64,000 nt of DNA. Origin: Gonapodya prolifera JEL478 (Eukaryota > Monoblepharomycota > Monoblepharidomycetes > Monoblepharidales > Gonapodyaceae). The notes under the pieces are model-generated. The model saw nothing but the letters and a program-made list of their open reading frames with translations. It was not told the DNA's origin and searched no databases. A program made the translations under genes and the position numbers. Shown piece after piece: positions 1 to 64,000 of the stretch; positions within the stretch are counted from its first letter, which is position 1; every line of letters begins with the position of its first letter. The stretch spans positions 336,425 to 400,424 of the forward strand of contig KQ965755.1 of the NCBI GenBank assembly GCA_001574975.1, given 5' to 3'.

Positions 1-26
1 CCCCCCCCCCCCACCACCACCACCAA
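1..26. repeat. Poly-C / CCA simple repeat
   Basis: The window opens with a run of C followed by CCA triplets. It is a low-complexity tract at the 3' end of the relic and may also mark a difficult assembly spot. Confidence 0.8.
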
Positions 27-206
27 ACGGCACGACCCTATCCACATTCGCATCCACCGCATTCTTATCATCCACCACCATCTTTTCCACAATCTCCACC
101 GGCACTGCAACGCCCCTCTTTTTCATCTGCTCCTCCACAGCGCGACCACGCACCCCTGCGCTGTCTTGTCCGTGAACGCTCTCTTGACAAAGTCTGCGAC
201 GGTCAT
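14..206 (-). pseudogene. Deletion relic of a small unknown gene family
   Basis: Reading leftward from an ATG at 206, the first 13 codons give MTVADFVKRAFTD, which matches MTVADLMKKVFTD at the start of the gene at 13704. The reading frame then jumps into a segment that matches the C-terminal part of that same gene: EQMKKRGVAVPVEIVEKMVV here against EQMGKRGISVPKEVVDKMMV there, and both continue into a DANVDR motif. About 220 nt of the middle of the gene is missing, and two bases of length difference next to the junction put the two halves out of frame, so this copy cannot make the family protein. It runs into the C-rich tract at the window edge. The function of the family is unknown. That this is a paralogous relic is direct sequence comparison; that it arose by internal deletion is inference. 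Confidence 0.72.
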
Positions 207-639
207 CGCTTTGCTAAAGGATGTGCTGTGCCCTCAGTCAGGTTCAGAAATGATTCCGATCCGGTTTTCCCGTTTTACCCGTAGCCCCAGGATTGCGTGG
301 CACGAATTGCGACACATGCTGGAGTCTTTTCCTTTTTGACTGGATGTCTACAAAACACGCCCTACAAAAAACTACAAGTCCCGCCCACTGCCCTTGGTCC
401 CGCCTCCCCATTACTTCCACCTCCACCGTCATGTCCACACCCTCAGCCTTTTCAGACCCAGGCTCAACGCCAGTGTCAATCGGTCGCAGGACCTGTCGGA
501 AATGTTGATACTTGACTCGGCGAGTCACATCGACCGAGGGCAAAGGACCCACATCCACTCTCGATATACTCCCCGCACTCGGCGCACCAAACCGACAAGT
601 CCGCGAGCAACGCCGTGCTGTAGTGCGTACTGTCATTTG

Positions 640-1092
640 CAAACGCTGGTGACGGCTGCTGAACGTGGAGCAGTCTATTGTTTTAGGGTTTCTCCGCGAT
701 TACGGCGTGTTACCAGATGAAAATGCACTGGAACGGGCAGCTATGAATTGACAGAGTGATACAATTGAGCTGCTTCGTGAGCGAGGTGCCACAAATGTCC
801 ATGCCGATGCCCTGAATACCGCTATGAAATACAGTCATGCGAACGCAGCTCGGATTCTTGTACAACGTTTACCGTACGAGCTGTCCGTCAGGAGGACTTT
901 TTTGACAAATGCCGCCAACTTGGGACGTGCAGATGTTGTGGAGGCCCTGCGAGATAGTGGAGAGACTTGGGCCTGCAAAGTGACAATGTGATTCACAGCG
1001 TGTCACAATATGGACACGAGAGCGTGCTTTGGGCGTTTAGGGAGCGGCGAGTTGATGTCAACGGAATTCTGGCCGATGCGGAGGGCCGTTAA
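640..1092 (+). pseudogene. Decayed ankyrin-repeat gene
   Basis: Translated pieces read as ankyrin-like helices: an ENALERAAMN segment, then SDTIELLRERGATNVHADAL, NTAMKYSHANAARILVQRL and NAANLGRADVVEALRDSG, ending in a piece with VIHSVSQYGHESVLWAFRE. The spacing of about 30 residues and the recurring A-hydrophobic-x-LL pattern fit ankyrin repeats. An in-frame TGA lies after the ENALERAAMN segment, and the last repeat is in a different frame, so the gene is broken. The stretch 240-640 upstream has no convincing coding sequence. It is probably related to the ankyrin relic at 1.5-2.4 kb and to the copies at 29 and 52 kb, but it is too diverged to say it is a direct copy. Confidence 0.55.
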
Positions 1093-1198
1093 TGACTTGG
1101 AACCCCAGCTACGGACATCTGAGCTCATCGTGCGATAAGACATTATGACTTGGAAACCCATCTACTGACGTCTGAGCTCATCGTACGATAAGAAATTA
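1092..1198. repeat. Two-copy 54-bp tandem repeat
   Basis: Two adjacent copies of a roughly 54-bp unit beginning ATGACTTGGAA and containing TCTGAGCTCATCGT and CGATAAGA lie back to back, with about seven differences between them. They sit just 3' of the decayed ankyrin gene, overlapping its final stop codon. Confidence 0.85.
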
Positions 1199-1399
1199 GA
1201 GTCCCATTTTTAAAATCGATGAAAAAATGGCCAAGCGCGATACCATATCGCTGCTGAAAAAGTGTGCTAATCCCTGTACACCCCGCGTCATGTATACGGA
1301 AAAAAATTCCTCATCCCAATAAGAATAGGTTTTAAAATACACGGAACCTTCAACGATATGTGCATGTGTTCGTTCAGTAGTGTATCCCGATCGTATATA

Positions 1400-1425
1400 C
1401 GTTCCAGCAGAATATATAAACACAC
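1400..1425 (+). promoter_or_regulatory. Possible TATA element before the F-box/ankyrin relic
   Basis: The sequence AATATATAAACACAC occurs about 75 bp upstream of the ATG at 1491. It is a plausible TATA box on position and composition only. Confidence 0.3.
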
Positions 1426-1490
1426 TCCATGTCCCCTTCCGCAGACGCTTCCATCGCAGCCAACGCAGAGTCGAAATCACGCTACCTCCA

Positions 1491-2363
1491 TGTTTGCCCG
1501 CTTGCGGCTTCTCGCCCTCCCAACCGAGCTCATCAACGCGTCGGCGTCTTCTGCGCCGACCACCGCCTGGCGTTCCCCGCATCCGCACTCAACCGCTACC
1601 TCCACGCCATCTTCTCTCTCCCAACGAGCATCGCAACGGGCGCTCTTCGCCATTTCCTGTCGCCAGAAGCAGCTCTGCTTTCTGAATCCCTCTGCGGCGA
1701 CGCGCGCCCGACCTGGCGATTCTGTGCCGGCACATCCCCCACGCCACCTGGACTACAGTTCCCTCCCTCAGACGCGCCGCGTAGGCGGGTCATTTGGCAG
1801 CCGTCCAGTGTCTGTTGGACGCCGGCGCGGACCCCAATGTGGGCTAGAACAACCAGGCTATCGTCGCGGCGGCGTACCAGAAATCAGCCGACATCGTCCG
1901 ACTTCTACTCCACCTCGGCGCAATGAACAAGCAGGAGGCGTTGTTGATGGCTGCCCAATGCGGGAGCGTGGCGTGCGTGCGTGTGCTGCTCGAACATGGC
2001 GCACCTCCCGGACGCACTTATGGTCTGGGGAGGCGTCGTGCAGTTGAGCGTACCGGAGTTCGTCGAGGTGCTGCTCCAGGATGGGCGGGTACGGGCAGTG
2101 ATGCGGACGATGAGAGAACGGGCCCGCGAGCCTTGATTTTCGCGGCCCGGCTCATTCTCAAACACCTACCTGGCCCACAAGCGTTCAAGGACGGGCTGGT
2201 GCTGAATGCTGCGTCACGGTGACACGTAGACGTAGTGAAGGTTTTGTTCGACTGCGGAGCGGACTTGAAGCAATGCGGTGGGGCGGCAATCCGCGTTGCA
2301 ACCGAGAAGGGGCACGGTTTCGTACTGCAGGTTTTCAGGGAGAGGGGTTTCGTGGACTTGTAA
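1491..2363 (+). pseudogene. Decayed F-box/ankyrin-repeat gene
   Basis: An ATG at 1491 opens MFARLRLLALPTELINA, an F-box-like start. The homologous continuation (VGVFCADHRLAFPASALNRY and a segment with SPEAALLSESL) is in another frame. Ankyrin repeats follow: AGHLAAVQCLLDAGADPNVG, an in-frame TAG, NNQAIVAAAYQKSADIVRLL, then EALLMAAQCGSVACVRVLLE. After more frame changes come HVDVVKVLFDCGADLK and a terminal KGHGFVLQVFRERGFVDL before a TAA. The order F-box then ankyrins matches the gene at 51.3-52.7 kb. There are at least two frame changes and two in-frame stops, so it is a pseudogene unless the assembly is poor here. An AATAAA at about 2430 could be its old polyadenylation signal. Confidence 0.65.
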
Positions 2364-4346
2364 GCAACTAAGAAAGGGACTTTGGCTTTGTGATTTGGAC
2401 CACGCAGATATATTAGAGCGTTTAGAAGTAATAAAGGTTTATGCATTGTAATCATCTGTGCTAATAAGATGCAGTCCGCAGTCCAATTTATGCTGAAGCA
2501 GTTGCATCTCCATTCTCCGCTCAACCGGCCGCACCAAACCGTGACCGCCACAAACAAAACGGCTTTCGCCCTCCATTCGGCACTCAAATGAGGGGTCGGA
2601 TATCTGCATGGTGACGTGGCCCGCGAAAAGGGAGGAGGTGTGAGTAATTTGCCCGACCCAACCACGGTACGAAAACCGCCACCGCCCGCGAATACTAGTA
2701 CAACTCACCAAAAGTACTTCTCCACTTGAATTTGTGCTTCACATCCCCCACCAGCTTCAAAATCCTCTGAAACTGAAGTTCCGCCATGGTGCGGAACGTC
2801 TGGTAGCCGCCGAACCGGTCAATCGGCGTTCTGGACGTCCACGAGGCAAGTGTTGCCTCTTGTGGGCGCCGTTGACGCTCGCAGGGCTTCTTTCAAGTCA
2901 AAAAGAAACGGCGTGACCAGAGAGAAGACCGTCGGCATCGTCCAGGGAGGCGGGCGGAGGGGGCGGGACAAAGTAAGACGTGCAAAGACGAAAGCATGCG
3001 CATTGGTGTCGAGCTGAAACCGAGTACGCAGCTCCAAGGCGTCTCCCTCTGCTCAATTCTGTCTTCTGTGAGACGTCGGCAGGATTCAGAGGCCGGGGAC
3101 TCCGGGGGCCAAAAGAGTTGATGCGTGACCCCTGTCACGACCTGCCACCGCTCGCGGTGCTTTCTTTCACAGACTGCAACGTGTCCCATAATCGATGTCC
3201 ATGACCGAAACTCACATTCATCTCCCAACCCCAAGAATTGATGGACTCACCAGACTAGCCGGATGTAACATCCGTTTGACAGGGTTTTTTTTCTGTATAT
3301 ATCGAGAGCGATACCAATAAATCTGACCAAAATGGAGAGATGTCGTGCATGCGCAGTGGTAACAACCTCGGCTGTTCATTCTTCTGGCCACAATGAACAG
3401 GTCACACAACCAACCCAAATGTAAATGAAACCTCCAAGTCCTGTTGACTGAGGGTCTCGGGCGACATTCGCTACCACTCGAAGCCAATTGTTTGTCACCG
3501 ATTAAGAAGGCATCGTTGGGCCCCGGCCGCACGCCCAAATCCCAGTGGAGATGTTCGGAGATGACTCGTGTGAGAAGATGCACGGAGAAGCTTGTAAGTA
3601 GGTCGGGCTCGTGCATCTTTTCAACCGAGTCAGGATCACGTCTTGGCAGTCGGCGACGTACTCTGCCGCAATCGCCATTGGTTCTGCGATGAACTGCCCA
3701 AGATATTACATCACAGCTGAGAACCTTGTGAAGAATAAGTGGCCCTTATGTCTGGGAGGTACTCTGGAGAAGTCCGCCCAACACCAATCCTAGGAGCCCA
3801 TGTTGTTGTGAGAGGGCTGGAGGATTGTTGTTGGGCCGACTTCCCAAACATACTTTTCCCTGTGAACACTGGGTCAGCTATTCCCTGATCCAGGGGATTG
3901 CAAAGCAGACGAGCATTGACGTAACACATGTATAGGTGCGAGTTACGTCAATATTCGTCGGCTTCGTAAGCTTAGTTAAAAGTGAATAAATATAGTTTTT
4001 TAAGAAGTACCTATAAAGTTCCGTCCGGCTTCTGCATCTCCAATCTACAGCCCCCCGTCCCGTTTTTTTTTTTTTTTTTTTTTGCACGGCAGATGGAGGG
4101 TGGACCAGTGGTACGAGACACATGCTGCGTTTTCGGGGACTGTATCAGACGTGGATGGCAACAGTGCGTTATCAAGCTCTGATCGCTCTTTCCTTTTCCT
4201 TACAGAAGACTGACAATAAAAACTAAACAAAAATTACGCTAGAATAAAAAAGAAGAGAAATAATTTAAGCTGTGATTCATGTATAAATACGAATCTATCA
4301 TGATCAAAGGTGAGGTATTCAAACGTTCCATTCGAATACGCTCAAT
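2364..4346. other. Unassigned stretch, possible minus-strand gene remnants
   Basis: I cannot assign a gene here. On the minus strand between about 3234 and 2680 the translation contains protein-like pieces (for example GYQTFRTMAELQFQRILKLV near 2790), but they are separated by stops and no splice pattern that I trust joins them. A second minus-strand ATG at about 3682 opens MAIAAEYVADCQDVILTRLK and then meets a possible donor or a stop. A run of more than 20 T lies at 4060-4083. The stretch also contains the 3' flank of the ZZ-RING gene, including TTTGTTTAGTTTTTATT (minus strand, near 4215) that recurs next to the second ZZ gene. Confidence 0.35.
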
Positions 4347-6691
4347 TCAATCACTCACCAGTCCAGTGTTTAACTTCCGACAGAGCGGACAAGTCGAATG
4401 CGGGACTTTGGAACACTCTCCACACAACGCCAGATGTCCGCTGGTAACTTTTAGTGAGCAACATTCCCAAGCTATTCAAATGAGGTGAGCACAAGCCACT
4501 TACCATGCAACGAACGCCATCGAACGCGGAAGACTCAAGCAAATGACACACTCCGAGCCTCCGCCAGCAGTCTGCACTGGACCTCCAGAAACCACTGCAG
4601 TTTGCGTCGAACCATTCTTCTTAACGTGAGCAGATGCTTGTTCGCGCTCCATCTGCAACGCCGCCTGCGTCAAGCTTTTCAAAGTCAGAGATGCGCCAGC
4701 GTCAAGCAGCTTCTCGGCCGCATCTGCAACATGCTTGAATGAATGGCCCGTCAAATCCTTGACCGTTGTGATGAGCTCCGCCATGCTCTGCTGCAGCTGT
4801 TGATGATTTGTCATGGATGTTACAGAGGAGGAAGTCAAACCGCTAGTGGTGCGCTGGAGAACCTGTTCACGTGTCGCGGAGCCTTGGTCAAGATGTGATC
4901 CCTGTCACGCAGTTGCCAGATGTTTGTTTTTGTTTGGAATACAGGAATCCGAAGCCAACATCACCTCCGAATTGTCTTTCTGTAACAACACAAGTTCGAA
5001 ATCTCGATGCAATGGTCCAAAATCGCTTTCTTGGAAGCAATCTTCGCACTCAATATGGTTATGATCGCCCGAGGTATGGCACTGAGAACGACGACAAAAG
5101 ATAGTCAACGGTGATTCGTGACGTAATATCCGTATCGCAGCAAATTTGTATTTCCCACCCTCAACCACGCGTGCAAGTTGGTCTTTCGACAGATGGAGCA
5201 CGTAGCTTGACCACCCACGAAAAAAGACTCCGACCCGCTCATTTGCGATCGATCTCGTGATTGTATGAGGAAAGCTGGTGGATACACAAGACCGAATTCA
5301 TGACCGGGGTGAACACTGCCTCGGAACCTATAACACGATCCACAGAGATCGTAGTCCGGACACGATTGGCACTGGGAGTGGCGAGGATGGTCGAGCCGCG
5401 CCCGAACACGTTTTCAAATGCAAGTGACCCAGCTGCGCGTGCGAGTCAGAGTACCCACCTTGAATCTGCTATCAAATCCCTTACGATCGCAATTATCACA
5501 TGTAACCAACTCCCAAAAATTCCTTTGATCGAGAACCGGCGGGCGTGGTTGACCTCGCGGCTGCGGATGCAGGAGGCGGAATGTATGCTGTGGGTGGATG
5601 TACGCCACACTTCCGAAGCAAGAGTTGCATAAGTCGTAATCTGGGCATTCGGCACACTTGAGCGCGTTAGGGGGACAGGGGACAAGATATTTAGAGTGAG
5701 AGGTCGACGTTGAAGAGACAAGATGGCGGAGCACTGACTTTGTATCGTTGCGGGATGTTTTCCAATCCACAATGATCACAAAAAATACCGTGCCACACAG
5801 GAGTCGAGTGCTATGAGCCATCGTTGAGATCTTAATTTCGACAGTAGGAGAATCCGTAAACTTCAGGAGTAACAATCAACCCACGTCGGCGTCAACAGCC
5901 GCCGGGTACCGAAGCCCAAACTGATGTCCAGGATGAATATATGCCGCACTTTTATGGCAAGTTTTGCAGAGGTCATAGTTTGGACAGGTGCGACACTTGA
6001 ACCGTTCCTGGACTCCTTGCACACCGCAACCATCACAAGATACGGTCGGCCAAGGTACCCCCCGTTGAGACAGGGCGATTTCTCTTGCAAACGGAGGTTG
6101 CTGCACATGCACAGGAATTAAAATCTCAATAAATGCGAGGTGAAATCCCTTCAAATTGTGAATTGTAAAACTCACGACGGGGATGTTTGGAGCGGTCGTT
6201 GGGGGCAAAAACAATCGAAACTGATGTCCCGGATGCCTCCTCAGAACATTTCTGAAGCAGTTTGTGCAAAGATCGTAGTCTGGGCAGCTTTGGCACTTGT
6301 ACCGCTCGTGCAGGCCAGTAGAAAGGCATCCATCGCAATGCACACCAGGCCACACAGGTCTTCGATCTCCAAACGTGGTTGCTAGCAACTGGTCTTAGTG
6401 ACATATTCACATACCGTTCAAGTTGAGGGTATCTGACTCACTGTCGCCCCGCCTCGGCAGCGGCATCACTAATCCAAACCGGTGCCCCGGATGTATCCTC
6501 TCCGCATCGCCGTAGCACTGCTTGCAGAGATCGAAGTCCGCACACACCAGACACTTGAAGCGTTCTAAAAGGCCGTGCAAGCGGCAACGGTCGCAGTAGA
6601 CTGTCGGCCACATTGGTGCTGCTCCGGATTGTGTTTGCCCGACTGGGTTCGATCGAGGCGGAGGCCGCAGGTTTTTAAAGTCGCGAGACAT
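4347..6691 (-). CDS. Multi-ZZ zinc-finger protein with C-terminal RING (putative E3 ubiquitin ligase)
   Basis: The ATG at 6691 opens MSRDFKNLRPPP. Six ZZ-type zinc fingers follow across several exons: near 6470-6630 (YCDRCRLHGLLERFKC), 6215-6345 (HCDGCLSTGLHERYKC), 5920-6060 (SCDGCGVQGVQERFKC), 5645-5805 (CDHCGLENIPQRYK, then CAECPDYDLC after an intron), 5300-5500 (CDNCDRKGFDSRFK, then CQSCPDYDLCGSCY) and a divergent sixth at 5000-5220 (CSICRKTNLHAWL with CEDCF). Most keep the ZZ hallmark DLCxxCxxxxxxxHPxH. After an intron (GAG|GTGATG to GACAG|GGATCA) comes a helical linker rich in A, Q and T, then a C3HC4 RING: ECVICLSLPRSMAFVACGHL, a CGEC pair and CPLC. The RING is split by the intron 4441-4503 (GTAAGT...CCAG), which rejoins the CGH triplet exactly. 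ZZ plus RING recalls Mind-bomb-type E3 ligases; substrates cannot be told. The last intron may be followed by another short exon instead of the stop at 4347. Confidence 0.72.
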
Positions 6692-6954
6692 GCGTATAGG
6701 GAAATGGGGATCTCCGCTTGTGCGCACCGAGGTGCCGGGCGTTTTTTCGGTGTGTTGCTCTGTCGCTTAGGACGGCTAAACTTGACTATGTTCTGAAGCT
6801 TTCAGATGATGAATTTCAAGATTTCACAACGATATCAAAAAGCGTTCCACGGCTGAAGAAGTACGACATTGTTCGATTGCAAGTGGGCTACAAGCCCAGT
6901 GCCTAAAGAACTGCCCGTTATGGGTAAATCTGTAGCAACAACCACCAAGAAACG

Positions 6955-7410
6955 TCAGTATTTCTGCTTTCTGCGTTCCCCACCCCAAACCAGCACGCAC
7001 TTACCCGACAGCGTTACATACAAATAATCTTCCCCGTAACGTACCGCGCCTCTTCGCTCGCCAAGTACAAGCACGCGTGTGCGACGCCGGACGGGAGCCC
7101 GACGAACCCTAATGGAACTGTCGCGCCGACGGTGGCGAAGGATGTCGGGTCTGGAGCAAAGGTTTCCACGGCGAGTTTTTGCATCCATCCTAGTGGTCGT
7201 GTGGTCGAGTGGTGTTGTTTGGGAGAAAGAAGAGCGATTGGCAAGAGACCTAACTTTCTGCACGACGATACACCCGATGTCCTCGACGATGTCAGCTCGG
7301 TGGCAAAGGATGTCGAGGGCCCCTCAACAGCGTGCATGGAGGTCACGTAGATACCAAGAGAGGGGATCGCTGGAAGATGGGGGCGTTCCGTGAGATGAAG
7401 CGTCGATTGG
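6955..7410 (-). pseudogene. 3' remnant of a short-chain dehydrogenase/reductase
   Basis: This matches the 3' half of the intact SDR gene at 9635-10984. LGIYVTSMHAVEG here corresponds to LGIYVASKHAVEG there, so the catalytic lysine of the YxxxK motif is a methionine. Further left are TVGATVPLGFVGLPSGVAHA and YLASEEARYVTGK, matching the C-terminal exon of the intact gene. After that the frame stops and the last part is degenerate. Everything 5' of the YxxxK exon, including the nucleotide-binding TGxxxGIG motif, is absent. It lies immediately upstream of the intact ZZ-RING gene, the same order as the intact SDR and second ZZ gene, so it is part of a segmental tandem duplication. Confidence 0.8.
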
Positions 7411-7619
7411 CGCGTTGCAGCTAAGAAGGAGCACGACAGAGTGCTGCAGATTTGGGTCTTGTATTGTAGATCATGTCGAGGACTTGCAGTAAATCAATCC
7501 AAATAGTGCCATTGGATATTGAATGGCAAAAGTCTTTGTTTGTCTTGGTGCTACAATGGTACGCGAGCGAATATATAGGTACCATTACATAAATGCCACG
7601 TCGTGGCGGCGAATAAAAA
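7411..7619. other. Spacer between the two duplicated units
   Basis: About 200 bp with no coding signal and no match that I can see to either unit. It marks the approximate junction between the copy at 4.2-7.4 kb and the copy at 7.6-10.1 kb. Confidence 0.5.
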
Positions 7620-9385
7620 AACTAAACAAGAATATTGGTTGGAAATAACGTTAGGCTGTGATCCCTGTCAGGATGTGAGATATGAGGTTTTCGCCATTGG
7701 GTTCGAATATAAGAACCCGAAGTCGTCCTCACCTCAGTTTCTTTCTGTAACAGCGCAAGTTCCCAATTCCGATGTGACGATCCGTAATCGTTTCCTTGGA
7801 AGCAATCTTCACACACATTATGACCATGGTCACCATAGGTGTGGCACTGAAGTGGACGACGAAAATTAATCAGTAAGTCATATATATTCGTGCTGTTGCA
7901 GTTGTTACGATCTTCCACCTTCAACCACTCCTGCAGGTTCGTTTTTCGGCAGGTGGAGCACGTGACATAGCTATAAATGAAAGACTGCGGCCGCTTGACT
8001 GTTGCGATCGCTCCACGGATCGTACGCTTGACTCTGTCGGGTACAAGACAGAACTCATGGCCTGGATGGACATTGCCTCGGAACTTGTAACACGATCCAC
8101 AGAGATCGTAGTTCGCGCACGATAGGCACTGGGTGGCGGCGAGTTCAATTGAGCCTCGTAGTTCGAAAAGTGACTGGGGCTTGTCGCAGGACACACCTTG
8201 AATCTGCTGTCTAGTCCCTTACGATCACACATAACTGGAGTCCAGAAAATTCCTCTGCTCAAGAACCGGTGGCCGTTTTTCCGGCTCCGGATGCAGGAGG
8301 CGGAACGAATGGTGGGTGGACGTACGCTACACTGGCAGCAGGATTGGCGTTGGTCGTAGTCAGGGCATTCGGCACACTTGAGCGGTGTAGGGGGACAAGC
8401 AAAAAGATGGTGAGGTTTGGATGATTAGCAGTAGAGTTTGGCGTGAAGTGGAAGTTGAAGGCGAAGAACGGACCTTGAATCATTCCTGGATGTTTTCAGT
8501 CCCACAATAATCGCAAACCACACCGTGCCATACAGGAGTCGCAAACTATGACCAACCATTGAGATCAAATCAATATCAACATCGAGTGTGTAGATTAGAG
8601 AATCTATAAATTTCAGAAGCAACGGCCAACCCACGTTCACGTCAATCCCTAAGCGGTACCAAAGTCCAAACGGGTGCCCCGGATGGACATACGCCGCGCT
8701 CTTATGGCAGGTCTTGCAGAGGTCGTAGTTTGGGCAGATTCGACACTTGAAACGTTCCTGGAGTCCTTGCACACCGCAGCCGTCACAGGAAAGAGACCGC
8801 CACGTTACCTTCGGTTGACGTGGGCCGATTTCCCTCGCTGATTGAGGATGATACATAAAATCTATTGAATACGAGGTGAAATACACGTGAAATCGAAATT
8901 TGAACTCACCGCACGGAACATCGGAGTTGTTGGGGGCGAAAACAGCCGAAATTGATGTCCCAGATGCCGCCTCAGAACATCTCTGAAACAATTCGTGCAG
9001 ACGTCGTAGTTTGGGCAGCTCTGGCACTTGTACCGCTGGTGGAGGCCAGTGGAAAGGCAACCGTCGCAATGGACATCCTGCCACACAGGTCTTTGGCCAC
9101 CATACATCGATCGTTGTGCTCGCAACTGATTTTAGCGGCGCGTCGACATACCGCTGAAGTTGAGGCCGTCGGACTCACTGCCACCATCAACCCAAACCAG
9201 TGCTCATATTCAGGATGGATCCTCGCCGCATCCCCGTGACACTGTCTGCAAAGATCAAAGTCCGGACAAACCAGACACTTTAAACGATTAGAGAGGCCAT
9301 GCAAACGGCAACCGTCGCAGTGAACTGTGGGCCACAATGTCGATTGAGGTGATGGCAGGAGGTTTGTGAAATCGATGCGAGACAT
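7620..9385 (-). pseudogene. Second multi-ZZ zinc-finger gene, decaying and lacking the RING
   Basis: The ATG at 9385 opens MSRIDFTN, and the gene follows the intact ZZ-RING gene exon by exon: HCDGCRLHGLSNRLKC, HCDGCLSTGLHQRYKC, SCDGCGVQGLQERFKC, CDYCGTENIQE, CLSCANYDLCGSCYKF and CSTCRKTNLQEWL with CEDCF. It carries several lesions relative to its neighbour: a shift after HWFGLM at the end of finger 1, an in-frame TGA at 8480-8482 in finger 4, a shift in the second half of finger 4 (the HPxH part falls in another frame), and loss of one CxxC cysteine pair in finger 5 (VMCDRKG against VTCDNCDRKG). After the last shared exon (LLQKETE, donor GTGAGGACG, acceptor TGACAG) the coding match ends: the linker and RING are missing and the sequence joins a stretch resembling the 3' flank of the intact gene. 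It is most simply a non-functional copy. Confidence 0.75.
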
Positions 9386-9634
9386 TGCGTAAGGTAAATG
9401 GGGGTCACTGCGTGGGCGTGCCGAGGGGATTGGCTTTTTGGTTGTGTTGCACTGTCACCCAGCACGCCTGAACTTCTCTTCTCTCATTCAGTTTTCTTTA
9501 GGGCATTATGATTTTGAGACATACCCATATCAAAAGGTTACACGTTTTACAAAGTACAAGATTATTATATTGCAACTGGCCGGGTACCAGTGTCAACAGT
9601 GTCGAAGCAACTGCCGCTAGCTCCACACGCGCCG

Positions 9635-10984
9635 TCACGGATACTCGGGCACATCTGTGGGCATAGCGCCAGAGACCGTCAGTATTCCGGCTTTGTCCAA
9701 CCCCACCCCGTATTCACCACTCAGCGTCAACCCCCCATCCATGCAAATACTCTTCCCCGTAACATATCTCGCCTCGTCGCTCGCCAAGTACACGCACGCG
9801 TGCGCGACGTCCGACGGAAGCCCGACGAACCCAAGGGGAACGGTAGCGGCGGCGGTGGCGAAGGTTTCCATGGCGGGGGTGTGGATCCAGCCTGGTGGGG
9901 TATGTGGTAGAGGTGAGATGTGGTGTTGGGGGAGAGAATGGTGAAAGAAGGGAGAGGAGAGGGAAGAACGAGGGACGTACCGGGTTGGACGACGTTGCAC
10001 GTGATGTCCCTGTACTTCGTCAGCTCGGCAGCGAAGGATTTGGAAAGGCCCTCGACGGCGTGCTTTGAGGCGACGTAGATGCCAAGTGAGGGGGTCGCTG
10101 GTGCGTGGGAGGCGTGAAGCGAGATGTAGCGGGGGAATGATCAAGCGAAAAAGGAACGTACCAATGAATCCACTCGTGGAAGACATGAGAATGATCCTGC
10201 CCTTTTTATTCTTGACCATGGTCGGGAGGACGCTGACGGCAGTACGGTCGATTCGTCAAATCTCATTACCTCGGCTGGCTCTCGGAACTGTTGATAAACG
10301 CACCTCTTGACAGTCAAAAACACACCGCGCACGTTCACGGAAAAGACGTGGTCGAAGAAGTCCACGTCGGTGTCTTCGAGACGGCTCGTGGGGAAGATTC
10401 CTTTCATTGCCCCGAGGATCGTGGGTCACCGTCGTGAATTACCATTGGACTGTGAAGACACTCACCATGATTCGCCACGAGTATATCCACCGTACCCCAC
10501 ATCTCGAGAGCCTTTTGTGTGCCTGTGTCTATGTCTTTTTTCTTGCTTCATGCCGCGAGTCCGTTGATCAATTCCCCATGAGTCATATCTTCACGTCCCA
10601 GCTGTACCCACCCACACTCACGAACAGTCCAGAATATGCCGCCACGCCTCCATTGGCCTTTCTGCAATTTCCAATAAAAGGTGCGGAATAGGAATACGAT
10701 TTCATTCTTTCGCTGTGCGGGACGACGCGAGCACGTAGTCGAGCCCTCAAACTTACATTTCGTCCACAACCGCTTTCAAATCTGCTTCCGTCCTTGCCAT
10801 CACCGTGACTTTGGCTCCTGTACACCCCCAAACAGCAAAAACCATCGTCAGCCTCCCCATCATTACCATCACCACCCCCACCCCAGGCCAACCCACCCTG
10901 CCTCGCGAACTCCAGCGCGATCCCGCGTCCGATTCCCTTCCCCCCGCCTGTGACGATGGCGACTTTGTCGTGCAGGCGGGTCAT
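9635..10984 (-). CDS. Short-chain dehydrogenase/reductase (SDR)
   Basis: An NAD(P)-dependent oxidoreductase of the classical SDR type, substrate unknown. The ATG at 10984 opens MTRLHDKVAIVTGGGKGIGR, with the TGxxxGIG dinucleotide-binding motif. Later short exons give AKVTVMARTEADLKAVVDE, an exon ending MWGTVDILVANHG (NAG-like motif, here ANHG), MKGIFPTSRLEDTDVDFFDH with FSVNVRGVFLTVKR, GRIILMSSTSGFIG (catalytic serine region), LGIYVASKHAVEGLSKSFA (catalytic YxxxK) and a last exon with PLGFVGLPSDVAHA and YVTGKSICMDGGLTLSGEYG, the usual SDR C-terminus. About seven exons with GT-AG introns make a normal SDR length near 250-270 residues. It lies just upstream of the decayed ZZ gene on the same strand; its 3' half is duplicated at 6955-7410. 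Exon joins in the middle of the gene are approximate. Confidence 0.85.
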
Positions 10985-11110
10985 GGTGGCGCGATCGGTG
11001 TGAGGGAGTGGGGGGGGGGGGGGTGAACAAATAAATAGATATGTTTACTTGAGTGCAATGTATGCTTCATTTCGAAACAACGACAACCCCTGCCACACAC
11101 GTCCCAAACT

Positions 11111-13210
11111 CTACTCCACCCGCGGCTCCATCTCCAAACTCCTCTCCCACACCGCATCCTCCCTATCCACACCCGCCGCATATGCCTCCACAACACACCG
11201 CTGGACCTGCGGATCGGGCTCCACCTCCTTCTCGCCGTACCGCCGCATCTGGCACTGCAAGATCCCCGCCAAGATCCGCGCGTTAAGCACCCGTTTGGAG
11301 AAATTCACGTGCGCGCGGCCGACGACGACGACCGAGTCGGGGTTCCCGTCGTCCACGAACGTGAGCTCCGTGAGGTGCACGCCGAGGTAAGGGACCTTGG
11401 GGAGCGGCGCGGCAGAGAAGGCTTGTCGGTACAGAGAGTAGTTGGAGCGGGGAGATAGCGTGTCGGTCATGTCCTTGAGCCTGTCGCGGTGCTTTTCGCC
11501 AACGTGCCGCCACGTCCGCGCAAGGCGGGACACGGGAGCGGATTCGAGGGCGGATATGACAGCAAGGCACGAGTCGAAGTTGCGTAGGGCGAGGAGGGCC
11601 CCCGCGACGGCGATCCAGTGTTTGACGAGCCCCGCGCGTGTCGTTGGTGTGGAGGGTTCACCCACGCTCCCGCCAATGTAGAGCACGGAGGTGGCAACGG
11701 CGCGCGCGAGGCGGTTGAACCCGGCGACGGTAGCGCGGACGTTGGGAGCCGCAGTTTCTTTACCCTTTTTGGAGAAGCGCTGGTCCATGAGTTCCTCCCG
11801 GCGGATCAGGGAGAACAGCTTGTCCTGGATCAACGTGATCTGGCCAGCGAGTTTGGTTGGGTCGACTTGCGCAAATAGGGCGAGGGCTTTGTGTGGGACC
11901 GAGGTGGGGTCAAGCAAGACGGTGGGGAGCGAGGAGGCAGGGACGAGAGAGGGCGGGTCAGCGATGTGCCGCAGGTCCACCACGACGGCGCGCTGGCGGG
12001 CATGTACGCTCGCCACGGCTGTGTTCTCGCGTTCTCGGATCTGCGCGGATAGGTCTGCGGCCTTGCGGGCGATGGAGGACTCGGAAAGCGCTTCCTGCGC
12101 CAGGAACTGCTTGAGCCTGTCCAGGAGCGAGAAGGAGTCAGCAAAGTCTTTCCACGACGTCGCGACCCATACGCCGAGGACCGTCACGGCCCGGCGTCGC
12201 ATTTCAAGCTGGGTCACCCCCGAGGGTTCCGGCGGGGCTTCTTCGTACCGCCGGATCAGGAGCTCCAGAAGCACGTCGGGCTTGACGAACGACGGGTAGG
12301 TCGAGAAGAACGCCGAAGTGTATGCGGCGTCGGGGATCTGGTGGAGTGTCAGCCGTTCGACGAGTTTGAGCACCGTGGCGGAGCGGACGGGAGTTGTGGC
12401 GAATGGGTCTGTGGATGTGGGGGAGGTCGAGGGCAAGTCCCCGAGGGCGTGCGTGGAGACCCGGGGGCTGATGCCTGTGGGGCTCGGAAGAGGGGGAAGG
12501 TTGAGGAGGAAGGAGCTCCCACTTTCTCGTTTGGACTCTTTCCGGTCCGGCGGAAACTCTTTGTCGGTCGGAGATTCAGGCTTGGGTTGTCCCGCCGCTG
12601 GCTGTGCGAACCGGATGAGCTCGTCCGTGTCTGGAAGATCGAACGGGCCCATGGCGAGGGCCTCGCGGCGCGGTTGGGAGATTGCCTCGGGTTCCTCAAG
12701 AGACGGGGAAGGGGTGGCCGATGTGGATGTGAAGGGATCGGAAGTTTGGACATCATCTTCGAGCGCCGCAGATTTTGTGATGCGTTGTTGGGATTGGATT
12801 GATGTGAGCAGTTTGGACTTGTCGGGGGGAAGGTCAAGTGATGGCGCACCGGGGGACGGTGTGAAGTGTTTGTACGCTCTTGGTGATCCGAATCCAGATT
12901 CAGTTCGAGCAAAGAATGCAAAGTAGCATTGTTCGACATCGCATTGAGCCCCCCCGAACGGTTGATCAATCCAGTCTCTCGCGCACATCAAGTGGATCAA
13001 AACTTACAAGTACACTCCCACGCCCGTTCCAGCAATCACGATCCGGGGATGGCGCTTGCACCACTGCCCCACAACAATTGCGAGCACGACGCCTCCCGCT
13101 GCGATGAGGAATGGTCGCCGGAGTGCGAGGAGGATAAGGCGTGAGAGCAGGGTGGATTGCGAGGATGGGAGGTGGGAAGGGATGAGCTGGGGAGAGGTGG
13201 GCGTGGACAT
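11111..13210 (-). CDS. Ras guanine-nucleotide exchange factor with N-terminal membrane anchor
   Basis: Two exons (13210-13008 and 12878-11111) joined by a 129-nt GT-AG intron give 656 residues. Exon 1 encodes a short leader and two hydrophobic stretches (around PFLIAAGGVVLAIVVGQW and RIVIAGTGVGVYLAYKHF), so the protein should sit in a membrane by its N-terminus. A low-complexity region of about 170 residues follows, then a RasGEF N-terminal module (SATVLKLVERLTLHQIPDAA with LLELLIRRYEEAPPE) and a CDC25 catalytic domain: DPTKLAGQITLIQDKLFSLI, AGALLALRNFDSCLAVISAL, SAPVSRLARTWRHVGEK and VPYLGVHLTELTFVDDGNPD. It would load Ras-like GTPases with GTP at a membrane. The anchored N-terminus is unusual for the family. 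It ends 127 bp from the SDR start and is divergent from the gene at 13704. Confidence 0.88.
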
Positions 13211-13703
13211 GATGGAGTGTGGAGATGCGTGGTTGATGAGTTGGAAGGCGTAGGATGAGTGTAGGCTTGGGTGTGATCGTCGTCACTGTCGTCACTGATC
13301 AGCGAAGACAGTGCTCGTGACATTCTTCGCCTCTGATGCGAGCAAACCCACACGCATTCGATTTTAGGAGGGGCTGTACGACAATCTGGGTTCCATACAA
13401 TGCTTCCGTGCATTACATAACAGAATTACAGAAACGCCGTTGCAACTTCGAGATCTGGAAAAATCATTACAATGCACAATCAAGGACACTCTTGAATTCA
13501 ATCTTATTTCAAGCCATTTTTTCGCAGAATAAAGTTCTGCACAAATGTTTGTGGGACAACCGGACAACCCGCCACCAATCCGTTCTCACGTTGCTAAGGC
13601 GGGGTGCCTCCAACTGAGGGCTTAGACAACTGACAATTGCACCCGCCGGGTCACATAAAAATCAAGGCGAACCGCTCCAAAACAGCGAAACGAGAAAGAC
13701 GCC
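13211..13703. other. Divergent intergenic region
   Basis: This 493-bp stretch separates the RasGEF start from the small gene at 13704. I see no coding sequence or repeat; it must contain both promoters. Confidence 0.5.
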
Positions 13704-14120
13704 ATGACAGTTGCTGATCTCATGAAGAAGGTGTTCACGGACTCAACCCCGAAGTACATTCCCAATCGTGCAGGTCTCCGTTTCCACGACCGGCGCGTTG
13801 AGGCTTGAACTCAAGCACCTCAACGCCTATATCTTTACACCCCATTCAGTGCCCCAAAACCCCGCGCCGTCGTCACCCAAGTCACGATCGGCCGGACCCG
13901 GGACCTCATTGACGCCAAATACTACTACGTCTCCACCACCATTTCGCCCCCCGTGACGTTCAAATTCCGCGGCCCGGCGCCCGTGGAAGAGTGCGTCGCC
14001 TTTGTGGTGGAGCAGATGGGCAAGAGGGGTATTTCTGTGCCCAAGGAGGTGGTGGACAAGATGATGGTGGATGATGAGATGGCGACGGACGCGAATGTCG
14101 ATAGGGACGTGCCGATTTGA
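13704..14120 (+). CDS. Small conserved protein of unknown function
   Basis: One reading frame runs from MTVADLMKKVFTDSTPKYIP at 13704 to a TGA at 14118, interrupted only by a TGA at 13806-13808 (codon 35). A 42-nt stretch beginning GTCTCC and ending CAAG (13774-13815) would keep frame and remove this stop if spliced, but it is short and has a weak donor. The remainder is protein-like: RAVVTQVTIGRTRDLIDAKY, VSTTISPPVTFKFRGPAPVE, CVAFVVEQMGKRGISVPKEV. I do not recognise the family. The start and end are echoed in the relic at 14-206, which supports this ATG and this C-terminus as real. Either a tiny intron or a nonsense mutation explains the stop. Confidence 0.5.
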
Positions 14121-14391
14121 ATTGAATTGAGACGGGGCGAGGTTGACGATATGGTGCGCGTGGGGTTTGGGCAGAGTCCATGAGACTTTCGTCGTTCAAG
14201 TTGTTCTCCAGGACGATGGCACAACTCGCGATGGGGAATAAAAGGGGGGATGCCGTACGTTCCGAGTACACTTCGTTGATTTTACCCGAATGAATACAGG
14301 TTGCTTAAATACTGAGAATATTGCCTACAATAAACCTAAGATTGAACCCAGGTATAAGTCTGTAGTTGATCTATCAGCGCGCAGTGCGCGT
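14121..14391. other. Intergenic region
   Basis: Between the small gene and the MYND relic; no coding signal seen. Confidence 0.4.
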
Positions 14392-14601
14392 TCAGTTTGC
14401 TGGTGCCACCTGGTCCATTGTAAAATCATCAATGTTCCAAAAATCTTCCCGACAAATTGTCTTGTGTCGCGACCAGTGAGCTTTTGGACAGGTCGCATCA
14501 CAGTACATTTGCCAGCCTGCACCTTGACGCAACTTGAGGTGACCAATATTAAAAGTACACTGCATTGATTGTACGCGAATACATAGTACAAACACATACA
14601 T
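14392..14601 (-). pseudogene. Degenerate MYND zinc-finger fragment
   Basis: The minus strand contains LKLRQGAGWQMYCDATCPKA followed by HWSRHKTICR, the second half of a MYND finger (YCxxxCxxxxWxxHKxxC), then a short tail DFWNIDDFTMDQVAPAN before a stop. The first half of the finger is degenerate: where MYND fingers have a CxxC (expected CAGC), this has GAGW. Nothing upstream restores the missing cysteines or supplies a longer protein. It looks like a remnant of a MYND-domain gene of the sort expanded in chytrids. Confidence 0.5.
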
Positions 14602-15348
14602 AATTCATAATGATACTTCCTGCTCCTAAAAAGTCCTCACAACGCGCAATGCACGAAACGTCCGTCTACTGTTCCGATCCAAAACTTTGCACTTCGCAGT
14701 TCGCCCTTTGGCCTTTCCTCTCCCCTCCTCCAATGCAGCTAATGTCGACACACCGCAGGCTGCGGTGGCGCTCGGCAACTGGCAACTTGCTCCTTTCAAC
14801 CCTCACCTCCTCACCTCCCACCCGGCCCATCCGCCGCCAACGCCACTAGTGGCACCTGTTCCTCTTCCGTTCCCTCGTCCGCTTCTGCTCGGTGTACGCG
14901 GCGATGTACTGCCTCCATTGCTGGCGGTGCGGGGATTTTGGTGGGTACGATGGGCATGTACTGGGGGTTTGGGGCATGGTGGTGAGGTAGGGTGGAAGCG
15001 GAATTCGAAGTGGAAGCGTGGTGTTTGCGGAATGCAGAGCGGTATGATTTGTACCTGTGTCATGGAGTGGGGTGTGCGAGGGTGAGGTGAAATCAAGTAG
15101 AGTAGACCGAAAGCAAAAGCGCTGCCAAATTCAAGTCCAGATTGGTAACTGGCGCACCGGCGCATCCATGGGCATGCGCAATAGGCGCCTCCGCCCTCCA
15201 GCCAATCCATCACAAAGGACAGCGGACACAGAAGCAAAGTCCCGGAGTACATCGGTGCGTCCATCCCCGTCCAGTCGCACTCGGTCCATTCTATTTCGGA
15301 CCCATCCTCAGCGAATCACACTCCCCCCCCCCCCCTTGCCCCCAACAC
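14602..15348. other. Unassigned low-complexity spacer
   Basis: Mostly C/T-rich on the plus strand, with homopolymer C near 15320. A minus-strand piece around 14850-14990 reads QQWRQYIAAYTEQKRTRERK and could be an exon of an unrecognised gene, but no start or splice pattern supports it. Confidence 0.3.
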
Positions 15349-16762
15349 TCACGCCGCCCACGTCCACACCACATTCAACCCCGTCATCGCCAGCACGCTC
15401 ACACACACCGACACCAAGAACAGCGGGGCCGCCACTCCCGCTCCACTTCCCTGCCTCCACAGGTCCTTAAAAAAGGGGCCAACCCCACCCGAGGTGGTGA
15501 GGCAGTGGTACAGGACGTAGGGGGCGAGCCAGGTGCGGAAGAGGAGGAAGGCGATGAAGCGAGTTAGGAGGAGGGTGAGGGGGGCGGGTGGGGGTTGGAG
15601 GGGGGTGGGGGGTGGGTAGGACGTGGAGGTGGAGGAGTCGGTGACGAGGAGGGGTGCGGTGTCGGTGTCAAGAGAGGGCGTGTTTTTGGGAGACGCCGAC
15701 GACGGAAGTTCCGATGTGGAAGTGCCCGTGTGAGTGTACTTGCGCACTGTCTGGTAATACCACACGCTATTGTGCGCGATGGCCGTCAGTTCGCAGGGTG
15801 ACCAGACCAGACCCAGGAACGACAGAGTGCGGGATGAGGAGAGGTAGAGAAGGGCGTGTGTCCCGACCTGAAATGGTTGGAGTTAGTCCCGGGAATACAA
15901 GCTTGTATTTCAGATCCAGCAGACTCTTCGGTCAGCGCAAACGCGCTTGGTCCTCGATGCACGCTCCGCAAAGCACTCGCCTCTAGCGGACGGCCTCTGT
16001 CAGCGCTTAGCAGAAATTAGGCCTCTTGCTCGCACCGCGTGAGTATGCCGCTCCAAGGTGTATTCGCCTCCGTCCAGTATATTTGCTCTACCACGAGAGT
16101 ACTCCGCTTCGCGGTGCATTCGCCTCCGGTGGACAGCCTCGGTCGGCATTGTCGCGTCTAGGCCTCGGGTCTCGCACCTCCGGCCTTATTGCCTCCGACA
16201 GTCGAGGTGACCTTCGCCCCACTCGACCGGCACGGACGACTCAACTCACCACACCGTGATGAATCCAAAACGTCCAATGCGACCCGCTCACCCACATGGT
16301 GATCAAATCGTACATCTGGTACCCGAGAATCGCCTGGACCATGCCATCATGGGCCTCCACCGTGGTAAACGGCGCCAACGGCCTCTGCCAAAAGCTCGCA
16401 CCGGGCCCTGCAACGCCCGGCCGAGGCACAAAAGGGCCCAGTAGCGTGTCCGCGGTGGAATAGGCGGGCGGGTGAGAGAAGAAGACGATCGAGGTGCCGA
16501 CGACGGCCGTGACGACCGCGTTTGTTGTCGAGCATATCTTCTCTGCAAAGTCGATCCTGTCGGACCGCGACACGTTGCGATCGAGCCACGCGCGGGATCG
16601 GTTGGTGAGGCGCGGGAGGACGACGTGGAAGAGGATTCTGTCAGCTNTGAGGTGGAGAAGGGCGTAGAGGACGGACAGCGACAGCGAGCGGGCGAGGATC
16701 GGGAGGAGCGGGAGTGGGAGTGGGAGCGACGAGGGATCGATCGCGGGGTCGTGCGTGGCCAT
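15349..16762 (-). CDS. TLC-domain multipass membrane protein
   Basis: Two exons: 16762-16250 and 15867-15349, joined by a 382-nt intron with GTGAGT and CAG ends, in phase 0. Exon 1 opens MATHDPAIDPSSLPLPLPLL and contains FAEKICSTTNAVVTAVVGTS, ILGYQMYDLITMWVSG and HWTFWIHHGV, the conserved first half of TLC domains. Exon 2 continues VGTHALLYLSSSRTLSFLGL, SPCELTAIAHNSVWYYQ, an insert rich in S, T and P, then LLTRFIAFLLFRTWLAPYVL and a last hydrophobic helix. The pattern of helices fits TLCD-type proteins (lipid or membrane homeostasis) rather than ceramide synthase, since no Lag1 motif is seen. One base at 16647 is an unresolved N within codon 40 or so. The intron is unusually long and holds a diverged repeat. 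Confidence 0.75.
15955..16195. repeat. Diverged tandem repeat within the TLC-gene intron
   Basis: Segments starting at 15963 (CTCCGCAAAGCACTCGCCTC) and near 16107 (CTCCGCTTCGCGGTGCATTC) align over about 75 bp, sharing CGGACGGCCTC/GGACAGCCTC, TAGGCCTC and TCTCGCACC-like blocks; a partial copy lies between at about 16050. This makes two full and one partial unit in the intron. Confidence 0.55.
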
Positions 16763-17504
16763 GGGAGTGCGTGGAGCGTGGATGTGTGGCGGATGTCCGC
16801 GTGGCAGGAACAGGTTTTTCTACGGTGGGTTAACTGAGTTTACGCCCTGCGACCTGAATTTTGCTTCCGGCCTTTTGTCAGAAAAACCTGCCGGGTGTTC
16901 AGGGAATACCCACGCTTGGCAGAAGTGGCGTGATGTTGATGCGGAAGGTACTCAAGCTTGTCGACAGTCCCAGTGTGGAGGAGTGTAAACGCACGAGCTG
17001 GGAATTGAATATATACGGCTGTTGCCACACCCACGGCGACAACCGACATTCTCCGCGCACCGCAAAACAAGCACGGCTGGGACTAAGTGCCCGTACCGTA
17101 AAAAGGTCTTCCGTTTCTCGCTTTGTCCACCAGACAAAAGCTCCTCTTCGTCCGTTCCGTCTTCAGCGCCTGCCCCCCAATCTAAAATCCATTTGCACAT
17201 ACTGTCTACAGGACGAGTGCGCTACATATTGGACGCGGCTCTGACAGCTTTGCACCTCCTTTTTTGTGTGTTTTGTTTTCGTTCAGACTAGTAGGAACTT
17301 GTCAATACTAGTTCTTCTCCCTCCTTCAAACTTTTTGGAACATTGCGTGCATGCGCTTACTACACGGTACGTTCTGCAAGGTGTTCAGTGTTGGGGTGAA
17401 ACGTGCTCCTGCAGGCCGTAATTTATTGGACGTTGCAGTTTGAGTTTGAATGAAATTTAAAATGTGATTGCTTTCGCCACACATCGCCACCGCTTTGCTG
17501 CCAC
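16763..17504. other. Intergenic region, nothing recognised
   Basis: Between the TLC-gene start and the 3' end of the TPR gene. No reading frame resembles a known protein, and no repeat is evident. Confidence 0.4.
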
Positions 17505-19577
17505 TCATCTACCAGTCGCTCCGCTCTCTCCCATGGCTGCACGCACACCGTCCCCTTCCTCCCTCTCCCTCCTCCTCCTCGCCTCCCTGGCAGCCTCCTT
17601 GGCCCTAATCCGCGCCATCCCCGCCTTTGCGTACTCCTCCACGCCGACAAGTCCGTGGGTCTTGGCGTGCGAGATCGAGCGGAGGTAGAAGGAGCGGGCA
17701 GTGGGGTAGTCGGTTTGAGACTTGAGTGAGGGACCGTGGGGTGAGAGGACGATGCAAATCAAAAGCACGAGATAACAGGGTACACCCAACTCACCTCATA
17801 CAACGTCCCCAAATTCCCCAACGCCGTGCCCACAACCTCCTCGCACTTGTGCTTTCCCTTGCGCTCGTCTGCGCGTTCCCACCCCCGTCGCGTCCACTCC
17901 ACCGCTCGTGCCCACCACTCAGATACCTCGGCCTTCCCCTGACTCTGTCCACCCTTTCCACCTGCGCCGGCACGATCTATCCCATCCGCGACTTCGCCCA
18001 ACGCGAGCATCAACCAGGCCTGTCTGCACACTTCATCCCCTTCCTCCCCAACCGCATGCGTTCCCTCGTCTGCCCGATACATCTCTGAAATCCTCAACGC
18101 ATGCATCATCGTCGCGTACCCAACATCCAACTGCCGCGGAGACACGTCCCACGCATACAGCATCGCGGCGGATTCGAGAACGAGGGAAAGTTGGTGCGGG
18201 GTCGACCAGGGGGGGACGAGGCGCTCGGGTGGGACGTTGTAAGCCATGGGCGTGGGTTTGGAGGTGGGGTTTGGGGTGGGGGTGGAGGTGGATGACGTGG
18301 AAGGTGGGTGTGAGGAGGGAGGGATTGGCGATGACGAAGTGGTGGAGGCTGCGGTGGGCGGACCAACCGGTACACCACCGGCCTCTCCACCCCCCTCCGC
18401 CGCCCAAACCATAACCGGCATCGCCATTTTACCCTTCCCTCTCTCTCCCTCGCCAGCACCCTCGCCCTCCCCGCCACCGCCCGTCATCTCAACACCCGTC
18501 TGCGCACCAAGCAACGTCCGCACGGCCCACCCGATGTACCGTTCAGCTTTTTCGATCTCCGGCACTCTTCTGGCTGCATCGCGGTCGGTGTCCATTGTTT
18601 TTCGACCTGCCACGTCCGCGGTCATCCTCCCACTCCCACTTCCAACACCACTCCCCCCCACTTCCCCCACCTTCCCCGCCTTCGCCGTAGCTATCCGACA
18701 CAACTCCGAAATCTTCACCGCCACACCCACCGCCTTCCTCATCCTGCTCTCATACGGCTCCGTCACACCCACATATGCCTCCTCCCAGAAAACCCCCTTT
18801 GTCGTATTCGGAGTCCTGGGAGCCGGGTCATGCTCGGACTGAACGACCAACGCGTCCCACACAGCTTCATACACCGTAATAGCGCGCGCAGGTTTCCCGA
18901 GCTGCTCGTACAATGCGCCGAGCTGCAGGAGGACGCCTGTGACTTCGGGGGATGTGGGGGAGTAGTGGGCGGTGAGGAGGGCGTGGTGGGCGGCGCGGTA
19001 GTGCTGGGGGTGGGATTCGACAGACATCAACACGAGGGAGAGAAAGGTGGGACGGAAAGGGGAAAAGGAAAGGGACGTACCCGAATGGCAAGCTGTGGGT
19101 CGGAGGAGTACTTGTGGTACAGCACGGCCTTGCGGAGTGCGCTTCGGGCTGTGGGATGGCACCGAACGTCATGTCTATAATCAGCACTAGTGGCCGCCTC
19201 CAACCGAGAGTTACGACGAGAACCCACCTTCGGGCGGAAACCTAAACACACACACACACGTGGCGTCAATAAATCCAACCGTCGTTTGCTGCGACCTTTC
19301 TTCACCTCCGATTCGCTCCAAAGAAGTACTCCCACCCCACACCCACCGCGACGAGGAGGAGGACGGGGACGTAGATCGCAGGGCGTAGGAAGCGGCGTGA
19401 GGGTGGAGGGCTGTAGGTGCTGCTCCACCCGAATGTGTGGGCGTTGCGGTGGTTGAATGGTGGAATAGAAGAGATCGCGGTGGTGGGGGGGTGTCGAGTC
19501 GAGGGAGAGGGCAGCGAGAGGCGGGAGAGTAGCGCGGTGCTTCTCCGCGCCAGAGCGTGGACCGGTAGGCCCCGCAT
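17505..19577 (-). CDS. Mitochondrial-type TPR protein (Mgr3-like)
   Basis: The ATG at 19577 opens MRGLPVHALARRSTALLSRL, an arginine-rich presequence-like leader, and exon 1 ends after a single membrane helix (AIYVPVLLLVAVGVGWEYFF). A short exon with RSALRKAVLYHKYSSDPQLA is followed by YRAAHHALLTAHYSPTSPEV and GALYEQLGKPARAITVYEAV, clear tetratricopeptide helices, then ISELCRIATAKAGK, a glycine- and serine/proline-rich insert, and further helices (LVLESAAMLYAWDVS, TMMHALRISEMYRADEG, EEVVGTALGNLGTLYE). The last exon has YPTARSFYLRSISHAKTHGL and AKAGMARIRAKEAAREARR, ending at 17505. A single N-terminal helix with TPRs behind a presequence matches the yeast i-AAA adaptor Mgr3 and relatives. Intron positions in the 5' third are approximate. 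Confidence 0.65.
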
Positions 19578-19687
19578 TGCCCTCGATTTCGATTCGCTGC
19601 AGACTTTTGAAGTTGCCTAGCTGCTTTGGTCAAACTTCCACCCCCGAAAATCTCCAATCTCCGCCATTCCACCATCCCAACCCCACG
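19578..19687. promoter_or_regulatory. Short divergent promoter region
   Basis: Only 110 bp separate the divergent ATGs of the TPR gene (19577) and the hydrolase gene (19688), so the two must share regulatory sequence. Confidence 0.6.
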
Positions 19688-20721
19688 ATGTCCGCACGCG
19701 CACTCAAAAACATCGCATACATTGCCGAATCCTCCGATCCCGAACAGACGCTGGACCTGTACCTCCCGCGAACCACACCTCCCACTCCACTCCCGCTGCT
19801 TGTTTACATACACGGCGGTGAGTACCACGATGGCGCTTATTTCTCGCGATCAACAGTTGGCTGAAAGCTGGGATTGCTTTGATTGTGTCGTGGGTGCGTG
19901 GCGGTCGGGAGACAAGAACGACTACGAATCGCAAGCCAACTTCTGGGCGACACAGACGACTTCTCCAATGGTCGTGGCCGTCATCAACTAGTAAGAGCCT
20001 ATGTTTGCCATTTGCATCGGTTTCCCGCCTGAACCAGACCTGGTCCCTCCCCCTTGCACACAAACAACCCAACAGCCGTCTCAGCAAACGCCCACCCGCC
20101 GACCCCTTCCACCACCCCAACCACCTCCTCGACTGCGCCGCCGCCATCACATTCCTCCGCTCCACATCCACCACTGCACCCTCTCTGGGCTCTTACGACC
20201 CCAACAAAATCTACCTCGTCGGCCACTCCTGCGGTGCCCAACTTGACGCATGCCTCGTTCTCCAACCCCAGTGGCTGGGCGACGCGGCGTGGAAGGGTGT
20301 AAGGGGTGTGATGGGCGTGCAGGGGATCTACGACGTGCCGCAGCTGATCAAGACGTGGCCGTTGTACCAGGACTTTGTTGCGATGGCGTTTGGAGACGAG
20401 AGTGGGGGCGGGTGGCAAACTGGGTCACCTCAGCTCATGCCCGCCCCAACAGGCCGTGCTCTGACCCTCTACTGGGTTGTGCACTCGCCAGAGGACGAGC
20501 TTGTAGACAAGGACCAGGCACAGAGGTACTTTGACCATCTCAAGACGCTGCATGTGGATGGTGTGGAGGAGGCAGTAGCAACAAAGAAGTTGCACTTAGA
20601 AACGTCAGTCTCTGGTAAGCATTTTGAGATGCTCAAGGAGCAGGGGTTTCTGGATTTGTGTGCAGAGTTTGTGAGGGTTGGTGAAGGTCAGATGAGAAAG
20701 GATTCAGTAAGACAGGGATGA
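19688..20721 (+). CDS. BNA7: Alpha/beta hydrolase, kynurenine formamidase-like
   Basis: Exon 1 (19688-19817) opens MSARALKNIAYIAESSDPEQ and ends LLVYIHGG, the oxyanion HGG motif. Exon 2 (19894-19990) gives AWRSGDKNDYESQANFWATQ and ends VVAVINY; exon 3 (20076-20721) continues RLSKRPPADPFHHPNH, IYLVGHSCGAQLDA (nucleophile serine in GHSCG), VQGIYDVPQLIKTWPLY, VHSPEDELVD (acid region) and SGKHFEML (catalytic histidine). This order matches fungal BNA7-type kynurenine formamidases, which hydrolyse N-formylkynurenine in tryptophan breakdown, though related esterases cannot be excluded. The first intron can be placed in frame only with a GT...GG boundary (19818-19893); the canonical AG sites inside give a stop or the wrong frame. 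The gene converges on the Ca2+ ATPase. Confidence 0.7.
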
Positions 20722-20947
20722 GCAAGTGGGCTCTTCTTTGTTCCTTGGCACGTGAGAAGGAGTTCCCAGATTGCAATAACCAAGAGATTGTACGACAACG
20801 ACATTCTATTCATTCTTCGCTGTGTTTACAACCTCAACGTGAAGTGTGTCTATATTGTATACTAACTACGAATACTAAATATTTAACTGATTTTTCAAAA
20901 GTACAACATGTGGCAATCCAAAGATGTCATGACCAAGCAGACAAAGC
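20722..20947. other. Convergent 3' spacer
   Basis: An AT-richer stretch between the hydrolase stop and the ATPase stop, as expected for two 3' ends; no gene seen. Confidence 0.5.
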
Positions 20948-23900
20948 TCACTTCTCCTGAGCGACCTCTTTCAGCCGTCCGTCTGTTACAGCAACCCGCA
21001 CTACGCCCCACCGACTGTCGACTCTTCGTCCACCCCTCAAGGCCCTATATATCGAACCCTCCGACACGACGGATTCACCATCATCTTCGTCGCCTTCCTT
21101 GACGCGCCGTTGAAGCACGTCAGCGGCGCTAACGGTTGGTATGGGAATGGCGATATGGTGCGATGGGTCCACTACTGCTGCCTTGGCAGAATCAACGAGA
21201 GGTTTGTTGACGGTTTCAGGGACGGCGACATTCACGGTGGAGCTAGATGACGCGTCCTCGTCCCATGTGTCTTTGGGTTTGGTGGACTTCTTCCTTCGGC
21301 CAAAGGTTGCGTTGTAGAATGACTTGAAGACGTTGGACCCAATAATCTTCTTGTAAAAGTCGATGAAAGGGAGGAGAACGGCTGAACATCGAGAGAAAGG
21401 CGTTAAGTTTGCTGATCGGATGCACCTGGATGAATTACGTTAGTACTTACAGTCAGGTGTGAGGCGGACAACGATCGCCCAAGGCATGCACAAGAAGCCA
21501 ATGATAACGCAGACAGCCCAGTGCACACCTGTGATGGGGACAGTGGAGAATCTGGCGATGCAGAAATGTGTCAGGACAGTTTGGCAAAAAGGCACGACAG
21601 CCGGGCCGCAGTCTCAGTACTCACGCAACACCGCCAAACTGGACGATCAGAGCCTGAAGCAGAACGATCGAAGGAAGAATGACAAGCAAGTAGTGGTTTG
21701 TGAGGATGTTGCGGAACACATTGAGCTGGTTGTCCTTTCGTCGAGCACTAGTTGAAGAACAAATCAGTTGGCTGATGTTGATCCGCATTTCATCACAGTC
21801 CACTCACTTGATCATGTTGAACACTTGCATGAACACAAAGGTATTGAAGACGATACATCGAAGCACGTTGCGCTCGCTCTCAACAGCACTGTCGAGGACG
21901 GTGAATGTAAGTTCACACGATTCACCGAGCCTACTTCGCAAACACTCGTGCTCACATTCTCCACTCTGGTCCTTGCAGTGGCCAGTTTTGGGGCGGGAAG
22001 ACATTCTTGTAATCAGCGGTGACACCTCCTGCGGCGGCAAGATTGGTGAAGCTGAGAGTGATGTGATCGACAAGGTTGTCATATCTATACTCGTGGATAC
22101 GATAAAAAAGAAGGCATATACCTGAAAATGCTTGGACCGGCGTAAAGCAAGATCATTGCGACTGTCACTTGATAAATTGATTGGCCTGCAAATCAGGGTC
22201 CATGAGTTTCACGATAGATGTAGCCAGTACGCAGAGACATCTCTCACCAAGGATCATTTTCCACATCGTGATAGAAATCAAAGCGTCCTTCTTCCGCTCT
22301 GGTGGGCGCTCGAGCAGGTCCGGAGTCGGGGCTTCGGTGGCGAGAGCAAGAGATGCCAAACTGTCCATGATGAGGTTGACCCAGAGAAGTTGAGTAGCGG
22401 TGAGCGCCGAAGATTCAGCTCCATCACTCAGAGCGGAAATAAATGTGATCAAGACGGCAGTGACTGTTTCGGAAAGGAGAGGTAAGATGACAAATCGGGC
22501 CCGAGATGATTGCGAAATTAGAGAACTTGCCATTGACGGTGAGCTGGAATTGCAAAAACTTCTTCACGGCATCGTTTACAGCGCGTCCCCACTATGCAAT
22601 CAATGCAATGGTTCGTCAGTTAGTTGGAGCTCAAAGTGCAGCGAGAAAGTGGTATACCAACCATGATCGCCTTTACGATGGAGGTGAAATTGTCGTCCAT
22701 AAGTACGATACTACGAGGGCGGTCCGATTTTAGCTCAACGACGCGATAACAAACATGCTTAGTCAGGTCTCACCTGCTAGCTTCCTTTGCGACTTCGGTA
22801 CCAGCAATGCCCATACTGAACCCAACGTCTGCAGCCTTCAGTGCAGGACCATCGTTGGTGCCTGGAAAGACCAGTCAACTATTTGGGTCCCGAGAGAATA
22901 TTGGGAAGACATGGTACTCACCGTCACCAGTAACAGCAACGGTTTCTCCGAGAGCCTTTAATCGAGTAACAAGAATCTGTTTGTCCAGTGGTGAACTCCG
23001 AGCGAGCACCTTCAACGAGGGAATGATTCGGTCCATTTCGTCCTGAGACAGAACTCGGAACGCGCTGCCTTCCATCGCCAAAGCTCCCTCAGTAAGGATA
23101 CCGCACTTCGTCGCAATAGCCTTTGCCGTGACAATGTTGTCGCCTGTAACCATGCGAACCGTAACGCCGGCGTTTTTGCAGTCTTGAACCGCTTCGGGGA
23201 CACCAGGTCGTAAGGGATCTTCGATGCCGACAATGCCGAGTAAAGTGCAACCCTTCTTGGCGAGATTGTCCATGGCAGCCTCGGATGTTACGGCTTCGGA
23301 TTCGTCGCTGTCTGGCTGTTTCTCCTTGAACGCAGGAACGATAAAACCACGAAGCACATCCTCGAACTCCTTCTCGGACAGGTCACGGTAGGCGAGACCA
23401 ATTGTGCGAAGACTCTGCTCGGCGTAGCTGTTGATGGTGGAGTTCACCTGTTGAATGGTGGCGGAGTCAAGTCGCGTGAATGTGACAGATCCGCTGGCCG
23501 AGTCCAATATTGTCGCGGCAGAGCTGCAGAACTCGAGTACGATCTCCGAAGCACCCTTGACATAGACGCGGTAAAACGATTTGGCATCAGGTTTGGCGTG
23601 TGGGTGCTGAGTGTTGTCGATTTTAAGGACGATAGCCATGCATTTGCGCTCAGATGAGAATGGGAAGTTTGCCACCGTCTGGATGGACAACGCTTCACGG
23701 TACTGCTTATAAGCGTTAGAAGGAGTCCATTTGACAATCCAGTCAAGCAGTGCGGTCTCTGTCTTCGATCCTGTAAATTGGAATCATGATGACACAAGTC
23801 AATTCTCGTCGGACAGCGAGTCGATGCAAAAGCCTGAACTTACCGACGAACTCAAGTGCTCCAGTCTTATCGTTCTTGCCCTCAAAGACAGTCGAGTTGA

Positions 23901-25835
23901 TTGCGGCACCTTCAGCGACAAGATCAAGGAGAGCACTGCGAGAAATTTTGTCCGCGGTTGCAAGAGATTCCGTTCCTGGCAGCAGACCATCTTTCAAGCG
24001 AGCAATCTCTTCGTCCCCAGTAAAGTTGTGGGTGAGTCCCAAGGTTCCCGCCACGACAGTCATGCGGTTTTGAGTCTATGACAACAACGTTGGAATTAGG
24101 GGGATACACATTTTCTGAACGAGTCTAATGCCACTCACAAGTGTTCCCGTTTTGTCCGAGCAGACAGTCGTTGCGCCGCCCATAGTTTCACATGCACTGA
24201 GGACACGAACGAGGTTGTTGTCCTTGAGCATGCGAGTTGTTCCATAAGCAAGAGAGAGCGTGACGGCAAGGGGTAAACCCTCAGGAACGGCCACCACAAC
24301 AATGGTGATTGAAGTCACGATAACGGATACAAGTCGAGCAATTGCTTCAGCCGCACACTGGAGGAGACTGTGTGAGCACTTCCCTGGAATTTGTGACACA
24401 GGTGACTCACCTCGTCGACTTCGCAATTTGATCCGAAACCTTCACGGAGAGCAACTGTAATACAGTATTTCACGAGAAGAATAACCAAGATCGACAGGGC
24501 GATGGTGGCTCCGATTTTGGCGATACGTTCGGCAAGAGCGTCGAGTTTGACCTGGAGAGGTGTTTCTTCCTGGGGAGTGCGAAGGCCTGAAAGCACCACG
24601 TTTGGTGATTGGATGGCGCCAAAAGGTGACACGATTCGCAACAAGCTCACCCATCATTGTTCGTCCAAAGAAGCTGTTAGTCCCCACAGCGCACACGACA
24701 AACTTTCCAACGCCCTCGAGCACTTTGCTGCCGCTCAGGAGGAAGGGGTCGCTCTTCTTTCCACTCGCATGTGTTATTTCCGATCCGGCGTTCACGACCT
24801 CTTTGCGTACGGCGTCAGATTCACCGGTAGCTGCAGACTCGTCGCATCGAACTTGAGAGCCCTGAATCAGCACGCCATCCGCTGGAGGAACGTCACCGGG
24901 CTCCAGAAGGCAGATGTCGCCGACGACGAGATCGAAGACGGAAATCAGTTGTGTTTGGCCAGCGCGAATGACCTAGTATAGTTCGAATGTGATGAAATTG
25001 ACAGAGCGGAGATTCTGTGACTCTGATCGATCCAGATAGTACCTTGATTTGCCTCTCGTCCTTCTTGTCGTTGAGTTTTCGGAACTGCTTCTCCTTTTGC
25101 CAATCATTGATGGAACCGGTAAGAACCACAATAACCACCGCGATAATACTAAAAGTGAAGACTTGAGTGGTGATTCGATGGTATAAAGTGAAGAACATTA
25201 AACGTACATTGCAACGCCTTCAATCCAATGTGTTTTCGGTTCGCCGTTGTCCTTGGCAGTTGGGCCAAAGTCTTGGAAGAGACCAACAGCAAGCGACACG
25301 ACTGCAGCCACGGATAGAAGGATCTATAGCAAAAGAAGAACACAGGATCTTCGATCACGATACCGCCACTGACCAGATAGGCCCTTCGCCACTCACCAGA
25401 ATCTTATCTTTGAACGCATCGAGCATCAGTTGGAAGATAGATTTAGGCTTCACTCCAGGCAACCGATTGGCACCAAAGAGCGCTCTTCGCTTCGCCGGGG
25501 AGAGGATCTGTCAAAGTCCAACCGTGGCATCATCATCACATCACAAGATTAAAGCGAGTCTTCCTCACATTCTCCCCATTACCCCGTTCTACATCTTGAT
25601 GTGGAGCAGTCTCCAAACCTGCTTCTGCGTTCGCCTCCTCGACGTCAAGGCCACGTTCCAGATCGACGTGGAGCTCTTTCAAGAGGCCCTTAACGCCACC
25701 GAATCGCGAGACGAGGAAGTCGACATTCTTTGGATCGAAGAGATGTTCGAGATCGGTGGAAGCAACTGTGATTTGCGAGTTCGGGGATGTAGTTGACGGG
25801 CCGGGCCCATTTTGGAGTTGAGTTGAATCGGCCAT
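20948..25835 (-). CDS. Plasma-membrane/vacuolar-type Ca2+-transporting P-type ATPase (PMCA/Pmc1 family)
   Basis: A many-exon gene from ATG 25835 ([16 protein letters not shown]) to TGA at 20948. The order is that of P2B ATPases: N-terminal [19 protein letters not shown]; membrane helix [20 protein letters not shown]; actuator-domain TGES ([14 protein letters not shown]); helix 4 with [18 protein letters not shown], the PEGL calcium site; phosphorylation motif [11 protein letters not shown] split by an intron; nucleotide-binding [38 protein letters not shown] joined across an intron to TNDGPALK; then helices with [20 protein letters not shown] and [15 protein letters not shown] long basic C-terminal tail ending [16 protein letters not shown] may be regulatory. 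It pumps Ca2+ out of the cytosol at the cost of ATP. All catalytic motifs are intact. Exact borders of some of the dozen or so introns were not resolved. Confidence 0.92.
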
Positions 25836-26318
25836 CGATTGGGGGCCGGAGTCCGCGTAGGAGGGTAAGCGAACGATGGCAGGTGATGAAGACTTCTTAG
25901 GCAGTCCCTTGATTTATGAGAAGCGCAAAGCCGACGCAAAACTTTCTCAGATGTTTCGCCTTAGCTCCACCCTGAAACATCACGCGATAGGATACCTGAA
26001 AATCAGGTTTCGTTTTCATACTGGGATTTTCATCGCCAACAGGCCTTCTTGGGAGAATGATAGCTCGGATTGGCGAGGTGCTATCTCAATTCATGATTTC
26101 AGTGGGATCCAACAATTGAATTTACACTTTGCGCCCCGAGTCCTCACCGCCACCTCGCCCCGACCCGCAAATTTTACCTGATGATGACAAACGAACACGT
26201 GCAGACACCTCAAGAGCTCCCGCAAACCAACTTCGCCCGATCAACTCGAAATAGACGACGAAAACATTGCTACAGATGACTTAATCGAACAGTGACATAA
26301 TTCGTTCTCGCATCTCTA
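25836..26318. other. Intergenic region between Ca2+ ATPase start and ATG3 end
   Basis: About 480 bp without coding signal; it should hold the ATPase promoter and the ATG3 3' untranslated region. Confidence 0.5.
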
Positions 26319-27509
26319 CTAAAAACTGATGGTATAGTCGTAATCCACTGTAGGTAGCACAGATGATATGAACTTGGCAGGTGATTCAGGCGTTGGTCAG
26401 GGGTTACCATAATAAACGCAAAACTCGGAGGTTGGCAACACAGGCTTACTTTCAAAAAAATCATCATATACCATTCCACTTTTATCCCTTTGCCCTCGCC
26501 CTGTCCTTCAGTCTGCTCCTCCCCCATCTGCACAATCCTTCTCATCACCTCAGCGTGTTTGCATGGGTGCACGCCCACAAAAGTGGCGCCCCCGAGTTCG
26601 TGTGGATGTTGCTCCACCGTGGCTGTTTTGTGGGCATGTTCGGAAGACACATCCTCAAAGATTTGTTGTGGTGTGAGCGGGGTGCCGGTCGGTGTAAAAC
26701 CAGCCAGAAAGACACGGGGTGTCTTGTAATAGTTGTCATAGGAAATACTGAGGACAAAATAGAAGGCATGAGATGCCTCTGGAGATAGGTGCGGACCTCA
26801 TTGCTCACCTCATATCATAGGTCCGTGTTTTGATGATGTTATTTGAATTCTCGACTCCTGCACTTTGCGCTGACAAAGTGCCAGCATCTGCCGGCTGATC
26901 CAATCCGGTTCCGAATTCACCTTCAAGGTCCTCTTCAATATCGGGAATTTCGTCCTCTGCGGGTCGGTCGGGCGGCGAGGTCCCCTGTTGCACAGAGAGT
27001 GCAGCAGCTCTCTGAGCCAAGGCGTCAACACTTTCATCCACAATTTCTGCATCAACGGACGCGGCATGTGATGCCACGTGGCCTACGTGCGTTTCAATCC
27101 ACGAGTCGGGGTCAACTTCCTCGCCCCCGGTATTGGCCACGGTCGCCGAATCCACGCTTACGAGCCTTTCTGACTCATTTCCATACTCGCTCTCAATCTC
27201 CCACACACGTTTTCGGCATGGAACCTTGCGCGTGATGAGAAACTGCTTGTCGTTGGGCAGGTAACCCTTCCTCTTCGCCTCCGCGCCCGCTGCCCATGTC
27301 CATGTCGGGCATTTATCCACGAGAAAATCTCCCGCGCGAACGAACTCCTGCGGTGACAGAGTTCCCGTCTGTAGAAACGACGATTTTGTGGCGATGGGAG
27401 TGAGCTGTTCGCGGACGGAATGGAGCGCGCTGTGGGCCTGGTTGTAGAGGTTTGTGAGGAGGGAGGGCTCCGATGTAGAGGGTGCTCCTGTCGTCTCTTT
27501 CGTTCCCAT
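26319..27509 (-). CDS. ATG3: Autophagy E2-like enzyme Atg3
   Basis: Atg3 conjugates Atg8 to phosphatidylethanolamine during autophagosome formation. The ATG at 27509 opens MGTKETTGAPSTSEPSLL; next come TPIATKSSFLQTGTLSPQEF and AGDFLVDKCPTWTWAAGAEA, the conserved N-terminal Atg3 region, and an acidic flexible insert (IPDIEEDLEGEFGTGLDQPA). Exon 1 ends TRTYDM and splices with GTGAGC...TCAG to SISYDNYYKTPRVFLAGF, continuing to FVGVHPCKHAEVMRRIV, where HPC holds the catalytic cysteine, and VEWYMMIFLK. A last tiny exon after GTAAGC...CCAAG encodes FISSVLPTVDYDYTISF and the TAG at 26319, an Atg3 C-terminus. All three exons keep frame. It is divergent from the rhomboid gene with 81 bp between start codons. 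Confidence 0.93.
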
Positions 27510-27590
27510 TTGACGGCGGGGTATCGCGATTGCGGTGTTGTATCGAAACCGGGTGAATCTTGAATCTGTTGTTTCACAACCACCCAACCA
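27510..27590. promoter_or_regulatory. 81-bp divergent promoter of ATG3 and rhomboid gene
   Basis: The two start codons face away from each other with 81 bp between them, including a CCAACCAATGG sequence with a CCAAT box next to the rhomboid ATG. Shared control is likely but inferred. Confidence 0.6.
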
Positions 27591-29002
27591 ATGGCAAGAC
27601 CACGGCTACCATCGTTGGGATCGTTGAGAGCGCCTTCATTTCGATGCCTTTATTTCCCAAATACTGCATGTGAGCTCGATTCCCTCTCTCGCGCGGCCAC
27701 GCAACTGCAAAATGATATTCCATTCATTTTTTCGGATGGACACTCCACAGCAATGAAACCTGCTATGGCACGGTCTCTAATGACGGAACTGAGGAAATGC
27801 CTCTCTCTTTCCCCGCCGATTAGCACGGTCCGCAGTTCCGTTCCATCGAATGCCTGGCCCAGCTGGAACACCACGTCTTTCAGTCTTCGCGCTCCTACTT
27901 CAAGGACGTATGCGCGACAGTCGTGGTATCCTCAGAATCCCCAGAATCGTTCACAGATCCGGCCCCAGCCCTCTGCTCGGCCCCAACCCTCTTTTCGACC
28001 TCAATCTTCCTCTATGCTTTTGCTGATCCGAGATGCCGTGAATCAAAGCCCGAATTTCGTTCTGTGGTTTATCATAGGTTTGAATACCATCATTTTTCTA
28101 GGGTGGAGGTGAGTTGAATGATATTAAGAGCCGCGACTTCGCCCTCAGTTTGAACGTCTCAAAATTGCAGTTATGCACGATCTGCTTATAAGAATTACGG
28201 AGATCCTGGCCCACTTAATTTTATGGCCGGAAATTTTATGTGCAGCTGGGACATCACAGTTCTCCATCGCCGGTTTTGGACGGCTATCACATCAAGCTTC
28301 TCCCATTCCGAGGTGAATCTCTGATTGAATTCGAGTTCCTTCACAGTTCGGTCATCTGAACAAAACTTTTTCCGCCTGCTGAATAGTTCTGGCACTATGG
28401 AATCAACATGTTCGTGCTCTACAGCTTCGGCCGAGGGGTGAGCTTCCGACGTTCCTCGTTGTGACGCAAGACCCCTCTTACAAAAAGCTCTAATCATTTT
28501 CCTGATATTTAGGTCTTGATGACTCTCCCACCTACCCTATTCCTCAACTTGTACCTTCTCTCCGCTCTCGCGACGTCCGCCACGCATCTCATTTATCATC
28601 GCTACCTCCTTTCCTACATCTCCCCCCGCCAAGCCATGGGGCCACGGGGCCAGAAAGCAGCTGCACTCGGTGCCAGCGGTAGTGTAATGGCCATGACCAT
28701 TCTCTTTGCTGCCATAAACCCGTATTCGACAATCTATGTTTGTGAGTGGACAATTTTTTTATCTGAGCATTATGGTCTTCGGTGCTTAATATATAACGAC
28801 ACACTATTTACATCTTCTTTCCCTCGCAGACTTCTTCCCTGTCCCTGCGTGGCTCGCCGCGGGCGCATTTGTATCCTATGACATTTACCGAAGTGCAGCT
28901 GGCACCGGAGGAAGGACTGCGACAGCCGGTCACGTCGGAGGTGCAGTCGCAGGGTTTGCGTATTATTGGTGGCGGGTGAAACCGCTCTTGAGGAGGTTCT
29001 AG
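27591..29002 (+). CDS. Mitochondrial-type rhomboid serine protease
   Basis: Five exons. Exon 1 opens MARPRLPSLGSLRAPSFRCL, a presequence-like leader, and ends with the first helix (FVLWFIIGLNTIIFLGW). Exon 2 has YGDPGPLNFMAGNFMCSWDI and RRFWTAITSSFSHSE; exon 3 FWHYGINMFVLYSFGRG; exon 4 LMTLPPTLFLNLYLLSALAT and ALGASGSVMAMTILFAAINP, with the catalytic serine in GASG; exon 5 YFFPVPAWLAAGAFVSYDIY and TAGHVGGAVAGFAYYWW with the catalytic histidine, ending RRF and TAG at 29002. All joins keep frame with GT-AG introns of about 50-90 nt. The helix layout and presequence fit PARL/Pcp1-type inner-membrane proteases, which process mitochondrial proteins. It starts 81 bp from ATG3. Confidence 0.85.
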
Positions 29003-29120
29003 GTGGCCGGTGCGGGTGGTGTCACAACATGGTCATGGGAAGCTTCAACAATCAGAACATCTTTCGCGGCAGACGTTTTATTAGAGCATACAAATTGACC
29101 TTTGCGAGCCATCCCCGTAC

Positions 29121-29832
29121 TTGTGGTGGAGGTTCGGTTCAATACATGATGACATTCTCAAAAGCTGGGGAACCAACGTTGCCCAAACTCACTTCTTCTT
29201 GAAGGCGTGCAGACTCCCAAAGGTCATCATTGTTGAATTACTATTGGAGCGTGGAGTAGCAGCGGATGCAGGTCCGCCATTTGATCAAAGATATCCAAGT
29301 TCGTTTTTCCCCCCACCACACAGAAGTCTACTGATCGCAACCCGAATGAGGAATGAACAACTTGTGCGACTCTTGGTTGAGCATGGCGCCGACATCAATG
29401 TGCCATTTGGGCAAATGTCAATCGCTCCAGTTGAAAACCCTTTATCGGCGCACTTTTGGGCCTGTCGAATAAAGCACGAAAGCATTGTTCGATTTCTATT
29501 GGATAATGGTGCGGAGATAAATATCGCTGGAACCGGGACTACCGCCCTCCATCAGGCATGCCTTGGTGGAAACAACACAAACATTGTTCAATTGTTGATT
29601 CAGAAAGGGGCGGATATAAATGCGCAAGATTGCCATGGACAAAGCGGAGTCACTCGCGTCTTGAGAGAGGGCAAGGCGGCGCTTCTAGGTTTCCTTTTGG
29701 ATCAGGGCTCAGACTTCACAATACGCGACAGAATGAATAGGACACCATTGAGTTTCGAAGGATTTGGACCCCGAAAGTCACAAGGCAGTAATGGAGGTGC
29801 TGCGAGAGAGAGGCCTTGTCGATCATCGTTGA
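29121..29832 (+). pseudogene. 5'-truncated ankyrin-repeat gene copy
   Basis: The translation HFFLKACRLPKVIIVELLLE, GVAADAGPPFDQ, LLIATRMRNEQLVRLLVEHG, ADINVPFGQM, SIVRFLLDNGAEINIAGTGT, NTNIVQLLIQKGADINAQD and AALLGFLLDQGSDFTIRDRM matches, repeat by repeat, the ankyrin gene at 51.3-52.7 kb on the other strand (HFFLEECKLSNISLVELLLK, GVSADAGPPFHE, MGKEQLVRMLVEHGADVNTP). The F-box half and first repeats present in that gene are missing here; the sequence begins abruptly after the rhomboid gene. Near 29757 the homologous frame shifts, and the true end (SHKAVMEVLRERGLVDHR, TGA at 29830-29832) lies one frame over. It is best seen as a truncated paralogue. Confidence 0.7.
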
Positions 29833-29903
29833 AGGAGTGCTCGGCTTGCAAAGGAGAAGCATGAGCAAAGACCTTCCCCGAATTGAACGAGCAACAACAG
29901 ACC

Positions 29904-29986
29904 AAAAAGATGAAGATTGGACTAACTAATCGCAAAACCACTCGATCAGTGTTGTGAACCTTAGTTAGTCCAATCTTCATCTTTTT
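29904..29986. repeat. Perfect 26-bp inverted repeat (hairpin)
   Basis: The arm AAAAAGATGAAGATTGGACT continuing ACTAA (29904-29929) is the exact reverse complement of 29961-29986, with a 31-nt loop. It lies about 70 bp after the end of the ankyrin relic, in an AT-rich spacer. A transcript on either strand would fold into a long hairpin. Confidence 0.9.
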
Positions 29987-30357
29987 TTATGTTTCGGATA
30001 TACCAAAATCCTGTGAGCTATTGTCGCGAAGGGAAAGGCAAATGTGTCGTTTGGTGTCTGTGGGCGCGACCAGCATAAAAAGTTTGTGTACTTGAATCTG
30101 ATTCATTCACAACCGAAATAATAAAAGACACACTTTCGAATTGCGATTTGCTACGCTATAGACTACAATATTTACTATTTCCTCAGAGAATACTTGATAC
30201 TGTTCATCACATGATGCATCTGTTTCAGATTGCGCCAACGGAATATTTCACCGTTCCAAAAACCATTTCCATTTTTCCCAAACGTAATCCCAACCTCCTC
30301 CGTGACGTACTTCTTACAGGTTCCAACCAGCCCACTTCCCCACCGTCCCGTCCCACA
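29987..30357. other. Intergenic region
   Basis: No gene seen between the hairpin and the 3' end of the low-complexity membrane protein. AT-rich from 29990 to 30330. Confidence 0.4.
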
Positions 30358-33032
30358 TCACACCTCAGCCCACTCAACTTCCCCCTCACCATCCACACCC
30401 ACCCGTCCCGCTCTTTCCCTCCTGCGGCTTTCTCTCCTCCCACCCTCCCTCTCCACCCACTCCCTCCTCTTCCGCCTATACACGCCATACGCGCTCCCGT
30501 ACAATCCAGCCACAATCAACCCTGCGCCCAAAATCGCCTCCTTGACCGCGGCGGCTCCGGGCACAGTGAGGTCGCCCCGGGCGTGGGGCGTGGGAGAGGG
30601 CGAAGGGGAGTGGCGACGTAGGGATGATGTAGGGTGCATGACAGAGTCGACACTTGCGGCTCTCCTGGGCGGGTGTGAACGTGGGTCGGAGGACCCCGCG
30701 TGACGCCCGCTGGAAGGACGCAAGGGCAGGGGAATGGCGCCGTGCGGGAGTTGAGGTAAGTGCGGTAAGTGCAGTGGAAGTGCGCGTGCGGACTTCGTGG
30801 CGGTGGCGGTCGAGAGCGGTGCGCGTGCGACGGGATCCAGAATCGCCGACCAGTCCATCTCCTCGTCGAACGCCGCGGACGAGTGTGCCGAAGGCGAGTG
30901 TGCGGTGTCGGCGCGTGGGCGACGGGGGCGGCGGGAGGTGGATGTGGATTTGTGTTTAGGCGGTGGGGAGAGACCCGCCGTGGGGGGTGTACTGGTGCCA
31001 GGTGGTGCGGTGTCTGTCGTAGGGTCCAGCAACAGTTCATCGTCCCCTCGCCCGTCCACTTTGGCCGCCTTACCGTCTTTCTCCTTCGCCTTCTTCCGCC
31101 CCCTCCGTTCACGTTCACCATCCTTACCCTGACCGTCCCCGTTCTCCCCGACGGCGCCCTTCCGTCTCTCCTTCTTCCCCGCGCCACGGTCTTTATCCTT
31201 TCCTTCACGCCTCCCCTTCTTCGCCAACGCCACAACGGCCGCCACCACGGCGTCAAGAGGGTCTTTGTGCGGTGAGTGCGACCGGGAGCGGGAGCGGTGG
31301 AATGAGGTGGGGAGGGATCCGGAGTGGCGGATAGGTGGTAGTGGGAGAATGGAGTCGTCCTGCACCTCTACCTGTTCGGACGTTGACGTCGTGCTGCCGG
31401 CTGCCGCCTGATTCCCACTCGCACCACCCTCACGCCGGATCTGCGCATGCTCCCTTTCCCGCTCCACAATCTCCCTCGCCGCCGCTGCGAGCATATCGCG
31501 CACGCGGCGGAGGGTTACTGCTTGTTTGCGCACCCTGCCCTCCGTTCCATCCTCCGCTTCGTGGTGGGTACGCCGCCGAGAACGTGGGGTTCCTGTCTGC
31601 GCTTGCACTTGGGCGGATTCGTCAGGTCCGGCTGTCGTTGGAGAGACTAGAGCGGCACCGCCACCGCCACCGCCACTGCCACCAGAACCCTTGTCCCGGC
31701 TCGGTGAGCGCGCGGAACTCGCTCGTCGTCGCAGGGGGTTCGACATGCGGAGTGAGATGGGTCGTGATTTTGACGGTGTGGGTATTGGTATTGGTACAGG
31801 CACAGGAGCAGGAGCAGGCCCAGGAACAGGAGCAGACGATGAAGAGGCAGGAGCAGACGAGGACGAGGCAGGAGCAGACGAGGAAGAGGCAGGAGCAGGA
31901 GCAGGAAGAAGCGATCCCAAGTCCACTGCGTAGGCGTGGGGCCTGACGTAGGCGTCGTATGCGTCGTACGATGTGTGAGAGTCCGTATCTGCCTGTCCTT
32001 GTCCATGTCCTCCAGTGGGTGGGTGTGATGACATCCCATCACGCGCCTCCGCATCGTCCACGCTGGCACCCTCAGCGCTCTCCACGCCCCTCATCCAGTC
32101 CACACCTGCCCCTGCCTCCACATCCGACACCTCGTCCTCCGTGTACGACTCGTACCCCTCAGACGTATCCCCGCCGTCTCCGTTCGCGACCGACAGAAGG
32201 CGGGACAGGGTCGCGCCCGCGAGGGGCCCGAAATCAAACGTGAGCGGCGAGGAAGGGAGTGGGAGGGGGTAGAGAGAGGACTGGGTGGATCCGGCGAGGG
32301 TGGACGTGTCGGAATGGCGACGGCGGTGGGGGGATGTGAAGGAGCGCGTTAGGGGGAAGGGAGGGGGGGATGTGGGGGATGTGGGGGAGAGGGGGGAGGT
32401 GAAGTGTGCCGGTACGTCTCCACTCCCGCTCCCGTTGCCGCTCCCATCGCCACCACGTCCCGCCGCCGCCCCCTTCCCACTTCCATCCTGGGCACTTTGC
32501 CCACCGCGATCCCTCGCCTTTCCATCGAACTTTGGCACTTTGATTCCCTTGACCGACCGCGTGAAGTACGCCTTTGCACGGGCAAGCGACTCGCGGTACT
32601 CGTCTTTGGAACTGGGTTGGTTGCGTGGCTGGGTGAGTCACGGGACGCGAGACGCACATGAAATAGACGTAACCAGTTGGGGTCAGCGCCATCATTTGCA
32701 AGAGGAACCCCAGCCCGTCTAGCGTGTGGACTCACTTGCACGCCCACTTGGGAGGAGTTGCCATTGCCATTGTCCCGACTCCCCGCGCTCTTCTCCCCCC
32801 GCACATCGCCACTGCCACTTCCGTCCGTCCTCTTCGCTCTCCCTCCATGTCCAACCTCCCCTCCGGCTCTCCTCCCCCCGTCGCCGTCCCCTGTCTCCCC
32901 GCCCACAGCGACTCCCACACTCTTCGCAAACGCAACCAATGCAGCCTCCAAATCGCGTTCCTCGTCCGTCGTCTCTGCCGCGCCCGCGTCGGCGTCCGTG
33001 CGGCCGTTCATGGCAGCGGATATCAACGGCAT
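30358..33032 (-). CDS. Low-complexity protein with C-terminal membrane helix, unknown function
   Basis: The ATG at 33032 opens MPLISAAMNGRTDADAGAAE followed by ERDLEAALVAFAKSVGVAVG and glycine/aspartate-rich sequence. A folded segment follows: LGFLLQMMALTPTGYVYFI, spliced (GTGCGT...CCAG) to SKDEYRESLARAKAYFTRSV and KGIKVPKFDGK. Then one open frame of about 725 codons to 30358 is highly biased: repeats of APASSSS near 31.85 kb, acidic and SP-rich stretches, SR-like HRSRSRSHSPHK, a long KDKDRGAGKKERRKG-type basic block, and near the end ILGAGLIVAGLYGSAYGVYR, a likely membrane helix with a basic tail. The join from exon 1 to the LGFLLQMM segment needs an intron I could not place. I recognise no family. 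The base composition is very GC-rich, so some of the apparent reading frame is only lightly constrained. Confidence 0.55.
31800..31912 (-). repeat. Coding minisatellite (APASSSS units)
   Basis: GGAGCAGACGAGGA-like units of about 21-24 bp recur here in the plus-strand sequence; on the coding strand they translate to alternating APASSSS and proline/valine-rich units. Frame is preserved across units. Confidence 0.7.
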
Positions 33033-35014
33033 GTGCGGCAAGCTGTATGTGCTTGGTGCGGCACGGTTGAAGGGAGCGCTGTGGCCGTGCTCGGCTAAAC
33101 GCCAGTCACTGCCCGAAAATATCTTTGGGAAACATCAGGTGTCCATGCTCACGCTTCCGTATGCTCATTTTACGTTGCATGCTCAATCTCCTGTCTGTGA
33201 GCTGGGACTGTACCATGAGACGAGGAACGTTTACAGGGTGGTGCAACGTTACATCAGCACCATTCAAAACTTATATTATGGTCTGTCCAAACAAACCAAA
33301 GCATTATGACCTCAACTTTCCACAAACTTGCGTTTTTGGGTGTTACTTGCAAGTTGCATCACATTACCTGATACAATTTGTGATGTTACATATGCAAAAC
33401 TTTCTGCACTTGTGATGGGATTTTCCCAATGTCATAATCACCACGATGTCATCATTTTCATTTTCATTTTTTGTTACGCGAGCCCCGCCATTGGGAAAGG
33501 TCTTGTGCTTTCCAGCAGCAACACCAAACTCCAAAGGTCTATAAGTCAAGCAGATGTCATCACATACCAAATAAAAACAGCGCAAGGTAGCTTGTATTCT
33601 GCACTCCAGATTCCTGAAAGGATTTTGTGTCATAGTATGCTTCCAATCACAGACCACTGTAATGGAGGGATGAAATGGCAATAGATGACAAAATGGTTAT
33701 CAGCTGTTTGAACTGCTTGATGTTATAGACAGGACTTTGGGAAGCTTTCCTATGCCAATGTTGGCCCACAATGCCACAATGCTGCCTCATGTGCTCATGC
33801 TTGTTGCTCCTGCTTCTTTACAAACATTTTTTTGTGACACTTGCTCTGCCTTCTGTTCAGTGATCAGGGTTGTGCCACAACAAGTGAAAAGTTTCAGGCA
33901 TCCTGATCTCATCACCTGTCCCACCAACTACTTAAATGATGTAATCATCTGCTTGACCTGTTTCAATAAGTTATATTACATAGTTTTGGGAGCTATCCAG
34001 AGCGGTTGGGGCATAAAACTGCCAGTTATGTCCACACTCCTGCTTCTGTACATATTTTTTTGTGTGTTGCATCCCTGAACACTTGTCTTGAGATTGAGGA
34101 TGTGCCACTACCACATGCCTGACCAGTATGCCTGCATTATCAGCTGACCAGATTAGTTACTGCTCCTATAACACTACTCCAACAATCAAGTGCAATAGTA
34201 GCACACTTCTGCACAAACTTGCTTTTTGTTTGCGTTGCTTGTGAGCCTCAACAGCATTATGCCACAGGGCTGACAGTCAGACACATGGCTAGCTTGGCCT
34301 GTGTATAGCGTTTGCATTTTGTGCGGAAAATGCTGTGCTTTTGATGCCCATTAGTGGAAATGTCAAATGTCAAAATGACTAAGCTAGCACCATTTTACTA
34401 TATTTTTGTGTCATCTATGTCCAACTACTGGGTAATGACTTGTGCTCACCAGTGGTGACATCAATTAAGAGATTGACAACATTTCTTTAATCGTACTTGA
34501 AGCTAATTGTCATCACAGGTGCCAAAAACAGCACAAGGCAGCTCTTACTTTGTGTTTTGGTTTCCTGCAAAAGTTTAATGTCACAGTTGGCTTGCAACTC
34601 ACTGAGGGACAGGAAACTGGTGACAAGGTTTGCATTGCATGGTCCAGATCATGGTGATCAGCTGATTTACCAGATTGATGGTACATTTTGTGTATGTAAC
34701 TGTAAGAATCTGTCCAGAGCCATTGACTCATAATGTTGAAAGGTTTTGGTTTTACCATAACATCTGCCAGCTCTCTTCAGCATCCTGACATCATCATATG
34801 CAATTTATGCGCCTGTGCTCATAAGTCATATACGTAATGAAACACAGCCAAGTCGCAAATTCATGCATACGGCAATACTCCAAATAAAATTTAAATCTTT
34901 CGACCATTCACAGGTAATAATCATACTGAATTGGCTATAAAACCGGGAAAGGGAACACTGAGGCCTACTTGTCGGAAACAGATGGTCCACTCAAATTTTC
35001 CCTCACAATGACCA
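33033..35014. repeat. AT-rich island with diverged internal duplications
   Basis: Base composition changes sharply to AT-rich after 33240 and no reading frame looks like a protein. Internal segments align: about 33573-33660 (AAAACAGCGCAAGGTAGCTT) with 34522-34605 (AAAACAGCACAAGGCAGCTC), both followed by TTCCTG and TGTCA blocks; and about 33806-33905 (CTCCTGCTTCTTTACAAACA) with 34040-34130 (CTCCTGCTTCTGTACATATT), both followed by TTTTTTTGTG and a GGNTGTGCCAC block. A weaker pair shares CACAAACTTGC near 33326 and 34212. The island could be an old, non-autonomous mobile element cluster or satellite-like DNA; no terminal repeats or transposase fragment was found to decide. Confidence 0.5.
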
Positions 35015-35521
35015 ATGGTGAAACAATTCCTCGACCAGAAAGAACAGGATCGCATCGACTTGGAGCGTCGACGGCAGGCTCTTATTTGGATGATGGGAGA
35101 GACGCTTTTTGGTATGCTATCATCTCTGTCTGATTGGCAGAGAGTGAAAAGCAAGGGAGGTGTCGCCCGGAAACCGCGGAATTATATACGCGGAAAGCGG
35201 GGACGAAGCGAAGGCGTTTGAGTCTTTTACGCGATCAAATCAGGCAATTTTAGTGAAATGCATTGAGGCGTTGCGCATCCAAAGGGCCAAATGCTGAGAA
35301 TGCCTTTCAAAAGCTCTCAGCAGACCGTCCAACGGAGCTCATTGTTTACTTCGAGGATCTCCTTGCGAAGGGTTGGACCTGGGAGAAAACTGTATATGTC
35401 TCAGAGCTCAAGGTACGGGTAGCATAAGAAAACCTAAATACTATTGTTATTGGATCGGTATTTGTAGCATGAGTTGAAGAGGAAGGTAGAGACCGAGAGT
35501 GATGGCAGATGCGTTTTGTGA
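35015..35521 (+). pseudogene. Possible remnant of an unrecognised gene
   Basis: An ATG at 35015 opens MVKQFLDQKEQDRIDLERRR, a charged helix, then QALIWMMGETLFGMLSSLSD. Protein-like continuation is in two other frames: EAKAFESFTRSNQAILVKCI from about 35202, and NAENAFQKLSADRPTELIVY with FEDLLAKGWTWEKTVYVSEL up to 35412, then an apparent intron (GTACGG...TTGTAG) and HELKRKVETESDGRCVL before a TGA at 35519-35521. The intron is well formed, so this was a gene. Either unplaced introns or two frame shifts separate the pieces. No family recognised. Confidence 0.4.
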
Positions 35522-35836
35522 AATGTATGGAAGCTAACGCCCAAGGGTGATAAATATCATAGAATATTGATTGAATATATACCCCAAATAGTGATGCTAT
35601 ACAGACCTCAGGGACACCGGTGTTGGTGGTAATGCAAAAAGGTCATTACAACTACTTTCATTTACCTTTTCATCGCCGCGCAATCCATTGAGCGGTGGAG
35701 ATGACGTCTCACTACCCGTAAAAGTCGTAGCTAGAATTCTGGGACGACATCTTCCGCTTTTGGACGCCACAAGATCTGAATGGCCGTTGCATCCTTGTGT
35801 GGACCAGAGAGACGCCTCCGCTTCCCACAACGAAGA
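35522..35836. other. Intergenic region
   Basis: AT-rich 3' spacer between the preceding remnant and the 3' end of the Sec7 gene; no coding signal. Confidence 0.4.
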
Positions 35837-38346
35837 CTACATCTCCAAAAGTTGGGCGTACACCTCATAGCGAAGGAGCTCCCGCTTCAGGAACGCCTCC
35901 CGGCGCGACCAGTTATCAATCGCGCGGTTGTAATTCGGAGAGTTCAAGAGCTAGGAAGTGTAGGAACGGTTTTACGAAAAATCGCATGAGGGTACATTTC
36001 AGCAGTCCGTATCCACTATCCACAATTCCTCACACACCTTGTTAACGTCCCCCTTGTGAGTTGCGTGCACATTCAGGTCAGCCTTCGCCCTACTGAGACA
36101 CCGTCTCATCGAGTCCCTCTGCTCCTGATAATGAAGCTGGCTCGGAAATCCACCGCCGTAGGCTCCTTCCATTCTTCAATCTTCCGACCCGGCGAGCTTC
36201 CACTCCACCCGAAGTATCCGTTTCCGATCCCGCCGCCCAACGGTTCCTTGCTCCTCCTCGCTGCCCAAGAATTGCACGTCTGCTGCAAAGATTTTACACG
36301 TTCTGCCGAAGAGCAAGACAAAAGGTATTCGGCACCGCTGTGTAGACGAAGATGAAGGCCGTTGGGGTGACGAGTGGAAACGGAAGAGCTGCCATTTGGC
36401 ACTGGTAAAAGAGCAAGCGAATCCAAAAGTGCCAAGGCGGTATAATCCGACTTGACGAATGTTGGCGCCGGGGTGTCTATCACTCGCCGAGAAGAGAGTG
36501 ACCTGAAAAGGCTGGTGGGGCGAGATTTCGGAAGAGCGAGACCACCGGTAGATTGCACCGGATCAGGGTGGCTCCGTTCATCGTTACCCATTCGTTTCGA
36601 AGACATGGAAACCGTCCATTCCAGAGACTTGGATTTCGAAAGCCCGATTGACCCTGTAGAGTCGTTGGACTGACCCTCGACCGAGTCCTTCCCCACCAAT
36701 ACTCGTCTCAGTCCAGCACCTTCTTTCACGGTTCCGCTTGGTACAACCCGCCACAATCGCAGCTTTGGTGTTGCAACGATCCTATCCTCGGCGACGACAA
36801 CAGCCCAATGCCGCTTCCACTTTCGGACGCTTGCGCGCACGGTCGGGGATGTTTTAAGGTGCTTCATTTCGACGAATCCTTCCCAGCGGATAGCTTTCTC
36901 CAGGGTGTCCATTTTTAGTGGCGGCTTTCCATTCTGGATTACATCGTAACTTGTCTTGGACCGTCGAACCTCGGACAAGAGCATGTCATTACATGCCCCT
37001 TGCAGTTTTGGTTGGGCGTCGGTTTTGTTTGAACCTCCAAGTCGGTGCGAGATGCGGTTGACGAACTGCTCCACGGAGAGCGCATCCGCCTGGTCAACAG
37101 TCCGTCCCAGAGACCACGGCGTACATTCGTTTCCTTTGCTTTTGATGAGATTACGGCAGACAAGCTCCCAAAGGAACAATGCGCCAGCGAGTCGGTGGAA
37201 TCACGACCTTTGCTGTCTTGCGTTCCGGAAGCTATTGAGCTACGTGATGTAGAGGAGGTGATTGCGGAAGTAATAGAAAAGCGACGTCCGGTTTGGTCAG
37301 CGCTTGCAGAAACAGACGTAGATGAGACTTCGCTGGACGTGCTTGCTCGGTTCGTAGCCGGGTTGATCAAGGTCGGAGTGGGGAGTTTTCGAGACCGAAT
37401 AGAGCGATAGAGATCGGCAAGGAGCTCTTCCATTTCTGATTTCCACTTTCGCTTTCTCAACACTGGGCTTCCCTGTTGGTCTGCAGACTCATCCTGACTC
37501 TTGATACTCGAAATAGTCGACATGGTGTTATCAATGTACGCACGCTTCGACATGGCGGAATCCCGATTCGCTCCGGTGTTGGCTTTGTGAAGGTCGGTAT
37601 TCAGCAAGACGAGGGAGTACGCAAACTGATATGTGAGCACTTCGGTAGGAATCGTGTTGGTACCAACATTTCACGTTAGAAGAGACGCATGAGTATTTAC
37701 CTTCAGATTTCAATAGCCCTTGTGTGTCCGGATTGGACTCGAAGTATCGTCCAGCGAAAGCTTCTATCAGCCGATCTAAAGCCTGGCTCTCCAGTTCGAA
37801 GAGTGCAAGCTTGGAGCAAACACACCGTAAAGCGTCGTCGATTTTGAGGTGAGATATTTCAAAGAGCCCGAAGTACTGCAGAAGGATTTGGTGGCGTGAG
37901 GGGGTGCTAGAGATAACCAGCAGGTCGATGCTCAGGTGGATGTTTTATGGATCACAGCTTCTGAAACAATGGCAAGGCACATACCCCTGCGTCAGCCATT
38001 TCGCCGTCTTTTCCAAAGAAACTTCCGTCGCGATCCCGTCCCACAGTTTCTTCGCAAATGCTCCCACTTCTGATTCATCCTGTTGTGACATCAACGTTTC
38101 ATTGCCCACGGTGGACACCACCACCGCGTCAGCAAGATCGGACGAAACGCTGATGGTGACCATTGGAGCGCGCTTTCGTTTCGAGGGAGTAACGGGGGAA
38201 TCGGGCCCAGGCGACGCGGGATGGGAAGGAGCGAGTGTGGAGGACATTTCCGAGGACGCGACGTGGCGCGATTCCGTCGATATGGTCGGAGCGGGAGACG
38301 CAGGTCGGTAGGATGTCACGGTGGACGCGTCCGATATGTGGCGCAT
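35837..38346 (-). CDS. Sec7-PH Arf guanine-nucleotide exchange factor
   Basis: The ATG at 38346 opens MRHISDASTVTSYRPASPAP, a disordered leader, then the Sec7 domain: AKKLWDGIATEVSLEKTAKW, a spliced exon with FEISHLKIDDALRCVCSKLA and LFELESQALDRLIEAFAGRY (LES aligns with the LPGE glutamic finger), then FAYSLVLLNTDLHKANTG and MSKRAYIDNTMS, the hallmark motif 2. A serine-rich linker leads to a PH domain (IRWEGFVEMKHLKTSPTVRA, WKRHWAVVVAEDRIVATPKL, HPNGLHLRLHSGAEYLLSCS). A last exon reached by GTGTGT...CCTAG gives NYNRAIDNWSRREAFLKREL and YEVYAQLLEM, the helix that follows the PH domain in EFA6-type ArfGEFs, with TAG at 35837. Near 36160 the frame moves by one between the PH end and HYQEQRDSMRRCLSRAKADL, and at the Sec7-linker border (about 37,100-37,180) a change of frame also needs an intron. 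The protein should activate Arf GTPases at a phosphoinositide-containing membrane. Confidence 0.82.
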
Positions 38347-38593
38347 GAGGTGATCGCGTATTGTGAATTTGAGTCCCGTGCATGGCAGATTTGGAGACAA
38401 AAACTACACACTCCACTCAGTACTCAGTCTGGAGAAAAGGAGATTTGAGCCATGAAATCATTAAGTCACATCAATACGTCTACTTCGGCGATACTCCAAG
38501 TGTCAAAAAGAGACTCAAATTTACACAAACCCAACCAGCTGGGAGTCAACAAACGCCAAATGTTCGTCGCATGGGTGTATAAGCGCCACAATA

Positions 38594-40244
38594 TTACGTC
38601 TTTGCAGCTTGCACAGGAGAAGTGACCACTTCCGACCGGTCGTTCGGCACATTCGTGACGCAAAAACCAGGAGGAGTTTGTGGATTGGTGGAACTGTTTC
38701 CGGTCCCTTCCACCGAGACTTGTTTGAAAGGTGCAGAATAAGAGCGCTCTCCGTTCTCCGCGTCCTCATGCGCGCCATGTTCGTCCACCAAAGTTGCATC
38801 TGACCGAACTGCCGAAGTTCGAGGTTTCGCATTTTGCTCCTGACTCTCGTCCTCTGGCACAGACGCCACCGCTACTCCGGAATCAGCCGGGTTCGTGTCA
38901 GGCACCACTTGCGACTCTGCTCGCGGACCTAAACTCTCTCCGGGCACCGCATCCAAGTTTTCTGGCACCGCAGGGTCCGCCCCTTCCGACGCCGACTTGA
39001 AAGAGTCTCCCGAGCCCCGTCGACCGGCGTCCCACGACGGCGACGAGGGGCCTCGTGCGGTGGCGCTGGGGTCTAGAGACGATTCCAGCGTCGCGCCGGT
39101 AACGGGACACATACACCGCCCCCCGAGGAACGTGGGCACGTCTTCCGGTTTCATCATGCGCGAGGCAAAAGGGCATTTGGAGAGGGGGTTGGGGTCGTTC
39201 GGGGGGAGGTTGACGGTGGACTTGACGCCGCAGAATCTTGTCCAAGTGCGTCAGAGTGTCGTAGAAACGAAATACCAATCGAGTTCCAGCAAGAAAGAGA
39301 AAATACTCACTTGGACTTCTCCATGGCCTTCTTGGGCATGACTCTCTTCGCCATCGGCAATATGACTGTACGGAAGAATGTGGGCATGTTGATGAAGCAC
39401 TGGGCGAGGAGGAGCTGGGGGTAATAGATTTCGGATTTTGACGAAGCAGCAGATACGGAGTTTCTATTTCAGGAACGTATTTTCGTTTATGTACAGTGCG
39501 AATGTTCCTGGGGAGGTCGTTGAACTCACATGAAGTGGAGATTCAACCCTGTCAACCTCGCATGTGAGCCGTCCAATATGACAAACATTTTCGACAAGTA
39601 TCCAGTCTTTCTGGTGATTTTGTCGCTGGATGGCACCCGTTGAGCTCGCATCTCCTCCCCAAACCCACCCCCAATACCAGAACCCACCACATATCAAACA
39701 TCTGCTCCCTCTGAAACAAAATCCACTCCGCCACCGTCGGCACAGTAGCAACTCTACTCAGCTCCTTCGTGTTCGAAATCCCTGAACGGATGATGTACAC
39801 TGGTGTCCCGTCCACTAAACTCTTGTGTGGGCCCTGGACGAGGTAGTGAGCGACGACATCGTGGTGCGGGGCGCGCCCCGTCTCTCGCACCGCCCGCAGA
39901 ATCTCCCTATTGGCCGTGCGCCACTCGACGGTCGCCGCAGCGTTTTGCAGGGCCCGGTCAAAGTCCTTTGCCGACAAAATGAATCGAAGCAAGAAGATGT
40001 CGTCGAACTCGCCCGGGGTCGCCTCGGTCGCCGCATCCAGCGCCGGAATCGAGCTTCGTAGTCGCTTCAGGGCGTCTTTGTGCTGCTCCAGAGCCTGATG
40101 GGAGGGAATCGATTATCAGCCCCCGCTCGCTCCCCAACGTCAGCGCACCGTCTCCGCGGGGACGCAGCAACGCACTTCTTTAATCGACAGCAGAGGCGGT
40201 GGGAAATCCTGCCCGTGTCCGTGTGCGGAGCCCCAGAAGCTCAT
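38594..40244 (-). CDS. CRAL-TRIO (Sec14-like) lipid-transfer protein
   Basis: The ATG at 40244 opens MSFWGSAHGHGQDFPPPLLS. The next exon holds the CRAL-TRIO N-terminal helices (LEQHKDALKRLRSSIPALDA, FDDIFLLRFILSAKDFDRAL) and VQGPHKSLVDGTPVYIIRSG. A later exon has SKMFVILDGSHARLTGLNLH, then PQLLLAQCFINMPTFFRTVI and MAKRVMPKKAMEKSK, then CGVKSTVNLPPNDPNPLSKC with EDVPTFLGGRCMCPVTGATL, the FLGGxCxCP end typical of Sec14-like domains. A disordered acidic tail of about 180 residues runs to the stop at 38594. Sec14-like proteins move or present phosphatidylinositol and other lipids. Its start lies about 240 bp from the MOB1 stop on the same strand. Confidence 0.8.
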
Positions 40245-40484
40245 TGTCGTGGGGAATAGCAGATTTTGCTGAAGGGGTCGGCTGCTCCGCTCGTGCGCCC
40301 TACCATTTCGGGTAAATTCCACAAGTCAAAGACGAGAACAGTATTATTGCACTTATGCTTTTCGCAAACGCTAGTTTGTACAGTACATATAAGAAGTGGT
40401 ATAGAGACCTGTGCGGTCTGTGCCAGACGCCATTCTCCCCACATCGCCGGCCTCGAGTACATACCCCCACCGAGTTGTATCAAA

Positions 40485-41965
40485 TTAAGCTTTCGTCTGC
40501 CCCGCTGCAATTTTCGTGTCGCTTGTGAGCGTCTCGATGAGCTCCTGGAGCGGCGCAAGTTCCTTGGAGTCGATCAGACTGAACTCTTGCACGAAGAAGA
40601 TAAAGTGCTTGAATGAGGTGTTCAAGTGGGCCTCCTGAGGGCGCGGGGTGGTACGAGTGGTGGGGTACGGTCGTAGTAGGAAGACAGCAATATTACCGGT
40701 TTGGAAAAGAGAAGTGCGACGCAAAAACAACACAACGCCCTCACCTCGCCCAAGCTGACAATCCTCGGAAAATGCGCATGGTAAATGTGCGCATACACGC
40801 GGAAGAGTCGCTTGAAGATGGTCTTGATGGTGCTTTGGAAACTCTTGGGGAAGGGCACGCCGATCTTGGACGGGAACACGTCCTCGTCGTCCAGTTGGGA
40901 TTGGACCCATGTCACTGCGGGTAGAGAGTGTGTGTCAGGGGATATAAGAATGCGGTGAATGAGGTTCCCCGAAAATGCGTCAAATGACTGACGAATCGAC
41001 CAAATTCATCTTGTAGTCGAACGAAAATCGATCATACCCTCTTCTCCCCTCGCCTCCCTTCTACTCCCCCCCCTCCCTCTGCGTAAACTTACTCAGATAG
41101 TCGACGTATTCCGGAGCGGACACCTTGACGGGCTTCTTGAACTGGATTCCGTCTGCCCAGTGGTACTGTGCGGTGCGGTTGGTACGATGAGTTGGAGGAG
41201 GGAAGAGAGCGTACGTGGAAAGGAGTAAATGAGTCAAGGAATCCTCGTAATCGTTATTGGTAGTCCGAGAATCGAATAGAGATGCTGTCCACGTCCGCAT
41301 ACGCTTCCCAACAGTTATCCTGTCGAGCATCCCTCATACTTCCTCTACCAACCATCACGTCAGCCACCCGTCGTACTACCTCGTCCAGCTATCCTGTCGA
41401 CCACCCCTCATCACACCCCTCGTCCTCGCCGACAAACTCACCTCATACTTTGGCCCCGCCGACATGACCGGACACTCATTGGGCGTACAAAACTCCGTAA
41501 TAGTTCCATAGAGCATATTAATCTGGTTGAAGAAGTCGACCGAGTTGACGGCGAGCCATTCGTTAAGGTCCTCGCCCTCGGGGAGCTGGACGGCCGCGCG
41601 GAGGTTGCCGCTGCCGAGCGTGGCTTCCGCGTACTTCTTCAGATGGTACTGTTTCGTGCCCTCGGCGATATTCTTTTTGGGCTTGAATGTCTGGGTGGGT
41701 GAGCGGAGTGAGAGGTGAGAGGTTTGGTTGGGGTGTGAGTAATAGTCCGTGCATCTTTCGAAGGTGAAAGTACCGGGAGAGAGCTCTCCGTTGTTTAATT
41801 AGAGACTTAGCCTCTCGTATCATTTCGACTCGCTGAACCGTATTGAGAGATTCGCAATCCTCGTGTTGGGAGCACGGAACATCGACACTGGTCTCCAACC
41901 ACACTCGTTCCCGCCACCGTCCAGTGTTCAATCACCTTATTCTTGTTGAAGTTAAGAAAGCTCAT
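40485..41965 (-). CDS. MOB1: Mob1 kinase activator
   Basis: Mob1 binds and activates NDR/LATS (Dbf2) kinases in the mitotic exit and Hippo-type pathways. The gene is split into five exons: MSFLNFNKN with the first exon start at 41965; [20 protein letters not shown] through [20 protein letters not shown] and [20 protein letters not shown] to [51 protein letters not shown] through [20 protein letters not shown]; and [20 protein letters not shown] to the TAA at 40485. It is collinear with, and nearly full identity to, animal and fungal Mob1 at conserved sites, including the C2H2 zinc site ([16 protein letters not shown]). All joins keep frame. It diverges from the methyltransferase. Confidence 0.95.
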
Positions 41966-42073
41966 CGTTGCAGTACTCCGGCGATACGAGCGTGATGAAG
42001 CGCAGGTTCAGGCGGAGGTCTCGGACTCCAGATATCTCGCACTAGTGTCTTGGAGCGCCTTGAACGGAGCTCG

Positions 42074-43312
42074 ATGGTGATTGGCGTCGACAGAGACAAA
42101 GCAGCAAACGCGGTGAGAGATGACTCGTTAAGAGAACGCGTCCGGCGGGCGAAGCAGCGGAGGGAAGATTCGAATGGGCAGCGATATTGCCGACCGCAGG
42201 AACATCCTGAAACCACTTGCAAGATGGGAAACGAGGAGGAAACGTACGGAATGGCACATAGCGAATTGAACTACCAGAGTCCGGACTCATTGTGGTTGAA
42301 TATGGGGCTGTGGAGCGATCCGGTGAGTGGGGTATTTTTGAGACTCACGAACCCAAAACAGGACGATACATTCCAAGACGCGTGTAAAAGGCTTGCCGTG
42401 ACTCTTGCAAAGACTGATCGCGCGTCGCAGGGATGCAGCTGGTTCGGTTCGTAATGATTCCGTCCCATTCCAACTTCAAAAATTGACCCACACCGAAGTC
42501 ATCTGACATCCTCGTGCCACAGCAGACGCCGGCTACGGATGTGGCGACCAAACCAACCTCTTTCTGCAACAATTTCGACCCGCGCGGTACGTCGGAGTCA
42601 CGTACGAGAAGAGCCACTACCTCGCAGCGAAGCAGCGTGTGCAACGACCGAGCGACTGTCTGGTGACGCTTCTGAAAGGCGATGTGGTGCGGGCGGAGAC
42701 CTGGATGTCGGATTTTGAACCGGGGGCGTGTGTCGCTGATGAAGTTTTGGGAAAAGACGACAAGTTTGATATCGTGACATGCCTCGACTGCGCGTACCAT
42801 TTCCGCACGCGGGAGGACTTTCTCCGTTTATCGCACTAAAGGCTGCTACGTGGAGGAGGCGCGCTCGCTCTGACTGACATCATCGCCGGAGAGACTCCCT
42901 GGACACAAAGCCTCACATGGCAGAACCCCGTGTCCACCCTTGGAGTTGTACTAATGCGGGCACTCTTCCTGCTCATCATGACCGCCACAAACGTCCCACT
43001 TACCAATCTGTGGCCTGGACCCGGGCTCTACGAGGCGCACCTACGTCGTCCGGGGTTTGTAGACGTGCAAGTGACGGACATTTCAAGCCAAGTGTTCCCA
43101 GGATTCCTCGCCTTTCTCGAACGGACGGTTTCGAACTCAGAGACTCCCGCATATCATGGTGCGGGACGGGTTTTCGTCCCCTTCACGTGTTGTCGCGCGT
43201 TGGGCGTTTTGGGTGATACTGGCAGTTCTACGCTTTTCTGTCGCCAAGCGCTGGCTCATTTTTGTCCTTGCACATGGGACAAAAAGTCACGAGTAGCAAA
43301 GCAGTACCAGGT
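42074..43312 (+). pseudogene. SAM-dependent methyltransferase with frame damage
   Basis: A class I methyltransferase frame begins at 42074 or, more likely, at 42224 (MGNEEETYGMAHSELNYQSP). The order LWLNMGLWSDP, DTFQDACKRLAVTLAKT, an intron, ADAGYGCGDQTNLFLQQFRP (SAM-binding GxGxG-like motif), RYVGVTYEKSHYLAAKQRVQ, KFDIVTCLDCAYHFRTREDF, then ALALTDIIAGETPW and GPGLYEAHLRRPGFVDVQVT is typical of fungal methyltransferases of the sterol or phospholipid type. A TAA at 42837-42839 falls in frame between FLRLSH and the LLRGGGALALTD strand, with no usable intron to remove it, and the likely C-terminus (SVAKRWLIFVLAHGTKSHE) is in another frame after about 43170. I call it a recently broken gene, or else an assembly error. 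It starts divergently from MOB1. Confidence 0.65.
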
Positions 43313-43439
43313 GTCACTTTGATGGGACGTCGGTTCACAAATCACCAGTCCCAGGGGCATCTACAGATTCTCGCAAATAGCTGTACTCATTTCACACGAA
43401 TTATAACTCAAATCTACAAATACGCGTCCCGCAACGACG

Positions 43440-44953
43440 ATGAAGCAGATGTCTGCGGTCACAGGTTCCCCTCCAATGACTTCCATCATCGACTCCCCGT
43501 CGGATGCATCGCCCGAGTTCTCCCACAAATTTCTCAAACGCCGCGCCGTGGGCGTTGTGCCTGCCGCGTTTTGTGAGTCTGCTCAATCTGCGGGCGATGC
43601 GTGGTTTGATTGCAAGTTGATACGACCGTTTAGCGGGTGGGCAGCCCAAGAGGGGCGTCGAGACGGGACCGGGCCATTTGATCGAGTTTGGATTGCTGGA
43701 GCAGCTGCAGAACGAGGTGCGTGCCCCCTCATAACATTCGCGGCAACGTCCCATTTCGCAAGCCCACACGGACCTGCACTGCATTCCCCGCCCCCCCTCC
43801 CAGGACCTCGGCTACGAAGTCACCCTCGACGAATCCTTCCCCCCCTGCGACTCCCTGCGCCCCGCCTCCGACCCGCTCGTAGGCCGACTCCGCAACGCGC
43901 GGTGGGTCTCATCCGTCTCACAGCGGGTCTTCTCCTCGGTCCGCGAAACTTGCGCCAAGGGGGACTTTGCCCTCACAATTGGCGGCGACCATTCGGTTGG
44001 GATGGGGACCGTGGCGGGGAGTGCGAGCGTGTATGAGGATATGAGAGTGGTGTGGGTGGACGCGCATGCGGTATGTTCCCCTTCCTGCTGTTTGTGGTTC
44101 GAAAGACAGCGTGAGAGCTAAAACGCCTCGTGCAGGATATAAACACCCCCGAGACAACCATCAGCGGGAACCTCCACGGGTGCCCCGCCAGTTTCCTCCT
44201 CGGGCTCGGCGGGACGACAAACGTTCCGCACTTTGAATGGTTGCGGCCTTGTCTGACGCCGGACCGGATCGTGTACATCGGGCTCAGAGGTGTGCAGAAA
44301 CTGCCCGTGTTGAAGCGCGGTCGGTGGAGATGTGACCTGTGTTTTGTGTAGATTTGGACCCCGGTGAGAAAAAGATTATTAGGTCGTTGGGGATCAAGGC
44401 GTTTTCGATGCACGAGTGAGTTGACATGTGCGCAATGCCACGACCATACTTTGATGCTTGCGGTCTTGTGTAGAGTGGACAAGTGGGGTATTGGACGCGT
44501 GATGGAAATGGCCTTGGATCACGTGAGTTGCGATCTGCAAGTCACCGTGCCAGGGGAACCACGGTACTCACTTGCGGCATTCCTGCATCAGATCGCTCCC
44601 AAAAGGGACAAACCCATCCACCTATCCTTCGACGTTGACGGTATGTACCCGTTCCCACCTTCATTCTTCTGGTGTTTTACACTCGTCAATATTGCTCGTT
44701 CCCGCGCCGCACTCACTCACCATCCTCAGCTCTCGACCCAAGCGTAATTCCCGCCACCGGTACACCCGTCCGTGGCGGCCTCACTTTCCGCGAGGGGCAC
44801 TACATATGCGAAGCCCTGCACGAGACGGGCCTGCTGGTCGCCATGGACCTCATGGAGGTCAACCCGCTCATTGGCGACCAGGGCGGGCTTTTGCAGACTG
44901 TTAGTATTGGGTGTGGGTTGGTGAGGTCCGCGTTGGGTGAGACACTATTATGA
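43440..44953 (+). CDS. Arginase
   Basis: Arginase hydrolyses L-arginine to ornithine and urea with a two-manganese centre. The ATG at 43440 (or 43449) opens a short leader, then [15 protein letters not shown]. After an intron come [60 protein letters not shown] (first Mn ligand in GGDHS) and VVWVDAHA, which splices to [20 protein letters not shown] to complete DAHADIN. Then follow [45 protein letters not shown] spliced to [20 protein letters not shown] (ligands in DVDALDP) and [14 protein letters not shown], stopping at 44951-44953. All metal-binding motifs are complete. Introns are about 50-110 nt. Length and motif spacing are normal for the family. Confidence 0.93.
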
Positions 44954-45129
44954 AAGGGAGGGTTCTTGTAATTGCTTGCGAGTTCGTATCTAGTAGAACT
45001 AGAGCTGCATCTTACCTGGATTCTCTTCCTCTGGAATACGTTTTAGCAAACACCGCTCGTCGGTCGGAGAATCCCCTGCCCAAGCAATCGACTCATAGGC
45101 TCTCCTACCGCTCGAATCCATCCCTCACC
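44954..45129. other. Short spacer before the duplicated-domain gene
   Basis: About 175 bp with no coding signal, holding the promoter of the next gene. Confidence 0.5.
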
Positions 45130-47662
45130 ATGTCTCTCCGCCCAATTTTTGCGCAGATTGAGCGCGACTTCGACTCAAAGCGATCGCAGGCTGCTGTTGG
45201 CGCTTCCGTGGGTTGATGTGGCAGATGCCAAGAGTTTCGCCTCACCGTCCACATTTTCAGGGCATCCTGGACCGACTGCGTAACGAGCTCTTTCACAAGC
45301 AGATTCTGTGCCCACAGGAGAACGCGGATCGGCAGATTGAGCAGAGCGTGCAGCTGGTGAGGACGTGAACCCCAGTTACAGAATCGACTACGTCGGACTG
45401 AGGGCACATCATCGTTTGAAACTTTAGGCGGAGGCTGATTATAATGCATACTGGACGAGGATTCATGTACGTTTGTTTGTCGCTCACTCGTGTCCTACGT
45501 TTTCACTTGAGTGTGCGAATCCCGGCCTTGACACTGTATGGACCCACATAGCAAGACTATGACCGCTGGCGCGACGGGGCGATGAAAATAGGCGAAAGAG
45601 AAATGTCGGACAGCGAGTGAGTTCAGGGTGAGCGCTCCATCTTCAGTCAACGTCCTTGTCGATTGACAAACTTGGGCAGTCGTGAAGTGTGGTACCAGCT
45701 CAGCGAGAAAATGTCTGGCGGGACCTACGAGGTCCAGGACTGGTACTACCGCAAGAGGGAGTCAGTTGTTCGACAGGCATTCGCCAGGGAGCTGCTCGAG
45801 CTCGCGGTATGTGCTTGCGTCCTATTTTGATTGAACCCAGTCTGCGACTGACGTCTACGTTTGACAAAAAGCCCCTTCCAATTATGGCCCTCCCGGTTGC
45901 AAAGGCAAGCTCTGGATTTTCTGTCGTTCCTGTTCATCCTACCGCGGCTCCGGGAGTCGGGCAAGTTGCAACTAGCGCTCCTCCCACAGCTGCACCACCA
46001 AAAGACGTTGCACCGCCAGCTCCTCCGGCACCGGCAGGGTATGTTATGAATCTTTTCCAAAGCGGATTGAAGAGCTCTGAAACCTTCGCCATTTTTCCAA
46101 CCATGCATGGCGCCTCCACCAATTGCCAGCTACGCTCCACCGCCAGCACCTGCTCCTCTTGTTTCTGCAGAACTCCCACCGGCCACGTACCTCCAATCAC
46201 TACCCATCGCGTCTGCGGTGCCCATATTCGCGTCCATTGAGCGTGAATTCGATACGAAACGGGCTCAAGCAGCGGCAGGCGCTTCAGTGAGTACAAGCTG
46301 GCTGCTTAAATGAATGAGTGCATTCTCAGATCTGATATCCGTGAATAGGGCCTCATTGGTCGACTTCGCTCGGAGCTTTACCACAAGCAGGTTCTGTTAC
46401 CGCCCGACAATGCAAACACTGAGATCGATCATAGTGTGCAGATCGTGAGTACACATGAACTCTTTGATCCGCAGAAGATACTAATGAACGTTTGTGTTTG
46501 GGTTTGAAGATCGAAGCCGATCTTAATGCATTCTGGACGAGAATGAATGTGAGCAAGGAAAAGACATTACCGAAAGTGTAATGTTGGCTGAAAATCCTTT
46601 GGACACTTTAGATGGATTATGAAAGGTGGAACGAAGGTGCTATGAAAGTCGGTGACCGGGAGATGCCCGACAGTCAGTGAGTGAAGATGCCAAGTTGCAT
46701 TTCACCTTCCTGTGATTGAGCGTCTCACTTCTTTAGGCGAGACCTCTGGTACAAACTCACGGAAAAGATGTCGGGCGGGATGTACGAAGTCCAGGTGCCG
46801 TACTCATCACTCGTTTGCAGAATGAATTATTTAGCTCACTATATTCACCATATTCTTCCGTTACCAGTACTGGTACGACAAGAAGAAAGAGGCGCTCATC
46901 AAACAAGCCTACGCAAGGGAGCTGCTCGATGTCCAGGTAAGCGCGCAATACCCTTTTTGCGTCGATGATTCTGACGGGTGTGGTTTGTGATCCGAGCGAA
47001 GCCCATTCCAATCATGCCTGTTCCACCAGCGAGCACAAGTTCGGGATTCTCACCAGCCCCGAAGCATCCAAGTGTACTGGTGGCAGCTCCTCCTCCTGCC
47101 CCGAAAAGTGGAGGGTGAGTGTGCTGGTGACAATCTGACATTACAAAATACCGATTCCGTACGTTTAGGATTCAACCGCTTGTGGGGCCTGAGCCACCTG
47201 CACCACCTGCGGTGTCCTCTCGTGGAATTGCTGTAGCTCCTCCACCGCCTTCAGCACCTCCACCAGCTTCACCAGCTCAGTCGACCGCGCCCCAGTACTA
47301 TGGGCATGCAGGAGCCCCACCCAGCGCACCGGCGCTGCCATCCCATCCAGCCCCGCCACCAGGACAGTACGGGTACTCTCCGAACCAGGCGCGGCAACAG
47401 GGATACTATCCCCCACCACCAGGTGGAGGAACGTGGCCTGCGCTTGGGCAGTTCGGCGGACAAGCAGGCGCAGGCTATCCTCCGCAGCAGTACTACCCGC
47501 AGCAATCAGCTCCGTTTGGGGCTGGATATCCCCCACAGCCACAGCCTGGGCGGCCGCAGCAAGGATATCCAGGATATTATCGTGAGTTCTCAGTGTCGAC
47601 AGTTTCCAACGGCTCACGAATCGTGATTCCGTTCCATTGCCTCAGCGCCTCCGAGCTATTGA
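45130..47662 (+). CDS. Two-repeat protein with an unrecognised W/Y-rich domain and Pro/Gln-rich tail
   Basis: From ATG 45130 one copy of a domain of about 135 residues reads MSLRPIFAQIERDFDSKRSQ, ILDRLRNELFHKQILCPQEN, AEADYNAYWTRIH, QDYDRWRDGAMKIGEREMSD, VWYQLSEKMSGGTYEVQDWY and RKRESVVRQAFARELLELA, then a proline/alanine-rich linker. A second copy (about 46200-46940) reads VPIFASIEREFDTKRAQAAA, LIGRLRSELYHKQVLLPPDN, IEADLNAFWTRMN, MDYERWNEGAMKVGDREMPD, LWYKLTEKMSGGMYEVQYWY and DKKKEALIKQAYARELLDVQ. Intron positions agree between copies at five sites; copy 2 has one extra intron, between the VQ and YWY residues. The tail from 47170 is rich in P, Q, G and Y and ends GYPGYYPPPSY after a last intron. 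I recognise no family. A 34-nt possible intron near 46040 would join both copies into one protein; otherwise these are two tandem genes, with the second starting at MAPPPIASYAPP (46107). Confidence 0.6.
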
Positions 47663-48746
47663 CCAACCTAATTAAGAGGTCCTGATGTGAGACATGCGGT
47701 TACGCCGCGGTGGAGGGACCTTGCAGAATTACTTACTGTAAAGTGTCAAGAAAATGTAATCGAAACGAGCACCCCATCAACTTCAAATATACTCTGGCCT
47801 TGCTATTTCAAACTTCCAGTAGTTGTCACTGCTTCTTAAATCCCTGCATCTCTGGTTCCAAATCAGACACGTTGAGAAAGTACAAGAACTGATTCGGATC
47901 ACTATTCTGCACACGTGAGCACATGACGAGACATAAAGTGTATACGAAGTCATTTTTGAGCTGTATACAATCCATGCAATTATCGGTGTTTTCCCTCACG
48001 TCGATGTGGTCGCCTATATGCCCAATCCTCCTACACCGTCACCAGTCGCTGCTTATTCCATCCAAATCCACCAGTCCTACCATTGTGAGGGGAGGATAGA
48101 TCGACGGAGAGCGAAGCGACGAGAGTGTAAGCACTGACAGTAACAACAGCGTGCTTAAGTGAACCGATTAACTCACCACGACGCGGCTACCCAGTCCAAC
48201 AGCACAAGCAACCCCATCAGACATTACGAGTCGTCGAGGAGGTGAAAGGGGAACTCGACGAGGAAACGGGACGCGGCATACAAAAAAGAATTTGTACCAC
48301 GCTGACAGCACCGTGCTAATACCACAAGTATCGGGCACGCCCGGTTGCCCGGCAAGGGGCCGCTCAACGATGCCAACACAGTCGCCTCGCGGTTGCTCAC
48401 GCACCGCGCGATGCGCAGTCGGAGCCCAGATGTCCATGGAGGTGTACACGAGACTATCTTCGACCGGGTCCTCACGACCGAAGCGCTGTCTCGCTGGCTC
48501 CCCTGGACGTCTGGCTCCCCTGGACATCTGGCAGTGGTGGTGGTGAAAAGGAAAGGATGCCCAGTAAACCCTGAACAGCTTAGCGACCGCTATCACAATA
48601 GAGTGGATTGTGAATACAAACACTTTTAAATTCTGAAGTCTAAATCGAGGAACTAATGAGCCCTAAGAAATCTAACAGAATATCTACGTCCACTATGTGA
48701 CAGAGTCTCGCGTCCCGGTACCTGGTTACCACAACCAGAGAGTCGT
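47663..48746. other. Intergenic region, nothing recognised
   Basis: About 1.1 kb between convergent genes. Some open frames occur at 48.2-48.6 kb on both strands, but none resembles a known protein and none has supporting splice signals. Confidence 0.4.
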
Positions 48747-50826
<2,080 letters not shown>

Positions 50827-51324
50827 GATCGCTCAAAAGAGAAAGTGCTGCTGCGGCCACCACTTCCAAGCTTCTCATGCGTCCGCACCACACTTAGGCC
50901 GGGGGGCCAGCCGTCCACTCAAATTATAATCGTGCACTCAATAATTGTCGTCCCAATGGCTTGGGTCAGGCTGGTGCCCGCACCACCTGGGCACCCAAAG
51001 CCGTGGTTCCATCTGGCTTCCCGGACTACACCACACTCAGGTGCACGGAAAATCAGAGAATTTGAGTGAAAGAACAAAAAATCGTTGCGTCGTTGACTGT
51101 TATGCTTTTCGAAGCGTTTAAGCATTTATTTCTCGTCGCGAAGAACGAAAGTTTTAAAGCATGAGGCTCTTCCGTTTCAGTGTTATGATATTGTTATGAT
51201 CCGCATCTATTTGAACCTTCGTACCGACATCCAACAACTACATACTGAAAATGACAAATATCTAAAATTGCGACCAATTACTTCTGACAAAAGCACATCA
51301 TTCCACGTCCGAAGAGAGCTTGAC
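50827..51324. other. Intergenic region
   Basis: Between the helicase start and the 3' end of the ankyrin gene, both on the minus strand. No gene seen. Confidence 0.4.
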
Positions 51325-52690
51325 ATTCTATTTCGGAAGTCGTGCACTCCTTCGACGTATGCCTCTGTCTTGGAGCACCTCCATTACTGCTTTACGCCGC
51401 TCCTCATCCAAACGACCAATCCAAGTCTGTTGCGACCGATTGAAATTGTCCTTGATAGTAATGTCCCCGCCTTGATCCAAAAGAAATGCGAGGAGAGCCG
51501 CGTTACCGCTTTGCAAGGAATGAGTGACTGCGGTGAAGCCAAATTCATCTTGGGCATTGATATCCACCCCCGTGTTCAAGAATAGTTGCGCTACTTCCAC
51601 AGTCTGCGCCACATGCAGAGGAAAAAATTGGACGTCAGGGTTCGGTCTTCCATCAATGCTTGCCCCTCTCTGAATCAGTGATCGAACAATGTTGATGTTC
51701 CCCCCCGCACACGCATGATGAAGGGCACTCCCAGTCCCTGTGGCGTTTATATCTGCACCATTATCCAATAGAAATTTCACATGCCCTTTTTGACAGGAAC
51801 AAAAGAGTGCTGAAACTTGACCGGACCAGATATTTGACCGAAAGGGGTGTTGACATCGGCCCCATGTTCCACCAGCATCCGCACAAGTTGCTCCTTTCCC
51901 ATTCGGCTGGCGATCAAAATGCCTCTGTAGTCATGGAATGGTGCGAGAATTACAGATGGTGGTTCTTCATGGAATGGCGGACCTGCATCGGCTGATACTC
52001 CGCGCTTCAGCAGCAATTCAACAAGACTGATATTGGAAAGCTTACACTCCTCTAAAAAGAAGTGTGTATCAGGGTTGTCGGTTCCCCAGGTGAGAATGTC
52101 TGAAGGGGTGTGATCAAGAATGAGCTCGACATGCGACATGTCTTGGGTCTGCATTACTCTCCTCAGACACGTCTCTGTCGGGCGTGCAGCTAAAGATGCA
52201 AGAAGCTGTACAATACCCTAGTATACCTCCTTGGAGGCCACCTCAATTGCAGCATCACCGTCCGGGTTACGTGCATCCATATTTGCTCCATGATCACAAA
52301 GATATTTGACTACCTTTGATGCTCCGTACGAAGAAGCCATTGTGAGAGGGATATGAAACTTCCTGTGACGAGACGTCCACGCAAGGGTTACGGATGTTAA
52401 GTTGTCGACGTTTGCAACCTTGGCGAGGAGAATATCTGCCGAACGAGAGTCCGTTTGATTCTGCTCGCAGGATTCCTTTACGAATGCATTTTGGACCGCA
52501 TAAAACCTCCGAAGGGCATGGGCAGCAATTGCCACGGGATCCGACAGGATCGGGTAGAGCCGTCGATTGAGACATGTAGTGGGGAGGCCGAGTGCATAGG
52601 GTCCGCTCCAGTACGTTGACATCCGGAGAATGATTTCGGGAGTGAGTTGGAGGAGGGAAATGGGGCGGAGGGCGCCGCCGACTGCTCGGA
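51325..52690 (-). pseudogene. F-box/ankyrin-repeat gene with two frame breaks
   Basis: From about 52690 leftward the frame reads LRPISLLQLTPEIILRMSTY, an F-box-like motif, then CLNRRLYPILSDPVAIAAHA, LTMASSYGASKVVKYLCDHG and ANMDARNPDGDAAIEVASKE. A TAG follows at about 52219, in the same frame as the next repeat, which continues GIVQLLASLAARPTETCLRR, HVELILDHTPSDILTWGTDN, HFFLEECKLSNISLVELLLK and EQLVRMLVEHGADVNTPFGQ. At about 51781 a run of AAAAAG carries one extra base relative to the homologous reading (KGHVKFLLDNGADIN). The rest is intact: GNINIVRSLIQRGASIDGRP, VAQLFLNTGVDINAQDEFGF, ALLAFLLDQGGDITIKDNFN and KAVMEVLQDRGIRRRSARLP. With about ten repeats it is the most complete ankyrin gene in the window. 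It is paralogous to the copy at 29.1 kb. Two breaks may be real or assembly errors. Confidence 0.72.
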
Positions 52691-53080
52691 ACGAACACGG
52701 GGAGATCGTCTGAAGCCGGCTCGTGCAATGGGTGGGTCACGGAATGTGTAAAATGTGTCAAAGGGACCGGCTCAACTGATGAAATGACGCGGTGACAATT
52801 ACAATATCACATCATGGCTTTTCCTCCCACTCTTTCTCCCAGCAAATTGAAGAGTTCAAAGAGCTCAAGATTTTTTTCCAAGACGTTCCGGAGGGGTGCC
52901 CATATCTTTTAGCGCTGCGCATAATTCACGTCGTCAGAGAACGCAATAGAATTTTATGATCTGTATGAAGCAATACACCATGCACTACTAATTGGGGCTG
53001 AAGGTGAGGGGGATCGTGCACGACAGCTTCGGCCACCTCAACGACACTTCCCCTCCTGATTTTCGCGACAACAACGTTCG
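52691..53080. other. Divergent spacer before SMC4
   Basis: Between the 5' end of the F-box/ankyrin gene and the SMC4 start codon. No gene recognised; must contain the SMC4 promoter. Confidence 0.45.
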
Positions 53081-56000
53081 ATGCTGAGCGCAGCCAAACA
53101 GGCCGATCCGCCTCAGTTGGAAACAGCGCAGATGGATGCCCACGAAGACTCCGGCCTGATCGATGACACTCCGCTCCATTCTGGCGCACGTCTCATTATG
53201 ACACGGATGATTCTCAACAACTTCAAATCCTACGCGGGACGGATCGAAGTGGGACCGTTTCATAAGGTGGGTTGGCATGATGCCTGTCCAGGGGAACTCT
53301 GACCTGGTTGTACGCTGACCTCTTGCCCTTCGACCTTTCCGTTCTTCAATCATGGCGCCACCCGACGACTCCTTCCAGTCGTTTACTTCGATTGTCGGAC
53401 CAAATGGATCGGGAAAATCCAACGTCATCGATGCTCTTCTCTTTGTATTCGGTTTCCGAGCGTCCAAGATGCGACAGGGAAAACTCTCTGCACTCATCCA
53501 CCAATCGCAAAAGTTCCCGAATCTTGATTTCTGCGCGGTAGAAGTACATTTTGTCGAGATTATTGATAAGGTGAGTTGGCCCTCACAGTTAGTTCGGTGC
53601 CACCCTGTCATCTTTCCGGCACCTATCCTCTGGCAGCCCGGACTAGCCTACGACATTGTTCCCGGAACCGAGCTCGTCATATCTCGTACGGCCTTCGCCA
53701 ACAACAGCTCTAAATACACCATCAACGGACGAAATTCCAACTTCACCGAAGTGACCGACCTCCTCCGCAAACGTGGTGTCGACCTGGACCACAAACGTTT
53801 CCTCATCCTTCAGGTTTGTCTCTTCTTTTTGATTCTCGCTGTTCCACCACGGCTACATCCCTCGTCCTCTTTCTCCACCTGCATAGGGTGAAGTCGAATC
53901 CATCGCCCTGATGAAACCAAAAGCCGTAAACGAGCACGACGAAGGTCTCCTCGAGTACCTCGAAGACATCATCGGTACTGCGTCGCTCAAAACTCCCATC
54001 GAAGAAGCGGGCAAGCTGGCCGAGGATTTCAACGAGGAGCGACAGCACGCTGTTATAAGGGCGCGTGCAGCAGAGAAGGAACGTGATGCTCTCGAGCCCG
54101 GAAAGAGGGAGGCGGAGGAGTTCGTAAAGCAGGAGAACGAGCTCGCCAGGTTGAAGAACAAGTATTACCAGGTCGGTGCGATGAAAGCCCAAAGGACCAT
54201 TCAGGAACACGAAGAGGAAGTTGTGAGTAATGGCGCGAACTCCAACTTTGTGCGATCCCCCTCCTGATTTGATGATGTGCCGGGTAGTCTCAAATTACCA
54301 AGAAGCTTGAGGACGAACGTTCAAAGCACTCTGGTCTTCAGCAAGAAATCGATGAAGCCGAAGCGGAACACAAGAAGCTTGCCGAGGAGCACAAGGTGAG
54401 ATACAACAAGTCAAATTTGCTTTGAGTATGAATTATTGATGTACTCTCCTGTGGCTGCTCGACGAGTAGAAACTAGGTGAGACTTGCAACGAGGAGCTCA
54501 AGGCCATGGCGGCCTTGGAGAAGGAGGACATCAAGCTTCAAGAGAACCGAAAGCACCTCAAAGCCAAGATCAAGAAACTGCGAAAGCAGGGTGACGCGGT
54601 AAGTTGTCTTGGTTTCGCTCGTAGGATGTCACATCAAGTTCTCACCCGATGGAATTGTTGAAGGGCCGGCACGACATTTCGGAACTGGAAACCAAGATTA
54701 AGCACGCCGAGGAGGATCTTGTCAACCTGGAAGCCGAAGCAGCTCGCCTGTCCAAGGACAAAGAGAGGGAGGAAAGGGTTCTGGACACGATTCGCGAGGG
54801 CTTGCGAGGTGCGGCTGCTCGTTAGCTCCTCTCATCCGTTTTTTATTCACCTGCCCCTTGCTGTTCGTAAAGGTAAAACCGAGCCCTTCCAGCGCGGAAT
54901 CGAGGTCAAGCAACGCGAGCTGGCACCTCTTGTGGAAAAGTGCAACGAAAAGCAGTCCGCGCTCGACGTCGCCAAGGCCGAGTACAAGATGCTGGAGGAG
55001 AAGAGCGGCGCAGCAAAGACCCAAGAAGAGGTCCTCCGGAAGAAGGCGGAGGAGGCCAAGGGTAGCTTTGAGGCGAAGGTGTGACATCAGTGGAGTGGCT
55101 TCAATGGTGCGATATTGACAATTCCTGGGTCGATAGCAACGCGAGATCGAGGGGTGCGAGAAGAAGTTGAAGAAGCTGCCGAAGGAGATGGACCAGACCA
55201 AGGCGCAAATCGAGGTGAGCATCCGACATTGGTTACGTTCCACATATGTGAGTTCCCAGGCTCATCATACTCCAATCTCAGGATCTCATGGTGAAAGAAG
55301 TTCGCCTCCGGGACCTCCTGAACAAGTGCCGAAACGACGCGGAAGAGGCCAAGAGCTCGCTCCAGGAGTCGCAGGGACAGGGGAACGTTCTGAAGAGACT
55401 GATGAAGGAACGCGATTCTGGGAGAATTCCGGGCATCTATGTTAGTCGGACTCATAATTTGACTGTTTGAAATATGCTCACTACTCGAGGTTTATAGGGG
55501 CGACTCGGAGACCTCGGAATAATCGGTGACAAGTACGACGTCGCAATCTCCACCGCATGTCCAGCACTTGAGCAGATACTGGTCGATTCTGCCGATGTCG
55601 GCCAGCAATGCGTGCAGTTCCTCCGTGATCACAACCTCGGGCGAGCATCGTTCTTGCTTCTAAAGCAGCTCTCGGTCAAACCCGAGAATATGTCGCCAAA
55701 GCAGACACCAGAGAACGCCCCTCGACTCTTCGACTTGGTAAAGCCAAAGGATCCCAAGTTCGCACCAGCGTTCTACAGCGTTCTGAATGATACGATTGTG
55801 GCGACGGACTTGGAACAGGCGAATCGGTTGGCCTTTGGAGGGGAGAAAAGGTGGAGAGTCGTTACGTTCGACGGTCAGTTGATCGACACAACAGGAACAA
55901 TGTCTGGAGGTGGCACAAAAGTCGCTCGGGGACTCATGGTGCAGAAGTTCAAAAGCAATGATGTCACCGAAGCTGGCGTCGTGAAGATTGAAAACCAGAA

Positions 56001-58188
56001 GCTCGAGTTGGAGGCAGAGATGAAGGCGGTCGCGGCGGAGCGGAAGCGGTTGGACAAGGCGTTTGAAGAACTGTCTGCGCAGGCGTCTGCCCTGGAAATG
56101 TCGATAGAGAAACTCAAGATGGAGAAATCGTCTTTGGAGGTTCAGATTGCGGAAATTATGAAGCAGGTTGCGGCACTGGGGTACGTCTCGTCAGCGTGTG
56201 TTCCAGGTGAAGATGTCCGTTCACTCACTCCACACTGAACCTGTAGGGGTACACGCCCTGACAGCGGTGACCTGGCTCGGATGAAGCAATTAGAAACTTC
56301 GATCTCAAAGCTGGAAAAGGAATTCGCCGCCTTGAGAAAGCCATGCGAGGAGGTAGAGGGAGCGATTACCGATCTTCAGAACAGAATTCTCGAGGTGAGT
56401 GAAACACTGAATTATGCGGTTTATGAACCCTTGATTTACCTTTGCTTGTTGTTTTGGGTAGGTCGGAGGTACCAAACTCCGTACTCAAAGCTCCCGCCTC
56501 GAGGACGTAGTCGTTAAGATCGAATCCACGAGCGACAAGATCACTCAAACCACCGTCGCGAAGAAGGCCGCCGAGAAGTCCATGGACAAGACGCTGAAAG
56601 CCAACCAAGCGAGCGCCAAGGAGCTGGAGGAATCGGAGACCCAGCTCGCGGCTCTCATGAAGGAGATCGAAACGAAGATGGAGGCAGGGCTTGCGGTTAA
56701 GAGGAAGGCGGACCGTGCGCAAGAGGTGAGTGGATTAGAGTATCGGGATTTGGTTACGACGCGACTTACAATGTTCAACCGTGATGTAGATATTGGATGG
56801 CCAAAAGGAGAAGCTGGAGGAGTTGAGTGCCCAGCAGAAAGAACGGCACACGGTTATGCAGAAGCTTCGCCGAATTGAAGTGAGCATTATCGTTTTCGTC
56901 TCCACAAGAGGAACATTTCAAATCGGCGTGCAATCCCTCAGGTTGATTTGAACAACAAAATGGACGATCTTAAACGAGAAGTACAATCTAAGAAAAAAGA
57001 GCTCGTCTCGTGGACCGCGGAGCTTGCCAAACTCACACTGCAAAAGTTTGGGTGAGTCATGCGCCGGTTTGATTTGTCGTTTACTCACAATACCGTTCCC
57101 ACTGCAGCTTCTCTGATGAAGAAGACGAAGAGGAGCTTCCTGCTTTCACAGAGGAGGAGCTTGCGGAATTTGATGTGAAAGAGCTTCGGCGGACTATGGA
57201 TGCTATCGAAGGTGAAGCCGCGCATCGACACCAACCGATCGAAAATTCGCAATCCTGACTCGCTCTTCTACTGCACCTCCCATAGCCAAGCTCAGCAAGG
57301 CCCAACCGAACCTCGGCGTGCTCCAGGAGTACAAGGAACGCGAGGAGGAGTACTTCAACCGTGTTCGGGATCTTGACGAAGCGACGAAGCGAAGAGACGA
57401 CGCCAAGGCGGAGTACGAAGGGCTCCGTAAGAGAAGGTTGGAGGAGTTCATGAAGGGTTTCACGGCGATTTCGAATAAGCTGAAGGAGATGTACCAGGTT
57501 GGTTTTGGGTGCCGGCGTGTGGAGTTGGTGCCGTCTGTTTTAATGCGTGCTAATCTGCCGGACCTTCCGTGCTTAGATGATTACACTGGGTGGAAATGCG
57601 GAGCTGGAACTTGTGGACAGTTTGGATCCGTTCTCGGAGGGTATCTTGTTCTCGGTAATGCCGCCCAAAAAGAGCTGGAAGAATATTTCAAACTTGTCTG
57701 GAGGAGAAAAGGTACGATTGCGTAGCGTCTTTGGTTGTTTCGGGGGGGGGGGGGCCAATGTAATTAAATGTATCAACCTGCACAGACGTTATCTTCGTTG
57801 GCATTGGTGTTCGCGTTGCACCATTTCAAACCGACACCCCTCTACGTCATGGACGAGATCGACGCTGCGCTTGATTTCAGGAACGTTTCCATTGTGGCGA
57901 ATTACATCAAGGAGCGGTGAGACGGAGCTGGTTGTAGCAGGCGTTTCCTCATGAGTTCATCTTCGTCGTTTCGCATAGCACTCGAAACGCGCAGTTTGTC
58001 ATCATCAGTCTCCGGAACAACATGTTCGAGCTCGCCGATAGACTCGTCGGGATCTACAAGACAGACAACACAACAAAGTGAGTGGCCTCTCGCCAAGGGA
58101 AGTTGGTGATTTCTGCTTTACTGACGGTGTTGGGCTGTATAGGACCGTCGCTATCAGTCCGGCTGAGATTGCTGTCATGGCTCGATGA
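53081..58188 (+). CDS. SMC4: Condensin subunit Smc4 (SMC ATPase)
   Basis: Smc4 pairs with Smc2 in condensin to compact mitotic chromosomes. From ATG 53081 ([20 protein letters not shown]) many short exons encode [17 protein letters not shown], then [20 protein letters not shown] (Walker A), [40 protein letters not shown] and [20 protein letters not shown], typical of the N-terminal head of Smc4. Coiled coil follows, interrupted by the hinge at about 55500-55950: [61 protein letters not shown] second coiled coil leads to [34 protein letters not shown] (signature), [40 protein letters not shown] (Walker B) and [20 protein letters not shown] with [13 protein letters not shown] before a TGA at 58186. 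A run of 13 G lies in the intron before the Walker B exon. All ATPase motifs are intact. Confidence 0.93.
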
Positions 58189-58779
58189 GGGAGGGCGCTC
58201 CTGTTTGGTGTTGGTAGTGGGCTTGTTTTATTCTGTTATATTCTTGCAATTGGTTGTGCTTACATGCACTCAGCGACTGTATGTACTCAGTGAAACGACT
58301 GACTTTACCGTCAACACGTCAGTCCCCGCGTGTGTGGAAGATAATGGTGCCTCTGATTTTACCCATCGGTTGAAGCCGATCGTCACCTACCACAATTTAT
58401 CCAAAGAAAAACAACAAAAAGCATTCCCCGCGGGAGTTGTCGGAGCTTCTTTCTCTTGAGGCAAAGAATAATTTACCTTCGGCCCTGCTCCTCTGTGTGG
58501 TGCGGCAGCGGAGTGTACTTGGTATGCTTGTCCGTGTGGCTTGCATTCAAAGATATCAAAAGAAGCAAACTTACCATCCGAAAATGCTTACCTGTGACTT
58601 ATAGGCGATTTGACATGCTTATCGCTCCCAGATATATGGTAGAAAATGGTGTGTGGCGGAGAGGTGTAAAGTGGCGGTTGAGGCGAGTTTTCACCCAAAA
58701 CCGCAAACTCAGGGACTGAGACCCCACCCCGTGGACTTTCCCACTGCTTGCTTCGATTGGTCCGCCAAACACGATTGCG
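58189..58779. other. Intergenic region between SMC4 and the SH3 gene
   Basis: About 590 bp without a recognisable gene; an ATTGGTCC sequence (inverted CCAAT box) lies at about 58756, 25 bp before the next ATG. Confidence 0.45.
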
Positions 58780-61700
58780 ATGGAGGTCTACCCCCCGAGA
58801 TCCCGCTATGACGGGGGTTATGCGGGAAACATGGACCAGCCGGGATACCAGTCATACGGATACTCCTCTCCCCAGACGGGACCGGTCGGATACTCTTCGA
58901 GGGCAGCGTCGCCTGCAAAGTCTACAACGGATTCGGGGGTCGCTCTGCCCCGTAATCAACGGTCAGGGAAATCCATCGCCAGCGAGGTAACTCTCGGGAA
59001 AGAGTCCAAGTCGAGCAGCTACGGCGTGGGGTCGCCTGCCCGCTCGCAAAAATACGGATACACAACGTCCACATACGGAGGGGACCTCGGTGGGCGGGAA
59101 TCGGCGGCCGGGTCTCGCCCATCATCGGCTGCTGCTCGAGGGCCCACCAGAGCTTCGGGATTCGAATCGGTGTATCAGTCCTCCATGGGCCGCTCGGCTA
59201 GGGACTCCCGGGCCAGCGACTTCAAGGAAACGTACTCCATTCCAATCACCGATGAGATGTCCGACACCGAACAATTCCCGGCAGTCAATCCTTACCTGAA
59301 CCCCAAGCCCGCTTACTCGGCATCGCCATCCCAGACATTGTCAGAAAACCGACGAACATCGAAGCCCTTGCCTGACCCACAAACTTACAAAGCTCACCCC
59401 CCGTCAACACCCACCCTCGCCGAACCACCAACCTCCCCACTGTCACCCACCCAGCCAACCCTCTTCGCCGTCACAATATTCGCATACTTTGCCGAACGCG
59501 CAGATGAACTAAACTTCGCCGAAGGTGAGATTGTGCGCGTCCACAAAACCCCCGAGGGTGGATGGTGGTACGGCTCCGTGGAAACCTTTGGCGAAGACAA
59601 CAGCCCGACGGACTCCACCACAACAGCCGTCCGCCGAAGTGAGGCAGACAGCCGCATATCTCGCGGGCAGTCGGTCAAATCCAACGGAACCTCGAAAAAA
59701 GCCCGTCGCGGCTGGTTCCCCTGCAACCACACGGCCTACTACCCCTACCTCCCGGATGAGAAGCCCGCCTTCAGTCAGGAAGAACTCGAAGCCCTCAGAC
59801 TGCACCCGAACAGCGACCAGTCGGGAATGCAGGCCATCATGAACGACCTGATGGTCGAGTCGGTCAACGTGGGTCCAGCACAGGCGCTGGCCCAGCCGCC
59901 CATGGCTCGTGGAGTGGAAAACGTATCCCCGACGCCCGGTCAAATGTCCAACAACACGTTTGCCCTGCCGCTCATTCCGGACTCACCGCCTCCGTTCCCG
60001 CAGTACCCCATCGCGGCTCCCGCTCCTTCCCAAATGCGGCCCGACGAAATCCTCTACCGCACTCTTCTCTCACAGGTCCCCGGTCTGCTCATGTCCAGCC
60101 TCGACCCGTACGGGAGCCTGGTCCTGTGCGAGAAGAACTGCTCCGTCACGTTGGACTCCCAGTCGCCCACCCCCGGCGGGCAGCACAAGTCTTCCAAGCA
60201 GCCGGGTTCGCTTGACGTCTCCCGGCTGCACTACGACCCGGCCGTCGTGTTTCTCCTTGAACGAGCCGTCGTCGTCATCGCGCCCGAGGGAGCGTACCAG
60301 GAGGCGCCTTCGTCAGAGGCAGGGTGGGGAAAGCTGAAGAAGTCCAAGACCATCGGACACCTACCACAAGGCGGCGGCGGCGGGGGTGGAGCGCCCGGTT
60401 TGCAGTCGACGTGGAAGCTGGTCGAGCTTGCTCCCTTGCACCGGGATCTCGTTGAGGTGCGCGAGCAGGTTGAGCAGCCGCCTAGTAGTCGTGGGCTGTT
60501 CGGACTCGGTGGGAAAGCACCCCCCCAAACCACATCGTTCCTCGTTCGGTACGCTGTGACAGGCGACACGGGCGCGCTGAGGGGATGGCGGAAGTTGGTG
60601 GTCACCATGTCCGCGTCGCCTGGGTCAAAAGTGAGGTCTGAGGATCGGGTCAAGGTGTGGGTTGACCAGGTCAAGGAACTGGCTGATCAGAGTGAGTTGA
60701 ATGGAGGGAAGCATTTGTATATGGCCGGCGGCCTCACAAATTCTCGTCTCCAACAGACGTACACCACTCTGCATCAGGACTTCGCACTTCGAACGATGGT
60801 GGTCAAGGCATGGTGACGCATTACGAGCCTGAGTATGGCGGCGAAGGCCAATCCCAATACGTTCCTGCATCTTCCATGATGGACCCGGGCGCCGGCCCCG
60901 GCTACGCTCCATCAATTACCGCCTCCGTCGAGTCCCCGCAACGCAACAAATCGCAAAAGATCGCCTCGACGCTTAAGAACCACATTCGGGGCATGTCCTT
61001 CGATGCTCGGCGCCAACCTCCGCCTGACAAGGTTCTCCCCATGAACTCCCGTGGGGTTTCGGTGGACGTTCGGAGGCCCGAGACGCCGCAGTCGGTCGCG
61101 GGGAGCAGGAGACCCAAGACGTCGCACACGTTCCATGACACGTCGGAGCTTGCGTCCGATCGCGAACAGGGGTACAAGATGGCGCGCAAAGGGTCCGATG
61201 CGGGTCGCGCGCAGGCGGATCGTGTGACCCGGACCGTGGAGAATTTGATCAAGAAAGTGGTCGGTGAGGAGTCGGGGCAGCGAGACGAGCCGGTAACTGG
61301 GATGGCGGCCGCGGGATCGGGATCGGGGACGTCAAATATGGGCAATCTATTGCGCAAGTTGTCTCGCAAGGCCTCTGCAAAGTCCGAACCAGCGCCCGCC
61401 GTAGAACCGGTCTACCCGCCCGCGTATGCAAATGGAGTTACTGATAACGGGTGGAGCTTCCACCAAGCGGGGCAGCCGAGGAACAACGGGCAGGGAGGGA
61501 ATGGGAGCAAGATACTCACGGGTGATGCCCGACCTCGCACGACGACACACTATGGGGCAGGTCAGATGGGCAGCTTTGCCGAGTTTGCGTCGTTGGCCAC
61601 GTCTGTCTCGGCGCCTGGAGGCCTGGCAGACTCGGCGACGGTGGGGGCTCCGGATCGCCGATACATGATGGCGGACGGATCGGATATTGTTCCTGGAGGA

Positions 61701-61886
61701 GGTGGTTCGTACTCGTCGTCACCGGGCGTGATTGTGATGCGGCGCAGCTCTCATGAGGTCGACGACGGCGACATGTCGGAGACGGAGAGGGAGTACCTCG
61801 ATTTGCTGAGGCAGAAGAAGGAGCTGGATGCCCGGTTGAAAGACTTGGAGAGCAGGATGCTCAGATCGAAAATGGTGGGGAGATAG
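58780..61886 (+). CDS. SH3 and PH-like domain scaffold protein
   Basis: Two exons, 58780-60691 and 60757-61886, joined by a 65-nt intron (GTGAGT...CAACAG) give 1,013 residues in frame. The first 210 residues are disordered and rich in S, Y and P. An SH3 domain follows: LFAVTIFAYFAERADELNFA, EGEIVRVHKTPEGGWWYGSV, then an unusual charged loop of about 35 residues before KARRGWFPCNHTAYYPYLPD, which completes the domain. After a linker, DEILYRTLLSQVPGLLMSSL, SLVLCEKNCSVTLDSQ, LHYDPAVVFLLERAVVVIAP and TSFLVRYAVTGDTGALRGWR look like a PH-fold module. The C-terminus has SETEREYLDLLRQKKELDAR and KDLESRMLRSKM, a short coiled coil. Without the intron the protein would end at MVVKAW and a second open frame would begin, so the intron is well supported. 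Probably a cortical or endocytic adaptor; the specific family is not recognised. Confidence 0.78.
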
Positions 61887-62174
61887 AGTGTGCACGAGGA
61901 CAGTGTGTAAAGTGCGTACCGTTCGTTGTAGGATGGTGAATGGGTGCTGGTCATGCACGGACTTTCCTCTATTTCGTTTGATGTACAATTACGGTAATGT
62001 TGGAGATGAATGGTCGTTAGTTGATATTCTGTGGGTAATGTAATTCAGTTGCTGTAGGAAAGTATAGATTTGTGGATGAATTGAGGAGTCCAAGGGAATG
62101 AAGGGGGACAAAGGTTTGAGCGCTTGACTTGGCAGGGTTCAAGAAGGCTCGATGATAAACTTACGATTGGCGAT
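61887..62174. other. Intergenic region
   Basis: About 290 bp of AT-richer sequence between the coiled-coil gene stop and the GH114 gene; promoter and 3' untranslated sequence only. Confidence 0.45.
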
Positions 62175-63519
62175 ATGGGGAACACCCAGGCGTGCCAGCG
62201 ACGCGCGCTTTCCAGAGGACACATGTTGCTGGCGTTCCGTGTAGCCGTCGTCATGTTCCTTTTGCGCGTGGCGGCCGCGCAAACACCAACGCAGCCCCCG
62301 AATACCCTTCCGAAGATTACGCCAGGCACGTCGTTTCAATGGCAGCTGAAGAATACTGTTGATAGTGAGTTCGCGCCCTTTCGAATGACGATCTTCCCGC
62401 GCCAAAAAGGGGAACTGATTGATCATACTTTCTGTCTGCTCCCCACCGATCCAAATTTTCGCTCCCCACCTCTGACGACTATGTTCTTGCTACTGGAATT
62501 CCATTGTGATCGCCATCGCCTCTAATCAGCGTCCTCGACGTCGAAAATCTACGACATCGACGTGTTCGACACACCGTCGACCACAATATCTGCACTAAAA
62601 AAGGCTGGGCATTTAGTGATATGCTACATGTCCGTCGGCTCCTACGAAGACTGGCGTCCGGACGCGTGCCAGTTCCCCAAATCCGTGCGCGGCAAGCCCC
62701 TAGACAAGATTTGGAAGGGCGAGTGGTGGCTAGACGTCCGGCAGATTTCCACGCTTGGACCGATAATGAAGGCACGAATGGTGCTGGCGGTGCAGAAGGG
62801 GTGTGACGGCGTCGAGGGGGATAATGTGGACGGGTACACGAATGACTCGGGTTTTCCGTTGAGCGCGGATGACCAGGTGGCTTACAATCGCTGGTGAGTT
62901 GCATAAATCAAGGACGCGATCGCGGGGAGAGTTCAAATACCTGATGTATTGACACCTTCTCGACAAAGGCTGGCGGACACGGCACACTCGCTCGGTCTTT
63001 TGGTTGGTCTGAAGAACACAATGACACTTGCATCTCAGCTTCTCGCTTGGTACGACTTCGCTCTGTTGGAACAATGCGTTCAGTATACCTCTTGCGACTT
63101 GGCGAAGCCTTTTTTGAATGCAAACAAGGCTGTGTTTGAGTAAGTTTGTCGTGCTTAAAACGCTATATGATGGCTATACCCAGCTGATGAACAATGACTT
63201 CAAATGCACTTTCTCCAGTGTGGAGTACATCGAAAGTGGCGCTACCGTTGCCAACGTGTGCGCCGTGACCAACCAAACCGGCATTGATGGGCAAATCAAA
63301 AACCTACAGCTTGACTCCGGCGCCCGCGTCATGTGCAAAAGCAACTACACTGACCTGGCAACAGCAACTGTTGCACCCAGCCCATCAAGTGGACCAGAGC
63401 CGACTCTTGCGTCTGCGCCGTGCTCGGGAGGAAGGAAGGACGTGGTGGTTGGCGGCTTCGTGTACAGAATTGTACCCGCCGTTCTTCTCTTTACTGTCCT
63501 AACAAACACGTTTATTTAG
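62175..63519 (+). CDS. Secreted GH114-type endo-alpha-1,4-polygalactosaminidase
   Basis: A TIM-barrel glycosidase predicted to cut alpha-1,4-linked galactosamine polymers, as found in fungal extracellular polysaccharides. The ATG at 62175 or, better for a signal peptide, at 62223 (MLLAFRVAVVMFLLRVAAAQ) precedes PKITPGTSFQWQLKNTVD. Exon 2 has KIYDIDVFDTPSTTISALKK, LVICYMSVGSYEDWRPDACQ, WKGEWWLDVRQISTLGPIMK and GCDGVEGDNVDGYTNDSGFP, the core conserved motif. Exon 3 has LADTAHSLGLLVGLKNTMTL and DFALLEQCVQYTSC; exon 4 has VEYIESGATVANVCAVTNQT, a short S/P-rich stalk and a C-terminal hydrophobic stretch (VYRIVPAVLLFTVLTNTFI) that looks like a GPI-anchor signal. Introns of about 60-170 nt keep frame. 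So the enzyme is probably tethered to the cell surface. Confidence 0.85.
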
Positions 63520-64000
63520 TTTCCTGGGGGAGATTCAATTATTATAATCTACACAGTTTCGAGAAGTTACTGCGTGACGGAACATATTTTTCGAGTACTC
63601 CATCAGTATACCGAGAAGCAATGAAGATGGCTTTGTGTTGCAAGATTTCGAGCCAGTTGCTGGGCTCAAATCAGACCACAGCATACCCTTCCATTATGGA
63701 TGGTTTCGTAACACGGGTTTCGTTGCATATTCCATTACATATGTGACTCCCCTCCTCCTTAAAAAGCCAGAGACCATTGGAATTCTTCTCATCATGCCTC
63801 GTCAACTTTCCACGAATGTGTTCCACGAGGGCGAACGTGAGTCTTGTCTGCCAATTTGGCCTCCAACACAAGGACTCCCGTAAAACTCACACTGATCACA
63901 TGACCGCCCTCGACAGTCTCGATGCAGCGTCTTGTCGGTCTCACGGAGGCGGATTCTTCAGAGGCCGGCGGCATGGTTCGGCCTTTCATGACCCGCCAAT
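63520..64000. other. Window end with a possible partial gene on the minus strand
   Basis: Reading leftward from about 63989, a stretch opens MKGRTMPPASEESASVRPTR and continues RCIETVEGGHVI before a GTGAGT donor at about 63891. A weak second piece (VMEYATKPVLRNHP) lies further left. It could be the first exon of a gene that lies mostly outside or within this end, but nothing confirms it. The rest is unassigned. Confidence 0.3.

Follow-up and report, generated by a model that had tools for sequence, protein, structure and literature searches.

The 64,000-nucleotide window analysed here carries, at 45130-47662 of its forward strand, a gene whose predicted product is built around two copies of one module. 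A single spliced frame, opening with the ATG at 45130 and closing with the stop codon that ends at 47662, in exact agreement with the bounds given by the first-pass annotation, runs through 15 exons without an in-frame stop and encodes 532 residues. All 14 introns are of the GT-AG type and measure 53 to 91 bases; a few splice sites are weak, with AAG acceptors in 3 of the 14 introns and a poor GTGCCG donor in the one intron that only the second copy contains. This exon model is deduced from sequence alone, as are the duplication and the constraint described below. The shortness and frequency of the introns were judged to suggest a basidiomycete fungus. The gene has two neighbours, one of the arginase family (Pfam PF00491; pieces joined from its final portion give E 4e-26) and, on the other side and the opposite strand, one for a DEAD-box helicase (PF00270, E 5.9e-31). 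Scans of the window with Rfam and with ARAGORN at bacterial settings found nothing.

Module 1 (residues 1-135) occupies exons 1-5 (45130-45207, 45261-45356, 45428-45466, 45552-45616 and 45680-45806) and is followed by exon 6 (45872-46038), which encodes a proline-rich linker. Beyond the linker intron at 46039-46129, exons 7-12 (46130-46286, 46349-46444, 46510-46548, 46612-46676, 46737-46794 and 46868-46936) encode the end of this linker and module 2 (residues 219-352). Exon 13 (47002-47114), related to exon 6, supplies the linker of the second copy; it is separated by an intron at 47115-47168 from exons 14-15 (47169-47581 and 47646-47662), which encode a tail rich in proline, glutamine, glycine and tyrosine.

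The repeated module and its introns

In a gap-free alignment 82 of 134 residues are the same in both modules, and a single BLASTP comparison gives 82/133 identities with an E value of 2e-68. Nucleotide differences are concentrated at third codon positions (34, 22 and 77 at positions 1, 2 and 3), with a dN of 0.27 and a dN/dS of 0.098 (about 0.10), a ratio that is rough because dS, at 2.7, is near saturation. By this comparison both modules have been kept under constraint. They are similarly acidic (pI 5.27 for module 1 and 5.23 for module 2), have many aromatic and charged residues in common, and both contain every motif that the first-pass annotation had quoted for the repeat.

The likeness extends past the module itself. 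A stretch beginning P-x-PIM...SSGFS, with which exon 6 starts, also follows copy 2, so that the conserved unit reaches about 23 residues further (P-x-PIM...SSGFS..P.HP), and the two linkers align with a score of 91, the best of 2000 shuffles reaching 85. Because the linkers are related, the duplicated block spanned at least exon 1 to the linker intron; module 2 would have originated long ago, when exons together with their introns were duplicated in tandem inside the gene. The start of exon 7 was compared with the start of the tail in search of the breakpoint of this duplication and gave no signal (937 of 2000 shuffles scored as high), and no half-repeat was found inside the module.

Intron positions record the same event. 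Inside the module both copies have five introns at matching places and in matching phases, phase 0 for those that follow residues 26, 58, 71 and 135 and phase 2 for the one in codon 93; a sixth, in phase 2, lies at the end of each proline-rich linker (46039-46129 and 47115-47168). Were introns placed uniformly, an illustration rather than a test against a realistic model, the probability of five such coincidences would be about 7e-11. The clear internal duplication proposed earlier is therefore borne out by the 82/134 identity together with the common introns; the earlier statement that the common introns agree in position and phase also stands, with the total corrected from five to six.

The one additional intron that had been assigned to copy 2 is found at 46795-46867. 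It follows the residues YEVQ in phase 0 and, being 73 bases long and hence not a multiple of three, leaves the frame open only when it is spliced out. Copy 1 has no counterpart, nor does the diverged remnant described below. The earlier view that this intron marks a gain or a loss after the duplication is supported: it would have been either gained in copy 2 or lost from copy 1. Set beside six common introns, it is a clean example of how a single gene gains or loses an intron.

A diverged counterpart on a second contig

Searches of the gene's own genome assembly (47,557,447 bases in 207 contigs, the two-module gene lying on contig C25) returned 17 matches for module 1 and 14 for module 2, and all 14 of the latter as well as 15 of the former fall on the gene itself or on a remnant of it on contig C18. 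The two remaining module 1 matches were rejected: one on C27 (E 0.0175) has a translation that by eye resembles a cytochrome P450, and one on C43 (E 1.46) scores no better than chance. The genome search turned up no further copy of module 2. Elsewhere in the window, the segment at about 51284-52667 has many genome matches at 65-84%, which suggests a multi-copy gene family, and the segment at about 1497-2987, with matches of 68-80% on C21, C17, C81, C121, C59, C126, C39 and C72 besides C18, suggests another such family or families.

Over the stretches compared (window 1406-11000 and 43002-50400), C18:101497-163400 is a colinear, diverged counterpart of the window with 76-87% DNA identity. Positions 1406 to 11000 match in four pieces at 80-87%, and nearer the gene the identity is 82% at 43002-45881, 76% at 48116-48256 and 87% at 48594-50400; from 50400 to 62000 the matches to C18 are short and non-colinear.

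On this counterpart the gene is broken. Its remnant, at about 4320-5086 of the reverse complement of C18:102900-112800, carries two single-base deletions in exon 4 that lead immediately to a stop, and about 2.2 kb are lost, beginning shortly after the start of exon 6 and ending some 450 bases beyond the stop codon, with a junction of about 16 bases in their place, so that linker, module 2 and tail are all gone. The fourth intron has also changed, its donor from GTGAGT to GTGATT and its acceptor from CAG to AAG, and still begins with GT and ends with AG. In principle the single-base deletions could be errors of the assembly, which is improbable for the large deletion. What is left of module 1 departs from three of the motifs quoted earlier, reading HTQ for HKQ, EKISGG for EKMSGG and QAFAMGLL for QAFARELL. 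Between the gene and the remnant, dS is 0.35 over exons 1, 2, 3 and 5, and dN/dS, on small counts, is 0.05-0.07 in exons 1-3 and 0.48 in exon 5.

C18 and C25 may represent either two haplotypes, carried by the nuclei of a dikaryon, or the two subgenomes of a hybrid; hybrid basidiomycetes have been described (PMC6642101, PMC7884421). Because one genome copy survives only as a remnant, two doses of the gene's function are not required, and the function itself may be dispensable; the broken copy, as a natural gene loss in one copy of the genome, is useful for judging dispensability. Beside the remnant, a segment of about 4.3 kb on C18 (C18:103309-107569) stands opposite some 340 bases of the window (48256-48594). 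It contains open frames, the longest of 213 codons, and matches only itself in the genome, and thus is no evident repeat.

Family searches and likeness to DNA-binding domains

That the module matches no known family, as had been claimed from its letters, holds in Pfam-A, NCBIfam and PDB sequence searches. At E values up to 10, Pfam-A returned no entry for module 1, module 2, four half-module pieces or one piece of the C18 remnant. With the whole protein the only entry listed was SrfA (PF24296; E 0.096 over 29 residues, 48-76), taken to be a chance match, since its 13.2 bits fall short of the curated cut-off of 27 and the module alone does not find it. NCBIfam gave no match for either module. 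Among PDB sequences no chain was found for module 1 or a two-copy profile (E up to 10) or for the whole protein (E up to 1), and a three-row profile drew a single chance-level chain, chloroplast FTSHI 5 (E 0.84, 27 residues). The profile search that had been named as the way to overturn the claim thus yielded no highly significant known family in these three collections, within which the modules are a candidate uncatalogued, or orphan, family. No relative was confirmed in contigs of viruses and prokaryote genomes or, with module 1 as the only query, in plasmids, non-fungal collections that say little about fungi. In the literature the motif strings of the module were not found, and at the level of topics no title or opening of an abstract was relevant.

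Folded alone and without an alignment, two single exons give helical AlphaFold2 models. Exon 5 of copy 1 (42 residues) forms helices at 2-10 and 15-41 with a turn at SGG (mean pLDDT 82), and exon 2 (32 residues) forms two helices at lower confidence (mean pLDDT 70). These two models support a predominantly helical module and imply no particular fold.

The strongest alternative to an uncatalogued family is that the module belongs to a known helical family but has diverged so far that sequence profiles miss it. The helical exon models are in keeping with this, and the profiles are thin, consisting of two modules and one remnant (Neff 1.3); but nothing credible emerged, the SrfA and FTSHI 5 matches being the best, and comparisons with HMG boxes and homeodomains were negative. 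We regard such an origin as a serious possibility, though one that falls short of being probable. The combination of a correct gene model, the duplication and an uncatalogued family appears to us, taken jointly, moderately probable. That the module founded a family with a new helical fold, restricted to a single lineage of fungi, and that it was duplicated once in its gene and has already vanished from one of two diverged genome copies, is a bolder reading, and we hold it to be rather unlikely.

A more specific proposal, which we rate as quite unlikely, is that the modules bind nucleic acid in the manner of an HMG box or a homeodomain, and that the protein acts as a transcription or chromatin factor whose tail is disordered. 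Some 70 residues in the second half of the module recall, by eye, the HMG box (PF00505), which is likewise helical and has, at similar spacing, a tryptophan and a last helix rich in lysine and arginine (W-Y-x-L-(S/T)-EK....YE......K/R in the module), while V-x-x-W-aromatic-x-x-K/R (V-x-x-WY-x-x-K/R-K/R) recalls the recognition helix of homeodomains (PF05920, Homeobox_KN). Tails of comparable composition, moreover, occur in nuclear proteins. Both likenesses were examined by hhalign profile comparison against families drawn from the same genome (15 of 27 HMG matches were fetched and 9 long ones used; homeobox, 3 of 3), with 100 shuffles of the columns, and the module in reverse, as the null. Among the HMG and homeobox matches, several form near-identical pairs whose members lie on different contigs (C30/C78, C87/C19 and C117/C31).

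The HMG box scored 10.4, a value matched by 53 of 100 shuffles and surpassed by the reversed module (17.3), and the homeodomain 11.2, matched by 20 of 100 shuffles and again surpassed by the reversed module (13.2). All five left-out HMG groups were recovered, at probabilities of 73-99.6%, so the method works for HMG boxes, to which this positive control applies; the homeodomain profile comprises three sequences. Nor did any Pfam HMG or homeobox entry appear, at E values up to 10, for the modules or the whole protein. The modules further differ from an HMG box in their length of about 135 residues and their acidity, and the second helix of the exon 5 model is 27 residues long. The recognition helix of homeodomains carries WFxN, which is present in three homeobox loci of this genome; it is absent from the modules, where the two copies read WYYR and WYDK, with arginine or lysine in place of the asparagine.

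A probable single protein and its possible role

A single two-module protein is favoured on the predicted splicing, because the linker intron at 46039-46129 keeps the frame. Its removal completes a phase-2 codon and places module 2 in frame, which moves the junction suggested previously (46042 to 46077) to 46038 joined to 46130. If the intron is left unspliced at 46039, the module 1 frame instead stays open until about 46240, where it meets a stop within the coding exon of module 2. Five AG sites are listed for 46060 to 46160, two of them in phase: the acceptor at 46129 and one at 46072, which would make an intron of 34 bases. These points speak against two adjacent genes of one module each, derived by tandem gene duplication: module 1 would lack a stop before about 46240, whereas the acceptor at 46129 restores the frame of module 2, and the counterpart intron after copy 2 has the same phase. 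An ATG at 46107 does open a frame directly into module 2, and a form containing module 2 only is possible from this start, but we consider two separate genes very unlikely. That there is no working gene here, the frames being open by chance or the copy decaying, is barely credible, for although the C18 copy is a remnant and the gene is known from its sequence only, 15 exons free of in-frame stops, the third-position bias and the dN/dS between modules all argue otherwise.

Within the single two-module protein, the linker between the modules has 23 prolines among 83 residues, and the 180 residues after module 2 (the linker of copy 2 and the tail) include 54 prolines, 17 glutamines and 23 glycines; judged from this composition, the tail is probably disordered. 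It contains five [GY]YP[PG] motifs, the count for the whole protein, where shuffles of linker and tail lead one to expect 0.35, the motif having been picked after looking. PSAP occurs twice (0.38 expected, p 0.05), and the C-terminal PPSY, likewise picked after looking, has a p value of 0.012. PPxY overall (p 0.75) and PxxP (p 0.52) are at chance level.

A proline-rich linker joining tandem helix-rich modules would be flexible. Because the modules are similarly acidic and share the same aromatic and charged residues, they probably engage the same type of partner, and both would then bind the same kind of protein, making binding bivalent, while the tail would recruit readers of proline motifs of the WW, UEV or SH3 type. 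A bivalent adaptor with a partner-recruiting tail is the most likely role that we infer for this protein, and we propose it only tentatively.

The two-module gene looks real and conserved, and is otherwise one among many fungal proteins without an assigned function. It merits cataloguing without being startling, and adds a well delimited, strongly constrained domain that has no relative in Pfam-A, NCBIfam or the PDB and whose exon bounds are ready for expression.

Among known systems, proline-rich adaptors of endosomal sorting or of the WW/SH3 type resemble it only in the presumed manner of working. Such adaptors likewise combine helical modules with a tail that bears PSAP and a C-terminal PPxY; the protein differs from them in that no common domain was found and its motifs barely exceed chance.
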